Positions 1-64,000 of a DNA stretch of 64,000 bases are shown here, piece after piece. Numbering within the stretch: the first letter of the stretch is position 1; every line of letters starts with the position of its first letter. Under the pieces are notes generated by a model. The model saw only the letters and a list, made by a program, of their open reading frames with translations. It made no database searches and was not told the DNA's origin. The stretch is from positions 62,001-126,000 of the forward strand of contig CAMTMP010000007.1 in the NCBI GenBank assembly GCA_947073545.1, read 5' to 3'. The position numbers were made by a program, and so were the translations under genes. Source of the DNA: an uncultured bacterium. Lineage in GTDB: Bacteria > Bacillota > Clostridia > Lachnospirales > Lachnospiraceae.

Positions 1-17
1 CATTTCTATATTACACT

Positions 18-1211
18 TTAAAAATCATCCAGCAAAATGCACTTTCTCTTACTTTTTATCTCATGAATAAAATCCTCGTAACCCTTACGCGGAAATGCTA
101 GTATAATCAAGTCACAATCCGGAATCTCCATATACGGTTTAATGACTCGGATTCCTTTATATTCTTCAACTGACTGATCGATTCCTGCAACAATGTCAAC
201 CCCATTTTCCAGTAATAAATCGCAAAGCGGCTTTCCCCTTTTTCCTAACCCCCATACAATAATTTTCCTATAATTATTACCCGTAACATAATCTTTCACT
301 TTATATCTTTGTCTTTTCTCCGTCTCTTCCAGCATTTTTTCATGTATAAACAAATTGCTGCTTACTACTGCATTATATATCCGCAAAAGTTCTTTTTCAT
401 AATGCAATTTAATGATATTATGGTATTCATCCAGCACACTTTTTTCAGGCATATACTCCCATGTCATACTAAGCATCCAGAAAATGTCCCTGACATTTTT
501 ATATGTGTCTTCCGTAATCTGAAAACAGCCAATATTGATCAATTCATCCTTATCATTTAAAAATGTATACTTATCCGCACAGACAGTACCGAGTAAAATT
601 TTAGTAGCTACGCTTTTCTTTACCGCGATTATATCCGAAGTCCCTTCTAAAATACCCAAATAGTTCAGCGAAACATCATGCACCAGAACAACCGCATCTT
701 TTGATAAATACGGAAGTATAGCAAGAAAATCCAACAATTCCCCCGGCAGAACGTGAGCGCTGTCAATAAAAACTAAATCTATACCCTTTCCTATTCTCTC
801 TAACTGCCCTGCGATTGTCCTTCCTGTTAGTATGGATACCATCTTATCCCAACCGTACTTATCATTGAAATAACTGCAGATACAGCCAGATTCATATCTG
901 TCGTCATAATACAGCTTCCTCGATAAATCTACACCATATACTCTGCTGTCCAGTTCGAGCATTGAAACTGCCTTTGCAATTACGGCCGTAGTGCCTCCTT
1001 CTGCAATCCCTATTTCAACAATTTTTTTAGATTTACGCTCTCGAATAATTCCGCATATTAGCGCCTGATCAAAATCCCTTACCTGCCTTCTCTCTATGGT
1101 CCATTCTTTTGGCACCTCATTAAGAATCTCAAGCGGTTCATACCAACAATCTGCCCTCATAATTTGCATTCTCCCATTTCTATAGTGAAACACTTTATAA
1201 TAGTATTCCAC
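18..1211 (-). CDS. Class I SAM-dependent methyltransferase with C-terminal Rossmann domain
   Basis: 397 aa. Residues about 60-190 form a SAM-binding fold: motif I VEIGIAEGGTT, an acidic post-beta-2 loop (YGVDLSRK) and IDLVFIDSAH/VVLVHDV strands, as in the CmcI/macrocin-O-methyltransferase type. Residues about 315-397 add a second nucleotide-binding-like unit starting KIIVWGLGKRG, a module that recurs in several proteins of this cluster. A role in methylating a glycan or its precursor is inferred from context only. The start is a GTG overlapping the end of the asparagine synthase gene by 17 bp; a later ATG near 1160 is possible. It is the last gene before the window's left edge, and the operon probably continues. 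Confidence 0.75.
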   Translation of the reverse strand: MEYYYKVFHYRNGRMQIMRADCWYEPLEILNEVPKEWTIERRQVRDFDQALICGIIRERKSKKIVEIGIAEGGTTAVIAKAVSMLELDSRVYGVDLSRKLYYDDRYESGCICSYFNDKYGWDKMVSILTGRTIAGQLERIGKGIDLVFIDSAHVLPGELLDFLAILPYLSKDAVVLVHDVSLNYLGILEGTSDIIAVKKSVATKILLGTVCADKYTFLNDKDELINIGCFQITEDTYKNVRDIFWMLSMTWEYMPEKSVLDEYHNIIKLHYEKELLRIYNAVVSSNLFIHEKMLEETEKRQRYKVKDYVTGNNYRKIIVWGLGKRGKPLCDLLLENGVDIVAGIDQSVEEYKGIRVIKPYMEIPDCDLIILAFPRKGYEDFIHEIKSKRKCILLDDF

Positions 1212-2922
1212 ACATGTCTTTCCATTCCGACTTTAATAGTCTCTCAAAGCTTGTACAGTTTCCAACACCGATGTAATTATCAGGAACCGCAAACCCTTGT
1301 TTCTTTCTATATAAAATATCCTCTGGCAGTACATCTTCATATGCTTTTTTTAATATTGTTTTTAATTCGTTTCCATAAAAATACTCGTCCTGCGCCAAAG
1401 AAAACACGTACTCCACCAAATCTCTGTCCAAAAAGGGTACTCTCGCCTCCAACGATGTACGCATGGCCGTCCGGTCGGTTTTTGTCAAAACATCTCCCGG
1501 CAAGTAGGTCTTAAAATCCAAATACCGCATTCTTGTCATAAGAGGTAATTCTTTATGATAATATTTCCTCAAAAACCATTTGCTGTCATATTCTTCATCA
1601 ATATGAAGCTTTTTTCTCCATCCTTTATATGTTTCCTGCTCGAAAAACCCAAGGAAACGGCCATACGCAGACAAATCACCTTCCAGTTTTCTGATGGTAT
1701 TTCCTTTTAATACACTCCCCACAAAACGTGATTTTTTCAAAAAGTTTTCTAATTTTTCTCCACCGGCCAGCCTTTCTTTTCTTCCCTCAATAAACCAGCG
1801 ATATCGTTCATATCCCCCGAAAATTTCGTCTCCTCCATCCCCGGTCAAAACAACCTTAACTTTCTTTCTTGCCAGCTTAGATACAAGTAAGGTGGGATAA
1901 GCCGTCGTATCTCCAAACGGTTCGTCAAACAGATCCGCCAAGGTGCCCTTCAAATTCGAAATATCTTCTGCAGACAACACCTGCAATATATTCGGAATAC
2001 CGCATACTTCCGCTGCTTTTCGGGCAAAATCGCTCTCATCATATCTTCGATTTTCAAAACCAATGGAAAAACTGTTTACATCAGGGTGGATTTTGCTGCA
2101 TTCATAACTCACAGCACTCGAATCAACACCTCCGCTCAAAAAAACTCCCACCGGCACGTCCGCAATCATCTGTTTCTTTACCGATATGTGTACCAATTCT
2201 CTGATATCATCCAAGACTTCCCGTCTTTTCTTATTACCATGTGCTTTCGTATTAATTCTTAAGTTCCAGTATTTTGCTTTTTTTATGATCTTTTTTCTTT
2301 TCAGGTCATAATATAGAAATGTTGCAGGCTCCAGTTTATAGATATTTTGGTACAGACTTTTCGGTTCTGGTATATATTGATACGCCAAATAGTCGTATAT
2401 TGCCGTTTTATCAATAACAAAAGTACTATTTCCGTCGTTTGCGGCAACAAAAGCTTTTAATTCAGACGCGAATGCAAACTGCTGATTTCTATAAAGATAG
2501 TATAATGGTTTGATTCCATAGCGATCTCTGTATAGCTTGAGAAGTTGTTCTCTTTTGTCATAAATTACAATTGCAAACATCCCATCGATATAATCGATAA
2601 ATGTATCCCCATATTCTATGTACGCATATAATATGACCTCTGTATCAGAAGTCGTCGTAAAATGGTATTTTTGCTTCAGTTGATTTCTCAGGGTATCAAA
2701 TCCGTAGATCTCTCCATTAAACAAAAGCACAACATTTCCATCCGGAGACTCTAACGGCTGCATTGCCCGGTCCGATAAATCCATAATGGCCAATCTGGTA
2801 AAAGCAAGCGTACATTCCTCAAATTGGAGAACCTTTCTTCCGTCAGGCCCCCTATGTCTGATACGCTCTATCCCTTTCTGGTAATTCCACTCTTTGATGT
2901 TACCGCCCATGATTCCGCACAT
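1195..2922 (-). CDS. asnB: Asparagine synthase (glutamine-hydrolysing)
   Basis: 575 aa. Cys2 after the initiator Met (MCGIMGG) is the nucleophile of the N-terminal class II glutaminase; RHRGPDG and LFNGEIYG match the glutamine-binding strands. The ATP-pyrophosphatase loop SGGVDSSAV near residue 260 marks the synthetase domain. The family makes Asn from Asp and Gln; copies inside glycan clusters often amidate a carboxyl of a sugar acid or sugar-linked amino acid, which is my inference here. ATG follows AGGGG and overlaps the glycosyltransferase gene by 23 bp. Length is normal for the family. Confidence 0.9.
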   Translation of the reverse strand: MCGIMGGNIKEWNYQKGIERIRHRGPDGRKVLQFEECTLAFTRLAIMDLSDRAMQPLESPDGNVVLLFNGEIYGFDTLRNQLKQKYHFTTTSDTEVILYAYIEYGDTFIDYIDGMFAIVIYDKREQLLKLYRDRYGIKPLYYLYRNQQFAFASELKAFVAANDGNSTFVIDKTAIYDYLAYQYIPEPKSLYQNIYKLEPATFLYYDLKRKKIIKKAKYWNLRINTKAHGNKKRREVLDDIRELVHISVKKQMIADVPVGVFLSGGVDSSAVSYECSKIHPDVNSFSIGFENRRYDESDFARKAAEVCGIPNILQVLSAEDISNLKGTLADLFDEPFGDTTAYPTLLVSKLARKKVKVVLTGDGGDEIFGGYERYRWFIEGRKERLAGGEKLENFLKKSRFVGSVLKGNTIRKLEGDLSAYGRFLGFFEQETYKGWRKKLHIDEEYDSKWFLRKYYHKELPLMTRMRYLDFKTYLPGDVLTKTDRTAMRTSLEARVPFLDRDLVEYVFSLAQDEYFYGNELKTILKKAYEDVLPEDILYRKKQGFAVPDNYIGVGNCTSFERLLKSEWKDMCGILL

Positions 2923-4096
2923 ATGATTCCCCTATCGTCTTATCCCACATTTTCCCCACGCGCTCTATCGTAAAAAATGCCGCCCTTTTTTTGCCGCTCT
3001 TCACATATTTGTCGAGAACAAGGCGGTTTCTCATAGTCTTTACAATTTCCTCTGCTATTACCTCTTTTTTTCGCTCGTCCTCAAAAACAGGAGATGCTTC
3101 ATCAATAAACGGAACCAGTACTCCGTATTTTGCATATTCCACTTCCTCTAATTTTGTCATCTTTGTGTGCGGCGCCAGAATTTCCCTTGATGCGCCCGGA
3201 GAATCCATACAGACAACAGGCACCCCCATGGACATGGCTTCTATGGTTGCATTTCCAAATCCTTCTACTTTTGACAAGAGCATAAATAATTTACTGTGCA
3301 TTAAATAATATCTTGTATGACTGATATGCCCGGTAAAGATAACAGCATTTCCACCATGTACTTTCTGCAATTTCCTTTTTAGAGAAATGGCATATTCGTC
3401 CGTATCCACTCCTACAAGAAGTAATTTCGCATCAGGAATCTGTTTCTTTATCCTGAAGAAAATATCAACCAATAATTCCTGCTGTTTTATCTCGGATATT
3501 CTGGCCAGACATACAATCGCATTGTCCCCATATACCCATTCATCATCATTCCTTTGACTTGACGCTGTTTCAACTGAATTGGGAATTATTTTTATTTTAT
3601 TCCTTTTGATTCCATAATTTTCGACCATATCACGCGCACCGTAATGCGAAATTGTTACCACGCAGTCGGCCCTGTTATATAAAAATCCAATTAGTCCGGG
3701 CATATAAAGTTTCGAGGTATAATTTCGCGGTGAAAGCACTGTACATACTCTGACAATCACACGCTCTGTCGTCTTCGAGAGGACATTGAGCAAATTGTAA
3801 AGCTCCATAAAACTTATAGCCGCATCTATTTTGTATCTCTTTTTCAACGTTCTGATTTCCAGTGCCCTTTTCCCAAGGCTTCGGACAAGGCCAGACCAGC
3901 TTTGATAGTCACTGTAATAACTGCCTCTGCACTTTAAATGAACCACTTTACCGGAGAAATCATATTCCGCAGATTTTTGCTGTTCCGTAAAAATATAAAG
4001 GTTATGCCCCTTGTTCGAAAAATATTTACTTATTTCTGCAGCAACCCGTTCTGCTCCTCCGTTTGATAACGACGGAATTAAAATGGCTATATTCAT
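2900..4096 (-). CDS. Glycosyltransferase family 4 (GT-B fold)
   Basis: 398 aa. The N-terminus MNIAILIPSLSNGGAERVA is the classic acceptor-domain glycine-rich start of GT4 enzymes. The C-terminal donor domain contains the EX7E region (SKVEGFGNATIEAMSMGVPVV), which binds the nucleotide-sugar phosphates. Expected to add one sugar to a lipid-linked repeat at the cytoplasmic membrane face. Donor and acceptor cannot be read from sequence. Lies between the WcbI-like gene and asnB in the same transcription unit. Confidence 0.9.
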   Translation of the reverse strand: MNIAILIPSLSNGGAERVAAEISKYFSNKGHNLYIFTEQQKSAEYDFSGKVVHLKCRGSYYSDYQSWSGLVRSLGKRALEIRTLKKRYKIDAAISFMELYNLLNVLSKTTERVIVRVCTVLSPRNYTSKLYMPGLIGFLYNRADCVVTISHYGARDMVENYGIKRNKIKIIPNSVETASSQRNDDEWVYGDNAIVCLARISEIKQQELLVDIFFRIKKQIPDAKLLLVGVDTDEYAISLKRKLQKVHGGNAVIFTGHISHTRYYLMHSKLFMLLSKVEGFGNATIEAMSMGVPVVCMDSPGASREILAPHTKMTKLEEVEYAKYGVLVPFIDEASPVFEDERKKEVIAEEIVKTMRNRLVLDKYVKSGKKRAAFFTIERVGKMWDKTIGESYVRNHGR

Positions 4097-4120
4097 CTAT
4101 TGCACACTCCCGTATAGTCC

Positions 4121-5371
4121 TTACAATCCACTGTTATCTACATAGCACAGTTGAAGTAATGCTCTCGCTTTCATATAATATTCAATCTGCATTTCCAATC
4201 CTTCACGAAATGTCACCGATTTTGTATCATCCGCCAGTTGAAATCTATATTTTGTCTGTTCATCGACAAACTTCAAATTCAGCGCATCTGCAGTGCTGGG
4301 ATAAATGAGAGATTCTGTGGCAGGCAAAATACCAACCTCTTTCACAAGGTCTTCAAAAGTAATGTCTTTTAACGTTTCAAGACATTCCGTTTCACCCAAA
4401 TACTGCAATATTCTCTCTATATACTCCTGTAATAGCAAATCTGAAAAATGACCTCTGTCACAGAATAATTTTTTATACTGATAATTTTCTTCTATAAAAT
4501 CCGTAATTTTGACCTCAGATATTCTATCCCAAAAATAAGCTCTCTCTAATGTTTCCTGATGATGATAAAGTACTTTTTCTTTATCAAAGAATTTTTTATC
4601 GCTGAAAGACTCAATGATCTCTCTTTTGGCCTTTCCCTTTTCGATCCACTCCTCTAAAATATAATCTCTTTCACAGTATGCTTTTAAATTTCTTCCAAAC
4701 GGAGAAATATACCATTTGGCAACATCCCGTTCTCTTCCCGTATCCTGTGGCCAGTAGCTTCCAAATAGCGGCAGGGAAACGCTGATGTCTTCGCATTGAC
4801 CCGATGCCTTCTCTTTTAAATTCTTATAATCTGCTATCAATCTCGCCGAAACCGTTGTCGGCCTGAGCATAATATCCGCATATTTCAACATTTCCATGCA
4901 TTGTCTGACTTTGTGGAAATTATATGCATTTTCACTGGCGCAAACATTAGGCTGATCAAAATGTACCACTGCATATTTTTCCCGGAATGCAGGAATCGTC
5001 CCCAACGTTTTGGTAATTTGGTAAATTTTGCAGCGGCCAATAGAAACCAATAATCGTTTTCCCAAATATTCTTTCTCATATCTTGCTTCGAAAAAAGCGG
5101 AAGTAATATAGTTTTGGCCAAAAGTCCAACCATTCAAAAACAGCTTTCGTTCAATTTCTTCATAATATGCGCTGCAAATAATAATAAAGTCATCCGCTTT
5201 ATCTAAATCCGCAAAATGTACTGCGTTTAAATCTTCTATGGGCTTTATCACTTCTTCACTACTTGTACATGTATTCAGCAAAAAACTGTCTTTATATTTT
5301 TGGTAAAATGCATTTCCTGTGTTTCCTGTTCCCCATATAACCAGTCTTTTATGTGAGTATTCGGTTTCCAT
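4121..5371 (-). CDS. WcbI-like polysaccharide biosynthesis protein with N-terminal Rossmann module
   Basis: 416 aa. Residues 8-90 resemble the PglD-type nucleotide-binding module (RLVIWGTGNTGNAFY). From about residue 105 the strand LLVSIGRCKIYQI and the C-terminal RGHFSDLLLQEYIERIL recall WcbI-type putative acetyltransferase/SGNH-like proteins of capsule clusters. I assign only family resemblance; the reaction is unknown. A good GAGGAAAG precedes the ATG. It sits directly after the acyl carrier protein gene (14 bp gap), so an acyl transfer step using that carrier is an attractive but unproven link. Confidence 0.55.
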   Translation of the reverse strand: METEYSHKRLVIWGTGNTGNAFYQKYKDSFLLNTCTSSEEVIKPIEDLNAVHFADLDKADDFIIICSAYYEEIERKLFLNGWTFGQNYITSAFFEARYEKEYLGKRLLVSIGRCKIYQITKTLGTIPAFREKYAVVHFDQPNVCASENAYNFHKVRQCMEMLKYADIMLRPTTVSARLIADYKNLKEKASGQCEDISVSLPLFGSYWPQDTGRERDVAKWYISPFGRNLKAYCERDYILEEWIEKGKAKREIIESFSDKKFFDKEKVLYHHQETLERAYFWDRISEVKITDFIEENYQYKKLFCDRGHFSDLLLQEYIERILQYLGETECLETLKDITFEDLVKEVGILPATESLIYPSTADALNLKFVDEQTKYRFQLADDTKSVTFREGLEMQIEYYMKARALLQLCYVDNSGL

Positions 5372-5385
5372 CTTTCCTCAGTCTC

Positions 5386-5622
5386 CTATACCTGCAATTT
5401 ATCTTCTATCATATGTATAAAACCGCCCATTTTCTTTTCACGCACAATTTCCTGTATGGTAAATTGAATTTTAAATGTTTTTTCTATTCTCAATATCAAA
5501 TCAATATACATGATAGAATCCCATCCTCCAATATCCCCTACTGTCATTTCATCACTTATCTCTATGGTTTCATCCCCCACAATACGTCGGAATATTTCCT
5601 GTAATTTATCTCTTACGTTCAA
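5386..5622 (-). CDS. Acyl carrier protein, TTG start coupled to upstream permease
   Basis: 78 aa when begun at TTG 5622. The phosphopantetheine attachment serine lies in DIGGWDSIMYIDLI, the normal (D/G)-D-S context, and helix spacing fits a discrete carrier protein. The TTG overlaps the permease stop (attga), and AAGGAGG lies 10 nt upstream, so translational coupling is likely. A longer reading frame runs further upstream but inside the permease gene in another frame. Together with the AMP-forming ligase at 7376-8866 it suggests loading of an imported or local acid onto a carrier for glycan acylation. This is not the fatty-acid-synthesis ACP by context. Confidence 0.85.
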   Translation of the reverse strand: MNVRDKLQEIFRRIVGDETIEISDEMTVGDIGGWDSIMYIDLILRIEKTFKIQFTIQEIVREKKMGGFIHMIEDKLQV

Positions 5623-6410
5623 TTCTCTTCTGCCTCCTTCCATTTTTCCGTTATTCTCTCCAATGGTGAAAATAATACTTTTTCCATCAACGTCATCATG
5701 ATTCCCAAGACGATGATAATAATAAAAGTAATCTCTGTCTGCGCCGTGCTCCTCCCCAGATTCAGTACATAGCCCAAACCGCCTGGTACGCCAACCATTT
5801 CTGCCGCAAGAACAACACGCCATGAATATCCAAGCCCCAATTTCATTCCTGTAATGACATAGGGAACAATACTTGGTATGATCAGCAAAGTAGTTTTTTG
5901 AAGCAAATTTGCCTTGAGCGTTAAAAACAAGTCTTTCAAAGCAGGATCTATCTCCTCAACTCCTTGCATCGTGTTAATACATATCGGCGTAATAGCGCTC
6001 ATTGCAATTATGAAGACCGCAGCATCGTTTCCCAGTCCAAACCAGATAATTGCCAGCGGAATCCAAGCCACTCCCGGAATCGGAGCAATAATTTTAAATA
6101 GTGGATAGACTAACTTTTTAACGCTCCTTTTATACCCCATTAAAATCCCGACTGGAATACCGACTCCCGCTCCAATTGCGAAACCGGCAATAACCCGTAC
6201 AAAACTTACCAGAATATTTTCTAATAAATATCCTGACGCTGTAATGTCCGCCATCTTTCCGGCAACTTGAAAAGGGGAAGGAAGCACCATTTTAATCATG
6301 TTGTCATCATATTTTCCGAACATTCCCGTTGCCGATAATAATTGCCAGAAAATTACTAACAACACTATGGATGAATAATCCTGCAGCGCCCTTATTATCT
6401 TAGTTTTCAC
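5619..6410 (-). CDS. ABC transporter permease, NitT/TauT (SsuC-like) family
   Basis: 263 aa with about six hydrophobic segments and the cytoplasmic EAA-type loop (LFLTLKANLLQKTTLLIIPS) that contacts the ATPase. SsuC/TauC-type permeases import sulfonates, nitrate, pyrimidine precursors or aromatic acids. It works with the ATPase at 8859-9635 and the lipoprotein at 6400-7389. An AMP-forming ligase lies between the transporter genes and an ACP follows, so the cargo may be a carboxylic acid, by inference. Stop codon overlaps the TTG of the ACP gene. Confidence 0.88.
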   Translation of the reverse strand: MKTKIIRALQDYSSIVLLVIFWQLLSATGMFGKYDDNMIKMVLPSPFQVAGKMADITASGYLLENILVSFVRVIAGFAIGAGVGIPVGILMGYKRSVKKLVYPLFKIIAPIPGVAWIPLAIIWFGLGNDAAVFIIAMSAITPICINTMQGVEEIDPALKDLFLTLKANLLQKTTLLIIPSIVPYVITGMKLGLGYSWRVVLAAEMVGVPGGLGYVLNLGRSTAQTEITFIIIIVLGIMMTLMEKVLFSPLERITEKWKEAEEN

Positions 6411-7389
6411 GCCGGATACCTTCCTCTATTCTTTGATCAAACAGCTTCTCTTTTTCCGGTATTTTCTCAATATATCCCAGTTCTTTTGATTTCTCCATGA
6501 ACTGCATAACCGCCTCTTGATCCAACTCATTCGATACCATTGAGCGTTTCATTGCGTTTGCAACAATATTTTCGTCAATGTCTAAAATCGATGCAATCGT
6601 CCCATATGCAGATGCATCCGTATTGATATAATCAATTGCTTTATTAACCGAGTTTGTTACGGACTGTACCAATTTAAAATGATTATCAATAAATGCCCCG
6701 TTAACTGCCAACACGTTTACCGGATATGCATAATCGGAATTATATTTTTCCTGCCATTCAGATGCACAATCATATACCACCGAGACATTGTCATAGGACG
6801 CTTCCGCCACCGATGCAAAAGGTTCCCAAGTCATAATTGCATCAACCTGATTCAGCATCATGGCATTTGCCATATCTGCCGGAGCAATTCCCGTTATCGC
6901 CGTAATACTGTCCTCCGCAATTCCCGCATCGGGCAAAATAAAACCCTTAAGTAAAACATCCGTAACCGTTCCCGGCGAAGGAACTGTCAATGATTTTCCT
7001 TTCAAATCCGATACGCTCTGAATACCCGTGTCATTTCTGGTCAATATGACATGACCGCCATTGTTCACACCTTCTAAAATCCTCACATCCAGCCCTTTCG
7101 CATTCCACACAGCAACAGGCATTGCTCCCACCACACACATATCCAATTCACCAGCCGCCATAGCTTCCATAATTGCAGTGCCGTCCGAGAAATCCAACAC
7201 CTCTACTTTGACATTTAAATCATCAAAATATCCCATTTCTTCCGCTACATAGACAGCGCTTGCCCCTATCGCCCTGTTGGTTCCGATTTTTATGCTTTCA
7301 GGGTTTTCTTCCTTACTTCCTTTTCCGCAAGCAAACAAAAAACAAAGCATCAGCAAAGTAATCAGCAATCCACACCTATTCTTCATCAT
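6400..7389 (-). CDS. ABC substrate-binding lipoprotein, SsuA/NMT1 family
   Basis: About 329 aa from the tandem ATGATG at 7389/7386, preceded by AAGGAG; the longer frame start is less likely. The signal peptide ends in a lipobox (MLCFLFACGKG), so the mature protein is a lipid-anchored receptor. The pattern KIGTNRAIGASAVYVAEEMGYFDDL is typical of NMT1/SsuA-like binding proteins. Overlaps the ligase gene end by about 14 bp and the permease gene by 11 bp, indicating a tight operon. Confidence 0.88.
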   Translation of the reverse strand: MMKNRCGLLITLLMLCFLFACGKGSKEENPESIKIGTNRAIGASAVYVAEEMGYFDDLNVKVEVLDFSDGTAIMEAMAAGELDMCVVGAMPVAVWNAKGLDVRILEGVNNGGHVILTRNDTGIQSVSDLKGKSLTVPSPGTVTDVLLKGFILPDAGIAEDSITAITGIAPADMANAMMLNQVDAIMTWEPFASVAEASYDNVSVVYDCASEWQEKYNSDYAYPVNVLAVNGAFIDNHFKLVQSVTNSVNKAIDYINTDASAYGTIASILDIDENIVANAMKRSMVSNELDQEAVMQFMEKSKELGYIEKIPEKEKLFDQRIEEGIRREN

Positions 7390-8866
7390 ATTTCTCCTTA
7401 TACAGTTCAACTAACTTTTTTCTCTGCACTTTCCCGTTATCTCCCAATGGAAATTGATCGAGAAATATTATTTCTTTTGGTACTTTAATATCCATGAGTT
7501 TATTGCGGCAATACTTTTTTATCTCAGCTACCGATAATTTTGTCCCTTCACGTAATTTTATGAAGGATACAACCTGTTCCCCATAAAGTTGATGTGTGAT
7601 TCCTACCGTCCCGGCAATCTCCACTCCATCTATTTCATATATGACTTCATCTATTTCCTTCGGCGAAAATTTTTCTCCCATTCGGTTAATCAGTTCCTTT
7701 TTTCTCCCTGTAAGAAATAAGTATCCGTCTTCATCCAAATAACCAATATCACCCGTTTTCATCCATTTATCATGAAACGTCTCCTGATTCACCGATGGCT
7801 TATTCAGATAACCCGCCGTTATATTGTCTCCTCTTACTGCCACCTCTCCCTCTTCCATGATCGGCATATCATTCCATTGTTCGTCTACAATTTTGATTTT
7901 ATTGCCAAATGCCAATCCAACAGAACCGGCCTTCCTTTGCTGCGGCGGCAAAGGATTGGACGTTAACTGGCTTCCTCCTTCCGTCATTCCATAGGATTCG
8001 ATAACCGGTATTTTATATTTCTCCTCAAACTTCTTTATTACGCTGACGGACAGCGGTGATGACGCGGAACGAGCAAATCTTAACGTAGTCTCCCCCACTG
8101 TCTCCTCCTGCTCAAGCAGCAGATATGAGTAAAAGACCGGCACCCCGCTAAACCAAGTGATTTGATATGTCTTTACCTGTTTCCAGAATTTTTCTGCATC
8201 AAAACCGCTTGTGACAAACAATTCATGCCCCGCAAGCAAAGGCGTCAGCATCGTAATAACAAGTCCGTTAATGTGATACCACGGCAATACACACAGAACC
8301 TTATCCTTCCTCTCCAGTCTATGCGCCTCTGTAATATACCTCATTTCCGATATCAAATTTTTATGTGTCAACTGCACTCCTTTTGGTTCGCCCGTAGTCC
8401 CGGACGTATACAATATCAGTGCCGTATCCTCTACGCATTCCACTTTTTTATGGTGCATATCACCGTGATTCAGTTCTAACATAGTTACTTCCTGAATCAC
8501 TCTATGTTCACAAACACTAATATCGGAAATTACTGAAATATCCGCTTCTTTTTTTATAATATAATGTAAATTGGCATCGTTGATTATGTATCTTAGTTTT
8601 TTGTTTTCAATTGCCGGGTTCATGGGAACAGGAATCGCATTTAAGAACAATATCCCATAAAAGCAAAGCATAAATTCCAGACAGTTCCCCATAAACAATC
8701 CTACGGCCTGTCCCTCTCCAACTCCCCTGTTTTTTAACAAATCTGCATACTCGCACGCCTTCTTCTCCAGTTCACAGTATGTTAATGTTTCCAAAGAATC
8801 GATATCTGTAGCGAATAACTCATCTCCATATAGCACCGCCTGCTTTTTTACCAGTTCTTTAATCAT
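7376..8866 (-). CDS. AMP-forming acyl-CoA/acyl-ACP ligase (ANL superfamily)
   Basis: About 496 aa from ATG 8866, which overlaps the ATPase stop (ATGATTAA); ATG 8878 is an alternative. P-loop LILYTSGTTGEPKGV, the YGMTEGG motif and the C-terminal hinge YLFLTGRKKELINRMGEKFSP are all present, with Lys near the C-terminus in DNGKVQRKKL, so an active adenylate-forming enzyme is expected. It would activate a carboxylic acid as its adenylate and pass it to CoA or, given the ACP gene 1.8 kb downstream, to that carrier. Being flanked by importer genes suggests that the imported solute is the substrate. Confidence 0.88.
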   Translation of the reverse strand: MIKELVKKQAVLYGDELFATDIDSLETLTYCELEKKACEYADLLKNRGVGEGQAVGLFMGNCLEFMLCFYGILFLNAIPVPMNPAIENKKLRYIINDANLHYIIKKEADISVISDISVCEHRVIQEVTMLELNHGDMHHKKVECVEDTALILYTSGTTGEPKGVQLTHKNLISEMRYITEAHRLERKDKVLCVLPWYHINGLVITMLTPLLAGHELFVTSGFDAEKFWKQVKTYQITWFSGVPVFYSYLLLEQEETVGETTLRFARSASSPLSVSVIKKFEEKYKIPVIESYGMTEGGSQLTSNPLPPQQRKAGSVGLAFGNKIKIVDEQWNDMPIMEEGEVAVRGDNITAGYLNKPSVNQETFHDKWMKTGDIGYLDEDGYLFLTGRKKELINRMGEKFSPKEIDEVIYEIDGVEIAGTVGITHQLYGEQVVSFIKLREGTKLSVAEIKKYCRNKLMDIKVPKEIIFLDQFPLGDNGKVQRKKLVELYKEKYDEE

Positions 8867-9635
8867 CTGTTCCACCATCCTTGTTATCAATAATGCCTGT
8901 AAGAAAATCCCTTATTTCTATAAATTCATGGCTGCTTCTTGACCAGTCATCTGTTTTAGGAATGTCAAGCACCTTCAAAATCCTGGAAGGCTCGTTTTTA
9001 TCTCTGGATAAAATCAGAATCCGATCAGACAAATATATTGCCTCCTCAATATCATGCGTCACCATACAAATAGAAAAGCAATTCTTTTTCTGCATTTCCC
9101 GCAGGTCATCCAATATCCCATATTTTGTCGTTATATCTAAAGCGCCAAACGGTTCATCCATCAATATTAATCTGGAATCCATAACAAGGCTTCTGGCTAT
9201 GGAAACTCTCTTTTTCATCCCGCCGGACAACTGATACGGATAAAATTTTTCAAATCCGTCTAATCCGACTTTATGAAGCATTTCCTTCGTTTTTTGTTTC
9301 CTTATTGCCTTCGCCTCTCCCTGTATGAGCAGCCCTATCTCCACATTGTGTTCAACATTAAACCACGGCAGCAAAGCATCCTCCTGAAATACCATCCCTT
9401 TCGTTATATTCTTATCTTTGATTTCTCCTTCATCGGTTTTTAACAGACCTGCCATAATTTTTAGCAAGGTCGTCTTTCCACACCCGGAAGGGCCTAATAT
9501 CGATAAGATTTCATTCTCATTTATATCAAATGAGATATCTTCCAGAACGTCTATTTGAGATTGTATTTCGTCATTGTTTTCAAATTTTTTATTAACCCCA
9601 CTGATCCGAAGCATGTAGTTACTTTTAGATTCCAT
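8859..9635 (-). CDS. ABC transporter ATP-binding protein, SsuB/TauB family
   Basis: 258 aa. Walker A GPSGCGKTT, Q-loop VFQEDALLPWF, signature LSGGMKKRVSIARSL and Walker B RLILMDEPFGALD followed by the His switch (VTHD). The signature has GMKKR rather than GMRQR, a minor variant. Powers the SsuC-like permease downstream. Overlaps the GT-B-like gene upstream by 11 bp, so the transporter is embedded in, not appended to, the glycan operon. Confidence 0.9.
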   Translation of the reverse strand: MESKSNYMLRISGVNKKFENNDEIQSQIDVLEDISFDINENEILSILGPSGCGKTTLLKIMAGLLKTDEGEIKDKNITKGMVFQEDALLPWFNVEHNVEIGLLIQGEAKAIRKQKTKEMLHKVGLDGFEKFYPYQLSGGMKKRVSIARSLVMDSRLILMDEPFGALDITTKYGILDDLREMQKKNCFSICMVTHDIEEAIYLSDRILILSRDKNEPSRILKVLDIPKTDDWSRSSHEFIEIRDFLTGIIDNKDGGTDD

Positions 9636-11058
9636 TGCCGCTTTCCTTCATTATTTTATTTAACTCCCTTTTTATATTTTCTATCGCATTCTTTTCAAAA
9701 TAGCTTTTACTCGCTCCTTTTCCCTCAACAGAATTTATAATTTTATCCACTATCATATCCTCGCTTGTCACCAGATGCGCATAACCGTTTTTATATAAAA
9801 TATCAGATATCTGATACTGTCCGCCTTTGACAATAAATATTTCCGTATCAAATGCCGTTGCCTGATATAAAGAGCTGGATGTTATTCCAATGACATAATC
9901 TGCAAGTCCCAGATAATAGTAAATATCCTTATTATTGTTATCAATAATTTCCAATCCGCTGTTACACAACTGCGGATATATACTTTTCCACGCAGCGTAT
10001 TCATCCGGATGCAGTTTATAAATCATTCTAAACTCTTTTAACTCATCACGCTTCCTAAGAGCTACTGCATAGTCGGGCAAGATGCTTGCCGTCCGATCAC
10101 CGGAAATAAACACCAGGGTCTTCTGTTTGTCTTTTTTCCTTCTTTTATAAATTTCTACCTTTCTTTCCAGATCAGGATATCCTACCGCAATGACATGATC
10201 TCGTGGAATCGGGTATCTCGGTACTTCTTTGTCGTATTTTCCATACACAAATATATAATCACAAAAAACATCGATTTTTCCCTGATATAGGTAATTATAG
10301 GCAATATGCGTATGATCGATGCCGTGCTGTAACTCTATCGTTTTAATATTTCTTCGCTTCGCTTCCACAATAATAGCTTCTAAATCAGGCGTGTAAGGCG
10401 ACGTAACCATAAATGCCTTGGGCTTAACCAGGCTAAACACTATTTTTGCCCAGATTGTTCTATAGTGTATTTCATAATATTTATGAAATATATAATCATG
10501 TATCACCTTTTTTACATTCTGAGACAGTGGTATTCCGTATTCTTTTTCAAATACCTGTATAATCCGGTCAAAAAATTTTTTGATTTCCCGATTAGTACTA
10601 TCGTTTTTCCTATTAAAATATTTTCGAATCCAATTCATATCTATGTATTTCAAATTTTTAGTTGTAACCGGCCTAAAATGTCTGCCAAAGTAATCCTCTT
10701 CAAATACATAATAAGAACAATCCAGATTCTCCAACATAGTTTCCGTAACAAAACATCTATAATACTTTCCTTCTTTAACCCTTCTGCAATGGTTTATCAC
10801 TACCAGATCTTTTTTCCCAATCAAAAACTGCCATCTGGACATCCGCTCCCTGATGCTCATTTTTTCACGTTGCGCCTTCACAGTCCGCCGTATGTGTGTA
10901 CGTTCCTCTCTGCCGGTGACATCGTACAAAATTTCTACTAAGCAAAACCATCTCATATACTGCCATAAACGGATCTTATTTACTTCTAATTCAAAAATTC
11001 CGCTTTCCGCCTCTATCTTATATAATTTTTCTTTAAATTCAGCTACAACGTCTTCCAT
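9625..11058 (-). CDS. GT-B-like surface polysaccharide protein, acceptor/donor unknown
   Basis: 477 aa from ATG 11058, chosen because AGGAG lies 8 nt upstream; the frame extends further. The C-terminal half shows a capsule-type GT-B pattern: IKTIELQHGIDHTHIAYNY (base-like LQHG motif seen in CDP-glycerol transferases and related capsule enzymes), YKLHPDEY and DYVIGITSSSLYQATAF. The N-terminal 200 residues are not recognised. Likely a transferase or polymer-modifying enzyme of the operon; substrate unknown. Confidence 0.6.
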   Translation of the reverse strand: MEDVVAEFKEKLYKIEAESGIFELEVNKIRLWQYMRWFCLVEILYDVTGREERTHIRRTVKAQREKMSIRERMSRWQFLIGKKDLVVINHCRRVKEGKYYRCFVTETMLENLDCSYYVFEEDYFGRHFRPVTTKNLKYIDMNWIRKYFNRKNDSTNREIKKFFDRIIQVFEKEYGIPLSQNVKKVIHDYIFHKYYEIHYRTIWAKIVFSLVKPKAFMVTSPYTPDLEAIIVEAKRRNIKTIELQHGIDHTHIAYNYLYQGKIDVFCDYIFVYGKYDKEVPRYPIPRDHVIAVGYPDLERKVEIYKRRKKDKQKTLVFISGDRTASILPDYAVALRKRDELKEFRMIYKLHPDEYAAWKSIYPQLCNSGLEIIDNNNKDIYYYLGLADYVIGITSSSLYQATAFDTEIFIVKGGQYQISDILYKNGYAHLVTSEDMIVDKIINSVEGKGASKSYFEKNAIENIKRELNKIMKESGNGI

Positions 11059-11093
11059 ACCTGTCTCTCCTCTGGCAGTAAACAAAGAATCCT

Positions 11094-12296
11094 CTATGCA
11101 TCCATACTCTGATAAATTTTTTCCCCGCAATACTTTTCTTCCGCAGTTTCTTTGTTTTTTCCGGCTCTGCTTATATATGCCAGATAAAACTCCAAGTCGT
11201 CTTTCCGTGAAAAATACTGCAAAGCGTACTCGTTGAACACTGTATTATTCTTGATCTCCTCCACAAGCATCTTCAGTTCCAGTTTGTCTGTAAAACCCTC
11301 TAAAACGTTCCAGACATATATCGCACTATTGTTATAATGATAGAGCAGATATGAATTTGCATCCATTTTTGCACACACTATATAGGCTAACTTTCTTCTG
11401 CCTTCTTCCCAATCCGCATAAGGATTCTCATGCCAGGTAAATACGTTCGTCCGAATATCATATAGCAGTATCCTATGGTTAAATTGAGAGACAAAACATA
11501 ATTTATCCTTTATTGATAAAACCTGATTAATTCTATACTGTTGCTCGGCATACCCGTCATCGTATGCGCCCACTAGTTCCTCTGGTATTGCAACTCTGAC
11601 TTTCCTGTTATTAATTATCCGGAACAAGTCGCCATACAGATTATACAGCCATGTATCCCCCGAATCGTTTAATATCATGCCGTATACCATATATTCATAT
11701 TCAGTATTGCAATCGTCTTCTTCCAAATATACGATCTTGAATTTCTCTTCAACGAGTGAAAACTCTATTACCATTGTAGATGAATATGCATAAATGAATT
11801 TGTTTTCACATATGTATACAGGAAAATGCTCTATTACCATTGGATTGTTTACCAACAATTTCTCTGGTAAGCAATGTACCTGCACAACATCATCAAACGG
11901 ATTAATACAGATTACCGCATTAGGATACCTACATACTGCATATATGAGCTGTTTATACTCAAAAACTTCGAAAAATTTTCTGTTTGTAAAATCAGCTCCA
12001 CTTTTTACGGAGTCAAAATCAAATAATTCTTTATATTCTTTCTTTATCAAATCATAATAATATATACCATTTCCGTTGGCCGGAAATAAGTAAATTTTAT
12101 CTCTGAATTTTAAAATCTTTTCAAACACATTATTTCCTGGGTTATAGTATCCCAGTGCTTTTATCTGTCTTGTCTGCAAGTCATATGTTATGATCGCGCG
12201 GATATAGGGTATAGTCATATACAATTTTCCATTTTCATAACACATTCCTCTTATTTCATCTTTGATTGCAATCTCAGCAACCTTATTTACTTTCAC
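11094..12296 (-). CDS. Beta-propeller-like protein of unknown function
   Basis: About 400 aa from GTG 12296 (AAGGAG 7 nt upstream; an earlier in-frame GTG at 12314 has no site). No signal peptide. Short repeated strands of the YDLQTRQ, YYYDLIKKE, ICINPFDD and ILLYDIRTN type every 45-60 residues suggest a propeller of blade-like repeats. I recognise no catalytic motif. It lies between a radical SAM enzyme and the GT-B-like gene with short gaps, so a cytoplasmic partner in glycan synthesis is possible. Confidence 0.5.
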   Translation of the reverse strand: MKVNKVAEIAIKDEIRGMCYENGKLYMTIPYIRAIITYDLQTRQIKALGYYNPGNNVFEKILKFRDKIYLFPANGNGIYYYDLIKKEYKELFDFDSVKSGADFTNRKFFEVFEYKQLIYAVCRYPNAVICINPFDDVVQVHCLPEKLLVNNPMVIEHFPVYICENKFIYAYSSTMVIEFSLVEEKFKIVYLEEDDCNTEYEYMVYGMILNDSGDTWLYNLYGDLFRIINNRKVRVAIPEELVGAYDDGYAEQQYRINQVLSIKDKLCFVSQFNHRILLYDIRTNVFTWHENPYADWEEGRRKLAYIVCAKMDANSYLLYHYNNSAIYVWNVLEGFTDKLELKMLVEEIKNNTVFNEYALQYFSRKDDLEFYLAYISRAGKNKETAEEKYCGEKIYQSMDA

Positions 12297-12320
12297 GTAA
12301 ATACTCCTTTTCACCGTTTA

Positions 12321-13235
12321 TCAGTCTGCATTTTCCTGTGTAAGTACCTGATAGAACATATTCTGCCCTATTCCTACTTCTTCATTGGTTGAATACTCAA
12401 GTGCACCTTCTCTGCTATATAGCTGATCGCAGTCTCCACAAATCAGTTTGCTGTCTCTCAGGCAGTCCTTTTCCTGCATGTCACGCAGCTCTTGTACTCT
12501 TAGCCCATTCAATATCTCGGTTAAGGAACTCTTAGTAATATTTCCTATCGACAACTCTGTGTTAAAGTCGAAGCAGCAAGGGGATATCTCCCCATCCACT
12601 TTAATATAGCAAGCTTCCAGCGTATCCAGCCGATAGCATCTGCAAGGCTTCTTCTTTTTAAAAGTCATATCTGTATTGCCAGAATGAGGCCATCTGTGCA
12701 GCTGCCATATATTAATCTGGTCTGCCCTCCCGCTATAATAACTTTTCCATTCTTCTATTTCACCGTGTGTTTCCGGCATATCCAAAAGCGCCATTATTAC
12801 ATACGGTCTTTTTTTTCTGGAAAGCAGCTCGTCAATGTTCTTCTTATTTTCTTCATATTTTAATATGCCGCCGTGAACTCTCTCGTACGTTTCTTTATGT
12901 ATGCCATACATGGAAATATTCATTTCATCGACATAATCACATACGATATCTAACAATTTTCCGTTCATTCGGTATCCGGTAGTAGAAAGTACTACGCTGA
13001 TATTTTCGTAGTTATTCTTAATATATGCCAACTTTTGTTCAAGCTCCGGGTCCATCAGCGGGTCGCCAAGTCCACATATATTAATCATTTTCACGCCGCA
13101 CTGTACCGATTCGTCCACACATTTTTCAAAAAGCTCCTGTGTCATGCAAGTAATCCCACGTGTATATTGTTCCCGCACGCACATAATACAGTTAGCCGCA
13201 CACAATGTTGTATTTTCAATTGAAATGACATCCAT
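12321..13235 (-). CDS. Radical SAM protein with C-terminal SPASM-like cysteines
   Basis: 305 aa from ATG 13235, preceded by GGGAGG at 7 nt. The [4Fe-4S] motif is CAANCIMC (CX3CX2C) near residue 12, followed by ICGLGDPLM. Cysteines in RCYRLDTLEAC, SPCCFD and LICGDC form a C-terminal auxiliary-cluster pattern. Such enzymes perform radical modifications; in glycan clusters they may epimerise or deoxygenate sugars. Substrate unknown. A longer frame start at 13319 lies inside the upstream gene and lacks a ribosome site. Confidence 0.85.
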   Translation of the reverse strand: MDVISIENTTLCAANCIMCVREQYTRGITCMTQELFEKCVDESVQCGVKMINICGLGDPLMDPELEQKLAYIKNNYENISVVLSTTGYRMNGKLLDIVCDYVDEMNISMYGIHKETYERVHGGILKYEENKKNIDELLSRKKRPYVIMALLDMPETHGEIEEWKSYYSGRADQINIWQLHRWPHSGNTDMTFKKKKPCRCYRLDTLEACYIKVDGEISPCCFDFNTELSIGNITKSSLTEILNGLRVQELRDMQEKDCLRDSKLICGDCDQLYSREGALEYSTNEEVGIGQNMFYQVLTQENAD

Positions 13236-13255
13236 TTTATTTCCTCCCATACTGT

Positions 13256-13960
13256 TTAAATTGAATTTTCTCTGTATACATCTTTCATTTGTTCCTTGTA
13301 CAATATATTTAAAGCGCACCTTTCCTGAATATCCGGTACAAAACCTTCTTCTTCATCACTAAATGATCTCTTTTCAATCAGCGTATATTGCGGATTGCCA
13401 CTAAGCAGTTTTGCCATATCATATTTGTATGTCCAAAGATTTTCATGATGTATATTAGCTCTCCTATAAGGAAACGGTGTATCAAAATCCCATATTGCAA
13501 CCATTCCACCAACCTTTAACACTCTGTCAATCTCCGAAATCACACAAGATACATATTTTCTTTCGATGCAATACATACAAAATCCAAGTATGACAACGCT
13601 GAAAATTTGATCTTCAAACGGTAGTTTATCTGCAGTACCCTGTCTTAAATTTATCTTGCTCTCCTCTCTTTGTATTTTCTCATTTCCATATGCCACCGCT
13701 TCTCCGGAAGGATCGATTCCATATCCTTGCAATTGATATTTCTCACATAAATAAGTCAGATTATATCCGCTGCTGCATCCTATTGCTAAAATTTTGCTCT
13801 CTGGGCCCATTCTTACCAGTCTGTGTTGCATTGCCTTCTCAAACAATTTACACCCCATTGGAATATCCAGTTCCTTCCTTGCGTGATTTCTCTCAAACCA
13901 CGCGTCCCCCATGGCAGTCATGAATCTCTCTTCGTTTTCACTCATGTTCTTTTCTCTCAT
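13256..13960 (-). CDS. Class I SAM-dependent methyltransferase
   Basis: 234 aa. Motif I ILAIGCSSGYN (residues about 57-67), acidic loop YGIDPSG, and LRQGTADKLPF/SVVILGFCMYCIE give a Methyltransf_11-type fold. The ATG follows TGGAAG and starts 3 bp after the cytidylyltransferase stop. Could methylate a sugar or a precursor carrying a CMP or nucleotide handle; substrate not readable. Confidence 0.8.
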   Translation of the reverse strand: MREKNMSENEERFMTAMGDAWFERNHARKELDIPMGCKLFEKAMQHRLVRMGPESKILAIGCSSGYNLTYLCEKYQLQGYGIDPSGEAVAYGNEKIQREESKINLRQGTADKLPFEDQIFSVVILGFCMYCIERKYVSCVISEIDRVLKVGGMVAIWDFDTPFPYRRANIHHENLWTYKYDMAKLLSGNPQYTLIEKRSFSDEEEGFVPDIQERCALNILYKEQMKDVYRENSI

Positions 13961-13963
13961 TTA

Positions 13964-14683
13964 TTACTTCCAAAGTTCCAAATCAACTAATCCCTTTTCT
14001 ACAATCTTACACGCAAGTTCATAATTTAACGGCGTGTCAATCTCAACGGATGTCTCCTCCGGCATGATATACGGCACTGAATTTTCCGAATGGAATATTT
14101 TATTTTTCATAAAATAATCCCATTTTGAAATATACATACATCCATTCATCGTATATTCTTTCTTTTGATCCTGCCTTCTGATACTTGGCAAATCCTTTAT
14201 TGCATGATAAAACTCTGACAAGCCTCCTTTTTCATCCAACGAATGAACAAAAACCGTATTGACTTCCGCTTCCTTCATTCCCAGCAAGGTATCTGCTCCA
14301 CTCTCCACAATCAGCTTTATTGCCTCGTCAAAATCCCTGTAACTGGCAAAAGGCGAAGATGGCTCCAGCATGCATACATAATCGTAGTTTTCCTTTTCAT
14401 TTTCACTCACCCAGTTCATGGCATGCATTACAACATCTGCGCTGCTTGCAGAATCAGTTGCCAGCTCTGCGGGTCTTAAAAACGGTACCTCCGCACCATA
14501 TCTCCTGCAAACTTCGGCTATTTCTTCGTCATCCGTTGAGGCAATAATTCTACTGTCATAATGACATTTCCTGGCTGCTATAATCTTGTATGCTACCAGC
14601 GGCAGCCCACCAAGCAGTTTGATATTTTTTCTCGGAACTCCTTTCGAGCCGCCACGGGCTGTAACAACATACAATATTTTCAT
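13964..14683 (-). CDS. NeuA-like cytidylyltransferase (CMP-nonulosonate synthetase family)
   Basis: 240 aa from ATG 14683 (AAGGGG upstream; an earlier ATG at 14707 has no site). VVTARGGSKGVPRKNIKLLGG is the CTP-binding loop of CMP-sialate/legionaminate/pseudaminate and CMP-KDO synthetases, and ASTDDEEIAEVCRRYGAE is the conserved second block. It should activate a nonulosonic acid made by the NeuB-like enzyme at 28777-29826 as CMP-sugar. Which nonulosonate cannot be told. Confidence 0.88.
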   Translation of the reverse strand: MKILYVVTARGGSKGVPRKNIKLLGGLPLVAYKIIAARKCHYDSRIIASTDDEEIAEVCRRYGAEVPFLRPAELATDSASSADVVMHAMNWVSENEKENYDYVCMLEPSSPFASYRDFDEAIKLIVESGADTLLGMKEAEVNTVFVHSLDEKGGLSEFYHAIKDLPSIRRQDQKKEYTMNGCMYISKWDYFMKNKIFHSENSVPYIMPEETSVEIDTPLNYELACKIVEKGLVDLELWK

Positions 14684-14719
14684 AATTTCCCCTTCTCTCC
14701 GCCGCACCCTGTTCTGAAG

Positions 14720-16558
14720 TCAATCCAGAGAATACAGCTTTCTCCAATCCTCTGTCTCATGCCACTCGGGCTGTTCCCCCTTATATAACATACAGTTCTC
14801 TAATACCAACACATCCATATCCGTTCTCATAAAACATTCATATGCATTTTTCGGCGTACATACAATCGGCTCTCCCCTTACATTAAAGGACGTATTTACG
14901 ATAACACTACTCCCTGTCAGCTTCTTGAATTCTTGTATCAGCCTATAGTAATACGGATTTTTTTCTTTACTGACCGTCTGTATCCTTGCACTGTAGTCAA
15001 CATGTGTTACCGCCGGGATATCCGAACGTTTCTGCTTTACGATCTCCAACATATTATTGTGATATTTTTGCAGCTCTTCCTGCACTGCAGTTTCTTCTCT
15101 GCGTTCTTTACGCACATTTTCTACGAGAAGCATATATGGACTGTCATCGTCCAGTTCAAAATATTCTGACACATCCTCCCGCAAGACAGACGGTGCAAAT
15201 GGTCTGAAAGATTCCCTGTACTTTATCTTTTTATTCAATTTCACCTGCATCTCTTCCGAACGGGCATCCGCAATGATACTTCTATTTCCCAGTGCTCTTG
15301 GCCCAAACTCCATTCTTCCCTGAAAAAGACCAATCACTTTCCCATCTGCCAGTTTCTCCGCAATTGTTTTATACAACAACTCCTCTGGCATTTTATGATA
15401 TACATAGTGATTTTCTGCCAAGTACTCCTCAATCTCTTCTGAAGAATACTGTGGGCCAAGATAACTGCCCTTTTGTGAATCACCTTCCCTGGCCTTTCTC
15501 TCAACACCTGCATACTGATAGGATGCGTATAATGCCGCCCCCAGACTTCCTCCTGCATCACCGGCTGCCGGCTGTATCCACATATGTTTAAAAATACCGC
15601 TGTTCTTGATCTTTCCATTAGCCACGCAGTTTAGTGCAACGCCTCCCGCTAAAACCAAATTATCTGTTTCTTCTCCGTATGTCTCCTTTGCGTGACGCAC
15701 CATCCTCAATATAATGTCTTCCACTACCTTCTGGGCTGAGGCCGCAATATCCATCTCACGTTTTGTAATTTCCGTTTCCGGCTCTCTTCGTTTTCCTCCG
15801 AAAAGTTCCGTAAACCTGTCGTTTGTCATCGCACGCCCATGCTGGAAATCAAAATACTCCATGTTCATGCAAAAAGAACCGTCTTCTTTAATATCCAGCA
15901 GTTTACTTCGGATTAAGTTTTCATATACAGGTTCGCCATATGGCGCAAGTCCCATAAACTTATAATCACCGGAATTCACTTTAAAGCCACAGAAGTAGGT
16001 AAATGCACTGTACAGCAATCCCAGAGAATGAGGAAACCTCATTTCTTCCTTAATTGTCAGTTTGTTTCCTTCGCCGACGCCAATAGTAGTAGTCGCCCAC
16101 TCACCTACCCCATCCAGTGTCAGTATTACAGCTTTCTTAAAAGGAGACGGATAAAACGCCGAGGCCGCATGTGAGATATGATGTTCACATACCAAGAATT
16201 TCCTGTCCGGATTTTCACCCAGAATATCATCTATAATTTTATGTACCCATATCCTCTTTGAAAACATGGAATCAAAACTACGTTCGATAACATCCTTCGC
16301 ATCACTCCCCACAGCCATCACATTTTTTACAAAACGATCAAGTGTATACAACGGATTATCATAAAACGCAACAATATCAATACTTTCTTTCTTTATTCCC
16401 GCTTCTTTCAAACAATATGTAATCGCATTGACTGGCATCCTCTGATCATGCTTTATTCTTGTAAACCGTTCTTCCTGTGCCGCGGCAATTATTTCACCAT
16501 CTATTACAATGCTGGCCGCCGCATCATGATACAGTGCCGATATTCCTAAAACAATCAT
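14720..16558 (-). CDS. Carbamoyltransferase, NodU/CmcH family
   Basis: 612 aa. N-terminal Kae1-like half with CEHHISHAASAFYPSPF (metal/adenylate site histidines) and GVGEWATTTI; C-terminal YrdC-like half with FGPRALGNRSI and NTSFNVRGEPIV. The family makes carbamoyl-AMP from carbamoyl phosphate and ATP, then carbamoylates a hydroxyl. Here it probably O-carbamoylates a sugar of the surface glycan. GGAGG precedes the ATG. Length matches the family. Confidence 0.93.
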   Translation of the reverse strand: MIVLGISALYHDAAASIVIDGEIIAAAQEERFTRIKHDQRMPVNAITYCLKEAGIKKESIDIVAFYDNPLYTLDRFVKNVMAVGSDAKDVIERSFDSMFSKRIWVHKIIDDILGENPDRKFLVCEHHISHAASAFYPSPFKKAVILTLDGVGEWATTTIGVGEGNKLTIKEEMRFPHSLGLLYSAFTYFCGFKVNSGDYKFMGLAPYGEPVYENLIRSKLLDIKEDGSFCMNMEYFDFQHGRAMTNDRFTELFGGKRREPETEITKREMDIAASAQKVVEDIILRMVRHAKETYGEETDNLVLAGGVALNCVANGKIKNSGIFKHMWIQPAAGDAGGSLGAALYASYQYAGVERKAREGDSQKGSYLGPQYSSEEIEEYLAENHYVYHKMPEELLYKTIAEKLADGKVIGLFQGRMEFGPRALGNRSIIADARSEEMQVKLNKKIKYRESFRPFAPSVLREDVSEYFELDDDSPYMLLVENVRKERREETAVQEELQKYHNNMLEIVKQKRSDIPAVTHVDYSARIQTVSKEKNPYYYRLIQEFKKLTGSSVIVNTSFNVRGEPIVCTPKNAYECFMRTDMDVLVLENCMLYKGEQPEWHETEDWRKLYSLD

Positions 16559-16637
16559 CTTTACATGCCTCCACCTTTATGCTTCTGTATTCTCAGTAAA
16601 TTTTAAAATGTTGTTATTTAACAATTTTTTACTTAAA

Positions 16638-18608
16638 TTACATCATCAAATACTGTTTTGTTGACTCCGGCACTAAATTAAGAGCCTTGTCATATTCTTT
16701 ACTCGCCAAATAGCTTTGTATTACTGATGTGCTGACAATACCGTCATCTCGTTTCATTCTTTGAATCTCTACAAAAGATATTCCTTTTTGTGGTAAAATT
16801 CTTCGCATTGCCTCATAATAAACTTTTTTTATTTTCCCCTTTGGCTCTGCTCCCGCAAAACGATGAGTAATACCAAGCGGACCCGCAATGTAATCCGCAA
16901 ATACATTAATATCATACTCGGCATTTACAGGTGCTCTTGCATCCCATTCCCTGCTATAATATTCCGGAAAATTATATCTGGAAAGAATAAAATCACCGCT
17001 TGGTACAATCATTATATTTGGTATATCTTTTGTTCCTTCCTCAATCAATTTCAAACGGTCTTTAAATGGAAAGAAAAATGTATCTTCTTCCAAAACAAAC
17101 AAAATCAGAAAATCCACCTGCATTTTTGCCTGCTCTATCAAATAGCGGTGGCCTATGTTAAAAGGACACCCTTCCATAACTATAGCGCCAATTGATTTTT
17201 TATTTTTGCCAGAAAAATCTGAAAATACGAAATCTAGATACTGGTGTCGTACATACTCTTTCATAACTTGATGGAAATTTATTCGTATTTTTTCAACACA
17301 TTTTCCTTCTCGTTCATGCAATAACTTCGGTTCTATCATTTCAAACAGAGCCTCTGAAACTAATTGATTCGCCTTATGATTACAATGCGGATAAGCATCT
17401 ATTACCCAATTGCCCGGTATTTGATTGATCCTAAAGATTTCTTCCAAAGAAATATCTGGCACATGGACAGCCTCTCCTATCCACGAATGAAAAATTACCA
17501 GATCATTTGAATCGTAGACCCCAATCTCATCCAGACGATTTTCTATGTCTTTCCGCATTTCCATTCCATAATTTTCAACTCGGTAAGGATACCCTTTTTC
17601 CAACAATTTCTTTTGCAACCAACTTGCTATTGTATATTGATCCTCTACATATCCTCCTGCTATTACACATAATCCTATCAAATAAATTGTTCCAATAAAT
17701 TCTTTTGGCTGATACAAGGTTTTTCTTCTTCCATCTACAATATTGTAATATTTTCCGACTTTATTCACTTTACGTCCCAAATATGCATCTGAACGTAATA
17801 TTTCTCTTTGCGCATTTCCTTTCTCATAATCTTCTAATTGTAATAACTCCCCATAAAACATTTCCGTATGTGGAGTTTTCTCCCATACTATTCCTGTTCT
17901 CCAAGTCCCCTCTTTTTTATTTTTTTCTATTTCTTTTTTAAAGTTTTCCCCATATTCAGTCTCTTCTCTCGCATCATTACTAAGACAAATGCAATTTATA
18001 CCACGGCTTATTAACGCCCTGAGCAAAATTGTTGCTTTTTCATCCAGCCTGTCATACTGCAAATAGTACGGCTTTTTGATTCCCACTCTGGCAAGCTGTT
18101 TTTCCTTCATTATTTGACAAAGGAGACTCTTATAAGTAGCTAATCTAAGTTTCCATTTCTTTTCTGCTAAATAATCCCACCGGAATGTATTATACCCTCT
18201 GCTGTCATATGGACGAGACACTAATCCATATAGGCATTGTATTCCCCTGCGTTCATCATCACTTTGGAAAATACAAATCGCTTTTTCCTCTAGCTTTTCA
18301 CAAATCTGCTCTTTAGGCAACACCTTATAGCTGATCTCAAAGCAATCCATATATCTCTTTAATCTCATATATTGGGGTACTTCTCCCCCGGCCGGCTCTA
18401 TTATGTACACTCCCTCATATAGATTCAATACTTCTTTTAAAATTTCTCCTTGTACCAGTTGTTCCCAGTTACGTTCAACATATATTACATCATCCCAACG
18501 TGAATAATCTCCCAGCAATTCTCCCGCATCGTTTACCAGCGGTATTTTGTGAATCCTGAATCTTTCCTTAAAAATTTTACATGCTTCTATTGCCTCATAC
18601 TTCTCCAC
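16638..18608 (-). CDS. CitC-like nucleotidyltransferase, 3' part of a gene split at a G10 tract
   Basis: 656 aa counted from a GTG that directly follows the poly-G run. The C-terminal about 170 residues resemble the citrate-lyase-ligase/HIGH-type nucleotidyltransferase fold: IGAIVMEGCPFNIGHRYLIEQA, then FPFKDRLKLIEEGTKDIPN and SRYNFPEYYSREW. The first residues (YEAIEACKIF...GDYSRWDD) look like the second half of a CBS pair whose first half lies in the other frame at 18595-18846. The middle region is not recognised. I therefore read this as the major part of one longer gene, with expression depending on tract length, slippage, or restart at the GTG. Confidence 0.7.
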   Translation of the reverse strand: MEKYEAIEACKIFKERFRIHKIPLVNDAGELLGDYSRWDDVIYVERNWEQLVQGEILKEVLNLYEGVYIIEPAGGEVPQYMRLKRYMDCFEISYKVLPKEQICEKLEEKAICIFQSDDERRGIQCLYGLVSRPYDSRGYNTFRWDYLAEKKWKLRLATYKSLLCQIMKEKQLARVGIKKPYYLQYDRLDEKATILLRALISRGINCICLSNDAREETEYGENFKKEIEKNKKEGTWRTGIVWEKTPHTEMFYGELLQLEDYEKGNAQREILRSDAYLGRKVNKVGKYYNIVDGRRKTLYQPKEFIGTIYLIGLCVIAGGYVEDQYTIASWLQKKLLEKGYPYRVENYGMEMRKDIENRLDEIGVYDSNDLVIFHSWIGEAVHVPDISLEEIFRINQIPGNWVIDAYPHCNHKANQLVSEALFEMIEPKLLHEREGKCVEKIRINFHQVMKEYVRHQYLDFVFSDFSGKNKKSIGAIVMEGCPFNIGHRYLIEQAKMQVDFLILFVLEEDTFFFPFKDRLKLIEEGTKDIPNIMIVPSGDFILSRYNFPEYYSREWDARAPVNAEYDINVFADYIAGPLGITHRFAGAEPKGKIKKVYYEAMRRILPQKGISFVEIQRMKRDDGIVSTSVIQSYLASKEYDKALNLVPESTKQYLMM

Positions 18609-18846
18609 CCCCCCCCCTTTTTTTCAGTACCGTAAACGATCTGTTAACTTTTACCAGTGTGTTACCTTTTTGCCCATACAACACTTGTTCCATGCATATA
18701 ATTCCATAAAGCCTTTTCCCCTTGACAATATATATAATGTCTGATGTTTTCTCTAAATACAATTCTCGAAGACACTTCAAAGGCAACATTTCCAGTTCTT
18801 GATCAACTGAATAGATCGCCAACTGTGAAAGTTCTCTCTTAATCAT
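18595..18846 (-). CDS. CBS-like N-terminal part of the split nucleotidyltransferase gene
   Basis: 84 codons from ATG 18846 (AGGAGGAGAATT upstream, a very strong site). The protein has a CBS-like strand pattern (DIIYIVKGKRLYGIICMEQV) and runs through A7-G10 into RGGGGEV and a stop. Removal of one G joins it to the frame at 18608-16638 and completes a CBS pair, so this is probably the true 5' end of that gene. As it stands it would make a short CBS-only peptide. Confidence 0.65.
   Translation of the reverse strand: MIKRELSQLAIYSVDQELEMLPLKCLRELYLEKTSDIIYIVKGKRLYGIICMEQVLYGQKGNTLVKVNRSFTVLKKRGGGGEV
18608..18624 (-). repeat. A7-G10 homopolymer, candidate contingency tract
   Basis: On the coding (minus) strand seven A are followed by ten G inside the CBS/nucleotidyltransferase gene. 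G10 puts the two halves out of frame; G9 or G12 puts them in frame. Long G tracts are known mutational switches for surface-glycan genes and also known assembly-error sites, so tract length should be measured in reads. Confidence 0.8.
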
Positions 18847-18884
18847 AATTCTCCTCCTGATTCCCTCCACATTTTAGAATTTAC

Positions 18885-19016
18885 ACCTTTGTACTTGACC
18901 GCTATAAAGGGGTTCCTGTTCCGGAATGTGTAGGTCGTAAGGCACATAAACACGAGGCTAAAGCAGCAAAGCAAGGCATATCGAACGAATTGCCAACACA
19001 GTTATTGCCTAACACC
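18885..19016 (+). other. Gene-free stretch with possible coding remnant on plus strand
   Basis: The gap between the split gene and the next small gene reads on the plus strand as an open, hydrophilic peptide (LDRYKGVPVPECVGRKAHKH...). It has no start or ribosome site, runs on into the antisense of the next gene, and resembles nothing I can name. It may be a decayed fragment of an inserted gene, or chance. Confidence 0.2.
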
Positions 19017-19355
19017 CTAAAAATTGTAAATATAGGTTGGCAGTTTCTCATCCGTAACTTCCTGACCGTTTTTCTGTCCATTCTCGTCATCTGACTTTGT
19101 CGGTTTATTTTTCATGGCCGCTACAGCGATAACCCTTTTGATGCTTTCCATAATTTCATCATTTTCCCATAAGATATTTAATTCCTCCATCAACTCCGGC
19201 AAAGTTTCAAACATATATTCTCTGATGCAGAGATTCTCGGTTCTCTGCAAAAAATAGCTATCCCTTCTGTGATCAGAATGTAAAAAAACATCCTTGGAAT
19301 AATCATTCACTGCCCACTCATATAACATCTGTTTCTCTTTGTCGTTTTTGTCCAT
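19017..19355 (-). CDS. Small hypothetical protein in glycan operon
   Basis: 112 aa, acidic and mostly helical in appearance, with a good CAGGAGAAAAA ribosome site. Highly charged C-terminal tail (KPTKSDDENGQKNGQEVTDE). No family recognised, no signal or membrane segment. Lies between the class III aminotransferase and the split nucleotidyltransferase; possibly truncated, as sequence after its stop looks like debris. Confidence 0.5.
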   Translation of the reverse strand: MDKNDKEKQMLYEWAVNDYSKDVFLHSDHRRDSYFLQRTENLCIREYMFETLPELMEELNILWENDEIMESIKRVIAVAAMKNKPTKSDDENGQKNGQEVTDEKLPTYIYNF

Positions 19356-19407
19356 TTTTTCTCCTGCACTTAATCAAACTATTGTTTTCCTGTCATTTGC
19401 CGATAAG

Positions 19408-20709
19408 TCAATTAAATTTCCTGAAAACAGGTTTAATTACATTGCCATCAATAAACTTATCCACATCACCATTCAAAGCATCCGCATAAACCTTTACCGC
19501 TTTCTCTGCTGCCTCTAAAGTCCGGTCTATTTCCGTCTCCGTATGCTGGTACGCAATAGCAATATAAGGCATCATAATCCCCTGCTTCATCATCTCATAC
19601 AGAAATACGGTGCGATATTCAAAAGAGGGTTTCCCGTCTTTTCCGCATATCACTAGGTTGGGGGAGCAGGCCGCTCCTTCTGTATATATATATTCCTCTA
19701 AATGACACTTTTTTGCGATTTCCGCCAACCCTCTTGTCATTCTTCTTCCCATATCCCATATATGGTCGGTCACCTGAAATTCCTTGTATACCTTTATTGT
19801 TTCCACAAGTGCTCCTAAACTGCTCATCTCAGCTCCATGCGTTGTAGAAACCAAAAAAACTCTTTCTTTTCCCGGTGTCAGTCCGCCTAAATCCATAATT
19901 TCCCGTTTTCCACCTAGTGCGGCAACAGAAAAGCCGTTTGCCATGCCTTTTCCAAAAGTAACCATGTCGGGTTCTACCCCATAATACTTACAGGCACCCT
20001 GCAAATCCCAACGAAAACCTGTAATCATTTCATCCAGAATATAAACAACTCCATATTCCGTACAGAGTTTACGTACCTCCTGCAAGAAATTATCTTTCGG
20101 CTCTTCGGTATCGCACGGTTCCATAATCAGCGCCGCAATCTCTCCTTTGTACCTTTCAAATAAATCTTTAACCGAAGCGATATTGTTAAAGCTAAACTGC
20201 AAGGTCAAATCCCGAATCTCCTGCGGAATACCGGCTGTCACTGCGGTGCTGCCAATAAACCAGTCGTCATAGGAAAAAAACGCATGTTCCCTGCATCGTG
20301 CAACATACTTTCTCCCGGTAAAAGCTCTCGCCAGCTTCACCGCCGCAGTTGTGACCGTTGAACCGTTCTTCGCAAATTTGATCATGTCAACCCATGGAAA
20401 TAAATCACACATTGCCTCCGCTGCTTCCACTTCAATCTTCGATGCTTTTGTCGCCGTGTTTCCATTATGTATCTGCGCTATTGCCGCTTCCGAAATTCTG
20501 TCATAGTCATATCCGATTGTCACAGATCTGCACGCCATACCATAATCCAGATACTGATTGCCATCGACGTCCCATGTGTATACACCCTTGCTTCGCTCAA
20601 TGACTCTGGGGGCATTTCCCGGAAAGACTTCATCTGTCCTGCTGTATGTATGCGCCCCCGCCGGAATAAGCATATGTGCCCTTTCTCCATATTCTTCGCT
20701 CTTTTTCAT
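19408..20709 (-). CDS. Class III PLP aminotransferase, glutamate-1-semialdehyde aminomutase-like
   Basis: 433 aa. The PLP lysine lies in VTFGKGMANGFSVAALGG; DEMITGFR holds the cofactor Asp region; NTATKASKIEVEAAE and FAKNGSTVTTAAVKLARA are family motifs. HemL-like proteins inside glycan clusters are usually not heme enzymes but transfer or move an amino group on a sugar-like substrate; no other heme gene is present here. Follows the Gfo/Idh gene with a 6-bp gap. Confidence 0.85.
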   Translation of the reverse strand: MKKSEEYGERAHMLIPAGAHTYSRTDEVFPGNAPRVIERSKGVYTWDVDGNQYLDYGMACRSVTIGYDYDRISEAAIAQIHNGNTATKASKIEVEAAEAMCDLFPWVDMIKFAKNGSTVTTAAVKLARAFTGRKYVARCREHAFFSYDDWFIGSTAVTAGIPQEIRDLTLQFSFNNIASVKDLFERYKGEIAALIMEPCDTEEPKDNFLQEVRKLCTEYGVVYILDEMITGFRWDLQGACKYYGVEPDMVTFGKGMANGFSVAALGGKREIMDLGGLTPGKERVFLVSTTHGAEMSSLGALVETIKVYKEFQVTDHIWDMGRRMTRGLAEIAKKCHLEEYIYTEGAACSPNLVICGKDGKPSFEYRTVFLYEMMKQGIMMPYIAIAYQHTETEIDRTLEAAEKAVKVYADALNGDVDKFIDGNVIKPVFRKFN

Positions 20710-20715
20710 CGTTCT

Positions 20716-21681
20716 TTACCCTTCAATCTCGTCAATAATTTTTAGAGTTTCCAAATCTTTCGCAAAATCATAAATCGGTTTTACCCCTTCAATCACATCA
20801 AAAAACATATTTATCTCGTCTGCATACGACGTTTCATTAATCCACTCTGCATATCCTGGCATATGTACATACTTACCTGTCAGAACTTGTATCAATTCCC
20901 CTGTCTGGATGTCCTTTTCATATAAGGAATCAGGTTTTCCATCCCATCTTATATAAATATCCTCGTTTATGACCTCCAGATGTCTGACTGACTGTCTGCT
21001 CACCACGTCTACCAATAGGTTTCCTCTATTGCCATTTTCATGGGTTAACTGAATCAAATAAGTATCTGGAAAATCCAGTTCCAATTGGGTCAGCTTTTGC
21101 TTGATTACGTTTACTCCTGTTATTTTTCCAAAAGCCATCTGCATCCACGGAAGTTCTATGGCTAGATATTCCCTGCATCCATTCGTTTGTCTGTTACTCA
21201 CAAAAAAATCCTTTAAATTATCCCATGGATGCCAATCCGGTAAATACTGGCCTACATGATACTGATACACGCACGGGTTACCATTCTTCCTCACTTTTTC
21301 ACTGATATATTGCATTTCCGACCTGTATATTGGCGTTGACGACAAAAATAGGACTTTATTTTTTTCTTTCGCCAAACACATATTTTCCTCATATAAATCG
21401 TCTATCAAATTAATTTCAGAAAAAATATGACAATCTCTGTTAAGACATTCCCGAATAATTTTTCCATGTGATAACGGGGAGGTACATACAAATGCACAGT
21501 CGAATTTTTTATCCGTATGATCAAGTGACAAATAGCATGGTATATGATACTGTTCACTCACATTTTTTACACGTTCATCATTATTATCAATACCTGTTAT
21601 TGTCAGTTCAGAATCCTTTTCCAGAAGTAGGCGAATTCTTCTTTTTCCCATGGAACCCAAACCGATGACACAAATATTCAT
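20716..21681 (-). CDS. Gfo/Idh/MocA family NAD(P)-dependent oxidoreductase
   Basis: 321 aa. N-terminal Rossmann motif VIGLGSMGKRRIRLL (GXGXXG) and the FVCTSPLSHGKIIRECL region, where family members place the EKP-type lysine; here the block reads HIFSEINLID, so the catalytic Lys of EKP is not obvious. Likely oxidises or reduces a nucleotide-sugar or nonulosonate precursor, comparable in position to PtmF/LegX-type enzymes. GAGAGGATT site before the ATG. Confidence 0.82.
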   Translation of the reverse strand: MNICVIGLGSMGKRRIRLLLEKDSELTITGIDNNDERVKNVSEQYHIPCYLSLDHTDKKFDCAFVCTSPLSHGKIIRECLNRDCHIFSEINLIDDLYEENMCLAKEKNKVLFLSSTPIYRSEMQYISEKVRKNGNPCVYQYHVGQYLPDWHPWDNLKDFFVSNRQTNGCREYLAIELPWMQMAFGKITGVNVIKQKLTQLELDFPDTYLIQLTHENGNRGNLLVDVVSRQSVRHLEVINEDIYIRWDGKPDSLYEKDIQTGELIQVLTGKYVHMPGYAEWINETSYADEINMFFDVIEGVKPIYDFAKDLETLKIIDEIEG

Positions 21682-21721
21682 TTCACAATCCTCTCCATGC
21701 CGCTTGATTTAAGATGCGGTT

Positions 21722-22444
21722 CTATTTAACATGATTTTTATACTCCTGTAACTCCCGAACAGTTCTAACCTCATGATTGTTATAAAGCGCTGGCGGATAT
21801 GGAGGATAACACATTGCACGGACAAACCTTTCCTGCATTTCTTCACTCATGGTTTCATCTATTATTCCATTCATCGGGCATCCTCTTTTAAATACTGTAG
21901 CCTCACCCTGCTGCTCCTTACCCTCGTATCCTTCATCAACCAATCTAACTACTTCCAAGAAATAGTTCATGCTCTCAAACATAACCCTGTTATACAATGT
22001 TAGCTGCGTATCAAAATCTTCTATATGTACTAACTTCTGCAAAATTATTTTGCCCGTATTGCAGCCTTCATCAATATAGTGATATGTAAAACCACAGTCT
22101 TTTTCCCCATGAATCATTGCCCAGGCGATACTGCTGCATCCTCGATATTTTGGAAGTAAAGCCGGATGTAAATTAAAAATCCTGCCTTTTACGCTTTCAA
22201 TCACTTCTTTACTGATTATAAAGCGGTAATAAACGGAGCAAATCATATCAGGTATAAAAGGCATGTTCTCAACGCTGATCTTTTCCAATTTGTACTCTAT
22301 ATTTTTTTTAATACACAAGCCTTCTAAATCTGCAATACTATTACAAGTCTCATGCGTATAAACATACACCGTATGTCCTTTTGCAAGCAATAGTTGTAAC
22401 GCCTTGCAGCCAGCCCAATGATATCCACACAAAATTATTTTCAT
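21722..22444 (-). CDS. Sugar N-formyltransferase (methionyl-tRNA formyltransferase fold)
   Basis: 240 aa. FNLHPALLPKYRG provides the Asn and His of the N10-formyl-THF active site and YIDEGCNTGKII the Asp, so the triad is complete. It is shorter than tRNA formyltransferase and lacks its C-terminal domain, fitting VioF/QdtF-like enzymes that formylate amino sugars. Predicts an N-formyl group on the glycan, consistent with the aminotransferases nearby. Confidence 0.85.
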   Translation of the reverse strand: MKIILCGYHWAGCKALQLLLAKGHTVYVYTHETCNSIADLEGLCIKKNIEYKLEKISVENMPFIPDMICSVYYRFIISKEVIESVKGRIFNLHPALLPKYRGCSSIAWAMIHGEKDCGFTYHYIDEGCNTGKIILQKLVHIEDFDTQLTLYNRVMFESMNYFLEVVRLVDEGYEGKEQQGEATVFKRGCPMNGIIDETMSEEMQERFVRAMCYPPYPPALYNNHEVRTVRELQEYKNHVK

Positions 22445-22466
22445 GAATTTATCATTTCCTCATGCT

Positions 22467-23642
22467 TTACCCAAAACAAGCTTTAGCTATGTGTTCTGCT
22501 ATCACTCTGTTTCCCCTCTCGTTAACGTGGGCATAATCTATGTAAATGTCTTCTGTGTCAAAAATCTCAGTTAAATCAACTATCCATTCATACTCCTGAA
22601 TCGTTTCTTTTATTATCCGTGCAAAATTCTTTGTTCTATAGGCATAACTTTCTTTATGTTCCCTCTTTACTCCCACATATACCAGATTTGACTGGTATGA
22701 CTGTTCCCGATATGACAACGGTTTGGCTCCATTAAAAAGAGCTGGCTGCAAAAAAGATATATGCTTTATGTTTCTCATATTGCAAATGGCATGAATCATC
22801 TTCTGATTTTGCACCCAAAAGTTACATTTTTCACTTAGTTCACCATTGTCAAAACCATTGATGCCATATGAAACTCCAAAACTATGACTGTCAAAGTTCA
22901 AACCATTCATATTTCTTTTCTGTATTAAGTGCTGGCATATCTGCCTCATGTAAAAATTGATATAAGGGTATTCTTCCTCAACCTGCATATCGTTTACGCC
23001 GCTATAGTTTAAAATAATATCGGGATTTAATGAAAATCCGTCTCTTATCAACTTAAATAGTTCCTCTGAAGACGCATAACCGGCTACTCCGCCGCACATA
23101 ACGACATTGGATATTCCCTTTTCATTTAATACCTCATGTAAGCATTCCGACCAGGACTTAAAAGAATAAATAGATGCATCTGTCGTACTTCCTCCCAGTG
23201 TCAAAATTCGTAATTCCGCTTTCTCCTTATCCCCAAAAATACAAAATCCCGCCGTGTCTTTTTCTTTTGTCTCAAGATTATAGCCCATTACCGGATCATA
23301 ATAATACGGCAGTAAATTGCTTTCCTTGCTGAAACGCTCGATATTTTTATAATTCACACCCATTTGGAGCCCAACTTCCGACAATGTCTTCTGGGCTTTG
23401 AAAAAATCATCTTTTGCCACAATAACCATGATTTCATCTATATCTTCGTACAGCAAATCATATATCTGACAGCAATCATCCGCACCATCTTCCGACACTT
23501 CATAAGCCAAATCTACGTCCACGAGTTTTAAGATTTTTCTTACCTGTTTCCTATATTTTTCATCCGCAAATAAAATCATTTTATATTGTCTTGAATCTTC
23601 AATTAATTCCCAAAGGCTGTAATCGCTAATGACTCTCAGCAT
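22467..23642 (-). CDS. SGNH/GDSL-type hydrolase with N-terminal Rossmann-like region
   Basis: 391 aa. LTLGGSTTDAS carries the nucleophile Ser (block I), VVMCGGVAGYASSEE the Gly block, NYSGVNDM the Asn block and DYAHVNERGNRVIAE the Asp-x-x-His block, so the catalytic set is complete. Family members are O-acetyl esterases or acyltransferases. Residues 1-130 carry a sensor-like fold. Paralogous to the protein at 24854-26446. No signal peptide, so it probably acts on cytoplasmic intermediates. Confidence 0.82.
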   Translation of the reverse strand: MLRVISDYSLWELIEDSRQYKMILFADEKYRKQVRKILKLVDVDLAYEVSEDGADDCCQIYDLLYEDIDEIMVIVAKDDFFKAQKTLSEVGLQMGVNYKNIERFSKESNLLPYYYDPVMGYNLETKEKDTAGFCIFGDKEKAELRILTLGGSTTDASIYSFKSWSECLHEVLNEKGISNVVMCGGVAGYASSEELFKLIRDGFSLNPDIILNYSGVNDMQVEEEYPYINFYMRQICQHLIQKRNMNGLNFDSHSFGVSYGINGFDNGELSEKCNFWVQNQKMIHAICNMRNIKHISFLQPALFNGAKPLSYREQSYQSNLVYVGVKREHKESYAYRTKNFARIIKETIQEYEWIVDLTEIFDTEDIYIDYAHVNERGNRVIAEHIAKACFG

Positions 23643-23645
23643 TCC

Positions 23646-23990
23646 TCATTCCCCCTGCACCCATATGCTGTTTCCCTCGTAGGAAGATAAATTAAAATCA
23701 TATAAAACCTGAAATCCCTCCTGCTCCAGCATTTCTGCTCTATTCATATGATCGAGGCCGCCAATAACAATAATTGTCTCGCTCTTGCAATTTTTTAATT
23801 CTTCTAACGTTATTACGGATTTATTCATGATCTTGAGATTTGTACTCTTCGCTTCAGGGTCACAAAAACAGCTTACATAAACCTCATTTTGTAAAAGTGT
23901 GGTAAATGTGAGAACAGCCTTTTCATCAATTCCATAAATCACAATTTTCTTATCCTCAAGTAAAGGATTTTTTATATACAATGGTTTCAT
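23646..23990 (-). CDS. Stand-alone PglD-N-like Rossmann module
   Basis: 114 aa. KIVIYGIDEKAVLTFTTLLQ followed by a VSCFCDPEAKS strand and TIIVIGG matches the N-terminal nucleotide-sugar-binding module of PglD-like proteins, without any transferase domain. The same module is fused to other proteins of this cluster. Strong GGGGGAAGT before ATG, 3 bp before the SGNH gene. Possibly works with that enzyme as a split pair. Confidence 0.6.
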   Translation of the reverse strand: MKPLYIKNPLLEDKKIVIYGIDEKAVLTFTTLLQNEVYVSCFCDPEAKSTNLKIMNKSVITLEELKNCKSETIIVIGGLDHMNRAEMLEQEGFQVLYDFNLSSYEGNSIWVQGE

Positions 23991-24001
23991 ACTTCCCCCT
24001 G

Positions 24002-24802
24002 TTACTGCCTATCCCGGCTTACTTTCGATAAATTAAATGAATAATATAAATGTTCCTTCCTGTCCCTTTTCATTGGAAATGCACTTCGAAATTGTTCGAC
24101 ATCATCCGTAAGATCATACTCTAACACCATTTTCTGCATACCCGCTTCCAACCGCACCTCACCATTCGGATCAATCACACAACTATCACCTGCGTAAGTC
24201 AATTCCCCAACATTTCCTACACAGTTAACTCCAATCATATATACCTGATTCTCAATTGCTCTGGCTCTCAGCAAGCATTTCCAATGTCCCCTTCGTTCCA
24301 GCGGCCAGTTAGCCGGCACCAATATTACATTTGCTTTTGAGGACGCTGTCTGAAATATTTCCGGAAACCGCAAATCATAACATATACATGTGGAAAATGT
24401 GATGCCGCCAAGTTCAAACAACACAATATTTTCTCCGCCTTGAAATTTCCGCTCCTCTCCCGAAAAAGAAAAGGGATGTATTTTTACATAATCCGAAACT
24501 ACTAATCCTTCTCTATTAATAACCGTATAGTGATTTTCTGATTTTTCTCCACAATCTTTTACCCAGCCAAACCCTATCGCCGTCCGATATGTTTTTGCAA
24601 AAGACGATATTTTATCTATCGTCTGCATATCGCTTTCTTTTGTTCTGGCTGTATTCATGGAAAATCCCGTAAAACTCATTTCCGGTAATAGCAGCAGATC
24701 AACTGTTTTGTCACCTTGTTCTTTAAGTATATTTTCTAATTGAGAGTAATTTTTCCATTTGTCCTCCCATGCGATATTCATCTGATATAACCCTATTTTC
24801 AT
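24002..24802 (-). CDS. Carbon-nitrogen hydrolase (nitrilase superfamily, omega-amidase-like)
   Basis: 266 aa. The Glu-Lys-Cys triad is visible in LLLPEMSFTGFS, YVKIHPFSFSG and STCICYDLRFPE. Close in layout to Nit2/YafV-type amidases. In this operon it may remove an amide nitrogen, the opposite of the asparagine synthase, or supply ammonia. GAGGAGAACG site before ATG. Substrate unknown. Confidence 0.87.
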   Translation of the reverse strand: MKIGLYQMNIAWEDKWKNYSQLENILKEQGDKTVDLLLLPEMSFTGFSMNTARTKESDMQTIDKISSFAKTYRTAIGFGWVKDCGEKSENHYTVINREGLVVSDYVKIHPFSFSGEERKFQGGENIVLFELGGITFSTCICYDLRFPEIFQTASSKANVILVPANWPLERRGHWKCLLRARAIENQVYMIGVNCVGNVGELTYAGDSCVIDPNGEVRLEAGMQKMVLEYDLTDDVEQFRSAFPMKRDRKEHLYYSFNLSKVSRDRQ

Positions 24803-24853
24803 CGTTCTCCTCGACTACACCAATAGATTGACTCCCTATATTCCCATATCTTT

Positions 24854-26446
24854 TTATCTTATTTCATTCTTGATCACATCATAAATTGCATCCGCGATTA
24901 TTTTATTGCCTTTTTCGCACACATGGCATATATCCATATACACGTCGTGTACATCATCAAAAACAGATGACAAATCATAAATAAATTCATATGCATTTTC
25001 CCTTTTGCGGCTTTGCAGCTTATCACGAAACCTCTCTTGCAGATATAATTCTTCTTCATAAAACTGACGAGAAGACATATAAATCTCCTCCTCTCTCATA
25101 TCTCTTGATTTACTCATGAGCATCGGCTGTAAAAAGGAATAACATTTCATGTTTCTTAATTCAGCTAAACCATGTAATAGCTCCATATTATCTATCCAAT
25201 TATCAAATCGGCTCCCCGCAAAAGATATACCTTCACAAAATTGCCCGCCGATCTGCTGCTTTACATATTCGTCCTCCATGCGGCCTGCACCAAATTCAAA
25301 AATTTCTCTTGCATATAAAAAGGAATACGGGTGTACCGGATTTCCCTGACAGGTGTCATTGTAGCCGTCAAATATAATAACCATATCCGGTTTCATCGGC
25401 AGAACATCCCTTATAAACTTTATTACTTCATGTGATGATGTATAGCCGGCCACACCACCGTTCCATACTGTCACATTTCTATCCGCAAGCCGCTCAAACA
25501 TAATCTCTGGCCACGACTTAAAACCGAATAAATGTCCGTCTGTAGTAGAACCGCCTAATGTTACAATTTTATAGCTGTCTCTCTTATATTCTCCACAAAC
25601 GCAAAAGCCCGGATATTCTTGGCAAATGTTTCTCTCCGGCAGCCTTAGGCCTGCATACTTACTGATGCCTACAAAACTATTTCCAAGATTAATGTCCAGA
25701 GCATTTTGCCTTACAAACAGATAATGTAGAGCAAATGGTTCCGACAACACAAATTTGTCCAAATATTGAAATCCCAGTTCTCCCATTTTCCTAACTGCCT
25801 GTCCTGTATGACAACCGGAAATAATTACAATTCCATTCTCTTCATATAAGAAATCTTCTATACAATTTACAGGATATCCATCTATCTCTTCGAGTTTTTC
25901 TGCTCTTATCGTTTCATAATCTTCATAGAATCCTTTAAAGTGAAAATCCAACAGCCTGACATATTTGGCAAATCTCGCCGCTTCATCACTTGTCCCATAC
26001 ACAAAAACCGGTTTATCGCATAATAACCGTTCCATCTCGGTAATTCTATATACCCTGAGATAAGTTCCCGTTTTTAGATAGAATCCTTCAGCATTATCAT
26101 AATATGTATATTTTGTGTCGAACTCTGCATTTCCCTCCAAAATGCGTACCTTGACAGGACGGCAGACTGCATAATTCACGTCCGTGTCAGCCACTACGAT
26201 TGCTTCATTTTCATCCAATACAGTAATATCCACAATTTCCTTATGAAAAATTTTTAAGCCAATGTCCCTACTATGATCAGAAGCAAAACCGTCCAAATAT
26301 ATTTCATAAAACAAAAACAGCTTAAATATATTTAAAATATCTTTTCTAAATATTTCATTCCTGTCAAACCATATGTATTTTTTCTTCTTTGTAAAAATCT
26401 GTGGATTAAGCACATACTCTTCCACATTTTCCATTCTATTTGTCAC
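24854..26446 (-). CDS. SGNH/GDSL-type hydrolase fused to Rossmann module
   Basis: 530 aa from GTG 26446 (AAGGAG at 5 nt). N-terminal 120 residues unassigned; about 135-230 a PglD-like module (KPVFVYGTSDEAARFAKYV); about 285-528 the SGNH domain with LGGSTTDGH, WNGGVAGYTSS, FDGYNDT and DICHVCEKGNKIIAD, giving Ser, Gly, Asn and Asp-His. Paralogue of 22467-23642. Probably an esterase or acyltransferase acting on a precursor, inferred. Confidence 0.82.
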   Translation of the reverse strand: MTNRMENVEEYVLNPQIFTKKKKYIWFDRNEIFRKDILNIFKLFLFYEIYLDGFASDHSRDIGLKIFHKEIVDITVLDENEAIVVADTDVNYAVCRPVKVRILEGNAEFDTKYTYYDNAEGFYLKTGTYLRVYRITEMERLLCDKPVFVYGTSDEAARFAKYVRLLDFHFKGFYEDYETIRAEKLEEIDGYPVNCIEDFLYEENGIVIISGCHTGQAVRKMGELGFQYLDKFVLSEPFALHYLFVRQNALDINLGNSFVGISKYAGLRLPERNICQEYPGFCVCGEYKRDSYKIVTLGGSTTDGHLFGFKSWPEIMFERLADRNVTVWNGGVAGYTSSHEVIKFIRDVLPMKPDMVIIFDGYNDTCQGNPVHPYSFLYAREIFEFGAGRMEDEYVKQQIGGQFCEGISFAGSRFDNWIDNMELLHGLAELRNMKCYSFLQPMLMSKSRDMREEEIYMSSRQFYEEELYLQERFRDKLQSRKRENAYEFIYDLSSVFDDVHDVYMDICHVCEKGNKIIADAIYDVIKNEIR

Positions 26447-26464
26447 ACAAACTCCTTAAACTGA

Positions 26465-27880
26465 TTAAACGGATTCTATCAAGCTAACAATATTGCTGAC
26501 ATCCTTTTCTGATACCTCATATGTTGTGGGAAGATTAATCCCCATTCTTGAAATTTTTTTACTTTTTTTGCATTCTTTTGCATACATTTTGTAAATATCC
26601 ATTTCACTCAACGGTATAAAAAAGCTCCTCGCATCAATTCCGTTTTCTTTTAATTTTTCCAGTACCCTGTCTCTTTTCCCCTCCTCCACAAGAATAGACA
26701 CAAGCCATGTAATCTTCTTTCTTCCCGGAAGGTCGTTTCTCTGTATTATGATATCCTCTCTCCCCAAAAACGCCTTTCGATATTTTTCTTCGAGTTTAAA
26801 CCTCCACTCTAAAATATCCTCTATGCGTTCTATCTGTGCTACGCCGACCGCAGATTGCAAATTTGTTATTCTGTAATTAAAGCCCACTGCCTCGTGATAA
26901 TATTTTCTCTCTTTGCTCATACCATGGTCGCGCAATATGCGCATTTTATCATTCAATTCTCTGCTGTCTGTAACGCACATTCCTCCCTCTCCGGTTGTAA
27001 TTACCTTATTTCCAAAAAATGAAAAACAGGAAATAGTTCCAAAAGAGCCCACTTTTTTACCATCCCACTCGGCGCCATGCGCTTCCGCACAATCCTCGAC
27101 AACATATAAATTATTATTTTTTGCTATGTCGCATATCCTTCCCATATCACAAGGCTGTCCATATATATGCACAGGAATAATTGCCTTCGTTCTTAATGTT
27201 AACGCTTTTTCTACTTCGTTCGGATCTATACACCAACTATCTTCCTCAATATCAACAATAACAGGTGTAGCTCCTGTATAAATAACAGCGTTAATAGTTG
27301 CCGCGAAAGTGATGTCAGGTACAATCACTTCGTCACCCTCTCCGATTCCCAGCGCTGTGAGCGCCAAATGAAGTGCGGTAGTTCCGTTTGAAACCGCAAC
27401 CCCATATTTTGCTCTACAGTATTTCGAAAAATTTTCTTCAAACTGTGTGACATACTTACCGGTACTGGATATCCAAGTAGATAAAAAGGCATCTATAAGA
27501 TACTTATATTCATTTCCGGTCAAATGTGGCTGAGCCAATGCTATATGCATATTTTTGTTATATTCCGCATAATTCACCAGCTTCATGGTTTCATCCACAA
27601 TCGGAATAACCTTTACTCCGCTGTCAAATTTCTTTGCAATATCTTTAGAATCATCATTTACTGTCGCATATACAAACTCTCTGCGCATATACCTTTGCAC
27701 CGAATCGTTCATTCCGCATCCATTAATGAGAAGTCTTCGGATATCCCCGTCAGTCATAACTCCTACAAGTCTGCAAGAATCATCTGACAGAAATGCAATT
27801 CCTTTAAAATTACTTTCAATGCATACCATAGTCTCTCTAATTGTCGCTCTATAGCTGCATATCAATTTTTCCAGTTCCAT
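26465..27880 (-). CDS. DegT/DnrJ/EryC1 aminotransferase with N-terminal CBS pair
   Basis: 471 aa. Residues about 1-115 look like a CBS pair (GVMTDGDIRRLLINGCGMNDSV). The aminotransferase follows, with the PLP lysine in FFGNKVITTGEGGM and the ATNAVIYTGATPV and DCAEAHGAEW blocks. The family transaminates keto-sugar nucleotides, e.g. in pseudaminate/legionaminate and perosamine routes. The CBS part may bind a nucleotide and regulate the enzyme. Perfectly placed to supply an amino sugar to the NeuB-like enzyme. Confidence 0.92.
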   Translation of the reverse strand: MELEKLICSYRATIRETMVCIESNFKGIAFLSDDSCRLVGVMTDGDIRRLLINGCGMNDSVQRYMRREFVYATVNDDSKDIAKKFDSGVKVIPIVDETMKLVNYAEYNKNMHIALAQPHLTGNEYKYLIDAFLSTWISSTGKYVTQFEENFSKYCRAKYGVAVSNGTTALHLALTALGIGEGDEVIVPDITFAATINAVIYTGATPVIVDIEEDSWCIDPNEVEKALTLRTKAIIPVHIYGQPCDMGRICDIAKNNNLYVVEDCAEAHGAEWDGKKVGSFGTISCFSFFGNKVITTGEGGMCVTDSRELNDKMRILRDHGMSKERKYYHEAVGFNYRITNLQSAVGVAQIERIEDILEWRFKLEEKYRKAFLGREDIIIQRNDLPGRKKITWLVSILVEEGKRDRVLEKLKENGIDARSFFIPLSEMDIYKMYAKECKKSKKISRMGINLPTTYEVSEKDVSNIVSLIESV

Positions 27881-27904
27881 GTCTTCCTTCTTTCGATATG
27901 TCCT

Positions 27905-28747
27905 TTATATCAATTTCATACTCTCTAAAATATCCTCTGCATTCCCAATTGTTTCCAATGTAACATTCAATCCCTGAACATATATCTTATGAAATTCTTC
28001 CAGTATCTCACTCCCCGCCTTCAGCGGCTTGTGATCGTCTGAAATTCCATTATTTTCACTTATATGAATCCACTTCACATACTTTTTTAACTTACTGCAT
28101 TCATCTCGAAAATCCCTGCGTAAAGTCTGTGCCGATACATGAAGATGACCCAAGTCCAATAAGAGATTAAAATCCAGTTTTTCCCGCATCTTCAAAATAG
28201 AACTGTAATCTGTCATCATCAGGTAATTATGATATTCAAATTCTTCATAGTTTTCCGCACTTAAAACATTGTTTTCAAGATAAAGTTCTATTCCATTTTT
28301 CGTACACTCTTTTAAAATATGTTCATATGCATTACAAAATCTTTCGTACGCACTGTCCTCCTCATAAACGATTCTGCTGCTCAGCTTTCTCCCAATCTCA
28401 TTTGTTCCTACCTCAACCATAAATCCGGCATGGACTGATAAAAATTTACAGTCAATGCGCTTTAACATACGAATACATTTCTCATAGTGCTCTATCGACT
28501 GTCTATAAATTTTATCGTTGCAAGAAGCAAGGTTTACCACAAACGGCTCTCTTGGCGGCGGAAAATATGCATGGCAGGCATATGTCAGGTTATATTTTCC
28601 GCTCAACGCCCTTAGGTCATCTTCAATTCCTTCATAGAAGTCCGTGCCTCCTGATAATTCTATGTTTTTTATGCCCCGTTCCCCATAAAGAGTAACTACT
28701 TCCGCTATATTACTTTTCCTAATACATGACGACGACAGATATATCAT
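27905..28747 (-). CDS. TIM-barrel sugar phosphate isomerase/epimerase
   Basis: 280 aa, AP-endonuclease-2-like barrel. Metal-ligand-type strands: NIELSGGTDF, FLSVHAGFM, IELYLENNVLS, LLLDLGHLHVS and VKWIHISENNG. Isomerises or epimerises a sugar or sugar phosphate, probably ahead of the NeuB-like condensation. AAGGAG precedes the ATG. Confidence 0.82.
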   Translation of the reverse strand: MIYLSSSCIRKSNIAEVVTLYGERGIKNIELSGGTDFYEGIEDDLRALSGKYNLTYACHAYFPPPREPFVVNLASCNDKIYRQSIEHYEKCIRMLKRIDCKFLSVHAGFMVEVGTNEIGRKLSSRIVYEEDSAYERFCNAYEHILKECTKNGIELYLENNVLSAENYEEFEYHNYLMMTDYSSILKMREKLDFNLLLDLGHLHVSAQTLRRDFRDECSKLKKYVKWIHISENNGISDDHKPLKAGSEILEEFHKIYVQGLNVTLETIGNAEDILESMKLI

Positions 28748-28776
28748 GTTACTCCTTCTATCAAATTAAGCTTTTG

Positions 28777-29826
28777 TTATAAAATATCAATAATCTCATC
28801 CACCTTGTAATCTCTTACAGCTTCTCTCCCCACAGTATCATCAAAGTACACAGCAGAAATACCTTCCCCATTGGTTCTTTTAGCCACAATGTTTTCTGCT
28901 GTAAATTGCTCCCCACAACATATTTTGCGGCTTGCAACAATACACTTTTGCAATGATTTTCTCGTCATCTGTTCAGAACACGTGGGCATCTTTACGCCAT
29001 CTCCCAAATACTTTTCAACTCGTCTGATATCCGTCACAAGCCGTTTAAGTTCTTCGGGTGTTACTGATGCCTTGTGATCCGGCCCCTCCATATTTTTATC
29101 AAGTGTAAAATGCTTTTCTATCACTTTCGCGCCAACAGCCACCGCAAATGGAGATGCGCCAACCCCCTGTGTGTGATCTGAATACCCGACCAAAACATCA
29201 AACGCATCCCGAAAGGTACGAATCACATTTACGTTCGCCTCTGTATCTCGGATCGGATAATTTGCTGTACATTGCAATAAAACAACATCCCTGTTTATTG
29301 GATATATCGCTTCCAGAGCCCGTCGCACTTCCTCTTGGTAACACATACCCGCTGACAGGATAATCGGCCTCCCCTTCTCCGCCACCTGTCTCAAAAACTG
29401 GATATTAGTCAAATCCGTAGCTGCTACTTTAAAAGCAGATACTCCCATCTCATCTAGTTCGTCAAGGCTTGCCTTTTCGAACGGTGTGGAGAGAAACATA
29501 ATATTTTTTTCTTTACAATATTGCATCAATTCCTGAGTCTGTACCCGGGTAATTTCCAAGCGTTTTAACATTTCGTATTGCGTTTCGCTGCTACTGGTTG
29601 TCACGCTCTGGTATGGCGCTTTCCTTACATTTTTTAAAATTAAATTATCCGCCTTAAATGCCTGAAATTTTACCGCATTCACGCCAGCTTCTACTGCCGT
29701 ATCAATCATTTTTTTTGCAAGCGTCATATCTCCGTTATGATTGACGCCCGCCTCCGCAACGATAAACGTTGATGAACTGTCAGAAATCGTATAATTACCA
29801 ATTTTAATCTCTCTATTGAATCTCAT
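28777..29826 (-). CDS. NeuB-like nonulosonic acid synthase (sialate/legionaminate/pseudaminate type)
   Basis: 349 aa. FIVAEAGVNHNGDM, AVKFQAFKADNL, FLSTPFEKASLDEL and VGYSDHTQG are NeuB TIM-barrel motifs; the last 60 residues (KSLQKCIVASRKICCGEQFT) are the SAF antifreeze-like domain. Condenses an amino hexose with phosphoenolpyruvate. The exact product cannot be read from sequence. GGAGG before ATG. With the cytidylyltransferase at 13964 it defines the nonulosonate character of the glycan. Confidence 0.93.
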   Translation of the reverse strand: MRFNREIKIGNYTISDSSSTFIVAEAGVNHNGDMTLAKKMIDTAVEAGVNAVKFQAFKADNLILKNVRKAPYQSVTTSSSETQYEMLKRLEITRVQTQELMQYCKEKNIMFLSTPFEKASLDELDEMGVSAFKVAATDLTNIQFLRQVAEKGRPIILSAGMCYQEEVRRALEAIYPINRDVVLLQCTANYPIRDTEANVNVIRTFRDAFDVLVGYSDHTQGVGASPFAVAVGAKVIEKHFTLDKNMEGPDHKASVTPEELKRLVTDIRRVEKYLGDGVKMPTCSEQMTRKSLQKCIVASRKICCGEQFTAENIVAKRTNGEGISAVYFDDTVGREAVRDYKVDEIIDIL

Positions 29827-29851
29827 AATAGTCCTCCACCTCAGAGCTGCA

Positions 29852-31213
29852 CTATGGGCACTGTATCATTACCGACATTTCTGCCTCCTCGCACAACTGC
29901 ACCACCGAACTCTGATCCCCATAATATGCATCAGAAATCCCCACCGCCCGGTCCAGATCCGCCGAGTCATCATAGATTCCCCAGCCTTCCGCAATATACC
30001 GCTCGCGCAGCTTCTTATACCCTTCCCAAAGCTGCGGCCTCATGGACTCAATCGTCGCCTGGATCAGCGGGTGCGGCCTCCAGAGAAGCGCCACAGTATC
30101 TTTATTTTCCTTAAAGCACTCAAACACCGACTCCATCTTTTTCAGCATATTTTCATCATGAACCAATATCGCGCTCACGCTGGTATTGTAGAAAATAATC
30201 TTCTTCCAGCTTCCGTCCGGCTTTTCAATCACCTTCAGCCACTCCGCCGGAATCTCCAAATCCTCTTTTTTCATATTTAAAACTTTATCAACTTTCGGAG
30301 AACCAAGCCCAAGAAACTTCTTTTCTAAGAATTTCCTGTCTACATGCTCGCCCGGAAGTCCCATCTCTTTTGCTTCTTTCAGATATTCATTGATATAAAT
30401 CTGGCGCATCTTTTCAGACTGCACGACTACCCGGTGCGCATAAATCGTCCCCGGCGTAAAACAGAAATGCTTCATACCATCGATTTTGTCCTGATCATCA
30501 GGCTCTATCTCAGTTAATAAGAAATAAGGAATATACACTAACTTGTCAGTGAAATTTCTCAGGTTTTTTGAATAAAAATAGGGGTGCACACTGGTCACAT
30601 GGTTGCACTCATCATAAGGATTATGAATATAGATTAGATCCGGCCTGCGCTCTTCCAAATCATACTCGTCATACCGGGTAATCGGCACATACTCCGGATA
30701 CAAGTCTCCCTCGTAATGTTCCTCCCTGAAACTCCCGTCCGGATTCTTATCAAAATAGGGAATCGGAATCACATAAGCATCACAGTTAGGGTCTTCATCT
30801 GCCGCCCTCCACACACTCTCCAAGGAATCCCACATAGATGCTTTATATGGAAGAAACACAACCTCCTTTTTGTCGTCAGGCAGATCATATTTGATGCCAT
30901 TCCGCAGGCTGGTTAATTGTTTCTGGATTTTCTTTGATACTTTCCTACATGCATTTTCATCAGACAGGCTCTCGCTCATCTGATAGATATTTTCACAATA
31001 ATCCTCAAGCGTGTGCACAAGTGGCGCAAATTTTTCATCTAGGGTGTCTATGTAAGTGCCAAGGGCAATTGCAGACTCCTGACACTGCACCAACGCTTCC
31101 GCCACTCTCTTCGGACTAGACACAGCGGTTTTCACAATGGCATCGTTGGCACGAAGCAGCGTATCCACAGTCTGAAGCATATCTCTTTTTCTGTATCTCT
31201 CCACCACTGCCAC
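29852..31213 (-). CDS. CDP-glycerol glycerophosphotransferase-like GT-B protein
   Basis: 453 aa with the start taken as GTG 31213 (ATG 31180 also possible). N-terminal 120 residues are helical; the rest shows VVFLPYKASMWDSLESVW and, near the C-terminus, LLWRPHPLIQ and ISDAYYGDQSSVVQL, a pattern of CDP-glycerol:polyglycerophosphate transferase-like proteins. First biosynthetic gene of the operon after the tnpB-like/ncRNA head. Codon usage looks GC-richer than the genes after it, so it may have a separate origin. Predicts a phosphoglycerol- or polyol-phosphate-like step, by analogy. Confidence 0.6.
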   Translation of the reverse strand: MAVVERYRKRDMLQTVDTLLRANDAIVKTAVSSPKRVAEALVQCQESAIALGTYIDTLDEKFAPLVHTLEDYCENIYQMSESLSDENACRKVSKKIQKQLTSLRNGIKYDLPDDKKEVVFLPYKASMWDSLESVWRAADEDPNCDAYVIPIPYFDKNPDGSFREEHYEGDLYPEYVPITRYDEYDLEERRPDLIYIHNPYDECNHVTSVHPYFYSKNLRNFTDKLVYIPYFLLTEIEPDDQDKIDGMKHFCFTPGTIYAHRVVVQSEKMRQIYINEYLKEAKEMGLPGEHVDRKFLEKKFLGLGSPKVDKVLNMKKEDLEIPAEWLKVIEKPDGSWKKIIFYNTSVSAILVHDENMLKKMESVFECFKENKDTVALLWRPHPLIQATIESMRPQLWEGYKKLRERYIAEGWGIYDDSADLDRAVGISDAYYGDQSSVVQLCEEAEMSVMIQCP

Positions 31214-31289
31214 CCTCTTTCTGCTTCGGCTCTTACCCGCCGTGCCAGCTCGATTCCGCTTTGCTTCATCTCGCTGCTGGCTTTCGCCC

Positions 31290-31627
31290 TATAGTCTCGG
31301 GTAAGAACAGAAAAGTGTCTGCAAGCTGCCATTTTCTGTTCTTACCCGAGACTGCACGGCTCATTTAACAAGGCATATTGGTCACCCAAACAGGTGATGC
31401 GGAAATCCGCTTCGCTCCCGGTACGTCTTCTTCTCAGAAGTTCCCAAGGGTCCTGGCATACCCAATACCCGGTCTAAACCGGCTTCTAATGCCGTTTGGC
31501 GTTACGGTTTCGAATACCGCAAATTCGTTTCGCCTTTTAATCAAAAGAAATTTCCCACAGTCCTACTCCCAAGCCCGGTTTTGGTAAAATGCTCCCTCCA
31601 GGAAACATTCATCTGTGAAAGCCTTCA
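31290..31627 (-). ncRNA. Candidate guide (omega-like) RNA of the tnpB-like gene
   Basis: A 400-bp gene-free stretch immediately 3' of the tnpB-like stop. Read on the minus strand it has a dense series of short hairpins: CGGT/ACCG, GCC-AAAC-GGC, CCGGT-TTAG-ACCGG, GCGGA/TCCGC and TCACC-TGTTTG-GGTGA, ending in the 22-bp hairpin at 31293-31353. TnpB guide RNAs lie exactly here, overlapping or following the gene's 3' end, with the guide at the RNA's 3' side. Boundaries and guide cannot be fixed by eye. Confidence 0.5.
31293..31353. repeat. Perfect 22-bp inverted repeat with 17-nt loop
   Basis: Left arm 31293-31314 begins AGTCTCGGGTAAGAACAG; right arm 31332-31353 is its exact reverse complement; the loop is 31315-31331. 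Neither side is followed by a T-run, so it is not an ordinary terminator. The core TCTTACCCG recurs once more at about 31231 (GGCTCTTACCCGCCGTGCC). It may be the 3' part of the guide RNA or a transposon-end relic. Confidence 0.85.
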
Positions 31628-32932
31628 TTATGATCTTGCCTGCCCGCGTTTTAGGGCATTCTTCGCCGCATTCTCTCTCTCGGAAAGTTTTGCGCCACAG
31701 GCTTTACAGGAAAAAACAGCATTCCCCTTTTCCCCAATTGCGCCACACTGGCTGCATTCTCTACTGATGTCTTTTCCAAACACTTCTATCAAATGAATGG
31801 ACTGTTCCTTACATTTCTGGTTCAGTCGGTTTCTCACATATCCTCTCTGCCACATGTTGACAGAGCTATTGATTCTTTTATTGACACCTGCTTTAGAACT
31901 TTGCGGCAATTTGGGAAGATAGATGACTGCCGGTTTCTCTGTTCGCAGCATCCGGTTAATTTCTGCATTAATATAAGTATGCAAAGCCTCTTCCAGTCTC
32001 TCCCTGCCCGCTGTATACTTTTTTCTGCCGGGATTTTTCTCCTTATTCTTGCGATATCGAATGTTGCCCTCCCTGACATACTCCGAAAGGGCATACTGAT
32101 AATCACTGTATTTATCCCCGTAAATGCTGCCACTGTCTGTCACAAACATAGTGCGGATTCCCACTGCCAGCCCGATTTCCCTGCGATAATCCTCATGCTG
32201 CCTGACTCTCATCTCTACCGGTGCATGGATCACTACATTTCCCTCGCCGGGAAAAATACGAACATAGAGCTGTTTCGCATAACGGTTATTGTCTGTGAGC
32301 GGTATAAAAACCCGCTTTCTCTTTTCTTTTATGGCAAGATAGATGCCGTGGTCATCGTAACGATACGCTTTCTTGGATATGGAAAACCCGTCCACGGCAT
32401 CTGTATGCATTTTCCTCAAATGCCTGCGCACCTGTCTGCGCAAGTACTGGTTCAGGCGTTTCTCCTCCACGCCCGCCCGCACTTCCTGAAATGTTTTTTC
32501 CCATGCCTCGGAGAGCTGTAATTCTTTTTCCAGAAGAATTGCTTCAAAGCAATCACTCTGTTTCATGACAAACCGCAGATAATGTCTGTCCTCCGGCGAC
32601 AGGTTCTCATTTTCCCGAATACACTTCTCAATTCTGCTCTTGGTCTGCGTCCATTGATTCTTGATATCGCCCAGCGCGTCAAAAACCGCCAGATAAAAAT
32701 AAACTGAAGGCAGACCGAGACTCGCCCGCAAGCCGCTCGCCGTCATTTCATTCTGTACCGTATAACCGGGATAAATTTTAGGCAGGCTTTTCATTCCGCC
32801 ATAACGTTGATACACGTAATTTTTGACTGCTCTGTAATCCTTTGCGATCTCCTGCAGCTTTCGCATATCGGTTTCAGGGATGGGTTCCCTATTATATTGG
32901 CGGACTGTCTTACATATGGTACTTGACGGCAT
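31628..32932 (-). CDS. TnpB-family protein, probably nuclease-dead RNA-guided DNA binder
   Basis: 434 aa. The OrfB/TnpB architecture is clear: N-terminal helical region, RuvC-like half, and C-terminal zinc ribbon CSQCG...CKACG followed by ERENAAKNALKRG. But the RuvC-I block reads REIGLAVGIRTMF where active enzymes have GIDxG; RuvC-II reads AVIYLPKLP instead of xxxEdL; RuvC-III reads SERENAA instead of DRDxNAA. All three catalytic acids thus appear lost while length and zinc ribbon stay intact. No TnpA (Y1 or serine transposase) is nearby. This fits domesticated TnpB-like repressors (TldR-type) rather than a transposon. First gene of the glycan operon; next to the invertible promoter segment. 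Confidence 0.75.
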   Translation of the reverse strand: MPSSTICKTVRQYNREPIPETDMRKLQEIAKDYRAVKNYVYQRYGGMKSLPKIYPGYTVQNEMTASGLRASLGLPSVYFYLAVFDALGDIKNQWTQTKSRIEKCIRENENLSPEDRHYLRFVMKQSDCFEAILLEKELQLSEAWEKTFQEVRAGVEEKRLNQYLRRQVRRHLRKMHTDAVDGFSISKKAYRYDDHGIYLAIKEKRKRVFIPLTDNNRYAKQLYVRIFPGEGNVVIHAPVEMRVRQHEDYRREIGLAVGIRTMFVTDSGSIYGDKYSDYQYALSEYVREGNIRYRKNKEKNPGRKKYTAGRERLEEALHTYINAEINRMLRTEKPAVIYLPKLPQSSKAGVNKRINSSVNMWQRGYVRNRLNQKCKEQSIHLIEVFGKDISRECSQCGAIGEKGNAVFSCKACGAKLSERENAAKNALKRGQARS

Positions 32933-32968
32933 ATCGCTGTTCTTTGCTCTCCGGCTTATCTAATAACT

Positions 32969-32993
32969 TTCGCAGAATTGGGTATTCTGCGAA
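32969..32993 (+). repeat. Left inversion site (palindromic arms, centre TGGGT)
   Basis: Arms TTCGCAGAAT and ATTCTGCGAA flank a 5-nt asymmetric centre TGGGT. The whole 25 bp is the exact reverse complement of 34584-34608. Two 10-bp half-sites around a short crossover region is the standard layout of a tyrosine recombinase core site. It lies 37 bp upstream of the tnpB-like ATG. Confidence 0.85.
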
Positions 32994-33029
32994 TTTTTCC
33001 TCGTCTTCCCTGAAAATAAGGAATTTTTC

Positions 33030-34172
33030 CTATTGCTGACCACATAACTGACCATAATCAGCGGAGAGAGCATTGATGTATTTCCGTTTCGTATCCATGC
33101 TGGGATGCACATATCTGTTCAAAGTAATCTGCACATTGGAATGTCCCAGAATTTCGCTGAGGCTTTTGACATCCATTCCACTATCAATACAGTTTGTGGC
33201 AAAGGTATGCCTCAAGATATGAAAGTTATAATTAGGGGCATTGATTCTTTTTAGATATTTTTTAAAATGGTTTTGATAAGTCCGCGGTTCCATCGGTTTA
33301 TTATTCTTCAGGACATATACATTCCCGTCTTGATGAAACTTAGTGAGAAGAGATAACATTGTGTCTGATATGGGAACTTCCCTTTTAGAGAAAACGCTTT
33401 TAGGAGGCGTTTCTAAAAGAACGGTTTTTGTCGAACCCTCCTTACTTTCAATTCTCTGTACGGTTCTATTGACGTGAAGCAATCCTTTTTCCTGATCTAT
33501 ATCGTCCCACTTTAATGAGCATATTTCTCCCAATCGAAGCCCGGTAAAAAGACAAAGATAGATTCCTGCCTTGGAAATGTCCATGTCACTACAGAGAAAT
33601 TGTATTAACCGGGCCTGCTCCGTGCGATTCATAATTTCAATCGCAGGCAGTCTCTTGTGCAGAGAACTGCTTGTAATAATCGGCATGGGATAACCGTACT
33701 GTTTTTCAGCATAGTGCATAGTCTGTTTGATGGCGGCAAGGACACTTTGCCTAGTGGAATCAGATACTTCCAATACAGCTATCTGCGCTTGAATGTGACT
33801 GTTGGACATTCGGGAAAGTTTGTCGGTAGAAAAAAGAGACTGGATATGACAAGTATAAAGCTTTTTATATTTAATATAAGTAGAGTGTTTTCTGTTCTGA
33901 GCCACCTCATCCAGCCATTCCTCCATAAGCGCGCAAAAATTAGTATCGCAGATCTGTAGCTGCAGTCTGCCGTTTTTCTGAGAATTTTGCAGGATAGGGA
34001 CATCTGTTCTATTTAATAGATACATCTTGGCAGTGAGTTTTTCTTTCACTTCACTGTAAGATTTTCCATAAATAGATAAATATCGTTTCCGGCCGTCTTC
34101 AGAAATTATCTGATATCTTCCTTCCCACCTTCCATCTGTACGTTTTCTTATGTTATCACCTCGTCTTGGCAT
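33030..34172 (-). CDS. Tyrosine site-specific recombinase (integrase family)
   Basis: 380 aa. N-terminal arm-type domain (RKRTDGRWEGRYQ), SAM-like core-binding region about 85-140, catalytic domain with Arg in TGLRLGEICSLKW, HILRHTFAT (His-x-x-Arg), GHSNVQ, and nucleophile Tyr in TLNRYVHPS. All catalytic residues are present. AGGAG precedes the ATG. As it is located inside the inverted-site pair it is the natural invertase for it, like Mpi/Tsr-type promoter inverters. Its own promoter may be TTGTCA/TATATT around 34200-34230 on the minus strand (19-nt spacer, weak). Confidence 0.92.
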   Translation of the reverse strand: MPRRGDNIRKRTDGRWEGRYQIISEDGRKRYLSIYGKSYSEVKEKLTAKMYLLNRTDVPILQNSQKNGRLQLQICDTNFCALMEEWLDEVAQNRKHSTYIKYKKLYTCHIQSLFSTDKLSRMSNSHIQAQIAVLEVSDSTRQSVLAAIKQTMHYAEKQYGYPMPIITSSSLHKRLPAIEIMNRTEQARLIQFLCSDMDISKAGIYLCLFTGLRLGEICSLKWDDIDQEKGLLHVNRTVQRIESKEGSTKTVLLETPPKSVFSKREVPISDTMLSLLTKFHQDGNVYVLKNNKPMEPRTYQNHFKKYLKRINAPNYNFHILRHTFATNCIDSGMDVKSLSEILGHSNVQITLNRYVHPSMDTKRKYINALSADYGQLCGQQ

Positions 34173-34258
34173 ATGTAGCTCTCCTTTCTGACCACTTTTT
34201 TGACCACAAATATACCATTAATAACAGTTTGAGTGACAAAATATGACAAAATTTTACA

Positions 34259-34471
34259 TTGAGTTTAGCGGAATTGTTTTTTGCTCACAATTTCTATGAT
34301 TTTGAATCAACCAACACAATAGAAAAGCAGGAGATTCTAAACCGGTTTCTCCGGCAGAGCAGGAGGAAAAATTATGAGCTATGTATGACACAGAAAAGTG
34401 GAATTTATGAAGATCTATATCTTGACTTTATAGAATTTAGAAAAGATTATAGTTTTAATACCAAAAGATGA
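34259..34471 (+). other. Small open frame, possible gene remnant
   Basis: 70 codons from a TTG with no ribosome site. The peptide (LAELFFAHNFYDFEST..., rich in charged residues) looks protein-like but matches nothing I know. It lies upstream of the outward promoter and inside the invertible segment, and the remaining 34173-34583 sequence has no other gene. Could be a decayed gene or chance. Confidence 0.25.
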
Positions 34472-34494
34472 CAGCACTGTCTATCGAAGTAAAA

Positions 34495-34523
34495 TTGACA
34501 AACACCCTTATGTAGAGTATAAT
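34495..34523 (+). promoter_or_regulatory. Consensus sigma-A promoter inside the invertible segment
   Basis: TTGACA at 34495-34500, 17-nt spacer, TATAAT at 34518-34523: both hexamers are perfect. Predicted start is near 34530, about 54 nt before the right inversion site. No gene follows it on this strand before the antisense end of the histidine kinase gene, so in this orientation it appears to drive nothing useful. Confidence 0.85.
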
Positions 34524-34583
34524 TTGTGTCGATACATAACTTGCAGACAGTTAGGTTACAATTTTGCATGACTGCTATAGTTT

Positions 34584-34614
34584 TTCGCAGAATACCCAAT
34601 TCTGCGAATTTTTT
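34584..34614 (+). terminator. Right inversion site doubling as intrinsic terminator
   Basis: 25-bp site 34584-34608 (arms TTCGCAGAAT/ATTCTGCGAA, centre ACCCA) followed by a T-run (34609-34614). On the plus strand this is a 10-bp stem, 5-nt loop and U-tract, so transcripts from the outward promoter should end here. On the minus strand at the left site the hairpin is followed by AAAGTTATT, without a U-tract, so read-through is expected there. Confidence 0.7.
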
Positions 34615-34622
34615 AGTTACTC

Positions 34623-35885
34623 CTATCCCTTCACCCCGCGAAGCGTTATCAGGCAGTACCCTCCTCCTTCCTCCCCATTCCCAAAACGAATCTTCCCGCC
34701 ATGCGCCATAATAATTTTCTTCACGATTTCCAAGCCACGGATGTTCTCCCCCGGCGAATCCTTCTTTCTGCTGCGCAGACGGCGCAGCACTTCTTCCGAG
34801 TAACCCACGCCATCATCTTCCAAACGGATATAACATTTTTGCTTTTCCTGCCACATGGCAACCCGAATTTTTACTAGTTCTCTCTTGCCGCTGTGTTTCA
34901 TACTATTATTGATCAGGTTGCGAAATACCCTCACAAAAAGCTGTCTGTCGGCTTTTACGCACAACTGCTCTGCATCCGGCTCTATCCGCATGTCTATCTC
35001 CAGTTGTCCCGGCACGGAATCATTCAGAAAGGACACGGCAACACTCCTGACAATCTCCGCGGGCCGCACTTTTTCTTTCCGCAGCGCCTGCATGGAATAT
35101 TCCAGTTGGGAGGTCAAATTTAAATCCGCAATCAGTTCTTTCATAACCACACTCTGATGCCGAATCACAGCCGCCTGCTGCCTGGCTTCTCCCGGCAATC
35201 CCTCACTGTGTTCCAAAGTATCGGCATATCCCATCACAACAGACAGGGGCGTGCGGATATCGTGGGAAATACCGGCAATCCACTCAATGCGCGCCCGTTC
35301 CCTGTTCCTTGTAAACCGTTTTGTAAAGACGAAAGCCAACGCCACAATCCATATAAAATTAATAAGAAAGAATGCCAGCATCGTCCGTTCGACGAAATAC
35401 ATCCATGGAATGGAAAATTCTATATTGTATTTCCACATTGTTTCCTTCTGCATACCCACGACCATAATCCTGTCATCCCAAGCACGCATCTGCACCGGAT
35501 ATCCTTCCAGATACCATTTGCTCATGCGGGCAATGTCTGCGCTGTTGTACTCATCTTTCAACTCTTCCGGTTTTCGGACACTCCAGACCACCCGTCCATT
35601 CTCGTCGAGGAGCATCGCCCACTGATCCTTCTGCTCGAACTCCTCCTCCATCTCCCTGTCAAGCGTGTAGCCGTCCTGCACAGGTGTTAACGACTCCATA
35701 ACCCTTCCCCCGTAAATATACACGGAATCCGTGTTCACATAGACCACCGCCGCTGATACCAGAAGCACGATATTGAGTATACAGGTCAGGGCAGCAACAC
35801 TAAAAACCGCCAATACGGCGTAAATCAAAAACCGCGGTGCTTTTCTATAATTATAATATATCCGTTCTCTTTTAAATTGCCTCAT
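34623..35885 (-). CDS. Sensor histidine kinase, VanS-like
   Basis: 420 aa from ATG 35885, which overlaps the regulator stop (ATGA); a longer frame exists but starts inside the regulator. TM1 about residues 17-45, extracellular loop, TM2 about 160-185, phospho-acceptor His in ISHDIRTPLSVVMGYAD, and N, G1 and G2 boxes (NNSMKHSG, EDDGVGYS, RGLEIVKKII). Likely senses a cell-envelope antibiotic or lantibiotic, as it is paired with an immunity-type ABC transporter at 38859-41329. Confidence 0.9.
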   Translation of the reverse strand: MRQFKRERIYYNYRKAPRFLIYAVLAVFSVAALTCILNIVLLVSAAVVYVNTDSVYIYGGRVMESLTPVQDGYTLDREMEEEFEQKDQWAMLLDENGRVVWSVRKPEELKDEYNSADIARMSKWYLEGYPVQMRAWDDRIMVVGMQKETMWKYNIEFSIPWMYFVERTMLAFFLINFIWIVALAFVFTKRFTRNRERARIEWIAGISHDIRTPLSVVMGYADTLEHSEGLPGEARQQAAVIRHQSVVMKELIADLNLTSQLEYSMQALRKEKVRPAEIVRSVAVSFLNDSVPGQLEIDMRIEPDAEQLCVKADRQLFVRVFRNLINNSMKHSGKRELVKIRVAMWQEKQKCYIRLEDDGVGYSEEVLRRLRSRKKDSPGENIRGLEIVKKIIMAHGGKIRFGNGEEGGGYCLITLRGVKG

Positions 35886-36670
35886 ACCAGCCTGTACCCC
35901 AGCCCCCTCACCGTCAGCAGATATTTCGGGTGAGAAGGATCTTCCTCTATTTTCTCTCGCAGTCTGCGGATATGCACAACCAGCGTATTTTCGTATCCGT
36001 AATTTTCCTCCTGCCAAACAGCGTCGCAAAGAGCGTCAATACTCACAATCCGCCCTCTCTCCTGCGCCAGCTTTTGCAGAATGGCGTATTCTTTTGCGGT
36101 CAGTGTCACTTCTCCTGCTTTCTCCGACGTGCCCCTCTCCTCTCCTGCGCCATCGGTTCCGTCTGCTGCACCGCCTGTTTTTCCCGGCCGATTGTCTGCC
36201 GCAGTGTCTTTGTGCCACTGCACGACCCCGCTGCCAAGGTCTACCAGGCATCTGCCAAGCGCAATGACCTCTGCTTCCTGCATGCTCTTTACCCTGTACA
36301 CCCGCTTCAACACCGCGGTCACCCGCAGAATCAGCTCTTCCGGCAGAAAAGGTTTTGTGATATAATCGTCCGCGCCAAGTCCCAGCCCCCGCAGCCGGCT
36401 TTCGTCTTCGTCCCGCGCCGATAGAAAGATTACAGGAACCTCCGACATTTTACGCAGTTTTTTTAATAAAGAAAAGCCGTCACCGTCAGGCAGCATAACG
36501 TCCAGAAGAACCAAATGCGGCTCCTTCAGCGCAAACAGCTCCTCCGCCTCAAGGCAGTCTGCCGCCACGGTCACCTTATGGAACCCCGCCCGACGAAGAA
36601 ACCCACTGACCATTTCACGCAATGCCTTTTCATCATCTACCAGTAAGATTTTACAGTCATATAAGTTCAT
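35882..36670 (-). CDS. OmpR-family response regulator with unusual linker insertion
   Basis: 262 aa. REC domain with phospho-Asp in [12 protein letters not shown] and Lys in TKPFLPEE; C-terminal winged helix ending [31 protein letters not shown]. About 35 low-complexity residues ([20 protein letters not shown] and onward) are inserted at the start of the DNA-binding domain, making it longer than the usual 225-235 aa. GGAGG precedes ATG. Probably controls its own operon and the divergent ABC transporter. Confidence 0.9.
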   Translation of the reverse strand: [262 protein letters not shown]

Positions 36671-36689
36671 TTACTTTTCCTCCAATTAC

Positions 36690-36718
36690 AGTATATTGCT
36701 TTCCGCATTTTCTGAAAA
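36690..36718 (-). promoter_or_regulatory. Predicted promoter of the regulator/kinase operon
   Basis: On the minus strand, TTTTCA (36713-36718), 17-nt spacer, TATACT (36690-36695), just upstream of the regulator. The -35 box is weak, fitting an activated promoter; the 19-bp repeat at 36732-36750 lies directly upstream of it. Confidence 0.5.
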
Positions 36719-36731
36719 GATTCCTGTCAGA

Positions 36732-36750
36732 TTCTTAAGGTAAATGTAAT
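36732..36750 (+). repeat. 19-bp direct repeat copy 1 (TTCTTAAGGTAAATGTAAT)
   Basis: Matches 38746-38764 at 18 of 19 positions, same strand. The pair brackets the AAA/RloB-like island. It may be a regulator-binding box (upstream of both the regulator and ABC transporter genes), a duplicated insertion target, or both. Confidence 0.7.
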
Positions 36751-36755
36751 GTCAT

Positions 36756-36782
36756 AAAAATAGCGCCCAAATCGACGCTATT
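36756..36782 (-). terminator. Intrinsic terminator after the RloB-like gene
   Basis: On the minus strand AAAATAGCG, a 9-10-nt loop and CGCTATTTTT form a 9-bp stem ending in T residues, overlapping the stop codon of the gene at 36778. It separates the island from the regulator operon. Confidence 0.7.
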
Positions 36783-37291
36783 TTCTGTCCAAATATTTAT
36801 CCAATACGCAAAGCAAATTACTTGTATTTGTCCGTATTATTTTACTGGACAATTTTTCAGGCGACATTTTCTCAATCTCCCCTTTGTTTTTATATGTACC
36901 TGCTGCCTGCACTTTTAGGTCATCCGGGATTTGTCTGCCTAAAAATACCTCTTCCACATCGTGACAAAACCATACCAAATCATAATCATTTCCTTCACAA
37001 AACTGCCGGATATCCCGGAAAGCATTTGCATGTTCAATGCTTTTCTCGAATGCATCCGTATCAATGAAGTAAATCACCTTCGTCTCTCCGTGTATAAACA
37101 TTCTCTTCTTTTGATTGATCTCCTTCCATACATCCTTAGAGCGGTATTTTGTTTTTGTACCCATATATATCGGGCTGATTTTGATTTGTTTACTCTCTTG
37201 ATACAAAAAAATTTATAGCCTCTTTAATGTAAATATAATCCGTATTCGCCCTTTTATTTGTCTCCAGACAAAATATCAGTTGTCTTGCCAT
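36778..37291 (-). pseudogene. RloB/TOPRIM-like small partner, frameshifted at a T7 run
   Basis: Translation from ATG 37291 (GGAGAG 9 nt upstream, 6 bp after the ATPase stop) gives MARQLIFCLETNKRANTDYI... and stops after 33 codons, just past a T7 run at 37205-37211. Reading with T6 continues as ...INFLYQESKQIKISPIYMGTK to 36778, a sensible 170-aa protein with VIYFIDTDAFEKS (acidic TOPRIM-like strand) and LVWFCHDVEEVFLG. So the gene is broken by one base here, by mutation, slippage or sequencing error. Its pairing with an AAA ATPase recalls AbiL/RloAB- or PARIS-like defence pairs. Confidence 0.65.
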
Positions 37292-37297
37292 AATCCA

Positions 37298-38632
37298 TCA
37301 CTCTCCAAAAATGCCTACAAAATCGGACGCCTCTACATTAAACGGCAAGTCCTCTATCATCCCATTTCGATAGCAGTTCTCAGGCGTTGCATTCCCTCTG
37401 GAAGTCCATGGAATCAAATGATTATCGCTGGATAAAAAGTCTATGGAGTTTTTGTTTTCCTTCAAAGCACTCATGGGGCCTAAATTATGCGTGGTAAAGC
37501 ATAACTGACCCTTTCCGTAATACATGAAATATTCAATCAGCTTACAGAGATACACGTCATTTAAGTTGGCATCCATCTCATCGACAAAAACAATATCCCC
37601 TCTGCTGGCAGCCGAAAAACAATCAAATAGCCGAATTAATTTTTTTATCCCGGTACTCTCAAATTCTTTGTTAATTACATAATTGCCATAGTTGAGATTC
37701 AAGTCACAGACATATCGCTCTCCATCTTCTTTTGCGTCAACATCTATAGATATCAGACTAGGTTTGAATATCTTGATAAATTGCGTTAGCTGCCCTATTT
37801 TTTCTTTATATTTTTCAAATTTCTCCTTCTCAATAAACTTTTCATTAACACCTGGATCTAAAGCCCAATCATTTGTGTACCCGAAAACCTCCTCCATAAT
37901 TGTCTGTTGATCCAGTTGAGTTCCTTTTAATCTCTTCCGGAAAAAATACAACTCATGCTGATCCTCCTCCGCAAGATATATTTTTAAGGAAGGAGCCAGA
38001 AACAGACAGGCTAATACAGAAAAAAACAAGCCGCTTCCGTTACTCCAGTCGGTCAAGTCTTCTTCACACATATTCATAATATAAAGACATATAAAAGAAT
38101 GCGTGGACAACAAATTAGCTGTTTTCTTCTCTATCCAAGCCGCTTCCTGCTCTGTGCGGATAGCAGAAATCAGTTCACCCCCCTGACTTTCAAAAACAAT
38201 GTGATAATTATTATTGGCGTAATTACCATTCTTAAATTTCAGACCTTCGTGCTGAATTTCGTATAATCCACTCTTACCTTTTCCGATTTGTACATCATAT
38301 TGATATACAATGCTGTCCTTGTCAACCTTAAACAAAAACTCTAACTGAAGTCGAAATACTTCTGTGGCTTTATTAACTATTTCAGCTAAAAATTCCTGTG
38401 ATTTTGACTCATTTAAATAATTTGCATTCAATATCAAATCCTGAAGTATTTTAACCGCCGTAACAAGCGCAGATTTTCCCGCACCATTTTCCCCGTAAAT
38501 CGCCTTAACCCTATATCTTTCCGGATTAAAATTTTTGTCAACAGTTTTTTTATAAAAATCCAAGCGCACTTCTTCTTTGATACATTTAATTCCGGAAACA
38601 CTGATATTTAACAAATAGAACATATTATCCAT
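37298..38632 (-). CDS. AAA ATPase (AAA_15/21, OLD-like), probable defence protein
   Basis: 444 aa. ABC-like split ATPase: Walker A YGENGAGKSALV (residues about 47-58), a long coiled middle, signature-like ESTGIKKLIRLF, Walker B GDIVFVDEMDANLND and a switch His in CFTTHNLG. No membrane segment. With the small partner after it this is the layout of abortive-infection or restriction-like ATPase/nuclease pairs (RloA, AbiLi, AriA). Visibly AT-richer than the genes on both sides, so likely acquired. Confidence 0.8.
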   Translation of the reverse strand: MDNMFYLLNISVSGIKCIKEEVRLDFYKKTVDKNFNPERYRVKAIYGENGAGKSALVTAVKILQDLILNANYLNESKSQEFLAEIVNKATEVFRLQLEFLFKVDKDSIVYQYDVQIGKGKSGLYEIQHEGLKFKNGNYANNNYHIVFESQGGELISAIRTEQEAAWIEKKTANLLSTHSFICLYIMNMCEEDLTDWSNGSGLFFSVLACLFLAPSLKIYLAEEDQHELYFFRKRLKGTQLDQQTIMEEVFGYTNDWALDPGVNEKFIEKEKFEKYKEKIGQLTQFIKIFKPSLISIDVDAKEDGERYVCDLNLNYGNYVINKEFESTGIKKLIRLFDCFSAASRGDIVFVDEMDANLNDVYLCKLIEYFMYYGKGQLCFTTHNLGPMSALKENKNSIDFLSSDNHLIPWTSRGNATPENCYRNGMIEDLPFNVEASDFVGIFGE

Positions 38633-38709
38633 TTCCCATACCCCTTTCCGTAATAGTATGCCATTTATACACTAAAATATTACAAAATGTATTTTTTTAA
38701 TTTCTTTGT

Positions 38710-38738
38710 ATTATACAATCTTTCTTGTCCAAAATCAA
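38710..38738 (-). promoter_or_regulatory. Promoter of the AAA ATPase/RloB-like pair
   Basis: Minus strand TTGATT (38733-38738), 17-nt spacer, TATAAT (38710-38715), about 75 nt before the ATPase ATG. The -10 box is perfect and the -35 matches 4 of 6. Confidence 0.6.
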
Positions 38739-38745
38739 CTCCCGT

Positions 38746-38764
38746 TTCTTAAGGTAAACGTAAT
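38746..38764 (+). repeat. 19-bp direct repeat copy 2 (TTCTTAAGGTAAACGTAAT)
   Basis: One mismatch to 36732-36750. It lies about 38 bp upstream of a plausible ABC-operon -10 box (TAATAT, 38802-38807) that has no good -35, as expected for an activator-dependent promoter bound by the OmpR-type regulator. Confidence 0.7.
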
Positions 38765-38858
38765 CTCCCCTTCATTCCCCTGTAATCCCAATCCTTTACT
38801 CTAATATTAGCGGGCAGGCAGTCCGCCACAAACTATCTCAGAGAAAGGACAAAACGCT

Positions 38859-39779
38859 ATGCCAACACAAAATCTGGTAGAAACCCATAATCTCACAAAA
38901 CAGTACGGCAAAGTCCGCTGTGTCAACGCCGTCAACATGCAAGTTCCTCCCGGTTCCATTTACGGCTTTTTAGGACCGAATGGCGCGGGCAAATCCACCA
39001 CATTAAAGATGATTCTCGGACTGGCCAGACCCACCGAGGGCAGCATTACCCTCTTTGACGTGCCTGTCAATGAGAAAAACCGCATGAAACTCCTCGCGCA
39101 GACAGGGTCACTCATCGAGTCTCCCAGCTATTACGGTCATCTGACCGGAGAGGAAAATCTGCGTATCATCCAGACGCTCAAGGGCTGCTCCGAAAAAGAT
39201 ATTGACAAAGTATTAAAGATTGTCCGCCTGCATGACGCCCGGGGCAAGCTGGTCAACCACTACTCCCTCGGTATGAAACAGCGTCTCGGCCTTGCCGCCG
39301 CGCTGCTGGGCTTTCCCAAGCTCCTGATTCTGGACGAACCCACGAACGGGCTTGATCCGGCAGGCATTCAGGAAATGCGCGAATTGATCTGTACGCTTCC
39401 TTCCAAATACGGCATGACGGTCATTGTCTCCTCCCATCTGCTCAGTGAGATCGACCAAATGGCCGACCATGTGGGCATCATCCGGAAAGGTGAACTGGTC
39501 TATCAGGACACGCTGGAATCCCTGCACGCCCACTCAAAAGAGCAGATCGCGCTCCGTGTCAGCCACACGGCGATTGCCCTTGACCTGCTGCGGCAGAAAG
39601 GTATCGAAGCCGTGCAGGAGGAAGAATATCTCCTGCTGCCTATGGTAGACGATACCTATGTGGCAAATTTATGCCGACAGCTCATCACACAGAATATATC
39701 GCTCTACCGCGTAGAAAAGCGCGAAAAAAGTCTGGAGGATATTTTCTTATCCCTGACAGGAAAGGAGAGCAGCTTATGA
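38859..39779 (+). CDS. ABC transporter ATP-binding protein, bacitracin/lantibiotic immunity type
   Basis: 306 aa. Walker A GPNGAGKSTT, Q-loop GSLIESPSYYGHLTG, signature YSLGMKQRLGLAAALL and Walker B LLILDEPTNGLDP. The C-terminal 90 residues match the BcrA/CprA-type extension. AAAGGAC precedes the ATG. Works with the two permeases that follow to expel or block membrane-active peptides; controlled by the neighbouring VanRS-like pair, inferred. Confidence 0.9.
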   Translation: MPTQNLVETHNLTKQYGKVRCVNAVNMQVPPGSIYGFLGPNGAGKSTTLKMILGLARPTEGSITLFDVPVNEKNRMKLLAQTGSLIESPSYYGHLTGEENLRIIQTLKGCSEKDIDKVLKIVRLHDARGKLVNHYSLGMKQRLGLAAALLGFPKLLILDEPTNGLDPAGIQEMRELICTLPSKYGMTVIVSSHLLSEIDQMADHVGIIRKGELVYQDTLESLHAHSKEQIALRVSHTAIALDLLRQKGIEAVQEEEYLLLPMVDDTYVANLCRQLITQNISLYRVEKREKSLEDIFLSLTGKESSL

Positions 39780-40528
39780 TTACTCTGCGGTCGGAATTTA
39801 AAAAAATCAAACGAAAAAAAATCGGCCTGACTATGTGCGCTCTGATCGGCGTCCAGTTTGCATGGCTCCTCTGGGCCGGCAATCATCCCGACGAAAAGGA
39901 ACGGCTGCAGGGCTGGATTGAAATGCTACACTCCCTTCCTTTGGTGAGCGTTATCATGATGCCCACCATTATGTCCGTGCTCGCCTCCCGGCTGGCCGAT
40001 GTGGAGCACAAAGGCAATACCTATAAGCTGTTAAACACGCTGCGCCGTCCCGGCTCGCTCTACCATGCGAAGGTAGTCTGCGGCACACTCTTTATTCTGG
40101 CCATTTCCCTGGCTCAGTTTCTTTTTGTGATCGCCCTCGGATATTCCCGCGGTTACGCAGGACACCCCGAATGGAAGTATTATACAACCGCCTTTATGTT
40201 GAATCTGGCCTGCTGCCTGTCCCTTTATCTGCTGCAGCTCCTTTTGTCCATGCTGTTTTTCAACCAGATGATTCCTCTGGTCGCAGGGCTGGGCGGCTCC
40301 ATGCTCGGACTTATACTAATGTATGTCAAAATGTACTCTTTCCTTCCCTGGGGCGGTTTTCTCTCCGCGGCACAGGTGAATATGGACTGGAACCCGGAAA
40401 CCAGAGTCATACATTTTTATTACCGCGAATATTCGCCGGTTGAGCTGTGTGCCGTAGCTATGATCTTTGTCTGGATTGTGGTTTTCTATACGGCGGGACG
40501 GATTTTATTTGCCGGAAAAGAAGCTTAG
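39776..40528 (+). CDS. ABC-2 type permease of the immunity transporter
   Basis: 250 aa from ATG 39776 (AGGAG 8 nt upstream; ATGA overlap with the ATPase stop). Six hydrophobic segments and the short N-terminus MITLRSEFKKIKRKK typical of lantibiotic-immunity permeases (MutE/SpaE/CprB-like). Confidence 0.85.
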   Translation: MITLRSEFKKIKRKKIGLTMCALIGVQFAWLLWAGNHPDEKERLQGWIEMLHSLPLVSVIMMPTIMSVLASRLADVEHKGNTYKLLNTLRRPGSLYHAKVVCGTLFILAISLAQFLFVIALGYSRGYAGHPEWKYYTTAFMLNLACCLSLYLLQLLLSMLFFNQMIPLVAGLGGSMLGLILMYVKMYSFLPWGGFLSAAQVNMDWNPETRVIHFYYREYSPVELCAVAMIFVWIVVFYTAGRILFAGKEA

Positions 40529-40591
40529 ATGTCCGTCGTTTCAGAACACGGCGGCACCGTAAAAGTTATCATTTGACAAGGAGGAACCAAC

Positions 40592-41329
40592 ATGAATACA
40601 TCTTATATCAGAGCCGTCAAGGCCGAATCCCTGAAGCTGAAACGAAGTCCGGTATGGCTGGCGTTCTTCGCGCTCCCTCTAATTTCGGCCTTCTTCGGCA
40701 CCATGAATTACAGACTGAATATCGGTGTCCTGAAATCGGAATGGTACAGCCTATGGAGCCAGCACACACTTTTTCTCTGCTATCTTTTTATGCCCGCGCT
40801 GATTGGCACTTACTGTTCTTATCTCTGGCGGCTGGAGCACACCCGCCACAATTGGAACAGCTTTCTGACCGCGCCCCTGCCCGTTTCCATTCTTTATCTG
40901 GGCAAGCTGACGCAAGCGGTACGGGTGACCATACTTGGTAATTTATGGATATTTCTGTTGTTTTATATCTGCGGCAAATTGTCAGGCATACAAAGTCCTT
41001 TTCCGCAGAAAGCTCTGGAGTGGTTTCTCTGCGGCACGCTTGGTGCTGTGGTGGTCTGCTGCGTGCAGCTCCTCCTCTCTCTGCTAATCCGCTCCTTTGC
41101 CATCCCCATCGGCATCGCCCTTGCCGGCGGCATTTTGGGGCTGTATATGACCAACCACGACTACGGCATGCATTATCCCTATTCCATATACTGTCTGGGA
41201 ATGCGCGCCAACAATCCGAATATGGAAATCAGCTTATCCGCTCTTATAGTCAACTCCGTCGGATATATCATCGTTTTTGCCACGCTGTCCGTTTTTTATC
41301 TGCGCAGGCATGAAATCGCCGCCAATTAA
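40592..41329 (+). CDS. ABC-2 type permease, second subunit
   Basis: 245 aa, six hydrophobic segments, N-terminus SYIRAVKAESLKLKRSPVW typical of MutG/SpaG/CprC-type subunits. AAGGAGG precedes the ATG. Same operon as the two genes before it; forms a heterodimeric channel with the other permease. Confidence 0.85.
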   Translation: MNTSYIRAVKAESLKLKRSPVWLAFFALPLISAFFGTMNYRLNIGVLKSEWYSLWSQHTLFLCYLFMPALIGTYCSYLWRLEHTRHNWNSFLTAPLPVSILYLGKLTQAVRVTILGNLWIFLLFYICGKLSGIQSPFPQKALEWFLCGTLGAVVVCCVQLLLSLLIRSFAIPIGIALAGGILGLYMTNHDYGMHYPYSIYCLGMRANNPNMEISLSALIVNSVGYIIVFATLSVFYLRRHEIAAN

Positions 41330-41335
41330 AAAAAC

Positions 41336-41377
41336 GCCGGAAAAGATTTATACATAAAAGTATCATTCTTTTCCGGC
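41336..41377 (-). terminator. Hairpin terminator between converging genes
   Basis: GCCGGAAAAGA (41336-41346) pairs with TCTTTTCCGGC (41367-41377) across a 20-nt loop. The minus-strand exit is followed by seven T, so it mainly ends transcripts from the right; on the plus strand there is no T-run. Confidence 0.6.
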
Positions 41378-41491
41378 TGATCCGTGATCAATCTTTTCTA
41401 TGTTTCTTTTCTGCTCTTTGCATCCTCTTCCGGCTCATGCAAGCCAGCCGCAATCCTGTCCTACATATCCCTCTCGCTATTTGATATAGAC

Positions 41492-41701
41492 TTATATCTG
41501 CTTGTCCAGAAGCTCCTTGAGCGCCTCGTCCCCCACGCTCACCCAGGCGTCCTCCTCCTCAGCGTTTAAACCCAGATACTCCCGCAAGGTGTCAGTGGTA
41601 TCTGAAAATCCCCACTCCTGGCTGTAGTCGTCGATCTCCTCGAAGGCAATCTCGCCCGCCAGATATTTTTCCTTGAATTTCTTCTCCGTATTTTCTGCCA
41701 T
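41492..41701 (-). CDS. Small conserved-looking acidic protein
   Basis: 69 aa from ATG 41701 (GGGAGG 5 nt upstream). Acidic, helical, no signal: AENTEKKFKEKYLAGEIAFEEIDDY. I know no function. Starts 110 bp downstream of the reductase gene stop and may be cotranscribed with it. Confidence 0.6.
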   Translation of the reverse strand: MAENTEKKFKEKYLAGEIAFEEIDDYSQEWGFSDTTDTLREYLGLNAEEEDAWVSVGDEALKELLDKQI

Positions 41702-41810
41702 CTCTTCCTCCCGTATCAGCATAGGCCAAAGTAAGTTTCCGGTTAACAGCACACCCGCGCCATGCACTTACCGTATAGCGTCAGAGTCTGCGCCGATACC
41801 ACAAGCGTAT

Positions 41811-42731
41811 CTAACACAGCCCGTCTTCCCGCGCCTTATCCGCAATCATCCGATATGTGGGCGTAGGCACACCGTATTTTTCTCCCATCCGCACCACCTC
41901 ATAGATCAGTCCGTCTATCTCAGAAGGCTTACCCGCATAAATGTCCCTCTGCATGGAAGTGCTTGCCGTAGGATTCAGCGCGTCCAGGATCTGCAGATTG
42001 GTCGTCACGATATCTGCGAGAAACGGAACGCCCATCGCCACCGCCAGCGCATCAACCTCCCGCATCAGTTTCACAAAGGTATCTCTCGGCTCCCCGGTTA
42101 TCTGTACATCCCCGGCGCTCACATGGTAGTAAAGGCCGCTGGCCGCCATCGGCGACACATAGGCAAACTTCTGCAGGGCATCCCTCTGGATGTTCTCCGA
42201 CAGCACGCCGTCGATCCCGCTTTCCTTTAAATCCTTCGCCACCCCGAAAAGCGCAGGCCGGAGTTCCTCCTTCTTCCGCACGCCATATACAACACGGAAA
42301 ATGTCTCCATTTTGCCAGATCGTCCCGGGCTCCTTAATCTCCGCCGCTATGTAGATGCATCCATCCGTCACCAGAAGCTCCGGCAGCTTTTCCTGCATCC
42401 TGCCGCCCGTGCCGTAAATATTCAAAATCGGAATCACAATCGTCGTCTCTTTCGCCACCCGCCTGATAAAGGGAATCGTCTCCTCCAGCGAATAGCCTTT
42501 CACACAGACAAAAATAATGTCCGGCTTTTCGTCATAGTTCGCCATATCTGTCGCTTTGACAGGATTTACGGTGTAGTTTCCCTTCCTGGTGGTCTCCATC
42601 TTAAGACCCTGCTCCTGCATCTTTTTCAGATGTTCCCCTCTCGCAATCAGGGTTACGTCTTTTCCCGCCTCTGTCATGTACGCGCCGATGCTGCCGCCCG
42701 TGCCGCCCGCGCCGATTACCAGATATTTCAT
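41811..42731 (-). CDS. Ketopantoate reductase-like (2-dehydropantoate 2-reductase family) oxidoreductase
   Basis: 306 aa from ATG 42731 (GGAGG 5 nt upstream; the frame runs further but lacks a site). N-terminal NADP-binding YLVIGAGGTGGSIGAYMTEAG, VCVKGYSLEE, and the C-terminal ApbA_C helical domain (DALNPTASTSMQRDIYAGKPSEIDGLIYEVV), including the S-M-x-x-D pattern. May serve pantothenate synthesis or reduce another 2-oxo acid; no other pan gene is near. Confidence 0.85.
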   Translation of the reverse strand: MKYLVIGAGGTGGSIGAYMTEAGKDVTLIARGEHLKKMQEQGLKMETTRKGNYTVNPVKATDMANYDEKPDIIFVCVKGYSLEETIPFIRRVAKETTIVIPILNIYGTGGRMQEKLPELLVTDGCIYIAAEIKEPGTIWQNGDIFRVVYGVRKKEELRPALFGVAKDLKESGIDGVLSENIQRDALQKFAYVSPMAASGLYYHVSAGDVQITGEPRDTFVKLMREVDALAVAMGVPFLADIVTTNLQILDALNPTASTSMQRDIYAGKPSEIDGLIYEVVRMGEKYGVPTPTYRMIADKAREDGLC

Positions 42732-42850
42732 ATGTGCCTCCGTTTTGGTTGTTTTGCCGCCCCGCGCCGTGCCGTTCGAAAAGCCCGCGCGGCGCGTGCG
42801 CTCTATAAAAAACATGATATCCGATTCCCGGCCGAAAAACAAGTGCAAAG

Positions 42851-42880
42851 AAAAAGAGCGCGGCATGTGCTGCGCCCTCT
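42851..42880 (-). terminator. Probable terminator of the Fbp-type ABC operon
   Basis: Minus strand AGAGGGCG...CGCGCTCT imperfect stem (4 + 3 pairs around one mismatch) followed by TTTTTC. It sits 14 bp past the ATPase stop. Confidence 0.5.
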
Positions 42881-42893
42881 CCTTCGCATAAAT

Positions 42894-44540
42894 TTATGAA
42901 ATGGAAATCTGCCCCGCCGTGATGCACTTTCCCGACTTTCTGTCAAAGAGCAGGATATCCTTTCCACTGATGTTAAACCGCTCCTTCTGTCCGATCTTGT
43001 AAAGTGTACTGCCGAACACCACGCCTGTCAGGAGATAATCGCCGATGGCTACCTTGATGGTGGATTCCATACCGGTGGGCATAGCGCCGAAGATAATGCC
43101 CTCCATCTCCCCGGACGCATCTACCTTGATACATTCCGGACGAATGCCGATCACAAAATCCTCGTTGGTGATAACGGGCTCCTCCTGCATATTGTAATCG
43201 CTCTCATCCACCTTGCTGATATGATACTTAAACACCTCGTCCTTGTTGCCTTTCTCCACCGCCTTTTTGTCCTCAAGGACTCTCTTTTTCGCGGCTTCGG
43301 CCTCTCTCTCGTCGGCGTCCCTCTTCGCGAACCACTGTGCCATATCAATCGGTTCATTGGGGGTAAAGACAGCCTTTTTGTCATTCAGTATGGCAAGCTC
43401 CAGACTGCCGCCCTGCTGTGTGCCCTTTGCTTCCACGAAATTGATGGAGGGATTGCCCACAAAGTCCGCCACAAAGAGGTTGTTCGGTCTGTTATATACA
43501 TCCAGCGGCGCGTCGTACTGCTGCAAGACGCCGTTGTTAATCAGACAGATCTTTGTGGCCAGCGTCATGGCCTCCATCTGATCATGTGTCACATAAACAA
43601 AAGTGCTTCCCGTCTCCAGATGGAGTCTTTGCAGCTCATATCTCATCTCCAGACGCAGCTTGGCGTCCAGATTGGAGAGCGGCTCATCCATAAAGAGCAC
43701 CTGCGGCTCCGGCGCAAGGGTTCTGGCAATGGCCACCCTCTGCTGCTGTCCGCCGGAAAGTTCTGCCGGATACCGGTCCATAAACATGCCGATCTTTACG
43801 ATTCTGGAAACCCGGCGCACGGAGAGGTCCACCTCCTCCTTCGTCAGCTTCCTCACGCTCTTTACCACTTTTCCGTTCTGCTTAACCGCGAAATCCTCAG
43901 TCAGCTCCTCCCCGCTGTTTTTGTGGGAGTCATAGCGCGCCTTTAACTCCTGCTCCATCTTCTCTCTCGCGTCCGCGGCGGCCTTCTCCACATTGGACGC
44001 CTCATGGATCTTTAAGGCGTAAAGCTCCTTTGCCGTATAAATGGAAACCGTGTATGTATCAATCAGTTTCAGATAAATCTTATCGGTATCAGGCTTACCG
44101 CTCTTATCCCTGCACTCCTCGATCAGCTTGATAAACTCCTTCGGATTTTTCAAGGCATTGATCTTGGCGTTTAACTTTTTTGCTTCCAGATCATAAGTCG
44201 GCATCTCCTCATGAATATTGCTCAGGCCGAAGGAAATGTTCTGGTACACCGTCATATTCGGCCACAGCGCATAGTTCTGAAACAGAAATCCCACCTTGCG
44301 CTTGTTGGCGGGGACATTGATGCCCGCCTCACTATCAAACACCACCCTGTCCCCTATGGTAATCTGCCCGCTTGTGGGCGTCTCCAGACCCGCTATCATG
44401 CGCAGCGTCGTCGTCTTGCCGCAGCCGGAGGGCCCGAGCAGGGTAATAAAAGAATTGTCCGCGATGTCCAGATCCAGATGATCCACCGCATAAAACTTTC
44501 CCCATCGTTTTGTCACATCTCTCAATTTAATCTCTGGCAT
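42894..44540 (-). CDS. ABC importer ATPase, FbpC/PotA-like with large internal insertion
   Basis: 548 aa from ATG 44540 (GGAGG upstream), versus about 350-370 for the family. Walker A GPSGCGKT at 36-43, Q-loop at 88, signature LSGGQQQRVAIA at 261, Walker B VLFMDEP at 281, His switch VTHD. The Q-loop to signature distance is about 170 residues rather than about 50, owing to a charged helical insertion around 110-240. A second charged stretch lies before the C-terminal TOBE-like region (GIRPECIKV). Powers the permease at 44542-46377. Confidence 0.87.
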   Translation of the reverse strand: MPEIKLRDVTKRWGKFYAVDHLDLDIADNSFITLLGPSGCGKTTTLRMIAGLETPTSGQITIGDRVVFDSEAGINVPANKRKVGFLFQNYALWPNMTVYQNISFGLSNIHEEMPTYDLEAKKLNAKINALKNPKEFIKLIEECRDKSGKPDTDKIYLKLIDTYTVSIYTAKELYALKIHEASNVEKAAADAREKMEQELKARYDSHKNSGEELTEDFAVKQNGKVVKSVRKLTKEEVDLSVRRVSRIVKIGMFMDRYPAELSGGQQQRVAIARTLAPEPQVLFMDEPLSNLDAKLRLEMRYELQRLHLETGSTFVYVTHDQMEAMTLATKICLINNGVLQQYDAPLDVYNRPNNLFVADFVGNPSINFVEAKGTQQGGSLELAILNDKKAVFTPNEPIDMAQWFAKRDADEREAEAAKKRVLEDKKAVEKGNKDEVFKYHISKVDESDYNMQEEPVITNEDFVIGIRPECIKVDASGEMEGIIFGAMPTGMESTIKVAIGDYLLTGVVFGSTLYKIGQKERFNISGKDILLFDRKSGKCITAGQISIS

Positions 44541-44541
44541 A

Positions 44542-46377
44542 TTATTTCCCTCCAATACCTTCATCCAGACTTGCGCCGGTAATTTTGTTTACTAATGTGT
44601 TAAAGATCAGGATCGCCACGATCAGGATCAGATTGATCGCGCTGGAAAACGCGTACAATCCCATCTCGTCGAAGTAATCCAGTGTGGTCGATAAGATGAA
44701 TCCCTGTGTACAGAGGAGCAAAAACAGTGACAGCTCTCTTAAGCAGGTCATAAACGGCAGCATGTAGCCGCTGATAATGGATGATTTCTGGATCGGAATG
44801 ATGATCCGGAACATCCGTTTAAACCAGGACAAGTCCTGAATGATCGCCGCCTCCTCAATCTCCCCGGACAACTGCAGCATGGAATTTAACGCCGCCCTGC
44901 TGGCGAAGGGAATGTATTTCACCGTTCCTGCTATGATTAGCAGCGCGTAGGTGTTAAAGAGGTTTATCTTCTCGTTTGAGAAGAGGATAAAGAAGGCTGC
45001 ACCCACTGCCAGCGAAGGCATCAGGTAGGGCAGAAACGCCATATTGTTCACGTAGTTTGCCCATTTGCTTCTTCTGTTCTTGGATACGGCGTAACCGATC
45101 AAAGTGCCGATGGTTCCGGCTACCAGCGCGCAGCATACAGCCACTAACAGCGTGCCGCCAAAGGCGTGCCATATGGTTTTGTTAAAGAGGATGCCGGGCT
45201 GGCCGTAGAGCGCGCCCGCGTTGTTGTCTCTCGTCACCCACCACTTGGTCGTCAGGTTGTTCATATCTCCCGTGTACAGGAAACTGTAATCCCCGGGGTT
45301 CGGCAGGAAAGTCTCAATCGCAAAGGAAATGATCGGGAAAATGCTGGTAAAGAACGTCACCACGATCAGCACGATGCCGATCGCATATTTTCCTATTTTG
45401 CCGAGGTTGATCTTAGAAATCTGTCCGGACTTTCCGGTCACGGTCGTGTAACTCTTCCGGCTCTTTAAGCTCATCTGGTTTAATCCAAGAATCATGATGC
45501 CGAATATCATCATAATAATCGCCAGAATACTCGCCTCACCCGTATACTTGGAGTTCATGGACACATACTTTGTGGAGAGTGTGGTCAGCCCCAGATAGTG
45601 CGGTACCGGGTAACTCCCCATCGCGCTTCCGAACACCAGAAGGATGGTGGAGAGGATGGCAGGTTTTACCATGGGCAGCGTCACTCTCGTCATAATCTTC
45701 CACTTGGGCGTGTCCAGAATGGTCGCCGCCTCCTCCAGATTGGCGTCCATGTTGCGGAAAATACCGCCGATCATGATATAGGCGAAGGGCGCATAGTGCA
45801 GGCCCAGCACTACGGCGCAGGGCAGAAGTCCCATGCACCACCACTTGGGAGCCGTGACGCCAAACAGCGACACCACAAGGCCGTTCGAGGTTCCCGTCAC
45901 CGCATTGCTGTTAAACAGGTTCTGCCAGACAACTGCCAGCGTCCACTGGGGCATGATGTACGGGAAAATAAAAATGGAGCTTAAGTACTTTTTAAATTTT
46001 AAGTTGGTTCTTGTCACCAGAAATGCGAACAACCCGCCAAACACAATGGATATCAGGCATGTAAAGACCGCCAGAAGCACTGTGTTTAACATCGGCGTCC
46101 ACAGATTTGTCTTCGCCAGTCTGCTTGTGAACAGATCCACATAGTTCACTACGGAATACCCCGTCGCCCTGCCTGTCAAATGGGCATCAATGGTGCCCGG
46201 ATGGATTTTGAACGTGTCCTTGACAATGGCAACAATCGGCGCCACCGTTCCCAGAGTGGCCGTGATGCCGAACAAAAGCAGGATGATGTTCTGGGGTTTG
46301 GAAAAATAAGTCTTACATTTATTCAGATAAATCACTGAGGATTTTGTCTTCGTCTTCTCACCCATAAGCTTCTCCAC
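44542..46377 (-). CDS. Fused ABC importer permease, FbpB-like
   Basis: 611 aa with about twelve hydrophobic segments and two copies of the EAA loop (EEAATILDTPKWKIMTRVTLP and EEAAIIQDLSWFKRMFRIIIP), i.e. two BPD_transp_1 halves in one chain, as in iron and some phosphate-ester importers. Stop precedes the ATPase ATG by 1 bp. Substrate not readable: ferric iron, polyamine, 2-aminoethylphosphonate and glycerophosphate types share this layout. Confidence 0.88.
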   Translation of the reverse strand: MEKLMGEKTKTKSSVIYLNKCKTYFSKPQNIILLLFGITATLGTVAPIVAIVKDTFKIHPGTIDAHLTGRATGYSVVNYVDLFTSRLAKTNLWTPMLNTVLLAVFTCLISIVFGGLFAFLVTRTNLKFKKYLSSIFIFPYIMPQWTLAVVWQNLFNSNAVTGTSNGLVVSLFGVTAPKWWCMGLLPCAVVLGLHYAPFAYIMIGGIFRNMDANLEEAATILDTPKWKIMTRVTLPMVKPAILSTILLVFGSAMGSYPVPHYLGLTTLSTKYVSMNSKYTGEASILAIIMMIFGIMILGLNQMSLKSRKSYTTVTGKSGQISKINLGKIGKYAIGIVLIVVTFFTSIFPIISFAIETFLPNPGDYSFLYTGDMNNLTTKWWVTRDNNAGALYGQPGILFNKTIWHAFGGTLLVAVCCALVAGTIGTLIGYAVSKNRRSKWANYVNNMAFLPYLMPSLAVGAAFFILFSNEKINLFNTYALLIIAGTVKYIPFASRAALNSMLQLSGEIEEAAIIQDLSWFKRMFRIIIPIQKSSIISGYMLPFMTCLRELSLFLLLCTQGFILSTTLDYFDEMGLYAFSSAINLILIVAILIFNTLVNKITGASLDEGIGGK

Positions 46378-46463
46378 TTCTCTTTTTAAAATGGAAGTGA
46401 CATGTCACATGCCACTTCCAGGTATATTGCTTCACATCTGCATTCTTCCTTTTCTGTCCTGCC

Positions 46464-47930
46464 TTACTCTGCTGCCTCACCCTCGCTGTATTTGGTCAGA
46501 AGCTCAATCCAGCTTCCTACCGTGAAAGATACAGATGCGCAGTACTCAGGATCTTCTAACACCAGCTCGCCGTCTGTGGTCCACCAGTCATATCCTCTGT
46601 CATTCTTCGCCTCGAATTGCAGGGTACCCGCATCGTCATAGCCGCCCTTGCTGTGGCCGTAGGTCGCCTCGGTTGCCGCTGCCACCTCAGGATTGGAGGA
46701 GTAACCGCCCATATCCTTGCCCCATGCGCTGAAACCGTCCTCGGTACAGGTCATGTATGCGATGAATGCACATGCCGTCCAGGGAAGCGGGCTGTTCTCC
46801 GTCACGAAGAGATAATGACAGTAGCCGTAACCGCCGATTCCTGTGTAGCCATCCTGATATGCCGCCACATTGATGTTGTTTACGGACACACCGGCCGACT
46901 CCTCGACAGAACGGAGCTTGGAGTATACCAGAAGTCCGGACTGGTCGGTCGCGGAATCGGTTACCAGCGTATTACAGATCGGCCCGTCGTCTGTCTGCGC
47001 ATTATAGCTCTCCACCCAGAGTTTGATCCACGCCAGCGCGTATGCACCATCCGCACCGAGACCAAGATCAGCCGCCTCAGACTCCATCGCCTGAATGGTG
47101 GGCTGGAAATATGCCTGTTTGTCAGCGTCCAGTGCGTTGAAAGCGTCTTTCAGCCATGCAGCGTAGGTATCCTCCGTGAGCATGTAGAGAAAGTTCTTGC
47201 CGACGATCTCGGAATCAATATCCATATAGAGGGAATGTACGCCCTCACCCACGAAATCCCAGCAGTTCTCATAGCTTGCACTGCCTGTATTGTTGTACAT
47301 AAACACTTTGTTCAATGTCTGGAGAGGCAGGAACCCGTCCACCGCATCGGGTGTGGTGCCGTTTGCCTCAGCCCACTCCTTCGGAATGTAAGTATCGAGA
47401 ATGCCTGTCTGTACCATCTTGGACTCGATCTGGTTACCGTCCTGAATCAGGGTCATGGCAAAGGTGCCTTTCTCCTTTAAGGAATCCGCCGTGAGCTGCT
47501 CGAAAATTTTATTGTTCTTGGGCTGCTGCCACTCGAACTCCATATTGTAGGACGGGTCGATGGTCTGTAAGTATTCGATAAACAGCGGAAGCGCCGACTT
47601 GCCGCGGCTGGAGTTACCCACGCCGTAGAAGGTCTGTCCGTTGGACTCCTCAATCGCCTTCTTCGCCAGATCTTCCATGGACATGCCTTCCGCCTCACGG
47701 ATGATCTTCTGTGTCGCCGTCAGGCTTGCCTCATCTACAGGCGCTGCCTCTTCCGCCGCCGGTGCGCTGTCGCTTCCCTCATCTGCCGCGGGCGCCGCCG
47801 GTGTTTCCGCCTCTGCCGCAGCTTCCCCCTGTGCCGCGGGCGCTGCCTGCTGTGCTCCTCCGCCGCATCCCGCAAGACTTCCTGCGATCATACAGCTTGC
47901 CAGTAATAACGATAATGCTTTTTTCTTCAT
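46464..47930 (-). CDS. ABC importer solute-binding lipoprotein
   Basis: 488 aa from ATG 47930 (GGGAGG upstream). Signal peptide with lipobox (IAGSLAGCGGG), then an about 50-residue Ala/Pro/Glu-rich tether, then a large type 2 binding domain. Receptor for the FbpB/C-like transporter encoded next. The low-complexity tether is usual for gut Firmicute lipoproteins. Confidence 0.88.
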   Translation of the reverse strand: MKKKALSLLLASCMIAGSLAGCGGGAQQAAPAAQGEAAAEAETPAAPAADEGSDSAPAAEEAAPVDEASLTATQKIIREAEGMSMEDLAKKAIEESNGQTFYGVGNSSRGKSALPLFIEYLQTIDPSYNMEFEWQQPKNNKIFEQLTADSLKEKGTFAMTLIQDGNQIESKMVQTGILDTYIPKEWAEANGTTPDAVDGFLPLQTLNKVFMYNNTGSASYENCWDFVGEGVHSLYMDIDSEIVGKNFLYMLTEDTYAAWLKDAFNALDADKQAYFQPTIQAMESEAADLGLGADGAYALAWIKLWVESYNAQTDDGPICNTLVTDSATDQSGLLVYSKLRSVEESAGVSVNNINVAAYQDGYTGIGGYGYCHYLFVTENSPLPWTACAFIAYMTCTEDGFSAWGKDMGGYSSNPEVAAATEATYGHSKGGYDDAGTLQFEAKNDRGYDWWTTDGELVLEDPEYCASVSFTVGSWIELLTKYSEGEAAE

Positions 47931-48061
47931 AAATTTATACCTCCCTTTCATTTGTTTCTCTATCCTTCCCGGGTTTGTATCTTGATATTATTATAAAGAC
48001 AGAATGCCAAAAGAAAAACGGGACGAATCTGTTATTTCTTTGAGATTTCTGTGAATATGCA

Positions 48062-48096
48062 CAAAAAAATACCCCGCAATTCTTTTTGCAGGGCAT
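48062..48096 (-). terminator. Intrinsic terminator after the HD-domain gene
   Basis: Minus strand ATGCCCTGCAA, loop AAAGAA, TTGCGGGGTAT then T-run: 11-bp stem with two G-T pairs and seven T, about 45 bp after the HD gene stop. The remaining gap to 47930 presumably holds the importer promoter, but I see only a TATAAT at about 47990 without a clear -35. Confidence 0.75.
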
Positions 48097-48142
48097 TTTA
48101 CACATACTATACAATTCGCTTTTCTATTTGTTTATTCATTTC

Positions 48143-48751
48143 TTATAGCTTTATTCCAAACGTATTCTCCACCACATCGTCAAACAGGGTATACAGATTC
48201 CTGCCGCTCTTTTCCTCGAAGTATCTCCATATCTCGTAAATCGCTTTCCAATTTTCCACAGTGGTGTCTTTCACGCCATGCCGCAGGGCAACATCCAGCA
48301 GTCTTTTTTCCAGAAGACAAACTCCCTCCGGCAGACAAATGCTGTCACACAACTGAATCAGCCTGTCATAGTCTGTATATACCGCGTTATCCAGCACCTC
48401 GCGGATCTCTGCGTAAACCGCCTCACTGCAATCATTAGCTCCAATATAGTAATCAATTTTTTGTACGGGGAATGAATGGGTAATGCAAATCTGCGCTGCA
48501 TCCTCATACCCTTTCTTCTTTAAATGCAGATAACCGTCATAAATATGAAGCATTGCTGTCGGCCCTGTATATCTTCCCAAATCGTGAAGCAGCCCCAATA
48601 CCTCCGCCGTATCTCCGTCCAGACCGCAGACTTGCGCGATCTTTCTGGCTGCGCCCGCCACCGCTTTGGAATGAGCGGCCCATGGTCCCGGGTTGCAGGA
48701 ATCCGCCCATGCCAGCATTTCTCTTGCCTCTTGTAATGTGGGTATTTTCAT
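48143..48751 (-). CDS. HD-domain hydrolase
   Basis: 202 aa from ATG 48751 (GAGGAG upstream). Metal-binding residues: His in AAHSKAVAGAARKIAQ, LLHDLGRYTG (HD pair), and ICITHSFP; this is the HDIG-like phosphohydrolase pattern. Similar proteins hydrolyse nucleotides or act as predicted HD superfamily enzymes; the substrate is unknown. Lies between the importer and its likely sensory genes. Confidence 0.82.
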   Translation of the reverse strand: MKIPTLQEAREMLAWADSCNPGPWAAHSKAVAGAARKIAQVCGLDGDTAEVLGLLHDLGRYTGPTAMLHIYDGYLHLKKKGYEDAAQICITHSFPVQKIDYYIGANDCSEAVYAEIREVLDNAVYTDYDRLIQLCDSICLPEGVCLLEKRLLDVALRHGVKDTTVENWKAIYEIWRYFEEKSGRNLYTLFDDVVENTFGIKL

Positions 48752-48899
48752 AATCGCTCCTCTTTTCTTTTGAAACCTGACTCTGTTTCCCGCATCGAGC
48801 ATAACGCACAAATGGCTGTCATCACAACCGGAGATATCTGTTATTTTATTAAAATTTCTGCTATTTTATTAAGTAACTCTGCTCTCCGGATCCCATTTG

Positions 48900-49673
48900 C
48901 TATTCCCTTCCGACCCTGTCCTGATACTCGGACGGATTCACCCCCGCGACCTTCTTAAAAATCGTGGAAAAGTAGGTAATATCCTTATACCCTACCATTT
49001 CCGCCACCTCGTAGACCTTATACCGGCAATTCTGTAAAAGCTTCATGGCCATCCGCACCCGGTAGCGGGTGATATAGGCATTGATTGTATATTCCGTCTC
49101 TTTCTTAAAAGTATGGCTCAGATGCCCTTCGCTCAGGCCAAGCGACTCCGCAATCTTCCGGACGCCGATATCGGAGTCCGCATAGTGCTCCATAATATAA
49201 TTCATGGCCTCCGTCACATACTTGCTCTTTTCTCCCTTTTGAATGGACGCGTGAGCCAGCACATCCTCCTCGTGGGCCCTGCCGCCGGACTGCTGTCTCG
49301 CCTCCACCTTCTTCTTGATGCGCCGGACCGCCTCCTCCAGCTCTCCGTCCTCAAACGGCTTGAGCAGATAATCGGAGGCTCCCAGCTTAACCGCATTCTG
49401 CGCATAGGCGAAATCATCGTAGGCTGTCAGAAAAATCACATAAGTTTCATTTCCCTCGTCACGAAGCTCCGTAACCATCTCAATTCCATCCTTTTTTGGC
49501 ATACGGATGTCACAGATCACCAGATCCGGCCGGTATTTATGAATCGCCTCCAGCCCTTCCTCCCCGTTTCCGGCCTCCGCCACCACCATACAGTCAAGCG
49601 CCTCCCAATCCGTCTCCATGACAATGCCCTTCCTCACAAGACTCTCATCATCCACCACCAGAATTTTAAACAT
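48900..49673 (-). CDS. AraC-type response regulator (YesN-like)
   Basis: 257 aa from ATG 49673 (GGAGAGGGCT upstream). REC with phospho-Asp in LVICDIRMPKKDG and Lys in LLKPFEDGE; C-terminal pair of AraC helix-turn-helices (IGVRKIAESLGLSEGHLSHTFKKE and YEVAEMVGYKDITYFSTIFKKVAG). Partner of the kinase upstream; likely activates the importer at 42894-47930. Confidence 0.92.
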   Translation of the reverse strand: MFKILVVDDESLVRKGIVMETDWEALDCMVVAEAGNGEEGLEAIHKYRPDLVICDIRMPKKDGIEMVTELRDEGNETYVIFLTAYDDFAYAQNAVKLGASDYLLKPFEDGELEEAVRRIKKKVEARQQSGGRAHEEDVLAHASIQKGEKSKYVTEAMNYIMEHYADSDIGVRKIAESLGLSEGHLSHTFKKETEYTINAYITRYRVRMAMKLLQNCRYKVYEVAEMVGYKDITYFSTIFKKVAGVNPSEYQDRVGRE

Positions 49674-49744
49674 AGCCCTCTCCATTCCGAAACATTTTTC
49701 TTCCGGACATCCGTGCCGCTCCCCTCCGGCGGATATATCCCGTT

Positions 49745-51454
49745 TCACATAAGGTTACCTGCCGCCACCGGCAGGGTAATCCGTACTTTCGTCCCGCCGC
49801 CCGGCTGATTCTCCGCATATAGTCCGTACTGCATCCCGTAATGCAGCCTGATAATCGTGTCCACATTATAAAATCCGATATGGCCTTTTAACTTCTCCCG
49901 GTTTCTCTCTCTCAAAAGAGAAAGTATTTCCTCATCCATCCCGCAGCCATCGTCGTACACATCCACATACAAAACCGCCTCTTCCTCGTAAATATTGAGG
50001 AAAATATGGCCGTCCTCCCGCTCTTTCAGTCCGTGTAAAATCGCGTTCTCCACAATGGGCTGGATAATCATTTTCGGCACCCGGCACTCCTCCAGCTCAA
50101 GGGGCAGCTCCACGTCGTAGGAAAAATTGCCGTCGAAGCGGATTTTTTGAATATCCATGTAAGCGCACACCAGACTGACCTCCTCCGACAGGCTGATAAA
50201 CGGCGCCTCGGAAATGCTTGTGCGGAGTATTCTGGCAAGGCCGGACGCCAGCGTGGCAAGCTCCGGCACATGGTGGGCTTTGGCCACCCACTTGATCGTG
50301 TCCAGCGTATTATAGAGAAAATGCGGGTTGAGCTGGGCCTGCATCATGGCAATGTTGCTGTCGTTTAACTCCTTCTGCTGCTTTACCTGCAATTCCAGAT
50401 TCTCCTTGATCTGTCTGGTCATCCCGTCAAAGCTGGCGGAGAGCTGCCCCAGCTCATCCTTTCTGCCGCTCTTGATCTGCACGTCCAGATCTCCCTCCTC
50501 CACTCTGGCCATGGCCTTTGCCAGTTTTTTGACCGGTGTAGTCAAGTAGTCGCTCATCACCCCCGCCGCCAGCACGCAAAGAAACAGAGAACACACCGCC
50601 ATGATCATAATGACGCCCGCCGTCATATTGGTCACGTCCTGCGTAAAAACAGGTTCCCTCCCCAATATGATATACAGACCTGTCCGGGTGATCGGCGCAA
50701 TGTAAAAGGTGATGCCGTCTGTGGTCTGGCGCAGATCCTCCCCCGCCATCCATCGGGTGCGGAGGGTTTGTGCCAGAGATGCCTCCTTGGCCGCCTTCGT
50801 GCTGTACACGTCCTCCCAGAAGCTGTCTAACACGGCGATCCCGTTCTGTTCGTCGTAAGCGCCGGATAAAATGGTCTCAAAATGCGTCTCCGTCATGTCC
50901 ACCACCACGAAGCCCACGCACTCCTCATTCTCGTCCAAAATCGCGCGGGCGCCTTGCAGACAGGGCGCGTCCGCACCCTGTTCCCAGGATGCCCTGCGCA
51001 GAATCATATCCTGCGAATGGGTCCTCGCCACCTTCAAAAGCCCCCAATAGGCCGGCAGCTCTCCCGCCACACCCTGCGGCGACGTGGACAGACTGCATAT
51101 ACCCTGAGCGTCGTACACATGAAACCACGCAATTTCCCGCAGATCCTGCGTCTTCTCATACAGCCGCTTATAGGCTTTGTTTTTAAGCCAGCTATCCGTC
51201 TGTGTAATGCCGTCCACAATCACCGGATCCGCCAGAATCTCTTCCGCTACTTTTTCCATCGCATCAAAGGTGCCCGTCATGCGCGCTTCCACGCTGACAA
51301 GCTGCGCCTGCGTCTTCTCCTCGTAGTCCTTGGAAAGTCTCGCCTTTAGAACACTGACCAGAAAGCAGCCCGTAATCACCAGCGGAACCAGCGCGACCAC
51401 AAGAAAGCATAAAAACAGTTCTCTCTTAAAAGATTTCCGAATAATTGTCGTCAT
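49745..51454 (-). CDS. YesM-type sensor histidine kinase
   Basis: 569 aa from ATG 51454, overlapping the binding-protein stop (ATGA). TM1 about 14-38, a large extracytoplasmic sensor, TM2 about 275-300, HAMP (YLTTPVKKLAKAMARVEEGDLDV), His in NPHFLYNTLDTIKW, and the HATPase domain (NAILHGLKER...DDGCGM). Probably reads ligand via the lipoprotein encoded upstream. Confidence 0.9.
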   Translation of the reverse strand: MTTIIRKSFKRELFLCFLVVALVPLVITGCFLVSVLKARLSKDYEEKTQAQLVSVEARMTGTFDAMEKVAEEILADPVIVDGITQTDSWLKNKAYKRLYEKTQDLREIAWFHVYDAQGICSLSTSPQGVAGELPAYWGLLKVARTHSQDMILRRASWEQGADAPCLQGARAILDENEECVGFVVVDMTETHFETILSGAYDEQNGIAVLDSFWEDVYSTKAAKEASLAQTLRTRWMAGEDLRQTTDGITFYIAPITRTGLYIILGREPVFTQDVTNMTAGVIMIMAVCSLFLCVLAAGVMSDYLTTPVKKLAKAMARVEEGDLDVQIKSGRKDELGQLSASFDGMTRQIKENLELQVKQQKELNDSNIAMMQAQLNPHFLYNTLDTIKWVAKAHHVPELATLASGLARILRTSISEAPFISLSEEVSLVCAYMDIQKIRFDGNFSYDVELPLELEECRVPKMIIQPIVENAILHGLKEREDGHIFLNIYEEEAVLYVDVYDDGCGMDEEILSLLRERNREKLKGHIGFYNVDTIIRLHYGMQYGLYAENQPGGGTKVRITLPVAAGNLM

Positions 51455-52458
51455 GGCTGCCCCGTCAGTTCCTTCCACTGTGTCAGTATTTCTTCCCGAT
51501 GGGTTTCTGAGTATTCCAGATCATAGAGCACTTCCCTGACGGGTGTGCTCTGCGCGCCCCTGCGCACGCTCCTGCGGTACAGACGATCCTCCAGAAGCCG
51601 CTGTACATCCTCACTCACCGTAAACTCGATGAACAGCTCCGCGTTTTCCCTGTGAGGCGCGTTTTTAATAAGGGCGCTGCCGTCCGGTACGGCCGCGGTC
51701 CCCTCTTTTGGGTAGATCATTCCGATATCGGCGTTTTGATCCATCTCCTTTAAAACGGTTTCTTCCAATGTAATGCCGATCAGCTTCTTCCCGGCAGTGA
51801 CTTCCTGCAGCACCTCGCCGGAGCCTGCCAGAATATCTCCATCCAGATTGGAGACAAAGGCTTCCAGCGTCTCCTCCTCCGCCATATCCTGCGACAGTAT
51901 TTGCAGCATCGTCATAAGTGCGGTGTAACTGCTCCCGGATCTGTACGGATCGGCAAACGCGATATTGCCCTGCCAGTGATTGTTGGTCAGATCCCGCCAG
52001 CTCCTCGGCGTACCGGCCGAAATAACCAGCTTTTTATTGTAGGCAATCACAATGGGCAGTTTGGAAAACACCGTATATGCGCCATCCTCCGACGCATAGG
52101 CGCTGTCAAGCTGCTCCCACTGGCTGCTGACATAGGGTTCAAAATATGCCGCGTAGGCATTCAGGTTATCCACGCCGCCGCCAAACATCACATCCCCCGA
52201 ATTTTTTCCATTCTCCCCGGCAATCCGGTCAAGCAGATCGTTGGTTCCTCCGGTGACCACCTCCACCCAGATACCTGTCCGTTCCTCAAACTCCCTGACG
52301 ATCGGACCGTAAATTTCCTCCTTATGGGAAGTGTAAACCACCAGCTTATTGCTCTCTTCCAGCCGGTATTCCTCCTGTATCTGGCCGCTCCCACAGCCGC
52401 CTGTCATCACCGCCGCCATAAAAAGGCTGGCCGCCGCCTGTAAAATCCGTTTTTTCAT
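51451..52458 (-). CDS. Solute-binding lipoprotein of a sensory SBP-kinase-regulator trio
   Basis: 335 aa from ATG 52458 (GGGAG 7 nt upstream). Lipobox MTGGCGSG, then an Fbp/AfuA-like binding domain (KLVVYTSHKEEIYGPIVREFEERTG). Having no permease of its own and being coupled to the kinase by ATGA overlap, it likely serves as a co-receptor as PgtC does for PgtB in phosphoglycerate sensing. Confidence 0.85.
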   Translation of the reverse strand: MKKRILQAAASLFMAAVMTGGCGSGQIQEEYRLEESNKLVVYTSHKEEIYGPIVREFEERTGIWVEVVTGGTNDLLDRIAGENGKNSGDVMFGGGVDNLNAYAAYFEPYVSSQWEQLDSAYASEDGAYTVFSKLPIVIAYNKKLVISAGTPRSWRDLTNNHWQGNIAFADPYRSGSSYTALMTMLQILSQDMAEEETLEAFVSNLDGDILAGSGEVLQEVTAGKKLIGITLEETVLKEMDQNADIGMIYPKEGTAAVPDGSALIKNAPHRENAELFIEFTVSEDVQRLLEDRLYRRSVRRGAQSTPVREVLYDLEYSETHREEILTQWKELTGQP

Positions 52459-52517
52459 TCTGTCGCTCCCTCTCTTTTCCCATTCTACCAAAAACCCTGT
52501 TTCAGAGAAAGACCCTC

Positions 52518-52546
52518 TTGACACTTGCCTGTTTTAGATACATAAT
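52518..52546 (+). promoter_or_regulatory. Promoter of the Mrp-like operon
   Basis: TTGACA (52518-52523), 17-nt spacer, CATAAT (52541-52546): perfect -35 and 5 of 6 at -10. Leader of about 93 nt to the first gene. Confidence 0.65.
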
Positions 52547-52645
52547 ATTACCGTTCATGCAGGCTCCCTGGCTTTACACTGTAATATAAATAAGTAAAAA
52601 CACTTATAACACATAAAATTATGTTCAGAACAACGGAGGAAAATA

Positions 52646-53104
52646 ATGTTTATCCCTTTTTTTCTGATATGGGTTATTTTTAACGGGCAGCTCACTGCGG
52701 AAATAGCAGCTTTCGGTGTCGTCATCGCTGGGGTTATGTACTGGTTTTTATGCCGGTTTCTCAACTACAGCCCCCGATACGACCTTTTTTTATGGCGAAA
52801 AGCCCCTCTTTTGGCGCAGTATATGCTGACTCTGGTCTGGGAAATTTTAAAGGCCAATCTGTCTGTCTTTCGTCTGATTTACACCGCCGAGTACGAATTG
52901 GAACCGGCTGTCGTGCATTTTAAAACCGATCTGCGCACCACATTTGCGCGGGTACTGCTGGCCAATTCCATCACCCTGACTCCCGGTACGATCACCGTGG
53001 CGTTATCGGGCAGCGAATATACGGTACATTGTCTTGACAAAGAACTGGCGGAGGGCATTTCCTCCTCCGTATTCGTGAAACTTCTGAAGAAAATCGAAAC
53101 ATAA
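52646..53104 (+). CDS. mrpE: Mrp/Mnh antiporter subunit E
   Basis: 152 aa with two N-terminal hydrophobic segments and the MnhE pattern LVWEILKANLSVFRLIY and LLANSITLTPGTITVALSG. GGAGG upstream of ATG. First gene of the operon; the order E-F-G-(MbhD)-B-C-D is Mrp/Mbh-like. Confidence 0.9.
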   Translation: MFIPFFLIWVIFNGQLTAEIAAFGVVIAGVMYWFLCRFLNYSPRYDLFLWRKAPLLAQYMLTLVWEILKANLSVFRLIYTAEYELEPAVVHFKTDLRTTFARVLLANSITLTPGTITVALSGSEYTVHCLDKELAEGISSSVFVKLLKKIET

Positions 53105-53176
53105 GAAGTGCTGCGTCTCATGCAGAAGAATGCCTTAAAAGCGGAATTCTGCGCAAAGCTATGAAATGGAGGAACT

Positions 53177-53506
53177 ATGAAAGAATCAATCTACCACCCA
53201 CTTTTTATTCTGCTGCTGATCGTGCTTTCCTTTATGCTGCTGGTCTGCCTGATCCGCGCCGTAAAAGGCCCCCGTGTGGCCGACCGTCTGATGGCCGTCA
53301 ACATGATGGGGACCATGGTTATGGTTATGATTTCGATTCTGGCGCTGCTTTTACGGGAAGGCTATCTGGTAGATATCTGTCTGATCTACGCCATGATCAG
53401 CTTTCTTTCCGTGGTGGTGATCTCCAAGGTTTACATCGGTATCTATGAAGAACAGCACCACTATCAGGAAGATGCGGAAGGGGGAAATGCGGATGAGTGC
53501 AGTTGA
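53177..53506 (+). CDS. mrpF: Mrp/Mnh antiporter subunit F
   Basis: 109 aa, three hydrophobic segments, CLIRAVKGPRVADRLMAVNMMGTM and IYAMISFLSVVVISKVY as in MnhF. GGAGG 4 nt before ATG. Overlaps the next gene by 14 bp. Confidence 0.92.
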   Translation: MKESIYHPLFILLLIVLSFMLLVCLIRAVKGPRVADRLMAVNMMGTMVMVMISILALLLREGYLVDICLIYAMISFLSVVVISKVYIGIYEEQHHYQEDAEGGNADECS

Positions 53507-53897
53507 ATGGATCAGACTGATTATCGGATGTCTGTTTATATTGGTCGGTATGGTCATTTTCTTCACCGAGCTGTTCGGCGTCTTTCACTTTAATTATGTT
53601 TTAAACAGAATGCACGCGGCAGCCATGGGGGATACGCTGGGCATCAGCGCGTGCCTGATTGGTCTGATGATTTTTTCGGGTCTGAATTTTACGACTCTGA
53701 AAATGTTTTTAATCATCGTCTTTTTGTGGTTCGCTTCTCCGGTCTCCTCCCATGTGCTTTCGAGGCTGGAGGCCGCCACCAATGATAATCTGTCTTCGCA
53801 CTGTGAAATATATGAGGACGTGGAAACTCTCGAGAGAGAACTTGCCGCGGCAGGAAAAGACGGCGATACCGAAAAAAAGGAGGCGTCCGTGTCATGA
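53493..53897 (+). CDS. mrpG: Mrp/Mnh antiporter subunit G
   Basis: 134 aa from ATG 53493 (GGGGGA at 7 nt; the frame extends upstream inside subunit F). Three hydrophobic segments and FNYVLNRMHAAAMGDTLGISACLIGL, the PhaG/MnhG core. Longer acidic C-terminal tail than usual (ETLERELAAAGKDGDTEKKE). Confidence 0.9.
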   Translation: MSAVEWIRLIIGCLFILVGMVIFFTELFGVFHFNYVLNRMHAAAMGDTLGISACLIGLMIFSGLNFTTLKMFLIIVFLWFASPVSSHVLSRLEAATNDNLSSHCEIYEDVETLERELAAAGKDGDTEKKEASVS

Positions 53898-54169
53898 CAG
53901 CTTTTCAGATCATTTTGATGGGACTGCTGATTATCTGCGCGGTCTCTGTCAGCTTTTCCAAAAATCTGTTAAACGCGATTCTTATTTATATGTCTTTCAG
54001 TCTGGTCATGTCCATGCTCTGGATCTGTCTGGAGTCCCCCGATCTGGCCATTACGGAGGCCGCCGTCGGCGCGGGAATCACCAGCGTCCTCTTCTTTGTG
54101 ACGCTCAAAAAAATTCACGCCATAGACGCTTCGGATCCGGAAGCAAAGGAGGAAAAGGAAAATGAGTAG
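53894..54169 (+). CDS. MbhD-like (DUF4040) subunit
   Basis: 91 aa, three hydrophobic segments, NLLNAILIYMSFSLVMSMLW and SPDLAITEAAVGAGITSVLFF, the hydrogenase-subunit/MrpA C-terminal core as a separate protein. Overlaps both neighbours by 4-8 bp. Confidence 0.87.
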   Translation: MTAFQIILMGLLIICAVSVSFSKNLLNAILIYMSFSLVMSMLWICLESPDLAITEAAVGAGITSVLFFVTLKKIHAIDASDPEAKEEKENE

Positions 54170-55121
54170 AAAAAAGACTGCGGAAGAATATGAAAAAACC
54201 TTTGCCTTCCGTTTCTTCCGCTGGCTCTCCGGCGAAAAAGACCCTTACATCGGGAATGTGGAAATGCAGCCCCAGAAAAAATACGAGCCGGATCACGAGG
54301 CAGCTCTTCGCCGCGAGAAGGAACACGACGCCATCATGGACAAGGTCTATGACACCGGACACAACCGATGGCTGCATCTTTTTCACCGATTGTATCAGAC
54401 GACCAGCGTTCTCTTCTGCCTGTTTTTGATCGCCCTTCTTCTGGTGACGGTTTCTTATCTGCCCGCCAATGGCACTGTGACCCGTCCGGTCAACAACGAG
54501 GTCTCGGCGCGCTATATTGAAAAAGGACTGGAGGAAACGGGCGCGGTCAATATCGTTGCAGGCATGATTTTGGACTATCGGGCCTTTGATACGCTGGGGG
54601 AATCGCATGTGCTTTTTGTGGCGACCATCACCGTTTTGATTCTGCTTCGCCTGAATAAGACCGAAAAGGACGAGGCGGAAGTAAGCGACCGCCGCTTCGA
54701 GCCGAAAAACGACGCAATCTTGCAGGTTGTGGCAACTTTCCTCGTGCCGGTTATCATTATCTTCGGCATTTATATTATTTTAAACGGCCACCTCGGCCCC
54801 GGCGGCGGTTTCTCCGGCGGCGCGGTCATCGGCGCCGGGCTGGTGCTCTACCTGAACGCCTTTGGCTTTAAGAAGACAGAACGGTTTTTCACGGAAAAAA
54901 CCTATAAATGGGTATGTTTTTTCTCCCTCTCCTTCTACTGCCTGGCAAAGAGCTACTCTTTTTACACGGGCGCAAACCATCTCCACAGCGTGATCCCGAA
55001 AGGGACACCCGGCGCAATCCTCTCAAGCGGCCTGATTCTGCCTTTAAATATCGCCGTCGGGCTAGTGGTTGCCTGCACGATTTACGCTTTTTACGCCATG
55101 TTCCGAAAAGGAGGATTCTAG
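54162..55121 (+). CDS. MbhE-MnhB fusion subunit
   Basis: 319 aa. A TM near residue 85, an MbhE-like stretch (NNEVSARYIEKGLEETGAVNIVAGMILDYRAFDTLGES), then the MnhB domain with GHLGPGGGFSGGAVIGAGLVLY. Thus MrpA C-terminal and MrpB functions are joined in one chain. An about 80-residue charged N-terminal extension is of unknown role. Confidence 0.88.
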   Translation: MSRKKTAEEYEKTFAFRFFRWLSGEKDPYIGNVEMQPQKKYEPDHEAALRREKEHDAIMDKVYDTGHNRWLHLFHRLYQTTSVLFCLFLIALLLVTVSYLPANGTVTRPVNNEVSARYIEKGLEETGAVNIVAGMILDYRAFDTLGESHVLFVATITVLILLRLNKTEKDEAEVSDRRFEPKNDAILQVVATFLVPVIIIFGIYIILNGHLGPGGGFSGGAVIGAGLVLYLNAFGFKKTERFFTEKTYKWVCFFSLSFYCLAKSYSFYTGANHLHSVIPKGTPGAILSSGLILPLNIAVGLVVACTIYAFYAMFRKGGF

Positions 55122-55122
55122 G

Positions 55123-55497
55123 ATGGGTCCGAATTTATTTGCCAACTATGGGGAAGCCGTCTCAGCGATTCTCTTCTGTATCGGCTTTACCAATCTGCTT
55201 CTGCAGACCAATCTGATCAAAAAAATTATCGGCCTGAATATCATGGACAGCGCAATTTACCTCTTTCTGGCGGAAAAAGGCTATATCACCGGACGGGTTG
55301 CCCCCATCGTAGCAGACGGCGTCACCAGCACAGAAAGCTACATCAACCCGATTCCAAGCGGCCTCGTGCTGACGGGTATCGTGGTTTCCGTCTCTGTGAC
55401 CGCGCTCATGCTGTCCCTGACGATCCGGCTTTATACGCGGTATCACACGCTGGATCTGGACGAGATCTCCACACAGCTTAAAAGGGAGGGTAAGTAG
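55123..55497 (+). CDS. mrpC: Mrp/Mnh antiporter subunit C (NuoK-like)
   Basis: 124 aa from ATG 55123 (GGAGG upstream). Three hydrophobic segments and KKIIGLNIMDSAIYLFLAEKGY, the MnhC/NuoK signature. One base after the preceding gene. Confidence 0.9.
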   Translation: MGPNLFANYGEAVSAILFCIGFTNLLLQTNLIKKIIGLNIMDSAIYLFLAEKGYITGRVAPIVADGVTSTESYINPIPSGLVLTGIVVSVSVTALMLSLTIRLYTRYHTLDLDEISTQLKREGK

Positions 55498-55498
55498 C

Positions 55499-56992
55499 AT
55501 GAATTTTATCTGCAATATTCCCTTTTTCTCCATCCTTTTAAGCCTTTTTTCCGGCACTGTCTGCTCCGTGCTGTCGGCAAAAGCGGCAAAAATTGTAAAC
55601 CGTGTGGTCATACTCGCCGTCGGGCTGATGTCGGCGATTCTGCTTTTGTACCTTCTCTCCACGGGCGAATCCTTCATTTATTGGATGGGTCACTTCCCCG
55701 CGCCCTGGGGCAATGAGATCCGGGCCGGTGTGCTGGAAGCGGGCATGGCGCTCTTTTTCTGCATCATCATGTATTTATCCATGGCGGGCGGCGCCCACAA
55801 ACTCCCCGGCGAGGTGGTGGAGAGCAAGCACAACCTGTACTATATCCTTGTAAACCTTTTGCTCAGCTCCCTGCTTGCGCTGGTCTACACCAACGATATG
55901 TTCACGGCCTATGTTTTCGTGGAGATCAACACCATCTCCGCCTGCGGCCTGATTATGATAAGACAGGTGGGACGCACCATCGAGGCCGCCGTCCGCTATA
56001 TGATCATGAGTCTATTGGGCTCCGGCCTGCTTCTATTCGGTCTATGCATCATGTACGACCTGACGGGGCACCTTTTGATGAGCAATATCAAAGAGTCGGT
56101 AGGGCTTATCGTGGCAAACGGCGAATACCAGATTCCCCTGATTGTCTCGGTGGCGCTGATGTGCACCGGGCTTTGCATCAAGAGCGCGCTGTTCCCTTTC
56201 CATGCATGGCTGCCGGACGCTTACGGATACTCTACGGTGTCTTCCGCGGCGATCCTTTCCAGTCTGGTGTCAAAGGGCTATATCTTTTTGTTAATTAAAA
56301 TCATTTACCGTGTGATCGGCTTTTCTGTCTTTAACAGCACAAGAATGATTGACGTGCTCTTTGTTTTCGGCCTGATGGGGATGATTTTCGGCTCCCTCTC
56401 CGCTATCAAGGAAAATGATGTCCGGCGCATGATTGCCTTCTCCTCCGTGGCGCAGATCGGCTATATTTACATGGGTTTCGGCATGGGCACGCAGGCGGGT
56501 ATGGTGGCCAGTATTTTCCATATTTTATCCCATGCGGCCACGAAATCCCTGCTCTTTATCGCCGCCATCGGTCTTACGGACGTGTCCGGCGGAAGCCGCA
56601 GATTCGCAGATCTGACGGGATCCGCCTACCGCAATAAATGGGCTGGCGTGGCTTTCACGGCCGGATCGCTGTCCATGGTGGGCGTCCCCCTCTTTTCCGG
56701 CTTTATCAGCAAGCTCCTCTTTGCGCAGGCCGCCGTACAGGTGGAAGGAAAAATGCTTGCATCCCTGATCGTTTTGGGAATCAGCACGGTGTTGAATGCC
56801 GTTTACTTTATGAAAACGGTAATCCGTATTTACACAGCCACGACAGAAACGCCATATGAGGGCATTACGTTCCGGCATATGAAAGCTTACGCCGTGACGC
56901 TTGTATTTTTTATCCTGTTAAATGTGATTCTGGGCGTCAGCTCCCAGCCGGTTGTCGATATGATCGGGCAGGGTCTCGCCATGTTTGCATAA
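55499..56992 (+). CDS. Proton antiporter-like subunit 1 (NuoN/MrpD type)
   Basis: 497 aa, about 14 hydrophobic segments. TM5 Glu in FVEINTISACGLI, the broken-helix Lys region KSALFPFHAWLPDAYGYSTVSS and VSKGYIFLL, and the HILSHAATKSLLF block are kept. Ion-translocating subunit. Confidence 0.9.
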   Translation: MNFICNIPFFSILLSLFSGTVCSVLSAKAAKIVNRVVILAVGLMSAILLLYLLSTGESFIYWMGHFPAPWGNEIRAGVLEAGMALFFCIIMYLSMAGGAHKLPGEVVESKHNLYYILVNLLLSSLLALVYTNDMFTAYVFVEINTISACGLIMIRQVGRTIEAAVRYMIMSLLGSGLLLFGLCIMYDLTGHLLMSNIKESVGLIVANGEYQIPLIVSVALMCTGLCIKSALFPFHAWLPDAYGYSTVSSAAILSSLVSKGYIFLLIKIIYRVIGFSVFNSTRMIDVLFVFGLMGMIFGSLSAIKENDVRRMIAFSSVAQIGYIYMGFGMGTQAGMVASIFHILSHAATKSLLFIAAIGLTDVSGGSRRFADLTGSAYRNKWAGVAFTAGSLSMVGVPLFSGFISKLLFAQAAVQVEGKMLASLIVLGISTVLNAVYFMKTVIRIYTATTETPYEGITFRHMKAYAVTLVFFILLNVILGVSSQPVVDMIGQGLAMFA

Positions 56993-57035
56993 ATCGTCTA
57001 TCGCTTTTTCGAATAATTTACAAGAAGGTGCTGCT

Positions 57036-58523
57036 ATGTATTTGATTCTTTTATCCATCCTTTTTCCGGCCGCCGCAGGTTTGTTTCTGCTGATCCGTGG
57101 TCGGACGCCCCTTTCGGGGGAAAAAGGAAATACCGATAGAAAAACGCTTTTGGCATTGACCGGATGCTTTCTTGTCATCACGGCCTCGCTTGTTTTCGCC
57201 TCGCTGCTGACTGTAAAAGAGGGCTTTACTCTTTTCTTTCTGACAAAAACCCTGCCGATTTATTTTCGGATTGACGGTGTGGGCAGACTTTTTTCACTGC
57301 TTGCAGTGATCGTCCTGCCCTGCGCGGGCTTTTTTTCCTTCGCGTACATGAAACACGAGGAGCGTGAAAGCCGCTACTACGGTTTTTATCTGCTGGTATT
57401 CGGTGTGTTGAACGGCCTCTGTTTTGCGGGCAACCTGATTACTTTTTATTTGTTCTTTGAGCTCTTAACCCTTTCCTCCATGCCCCTTGTCCTGCATAGC
57501 GGTTCCAAAGAGGCGGTCATGGCCGGACTGAAATACCTGTTTTATTCTTTGTGCGGCGCGTACGCGGCACTGTTTGGCATCTATTTCCTCTACCAAAACT
57601 GTGACTCGCTGACCTTTACCACGGACGGTGCGCTCCGCGCCTCCGCCATCACGCAGCAGGGCGGTTTCCTTCTGCTGACAGCCTTTGTCATGCTGCTGGG
57701 ATTCGGGGTGAAAGCGGGTATGTTTCCTATGCACGCGTGGCTTCCCGCCGCGCACCCCGTTGCGCCCGCCCCGGCTTCCGCGGTTCTGTCCGCCGTCATT
57801 GTAAAAGCGGGCGTTCTCGCCATCATCCGCGTTCTCGCCATGTTTGGCAAGGATTTCCTGCGGGGCACGTGGGTGCAGAGCGGATGGATCATCCTGACGC
57901 TGGTCACGGTATTTATGGGTTCTCTGCTTGCCTACCGGGAGCCTGTGCTGAAAAAGAGACTGGCCTACTCCACGGTAAGCCAGATCTCCTATATTCTGTT
58001 CGGCCTTGCCGTAATGGACGAAACATCCTTTACGGGCGCTCTCTTTCATGTACTTGCCCACGGGTTTGTCAAAGCGGCGCTTTTCCTGTGCGCGGGCGCC
58101 ATTATTTACAAAACGGGTAAAACGAGGGTCGAAGAAATGCGCGGAATCGGCAAGGAAATGCCCCTCACCATGTGGTGCTTTACGATTGCTTCTCTGGGAC
58201 TCATCGGCATTCCGCCCACAGGCGGCTTTGTCAGCAAATGGTATCTGGCTCTCGGCTCCTTAGAGAGCGGTCTGCCTGTTTTTGGCGTGCTTGGTCCGGT
58301 GATTCTCCTGCTAAGCGCACTACTCACCGCCGGGTATCTTCTGCCGCTGACGATTCACGGCTTTTTTCCGGGGGCGGATTATGACTACGGCAGTCTGCAA
58401 AAAAAGGAACCGTGTAAGCTGATGACCGTCCCTGTTTTCATACTGACATTTTTGTCGGTTTTGATCGGTTTATTTCCAAATCTTGTCGATGGTATCATTG
58501 TTATGGCGGCTGCAAGGAGGTGA
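57036..58523 (+). CDS. Proton antiporter-like subunit 2 (NuoM/MrpD type)
   Basis: 495 aa from ATG 57036 (AAGGTG upstream). Glu in LFFELLTLSSMP and Lys in GVKAGMFPMHAWLPAAHPVAPAPAS are kept; LFHVLAHGFVKAALFLCAGA follows. Channel-forming ion-pumping subunit. Confidence 0.9.
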   Translation: MYLILLSILFPAAAGLFLLIRGRTPLSGEKGNTDRKTLLALTGCFLVITASLVFASLLTVKEGFTLFFLTKTLPIYFRIDGVGRLFSLLAVIVLPCAGFFSFAYMKHEERESRYYGFYLLVFGVLNGLCFAGNLITFYLFFELLTLSSMPLVLHSGSKEAVMAGLKYLFYSLCGAYAALFGIYFLYQNCDSLTFTTDGALRASAITQQGGFLLLTAFVMLLGFGVKAGMFPMHAWLPAAHPVAPAPASAVLSAVIVKAGVLAIIRVLAMFGKDFLRGTWVQSGWIILTLVTVFMGSLLAYREPVLKKRLAYSTVSQISYILFGLAVMDETSFTGALFHVLAHGFVKAALFLCAGAIIYKTGKTRVEEMRGIGKEMPLTMWCFTIASLGLIGIPPTGGFVSKWYLALGSLESGLPVFGVLGPVILLLSALLTAGYLLPLTIHGFFPGADYDYGSLQKKEPCKLMTVPVFILTFLSVLIGLFPNLVDGIIVMAAARR

Positions 58524-58527
58524 CACC

Positions 58528-59991
58528 GTGATTGTTTCAGTGATTTTAATTCCTTTTATAACAGGTATACTCGTTCCCGTTATCCCATTCCGGAAAAGAT
58601 GGCAGAAAGAAGTATTTCTGGAGACGGCGGTGGTGTTAAACAGTATCCTTGTCTGGTTCCTGCTCCTGCACCACTCGGACAGCACTTTTCTTCTGGCACA
58701 CTTTACGGGTAATCTGAATATCAGTTTTCGCGTGGACGGCATGAGCATGGTGTTCGCGGGACTTGTCTCCGCGCTCTGGCCCTTTGCCACCCTTTACGCC
58801 TTTGAATACATGACGAAAGAAGAACATGAGAACGTGTTTTTTCTCTTCTATACGCTGACTTATGGCGTGACGCTTGGCATCGCCCTCGCCGCCAATCTGC
58901 TTACCATGTATTTCTTTTATGAACTGCTGACGCTGGTCACCGTGCCTCTCGTCATGCATACGCTGACAAGAGAAGCGGTTCTGGCAAGCCGCAAGTACCT
59001 CTATTATTCGCTGGGCGGCGCGGCTTTCGCCTTCCTCGGCCTGATTATGGTCATTGTCTACGGCAGCACAACGGATTTCATTTTGGGCGGTGTCCTCGAT
59101 CCGGCAAAAACTGCCGGGAAAACAAATGTCCTATTGCTGATATACGTGATGGCGTTTCTGGGCTTCGGCGTCAAGGCGGCGGTCTGCCCCTTTAACGCAT
59201 GGCTGCCACAGGCCGGTGTGGCACCCACGCCCGTCACCGCGCTGCTCCATGCGGTGGCCGTGGTGAAATCCGGCGCGTTCGCCATCATAAGACTGACTTA
59301 TTACAGTTTTGGCACGGATTTCCTGAAAGGCACATGGGCGCAGTACGCGGTTATGTCCGTCGTCATGTTTACCATCGTCTACGGCTGCAGCCGGGCGGTG
59401 AAGGAGACGCACCTGAAAAGGCGTCTGGCCTACTCTACCATCAGTAACCTGTCCTACATCCTCTTCGGCGCGGTCATTATGACGCCGCTTGGACTTGTGG
59501 GCGCACTGACCCACCTTGTCTTCCATGCGGTTATGAAAATCAGCTCCTTTTTCTGTGCGGGCGCGGTCATGCACCAGACCGGCCGCCACTATGTGCACGA
59601 GCTAAACGGACTGGGCTATAAAATGCCCCGTGTACTCGGCATTTTCACCATCTCCGCGCTGGCGCTTATGGGCGTCCCTGGACTGGCTGGTTTTGTCAGC
59701 AAGTGGAACCTTGCGGGGGCCGCGGCAGAAAGCGGCAATCCTCTGGCCTTTGGCGGCATTGCCTGTCTGCTGGTATCGGCGCTTCTGACGGCAATTTACA
59801 TGCTGACGATTGTGGTGCGGGCGTTCTTCCCCGGAAAGGATTTTGACTACCGCACAGTATCCGATATTCGTGATCCCAACTGGAAAATGCTGCTGCCACT
59901 GTTTGTATTCAGCATATTTATCATACTTTTCGGCGTTTATTCCCAGCCGGTCGTGGACTTTTTTATGAGTGTTGCGACGGGCGTCGTGTAA
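58528..59991 (+). CDS. Proton antiporter-like subunit 3, GTG start
   Basis: 487 aa from GTG 58528 with AAGGAGG 7 nt upstream, 4 bp after the previous stop; the longer frame start lies inside the previous gene. Glu in FYELLTLVTVP and Lys in GVKAAVCPFNAWLPQAGVAPTPV retained. Confidence 0.88.
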   Translation: MIVSVILIPFITGILVPVIPFRKRWQKEVFLETAVVLNSILVWFLLLHHSDSTFLLAHFTGNLNISFRVDGMSMVFAGLVSALWPFATLYAFEYMTKEEHENVFFLFYTLTYGVTLGIALAANLLTMYFFYELLTLVTVPLVMHTLTREAVLASRKYLYYSLGGAAFAFLGLIMVIVYGSTTDFILGGVLDPAKTAGKTNVLLLIYVMAFLGFGVKAAVCPFNAWLPQAGVAPTPVTALLHAVAVVKSGAFAIIRLTYYSFGTDFLKGTWAQYAVMSVVMFTIVYGCSRAVKETHLKRRLAYSTISNLSYILFGAVIMTPLGLVGALTHLVFHAVMKISSFFCAGAVMHQTGRHYVHELNGLGYKMPRVLGIFTISALALMGVPGLAGFVSKWNLAGAAAESGNPLAFGGIACLLVSALLTAIYMLTIVVRAFFPGKDFDYRTVSDIRDPNWKMLLPLFVFSIFIILFGVYSQPVVDFFMSVATGVV

Positions 59992-60105
59992 ACCGCCCGG
60001 TACACGCTTACCACATTTAATTTATGTGCATATGGCGGAAAATCTGGCGCAAAAGCAGGTGAAAGAGAGATTCCGGTCTTTCATACATGTATTACGGAGG
60101 TTATC

Positions 60106-62307
60106 ATGTACAACGATACAAATATTATCATAATCGGCATTATTTTCCTGCCCATGCTCTCGGCATTTGTAAGCTGCGGCATAGGGCGGCGGAGCAAAAA
60201 CGGACGTGATATGTTTGCGGATATCATAACTGGTATCACGTGCATTCTCTGCGCCACCCTCGCCCTGCAAATGCTGCCAGACGCGGCGGGCGGTTCACAA
60301 CCGGTCATTGAAATCCCCTATGTCTGCGGTATGGGACTGCATTTTACTTTGGACGGGTTCCGCGCACTGTACGGAACCATTGCCGCCTTTATGTGGTTTA
60401 TGACCACCCTCTTTTCCAAAGAATATTTCGCCCACTACAGAAACAGAAACCGCTATTATCTGTTTCTGCTTTTGACGCTTGGCGCCACCGAAGGCGTATT
60501 TTTCTCTGCGGACTTTTTTACCACCTTTGTTTTCTTTGAGATCATGTCGTTTACCTCCTATGTGTGGGTAGCGCACGACGAAAAGCCGGAGTCCCTGCGG
60601 GCTGGCGCGACCTATCTGGCCGTGGCGGTGATCGGCGGGCTGGTGATGCTGATGGGTATTTTCCTTCTTTATCACATGACGGGCACGTTAAACTTTGAAG
60701 AGCTGAGCGGCTGCTATGATAAATATGTACTTACAACCTCCAGCAGGATTCCGGAAAAAAGAATCTGGGCTGCAGGACTCTGTCTCTTGTTCGGTTTCGG
60801 CGCGAAAGCCGGCGCATTCCCACTGCACATCTGGCTGCCGAAAGCCCATCCTGTGGCACCCGCTCCCGCCTCCGCCCTGCTCTCGGGTATCCTGACCAAG
60901 GCCGGCATGTACGGCATACTGATTTTGACCGCCCATATTTTCTTTCAAAATGCAGCGTGGGGCGGGCTGCTTTTACTTTTAGGCGTCTTTACCATGGTCA
61001 TCGGCGCATTGCTCGCCCTCTTCTCCGTAGACCTGAAACGGACACTTGCCTGTTCCTCCGTCTCCCAGATCGGTTTTATTCTCGTGGGCACAGGCATGGC
61101 CGGCCTGCTGGGAAAGGAAAATGCCATCGCGCTGCGCGGCAGTCTCCTTCACATGATAAACCACTCCCTGATCAAGCTCGTGCTGTTTATGGCGGCGGGC
61201 GTAGTCTTTATGAATGTGCACAAACTGGATTTGAATGAGATTCGCGGCTTTGGAAGAAAAAAACCGCTCCTGCACTTTATCTTTCTTATGGGCGCACTGG
61301 GTATCAGCGGCGTGCCGCTCGTTAGTGGCTACGTCAGCAAGACGCTGCTCCATGAAAGCATTGTGGAATATGTGTTCCTGATCAATGCGGATGTGATTCC
61401 CGCCTATTTTAGCACCTCGTTTATGCGCGCTGTTGAGCAGATTTTCCTCATAAGCGGCGGTCTCACGTCGGCCTACATGACCAAACTTTATATCTGCCTT
61501 TTCGTCGAAAAAAATGCGGATGAGGCCGTACAGAAAAAATACGACGGGCTGAATGGAAAATACATGAGCCGCACGGGCGCCTTTGCCCTCACGGTAAGCG
61601 CTGCCCTGCTGCCGCTTATGGGAATTCTACCGAGTATTATTATGGATGGCATGGCAGATATGGGACAAGACTTCCTGCAGGCCAAAGCCACGGAAAAAAT
61701 TTCCTACTTCTCCTCCGGCAACTTAAAGGGCGCCATGATTTCTCTCCTTTTCGGTGCATTGATCTACGCCGTTTTCGTGCGTTTCGTACTTATGAAAAAA
61801 TCGAGCACTGTCGCGCTCGATTCAGAGAATGCTGCGCATTCTCCGTCCATGGTTTGCGTCGGCGCAAGGAAACATTATGTAAATTGTATGCCGATCTGGC
61901 TGGATCTGGAGAACCTGATCTACCGTCCTCTGCTGTTAAAAATTCTGCCCTTTACCTTCGGTATGTTGTGTCGTTTTCTGGACAGTCTGGTCGATACAAT
62001 CGTTGTCGCACTCAGAAAAACCGTTTACCGGGACGCGAAGCTGCCCCACGAGCGGCCCGAGGGCAATGTATTTACCCATCTTGCCGCCTGTACCGCCTCC
62101 TTTTTTGAGGCGCTTGGCAATCTGCTCCTGCGCCGGAATCCCCCGAAAAAGCAGGACTTCGAGCATAAACTGGCGCTGCTGCATGAGGAGTGGAGTGAAA
62201 ACACCATGATGATAACCAGAAGTATGTCTTTCGGACTTCTGCTTTTCTGCGTCGGACTGGTTCTTACTGTGGCGTACCTGTTTATCAAGGACGTATTCGG
62301 ACTTTGA
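60106..62307 (+). CDS. Proton antiporter-like subunit 4 (long, NuoL-like)
   Basis: 733 aa. Glu in FFEIMSFTSYVWV and Lys in GAKAGAFPLHIWLPKAHPVAPAPAS retained. The C-terminal 200 residues extend beyond an MrpD unit and end with an extra TM (FGLLLFCVGLVLTVAYLF), recalling NuoL-like extensions. GGAGG 5 nt before ATG. The 113-bp gap before it shows no clear signal. Confidence 0.88.
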   Translation: MYNDTNIIIIGIIFLPMLSAFVSCGIGRRSKNGRDMFADIITGITCILCATLALQMLPDAAGGSQPVIEIPYVCGMGLHFTLDGFRALYGTIAAFMWFMTTLFSKEYFAHYRNRNRYYLFLLLTLGATEGVFFSADFFTTFVFFEIMSFTSYVWVAHDEKPESLRAGATYLAVAVIGGLVMLMGIFLLYHMTGTLNFEELSGCYDKYVLTTSSRIPEKRIWAAGLCLLFGFGAKAGAFPLHIWLPKAHPVAPAPASALLSGILTKAGMYGILILTAHIFFQNAAWGGLLLLLGVFTMVIGALLALFSVDLKRTLACSSVSQIGFILVGTGMAGLLGKENAIALRGSLLHMINHSLIKLVLFMAAGVVFMNVHKLDLNEIRGFGRKKPLLHFIFLMGALGISGVPLVSGYVSKTLLHESIVEYVFLINADVIPAYFSTSFMRAVEQIFLISGGLTSAYMTKLYICLFVEKNADEAVQKKYDGLNGKYMSRTGAFALTVSAALLPLMGILPSIIMDGMADMGQDFLQAKATEKISYFSSGNLKGAMISLLFGALIYAVFVRFVLMKKSSTVALDSENAAHSPSMVCVGARKHYVNCMPIWLDLENLIYRPLLLKILPFTFGMLCRFLDSLVDTIVVALRKTVYRDAKLPHERPEGNVFTHLAACTASFFEALGNLLLRRNPPKKQDFEHKLALLHEEWSENTMMITRSMSFGLLLFCVGLVLTVAYLFIKDVFGL

Positions 62308-62598
62308 TTGTGAAACTTGAACATACTATATTTTGTGTCCGCTTTCTGATCAATGTCCGTTTCTCGCCATATGTTGATTTTTGCCATGTATATTCGGTAT
62401 TCCGTTTATTCTTTTTCTACATCCTCTCTCCACAAAATGCTTTGCAATTTGCTTTCATCTATGCTATATCTGTTTTAGCGAAACTTTTATTTACAAATGT
62501 ATCCTTCATTTCATCCGGAAGCCGATTTCTTATTTCCGGTTCCGCAATTCCCGGGAGCAGGGCTCCGTCATTCTGATCTGAGAAAGGAAATCACATCT
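62308..62598. other. Intergenic stretch, no gene seen
   Basis: AT-rich 290 bp between the Mrp-like operon and the Rpn-type gene. I see no convincing terminator or promoter; short open frames here lack ribosome sites. Confidence 0.5.
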
Positions 62599-63747
62599 AT
62601 GAAACAGCCTGTTGACACATCTTTATGTACCGGAAATAACGCCTCTGTTTTTTCTTCTGCCACAGATTATCAGACAAAATCCGCAGCACCACCCGCCGAA
62701 AGCTCCGGGTTTCAGAACGCCTGCGGCCAGATTCCCTACAACATGACCAACGATTATATGTTCCGGGCTGTCTTACAGTCCAACAATAAAGTCCTGCGCG
62801 GGCTGATTTGTTCCCTGCTCCACCTGTCCGAAAAAGCGGTGGTTTCCGTGGAAATAACCAATCCCGTCATATTGGGAGAGGCCGTGACGGATAAGGAGTT
62901 TCGTCTGGATATCAATGTGGTTCTGAATAACCATACCCTGATTAATCTGGAAATGCAGATCGCCAACAAGCTCAACTGGCAGGAACGCTCCGTTATGTAT
63001 CTGTGCCGCTCCTTTGACCGGCTGAACCGCGGACAGGACTATATGGAAGCAAAACCGGCCATACATATCGGCTTTCTGGATTATACCCTGTTTGAAGAAA
63101 CGCCGGAGTTTTACGCGTCCTATAAACTGATAAACGTCAAAAATCATCAAAAATATAGTGACAGTCTGACCCTACATGTGGTAGACTTATCTCGGATAGA
63201 TCTGGCAACAGAGGAGGACAGGAAGTATCATATTCACGAGTGGGCCATGCTGTTTAAGGCCAGAACATGGGAGGAGATGAAAATGCTGGCAGCCAGAGAT
63301 GAATATTTGCAGGAAGCGTCAGAAACCATATTCCGGATGAGCGCGGACGATCTGGTGCGCAAAAGGTGCCTCGACCGGGAGGAGTATTATCAGGACCTGC
63401 GCAGTTATGAGAGGAAGATAGAACAGGACCGGATCGAGCATGAGCAGGATCTGCGCAATTATGAGAGGAAGATAGAACTGGACCGGATCGAACATGAGCA
63501 GGATCTGCGCAATTATGAAAAGAAAATAGAGCAGGACCGGCTTGCTCATGAGCAGGATAAACGCAATTATGAGAAAAAGATAGAACAGGATCGTTTGGCG
63601 CACGAGCAGGATCTGCGCAATTATGAGAAAAAGATAGAGCAGGATCGTTTGGCGCATGAGCAGACTCTGTTAGCCCTCGCCGAACGGGACGCCCAAATCC
63701 AACAGTTGCAGGCACAACTGGAAGCACTGAAAAAACAGAACCCCTAA
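62599..63747 (+). CDS. Rpn/PD-(D/E)XK nuclease family protein (recombination-promoting type)
   Basis: 382 aa from ATG 62599 (AAAGGAA upstream; the frame extends earlier). After a 45-residue Ser/Thr-rich leader, YNMTNDYMFRAVLQSN starts the Rpn/transposase_31-like nuclease: EAVTDKEFRLDINVVLNN...INLEMQI gives the D-x(n)-E-x-Q catalytic pattern. C-terminus is a coiled coil of five 18-residue repeats plus a Gln/Leu-rich tail. Family members are mobile, recombination-linked nucleases, some acting in phage defence. Confidence 0.85.
   Translation: MKQPVDTSLCTGNNASVFSSATDYQTKSAAPPAESSGFQNACGQIPYNMTNDYMFRAVLQSNNKVLRGLICSLLHLSEKAVVSVEITNPVILGEAVTDKEFRLDINVVLNNHTLINLEMQIANKLNWQERSVMYLCRSFDRLNRGQDYMEAKPAIHIGFLDYTLFEETPEFYASYKLINVKNHQKYSDSLTLHVVDLSRIDLATEEDRKYHIHEWAMLFKARTWEEMKMLAARDEYLQEASETIFRMSADDLVRKRCLDREEYYQDLRSYERKIEQDRIEHEQDLRNYERKIELDRIEHEQDLRNYEKKIEQDRLAHEQDKRNYEKKIEQDRLAHEQDLRNYEKKIEQDRLAHEQTLLALAERDAQIQQLQAQLEALKKQNP
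63400..63669 (+). repeat. Five tandem 54-bp repeats in coding sequence
   Basis: Encodes RxYExKIExDRxxHEQxx five times; units 3-5 are most alike. Coding minisatellite in frame, so copy-number change would lengthen or shorten the coiled coil without a frameshift. Confidence 0.9.
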
Positions 63748-63753
63748 ATTCAC

Positions 63754-63784
63754 AAAAGGAGCATACCCGCGATATGCTCCTTTT
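63754..63784. terminator. Strong bidirectional terminator
   Basis: AAAAGGAGCATA (63754-63765), 7-nt loop, TATGCTCCTTTT (63773-63784): perfect 12-bp stem with T-rich exits on both strands. Ends the Rpn-type gene and the converging gene at the right edge. Confidence 0.8.
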
Positions 63785-63827
63785 GCGTTGTGTCCATGTC
63801 GCCCTGCCCGACCGGACCATGCAAAAT

Positions 63828-64000
63828 CTATTCCGTTTCTTTCCCTGCAGCTGCCTCACTGCTTTCCTCTTCCCCGTCTTCCGCCGCCTTCTGGTTCTTA
63901 CGCTTCTTCCGTTTCTTATGTATCAGAAATACAGTCAGAAGAATCACCGAAACCGCACCGACTGCAAGAAAGACGATTTCATCCCTTATCCCTTTCTCTG
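63828..64000 (-). CDS. C-terminus of a membrane-anchored protein (partial)
   Basis: Open to the window edge. Visible part: a hydrophobic helix (EIVFLAVGAVSVILLTVFLI), a basic stop-transfer (HKKRKKRKNQK) and an acidic tail (EDGEEESSEAAAGKETE) before TAG at 63828. This is the shape of a surface protein with a C-terminal membrane anchor; the function lies outside the window. Confidence 0.6.
   Translation of the reverse strand, partial: EKGIRDEIVFLAVGAVSVILLTVFLIHKKRKKRKNQKAAEDGEEESSEAAAGKETE

Follow-up and report, generated by a model that had tools for sequence, protein, structure and literature searches.

A family of nuclease-dead TnpB-like proteins with an adjoining structured RNA heads probably phase-variable surface-glycan operons in gut Lachnospiraceae

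We found a family of nuclease-dead TnpB-like proteins (dTnpB), each followed by a conserved structured RNA, at the head of operons for surface glycans. The window, a stretch of 64,000 nucleotides from an uncultured member of the Lachnospiraceae, holds one such cassette, whose predicted order is invertible promoter, dTnpB, cognate structured RNA and glycan genes. Judged by comparison of sequences, the dTnpB cassettes suggest that gut bacteria control their surface through a kind of RNA-protein switch that has so far escaped notice.

The window dTnpB (31628..32932, minus strand, 434 amino acids) was aligned with four TnpB-type proteins from plasmids or phages. The four zinc-ribbon cysteines are retained, and the three RuvC acids are replaced (D to A256, E to P340 and D to R419). 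A preliminary description of this DNA had proposed by eye a full-length TnpB-family protein that keeps its zinc ribbon and lacks all three RuvC acids, and the alignment bears this out. Three of the four outgroups are from Thermus and one is from N. labii; all three Thermus proteins carry Q at the third RuvC position, so the basis for the call there is the N. labii protein together with the TnpB motif DRDxNAA. The protein matches the Pfam family Cas12f1-like_TNB above its cut-off (2.3e-8) and the NCBIfam family guided_TnpB below it (9.6e-15, 54.7 bits, cut-off 100), and it has no match to the NusG families of Pfam and NCBIfam. The family profile (A2) also matches PDB chains of TnpB and Cas12f, mostly across the C-terminal part. 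The C-terminal zinc ribbon and RuvC-type sequence are shared with the TnpB of IS607/IS605 and with Cas12f/Cas12m, but dTnpB lacks the catalytic acids and no TnpA-like gene was recognised beside it in the window, where the annotation is partly by eye; its neighbor is a tyrosine recombinase. Elsewhere in the same genome, the TnpB zinc-ribbon family gave only one other match, a second dead copy (C4:99901-101214). No close active TnpB relative appeared among the plasmid and phage matches listed (20 of 31 plasmid records), which have 20-31% identity.

A scan of genome contigs confirmed 170 relatives, mostly with Lachnospiraceae titles among those used. The family set (n=82) comprises the best 80 of these 170 and the two copies of the window's own genome; because of this sampling, more distant members may differ. 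All 82 members exceed 400 amino acids, have no internal stops and retain the four zinc-ribbon cysteines, and all have lost the active site: A or S occupies the first RuvC position, one of P, V, A, M and I the second, and K or R the third. The hallmark of IS200/IS605 and IS607 elements, a transposase beside a TnpB with an intact active site, was not found: the active site is gone from all 82, and beside the window copy no TnpA was recognised. In close pairs with a finite estimate, dN/dS is 0.05-0.16; dTnpB is under strong purifying selection in these pairs. The view of the protein as a nuclease-dead, domesticated TnpB, as had been suggested, is upheld.

The family was detected in 11 of 61 genomes (own included), all of them among the 37 genomes of the genus and none among the 24 of other families. 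The S. musculi genome encodes seven full-length cassettes; carriers in culture include Sporofaciens musculi, Schaedlerella arabinosiphila and Acetatifactor muris. Two divergent dead TnpBs (G014 C1 and G034 C121, loci L118 and L123) have 36-37% identity; by eye, the surroundings of L118 include a similar recombinase, and the first glycan gene there is of the same kind as elsewhere. The RNA of this divergent subfamily has core motifs in common with the others, though not the full RNA model described below. One copy is a pseudogene (G036:C24:113250-114697), with its RNA retained before an open first glycan gene. Locus L080 holds an inverted duplicate of the N-terminal region of dTnpB and upstream DNA (4936-6346, roughly -1065 to +346 relative to the start of the ORF). 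The arms of such inverted duplicates are exact over 442 nt in L080 and over 135 nt upstream in L055, a shufflon-like arrangement.

Upstream of the window dTnpB lies a segment bounded by two 25-nt inverted repeats. The near repeat, the likely recombination site TTCGCAGAAT-N5-ATTCTGCGAA (32969..32993), is 100% complementary to the far repeat (34584..34608), its exact reverse complement. Between them are a tyrosine recombinase of 380 amino acids (33030..34172, minus strand; Pfam Phage_integrase, 3.6e-30, NCBIfam Xer-type matches below cut-off) and a promoter, TTGACA-17-TATAAT, that agrees with the consensus at 12 of 12 positions (34495..34523, plus strand). With inverted repeats flanking a promoter and a recombinase at hand, the segment is a predicted inverton. 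As assembled, the promoter points away from the dTnpB ORF, and no consensus promoter was detected within 500 nt before the ORF in this orientation; after inversion, the promoter would stand 121 nt upstream of it. The window is probably in the OFF state, because the sole 12/12 promoter points away from the ORF. This state is one that we infer, since a weaker promoter-like site before the recombinase (CTGTCA-17-TATAAT, 10/12, 34446..34474, minus strand) faces the same way as dTnpB and read-through is possible. Each inverted repeat is a palindrome with a run of T after it on the plus strand, and so itself scores as terminator-like there. The second copy in this genome has the same layout, its repeats lying at -1580 and -43; a search there for promoters with one mismatch or none came up empty in both directions.

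Paired recombination sites are widespread in the family. Of the 72 loci that have 1.7 kb or more of upstream sequence (10 of 82 were dropped), 57 have paired sites, 13 a single site and two none; this count is not independent, since these upstream regions also supplied the motifs. In the downstream regions that served as control, one of 70 has a pair and nine have a single site. The pairs comprise 18 of type A, the window type, and 39 of type B, whose segments are 143-167 bp. With at most two candidates listed per orientation, the perfect promoter of class A faces in at four loci, faces out at nine and is absent at five, and the class B promoter TTGAC[TGC]-17-TAGAAT faces in at three, faces out at 16 and was not seen at 20. 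Both promoter orientations thus occur among homologous loci, each locus being in one assembled state. By motif, 11 of the 72 loci have a tyrosine recombinase within 2.5 kb upstream, five a serine recombinase and 56 neither. The serine recombinases stand upstream of dTnpB at class-B loci (L032, L042, L043, L061 and L071); the one that was checked matches XisF, Mpi and the IS607 transposase (2.3e-7), all below cut-off. The serine recombinase of these five loci could be a former IS607 partner turned invertase.

Downstream of dTnpB, the preliminary description had noted about 330 nt of densely folded sequence (31290-31627) as the place of a guide RNA. The folded stretch is a real structured RNA with strong covariation. 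Its folding energy is weak (z = -1.76 for the window RNA), so folding density alone would not prove an RNA. Its extent is also revised: the conserved core (model R1, minus strand) spans 31367..31497, a partly conserved 5' domain extends from it towards the stop codon, and 31286..31360 forms a separate hairpin. The core consists of closing pairs and five inner helices. Four conserved blocks, ACGGCATTAGAAG, GGTATGCCAGGACC, GTACCGGGAGCGAAGC and CCAATATGCCTTATT, follow the dTnpB stop codon and are separated by stem-loops of variable length; a pattern search found their order kept in 75 of 80 loci. From 42 sequences, RNAalifold predicted 30 pairs, 21 of them changed on both sides. In the same alignment, a 26-pair model has 96.0% of cells paired, compared with 77.7 +/- 0.8 in shuffles, and its covariation score is 0.590, compared with 0.244 in shuffles and 0.07-0.14 when the model is slid. 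The GGCAT of the first block may pair with the middle ATGCC, where 8 of 42 sequences are mismatched at one position, or with the last one, where 15 of 42 are.

The 5' domain (31500..31627, minus strand) reads CACAG, a hairpin, TTTTACC and GGACTGTG, and its partial conservation is judged by sequence comparison. The hairpin at 31286..31360 (minus strand), after the variable tail of the RNA, has 29-nt arms that are 90% complementary and may be a further leader element. In L003, a hairpin about 276-360 nt past the dTnpB stop has arms that have changed yet still pair, and the leading motif of the window hairpin is also present in L060. Eukaryotic miRNA hairpin models that a permissive Rfam search placed on this stem were rejected as chance matches. 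No Rfam family matches the RNA in the window at the gathering score, and the covariance model of EAR (epsC) has no match in the window.

The RNA and the protein are almost always found together. R1 matches adjoin dTnpB in all 82 loci and occur nowhere else in the 1.01 Mb of these loci; the model was trained on 42 of the 82, and the other 40 were all matched as well, including two that are truncated where their contigs end. The 61 genomes contain 14 matches, 13 of them beside dTnpB (one of these the pseudogene); the last, in G002, lies just 176 nt away from the end of its contig. Five genomes, chosen because they already held family members, have 17 R1 loci, all beside dTnpB (16 full length, one split). 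The model matched L183, on a viral contig, and L123 weakly (E 0.053), and left L118 unmatched. R1 is lacking beside the two divergent proteins (G014 C1 and G034 C121) and beside N-terminal dTnpB fragments, which occur in G003 and S. musculi.

The genes after the RNA run in the same direction as dTnpB. In the window (all on the minus strand), the first encodes a protein of 453 amino acids without a Pfam or NCBIfam family (29852..31213), followed by a NeuB-type sialate/nonulosonate synthase (28777..29826; Pfam 3.9e-90, TIGR03569 above cut-off) and a protein with CBS and DegT/DnrJ/EryC1 aminotransferase domains (26465..27880, Pfam). The rest of the row (18..26446) comprises, mostly by eye, genes of sugar-nucleotide and surface-glycan type and ABC transporter genes. 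Within it, ABC transporter and acyl-CoA-ligase-like genes (5619-9635, by eye) are an unusual cargo. Elsewhere in the window, 62497-63747 encodes near-identical repeats of about 14 amino acids (YEKKIEQDRLAHEQ...) and looks by eye like a transposase of the PD-(D/E)XK type. The earlier proposal of a phase-variable nonulosonate/capsule-type operon is upheld, in that the operon is of the nonulosonate/glycan kind and probably phase-variable.

Across the family, 77 loci have a following ORF of 150 amino acids or more, and in all 77 it runs in the direction of dTnpB (the other five have none in reach); of the downstream ORFs overall, 341 of 343 do so. The distance from the RNA end to the next start codon is 22-464 nt, with 21 of 77 loci at 45 nt or less. 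The commonest first gene belongs to the cluster of 29852-31213, without a Pfam match (43 loci; the listed kinds total 78). Three of ten cluster representatives have no Pfam family; the others are a DegT aminotransferase, a GDP-mannose dehydratase-like protein, LicD (represented by its single member located upstream), a cytidylyltransferase-GFO/IDH protein, a GT2 glycosyltransferase, an ATP-grasp protein and a nucleotidyl transferase. The sampled operons after the RNA hold surface-glycan enzymes.

Five comparisons of paralogues in S. musculi and Dorea sp. 5-2 show about 250-320 nt of upstream DNA, dTnpB and the RNA in common. In three of them homology ends 5, 11 and 17 nt past a conserved CTTATT, and in the two comparisons with L168 it stops before a second CTTATT; L168 and L170 also have one further upstream stretch in common (66%). 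The common upstream part includes paired sites in Dorea L037 and L038, and only one recognised site in S. musculi L053 and L057. Because paralogue homology ends near the RNA end, the cassette has the look of a module that was put in front of different operons.

Our tentative preference, at somewhat less than an even chance, is for a leader ribonucleoprotein with a cis effect on its own operon; a guided repressor of the TldR type comes second. With the promoter facing in, dTnpB, the RNA and the glycan genes would all lie on one transcript. Once the switch is ON, dTnpB made from the first gene would bind the leader RNA of that very transcript, and the complex would act in cis on the long operon that follows. 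The most likely step would be RNA polymerase read-through of leader and operon (antitermination), or else attenuation as feedback. Recognition of the RNA by the protein, and not a DNA-matching guide, would confer specificity. The order of promoter, protein, RNA and operon fits the leader ribonucleoprotein, as do the almost one-to-one association of the RNA with the protein and the fact that the module ends close to the end of the RNA. The dTnpB matches that lack R1 speak against it. A scan of 18000-35000 on both strands found 13 terminator-like sites, compared with 10.6 +/- 3.6 in shuffles; as this is no clear excess of intrinsic terminators, a target of antitermination is not seen in the scanned part, and Rho may play a role instead.

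The strongest rival is an RNA-guided repressor of the TldR type, whose 3' tail would pair with an alternative surface gene or a sister operon so that one cassette in the ON state silences another; we consider it only a little less probable than the leader reading. A dead TnpB with an inactivated RuvC triad and a structured RNA directly 3' of its gene, where the guide RNA of a TnpB sits, is what defines a TldR in part, and the presence of several cassettes per genome (seven in S. musculi) speaks for this reading too. According to PMC13418256, TldRs work with a DNA guide and are associated with flagellin, csrA-tldR loci carry hin and inversions of about 120 bp, and a phage tldR-fliC system exists. 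The dTnpB loci resemble this csrA-associated gut clade in the dead RuvC, the TnpB ancestry, the RNA encoded 3' of the protein, the recombinase or inverton upstream, the surface-structure cargo, the several loci per genome and the phage-borne relatives. This reading keeps its standing because the TldRs described in PMC13418256 are guided and the csrA-tldR loci have the same inverton layout.

Searches of the window's own genome with four tail patterns found no convincing target. The variable tail (31350..31366, minus strand) occupies the place of a TnpB or TldR guide. A 12-nt pattern from it matches only itself exactly; with at most one mismatch there are 25 matches in all and 5 in a reversed control, an excess that favors a guide. 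The 17-nt tail matches nothing but itself below three mismatches (15 matches at up to three, 8 in the control). A 14-nt frame shifted into the scaffold finds itself and two places at one mismatch, where we estimate about 1.4 by chance. The 16-nt tail of the second copy finds itself and then two places at two mismatches (32 in all, 29 in the control). The search proposed in the preliminary description, for a 10-20-nt genomic match to the RNA 3' end, returned only the RNA itself as a convincing match, and a further mark of a TldR, a guide with a genomic target next to a TAM, was not found for guides of at least 12 nt in this genome.

Comparisons among loci also weigh against a guide. In four genomes (own included; 18 tails, two of which, the second ones of L178 and the window, are false motif finds), tails matched sister cassettes no better than foreign ones, except that the Dorea tails L179 and L180 match one another with one mismatch. 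The match of the tail to its own upstream DNA (up to 1.8 kb) is 6.41 nt versus 6.51 nt for background in 74 loci, without excess, and downstream DNA is at background too. Over 206 pairs of relatives, tail positions 7-16 (identity 0.31-0.33) are no better conserved than positions 17-41 (0.30-0.33). About 16 nt of tail are kept in a few pairs (15/16 in both L037/L038, which stand before different operons of the same genome, and L001/L003), a likeness that a guide could explain. Each of the first six positions past CTTATT is 83-98% A/T in 80 loci, which is odd for freely chosen guides. A guide of at least 12 nt with a target in its own genome, as the TldR comparison had implied, is not supported so far: neither own tail has a convincing second match, and the tail is not conserved past position 6.

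An improbable third reading is that the ribonucleoprotein acts on the switch itself, binding near the recombination sites or the promoter and biasing inversion or regulating its own expression. The constant closeness of dTnpB to two types of site, with tyrosine or serine recombinases near some loci, would suit it, but the tail does not match its own upstream DNA above background, and the two types of site found with this single protein family are unrelated. That the gene is a functionless remnant of an IS200/IS605 or IS607 element beside the operon, as TnpB ancestry, the pseudogene in G036 and the weakly IS607-like serine recombinase might suggest, is in our view refuted by the 82 intact copies with uniform active-site loss, the purifying selection, the covarying RNA and the conserved position.

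A fuller version of the cis-acting leader reading, which we hold to be less likely than not as a whole, is that dTnpB has lost its DNA guide and become the partner of a cis leader RNA, that antitermination or attenuation chooses among glycan operons behind invertible promoters, and that the cassette of promoter switch, dTnpB and RNA (1.7-1.9 kb) has spread between operons, possibly with prophages. In one IMG/VR contig (IMGVR_UViG_3300035516_000911, locus L202, 485-12213), an integrase-like ORF, an endolysin and a DNA invertase (the last two by PHROGs) precede a dTnpB cassette, which is followed by the RNA and glycan-type genes. Lysogenic conversion of the surface glycan is possible from this arrangement; as the cassette is near the contig end, flanking host DNA is a possible source too. 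Two further viral scans with other queries yielded no second cassette-bearing contig.

Several known systems share parts of this design. Bacteroides capsule loci have an invertible promoter, UpxY/UpxZ as first genes and the Mpi invertase, and EAR (epsC) is a leader RNA element before a long biosynthetic operon; elsewhere the niche of antitermination is held by UpxY, RfaH, LoaP or EAR. The dTnpB loci resemble the Bacteroides loci in the invertible promoter, the regulator placed first in a surface-polysaccharide operon and the several loci per genome, and the serine recombinases at five loci of class B recall Mpi, the one that was checked resembling it weakly; here, however, the regulator is a TnpB derivative and not a NusG paralogue, and a large conserved RNA follows it. 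TldRs are reportedly associated with ABC-transporter genes as well. The dTnpB family, which we compare with TldRs by description, differs from them in its glycan operon in place of flagellin or csrA, and in an RNA that lies in the leader before co-directional genes and for which no guide target was found. The LoaP-dfn system, as described in PMC12691694, has a leader RNA element before a long biosynthetic operon. The dTnpB operons share this arrangement with LoaP-dfn and EAR of Bacillota, but the window has no Rfam match and the protein is a different one; the window's own genome has one NusG-like match to LoaP, below cut-off.

No report of a dead TnpB before glycan operons was found in the open-licence literature, among the matches listed, in keeping with the view that the association is new. 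We know of no precedent for TnpB as an antitermination factor, and to our knowledge little is known of the control of surface-glycan operons in gut Lachnospiraceae. Our findings would bring a new structured RNA, and with it a large domesticated TnpB family, into this control of surface glycans that are probably phase-variable. Should guided cross-repression be true, the cassettes would be a natural CRISPRi-like means for mutual exclusion of surface polymers; should the guide-free leader complex be true, they would represent a new use of the TnpB ribonucleoprotein.
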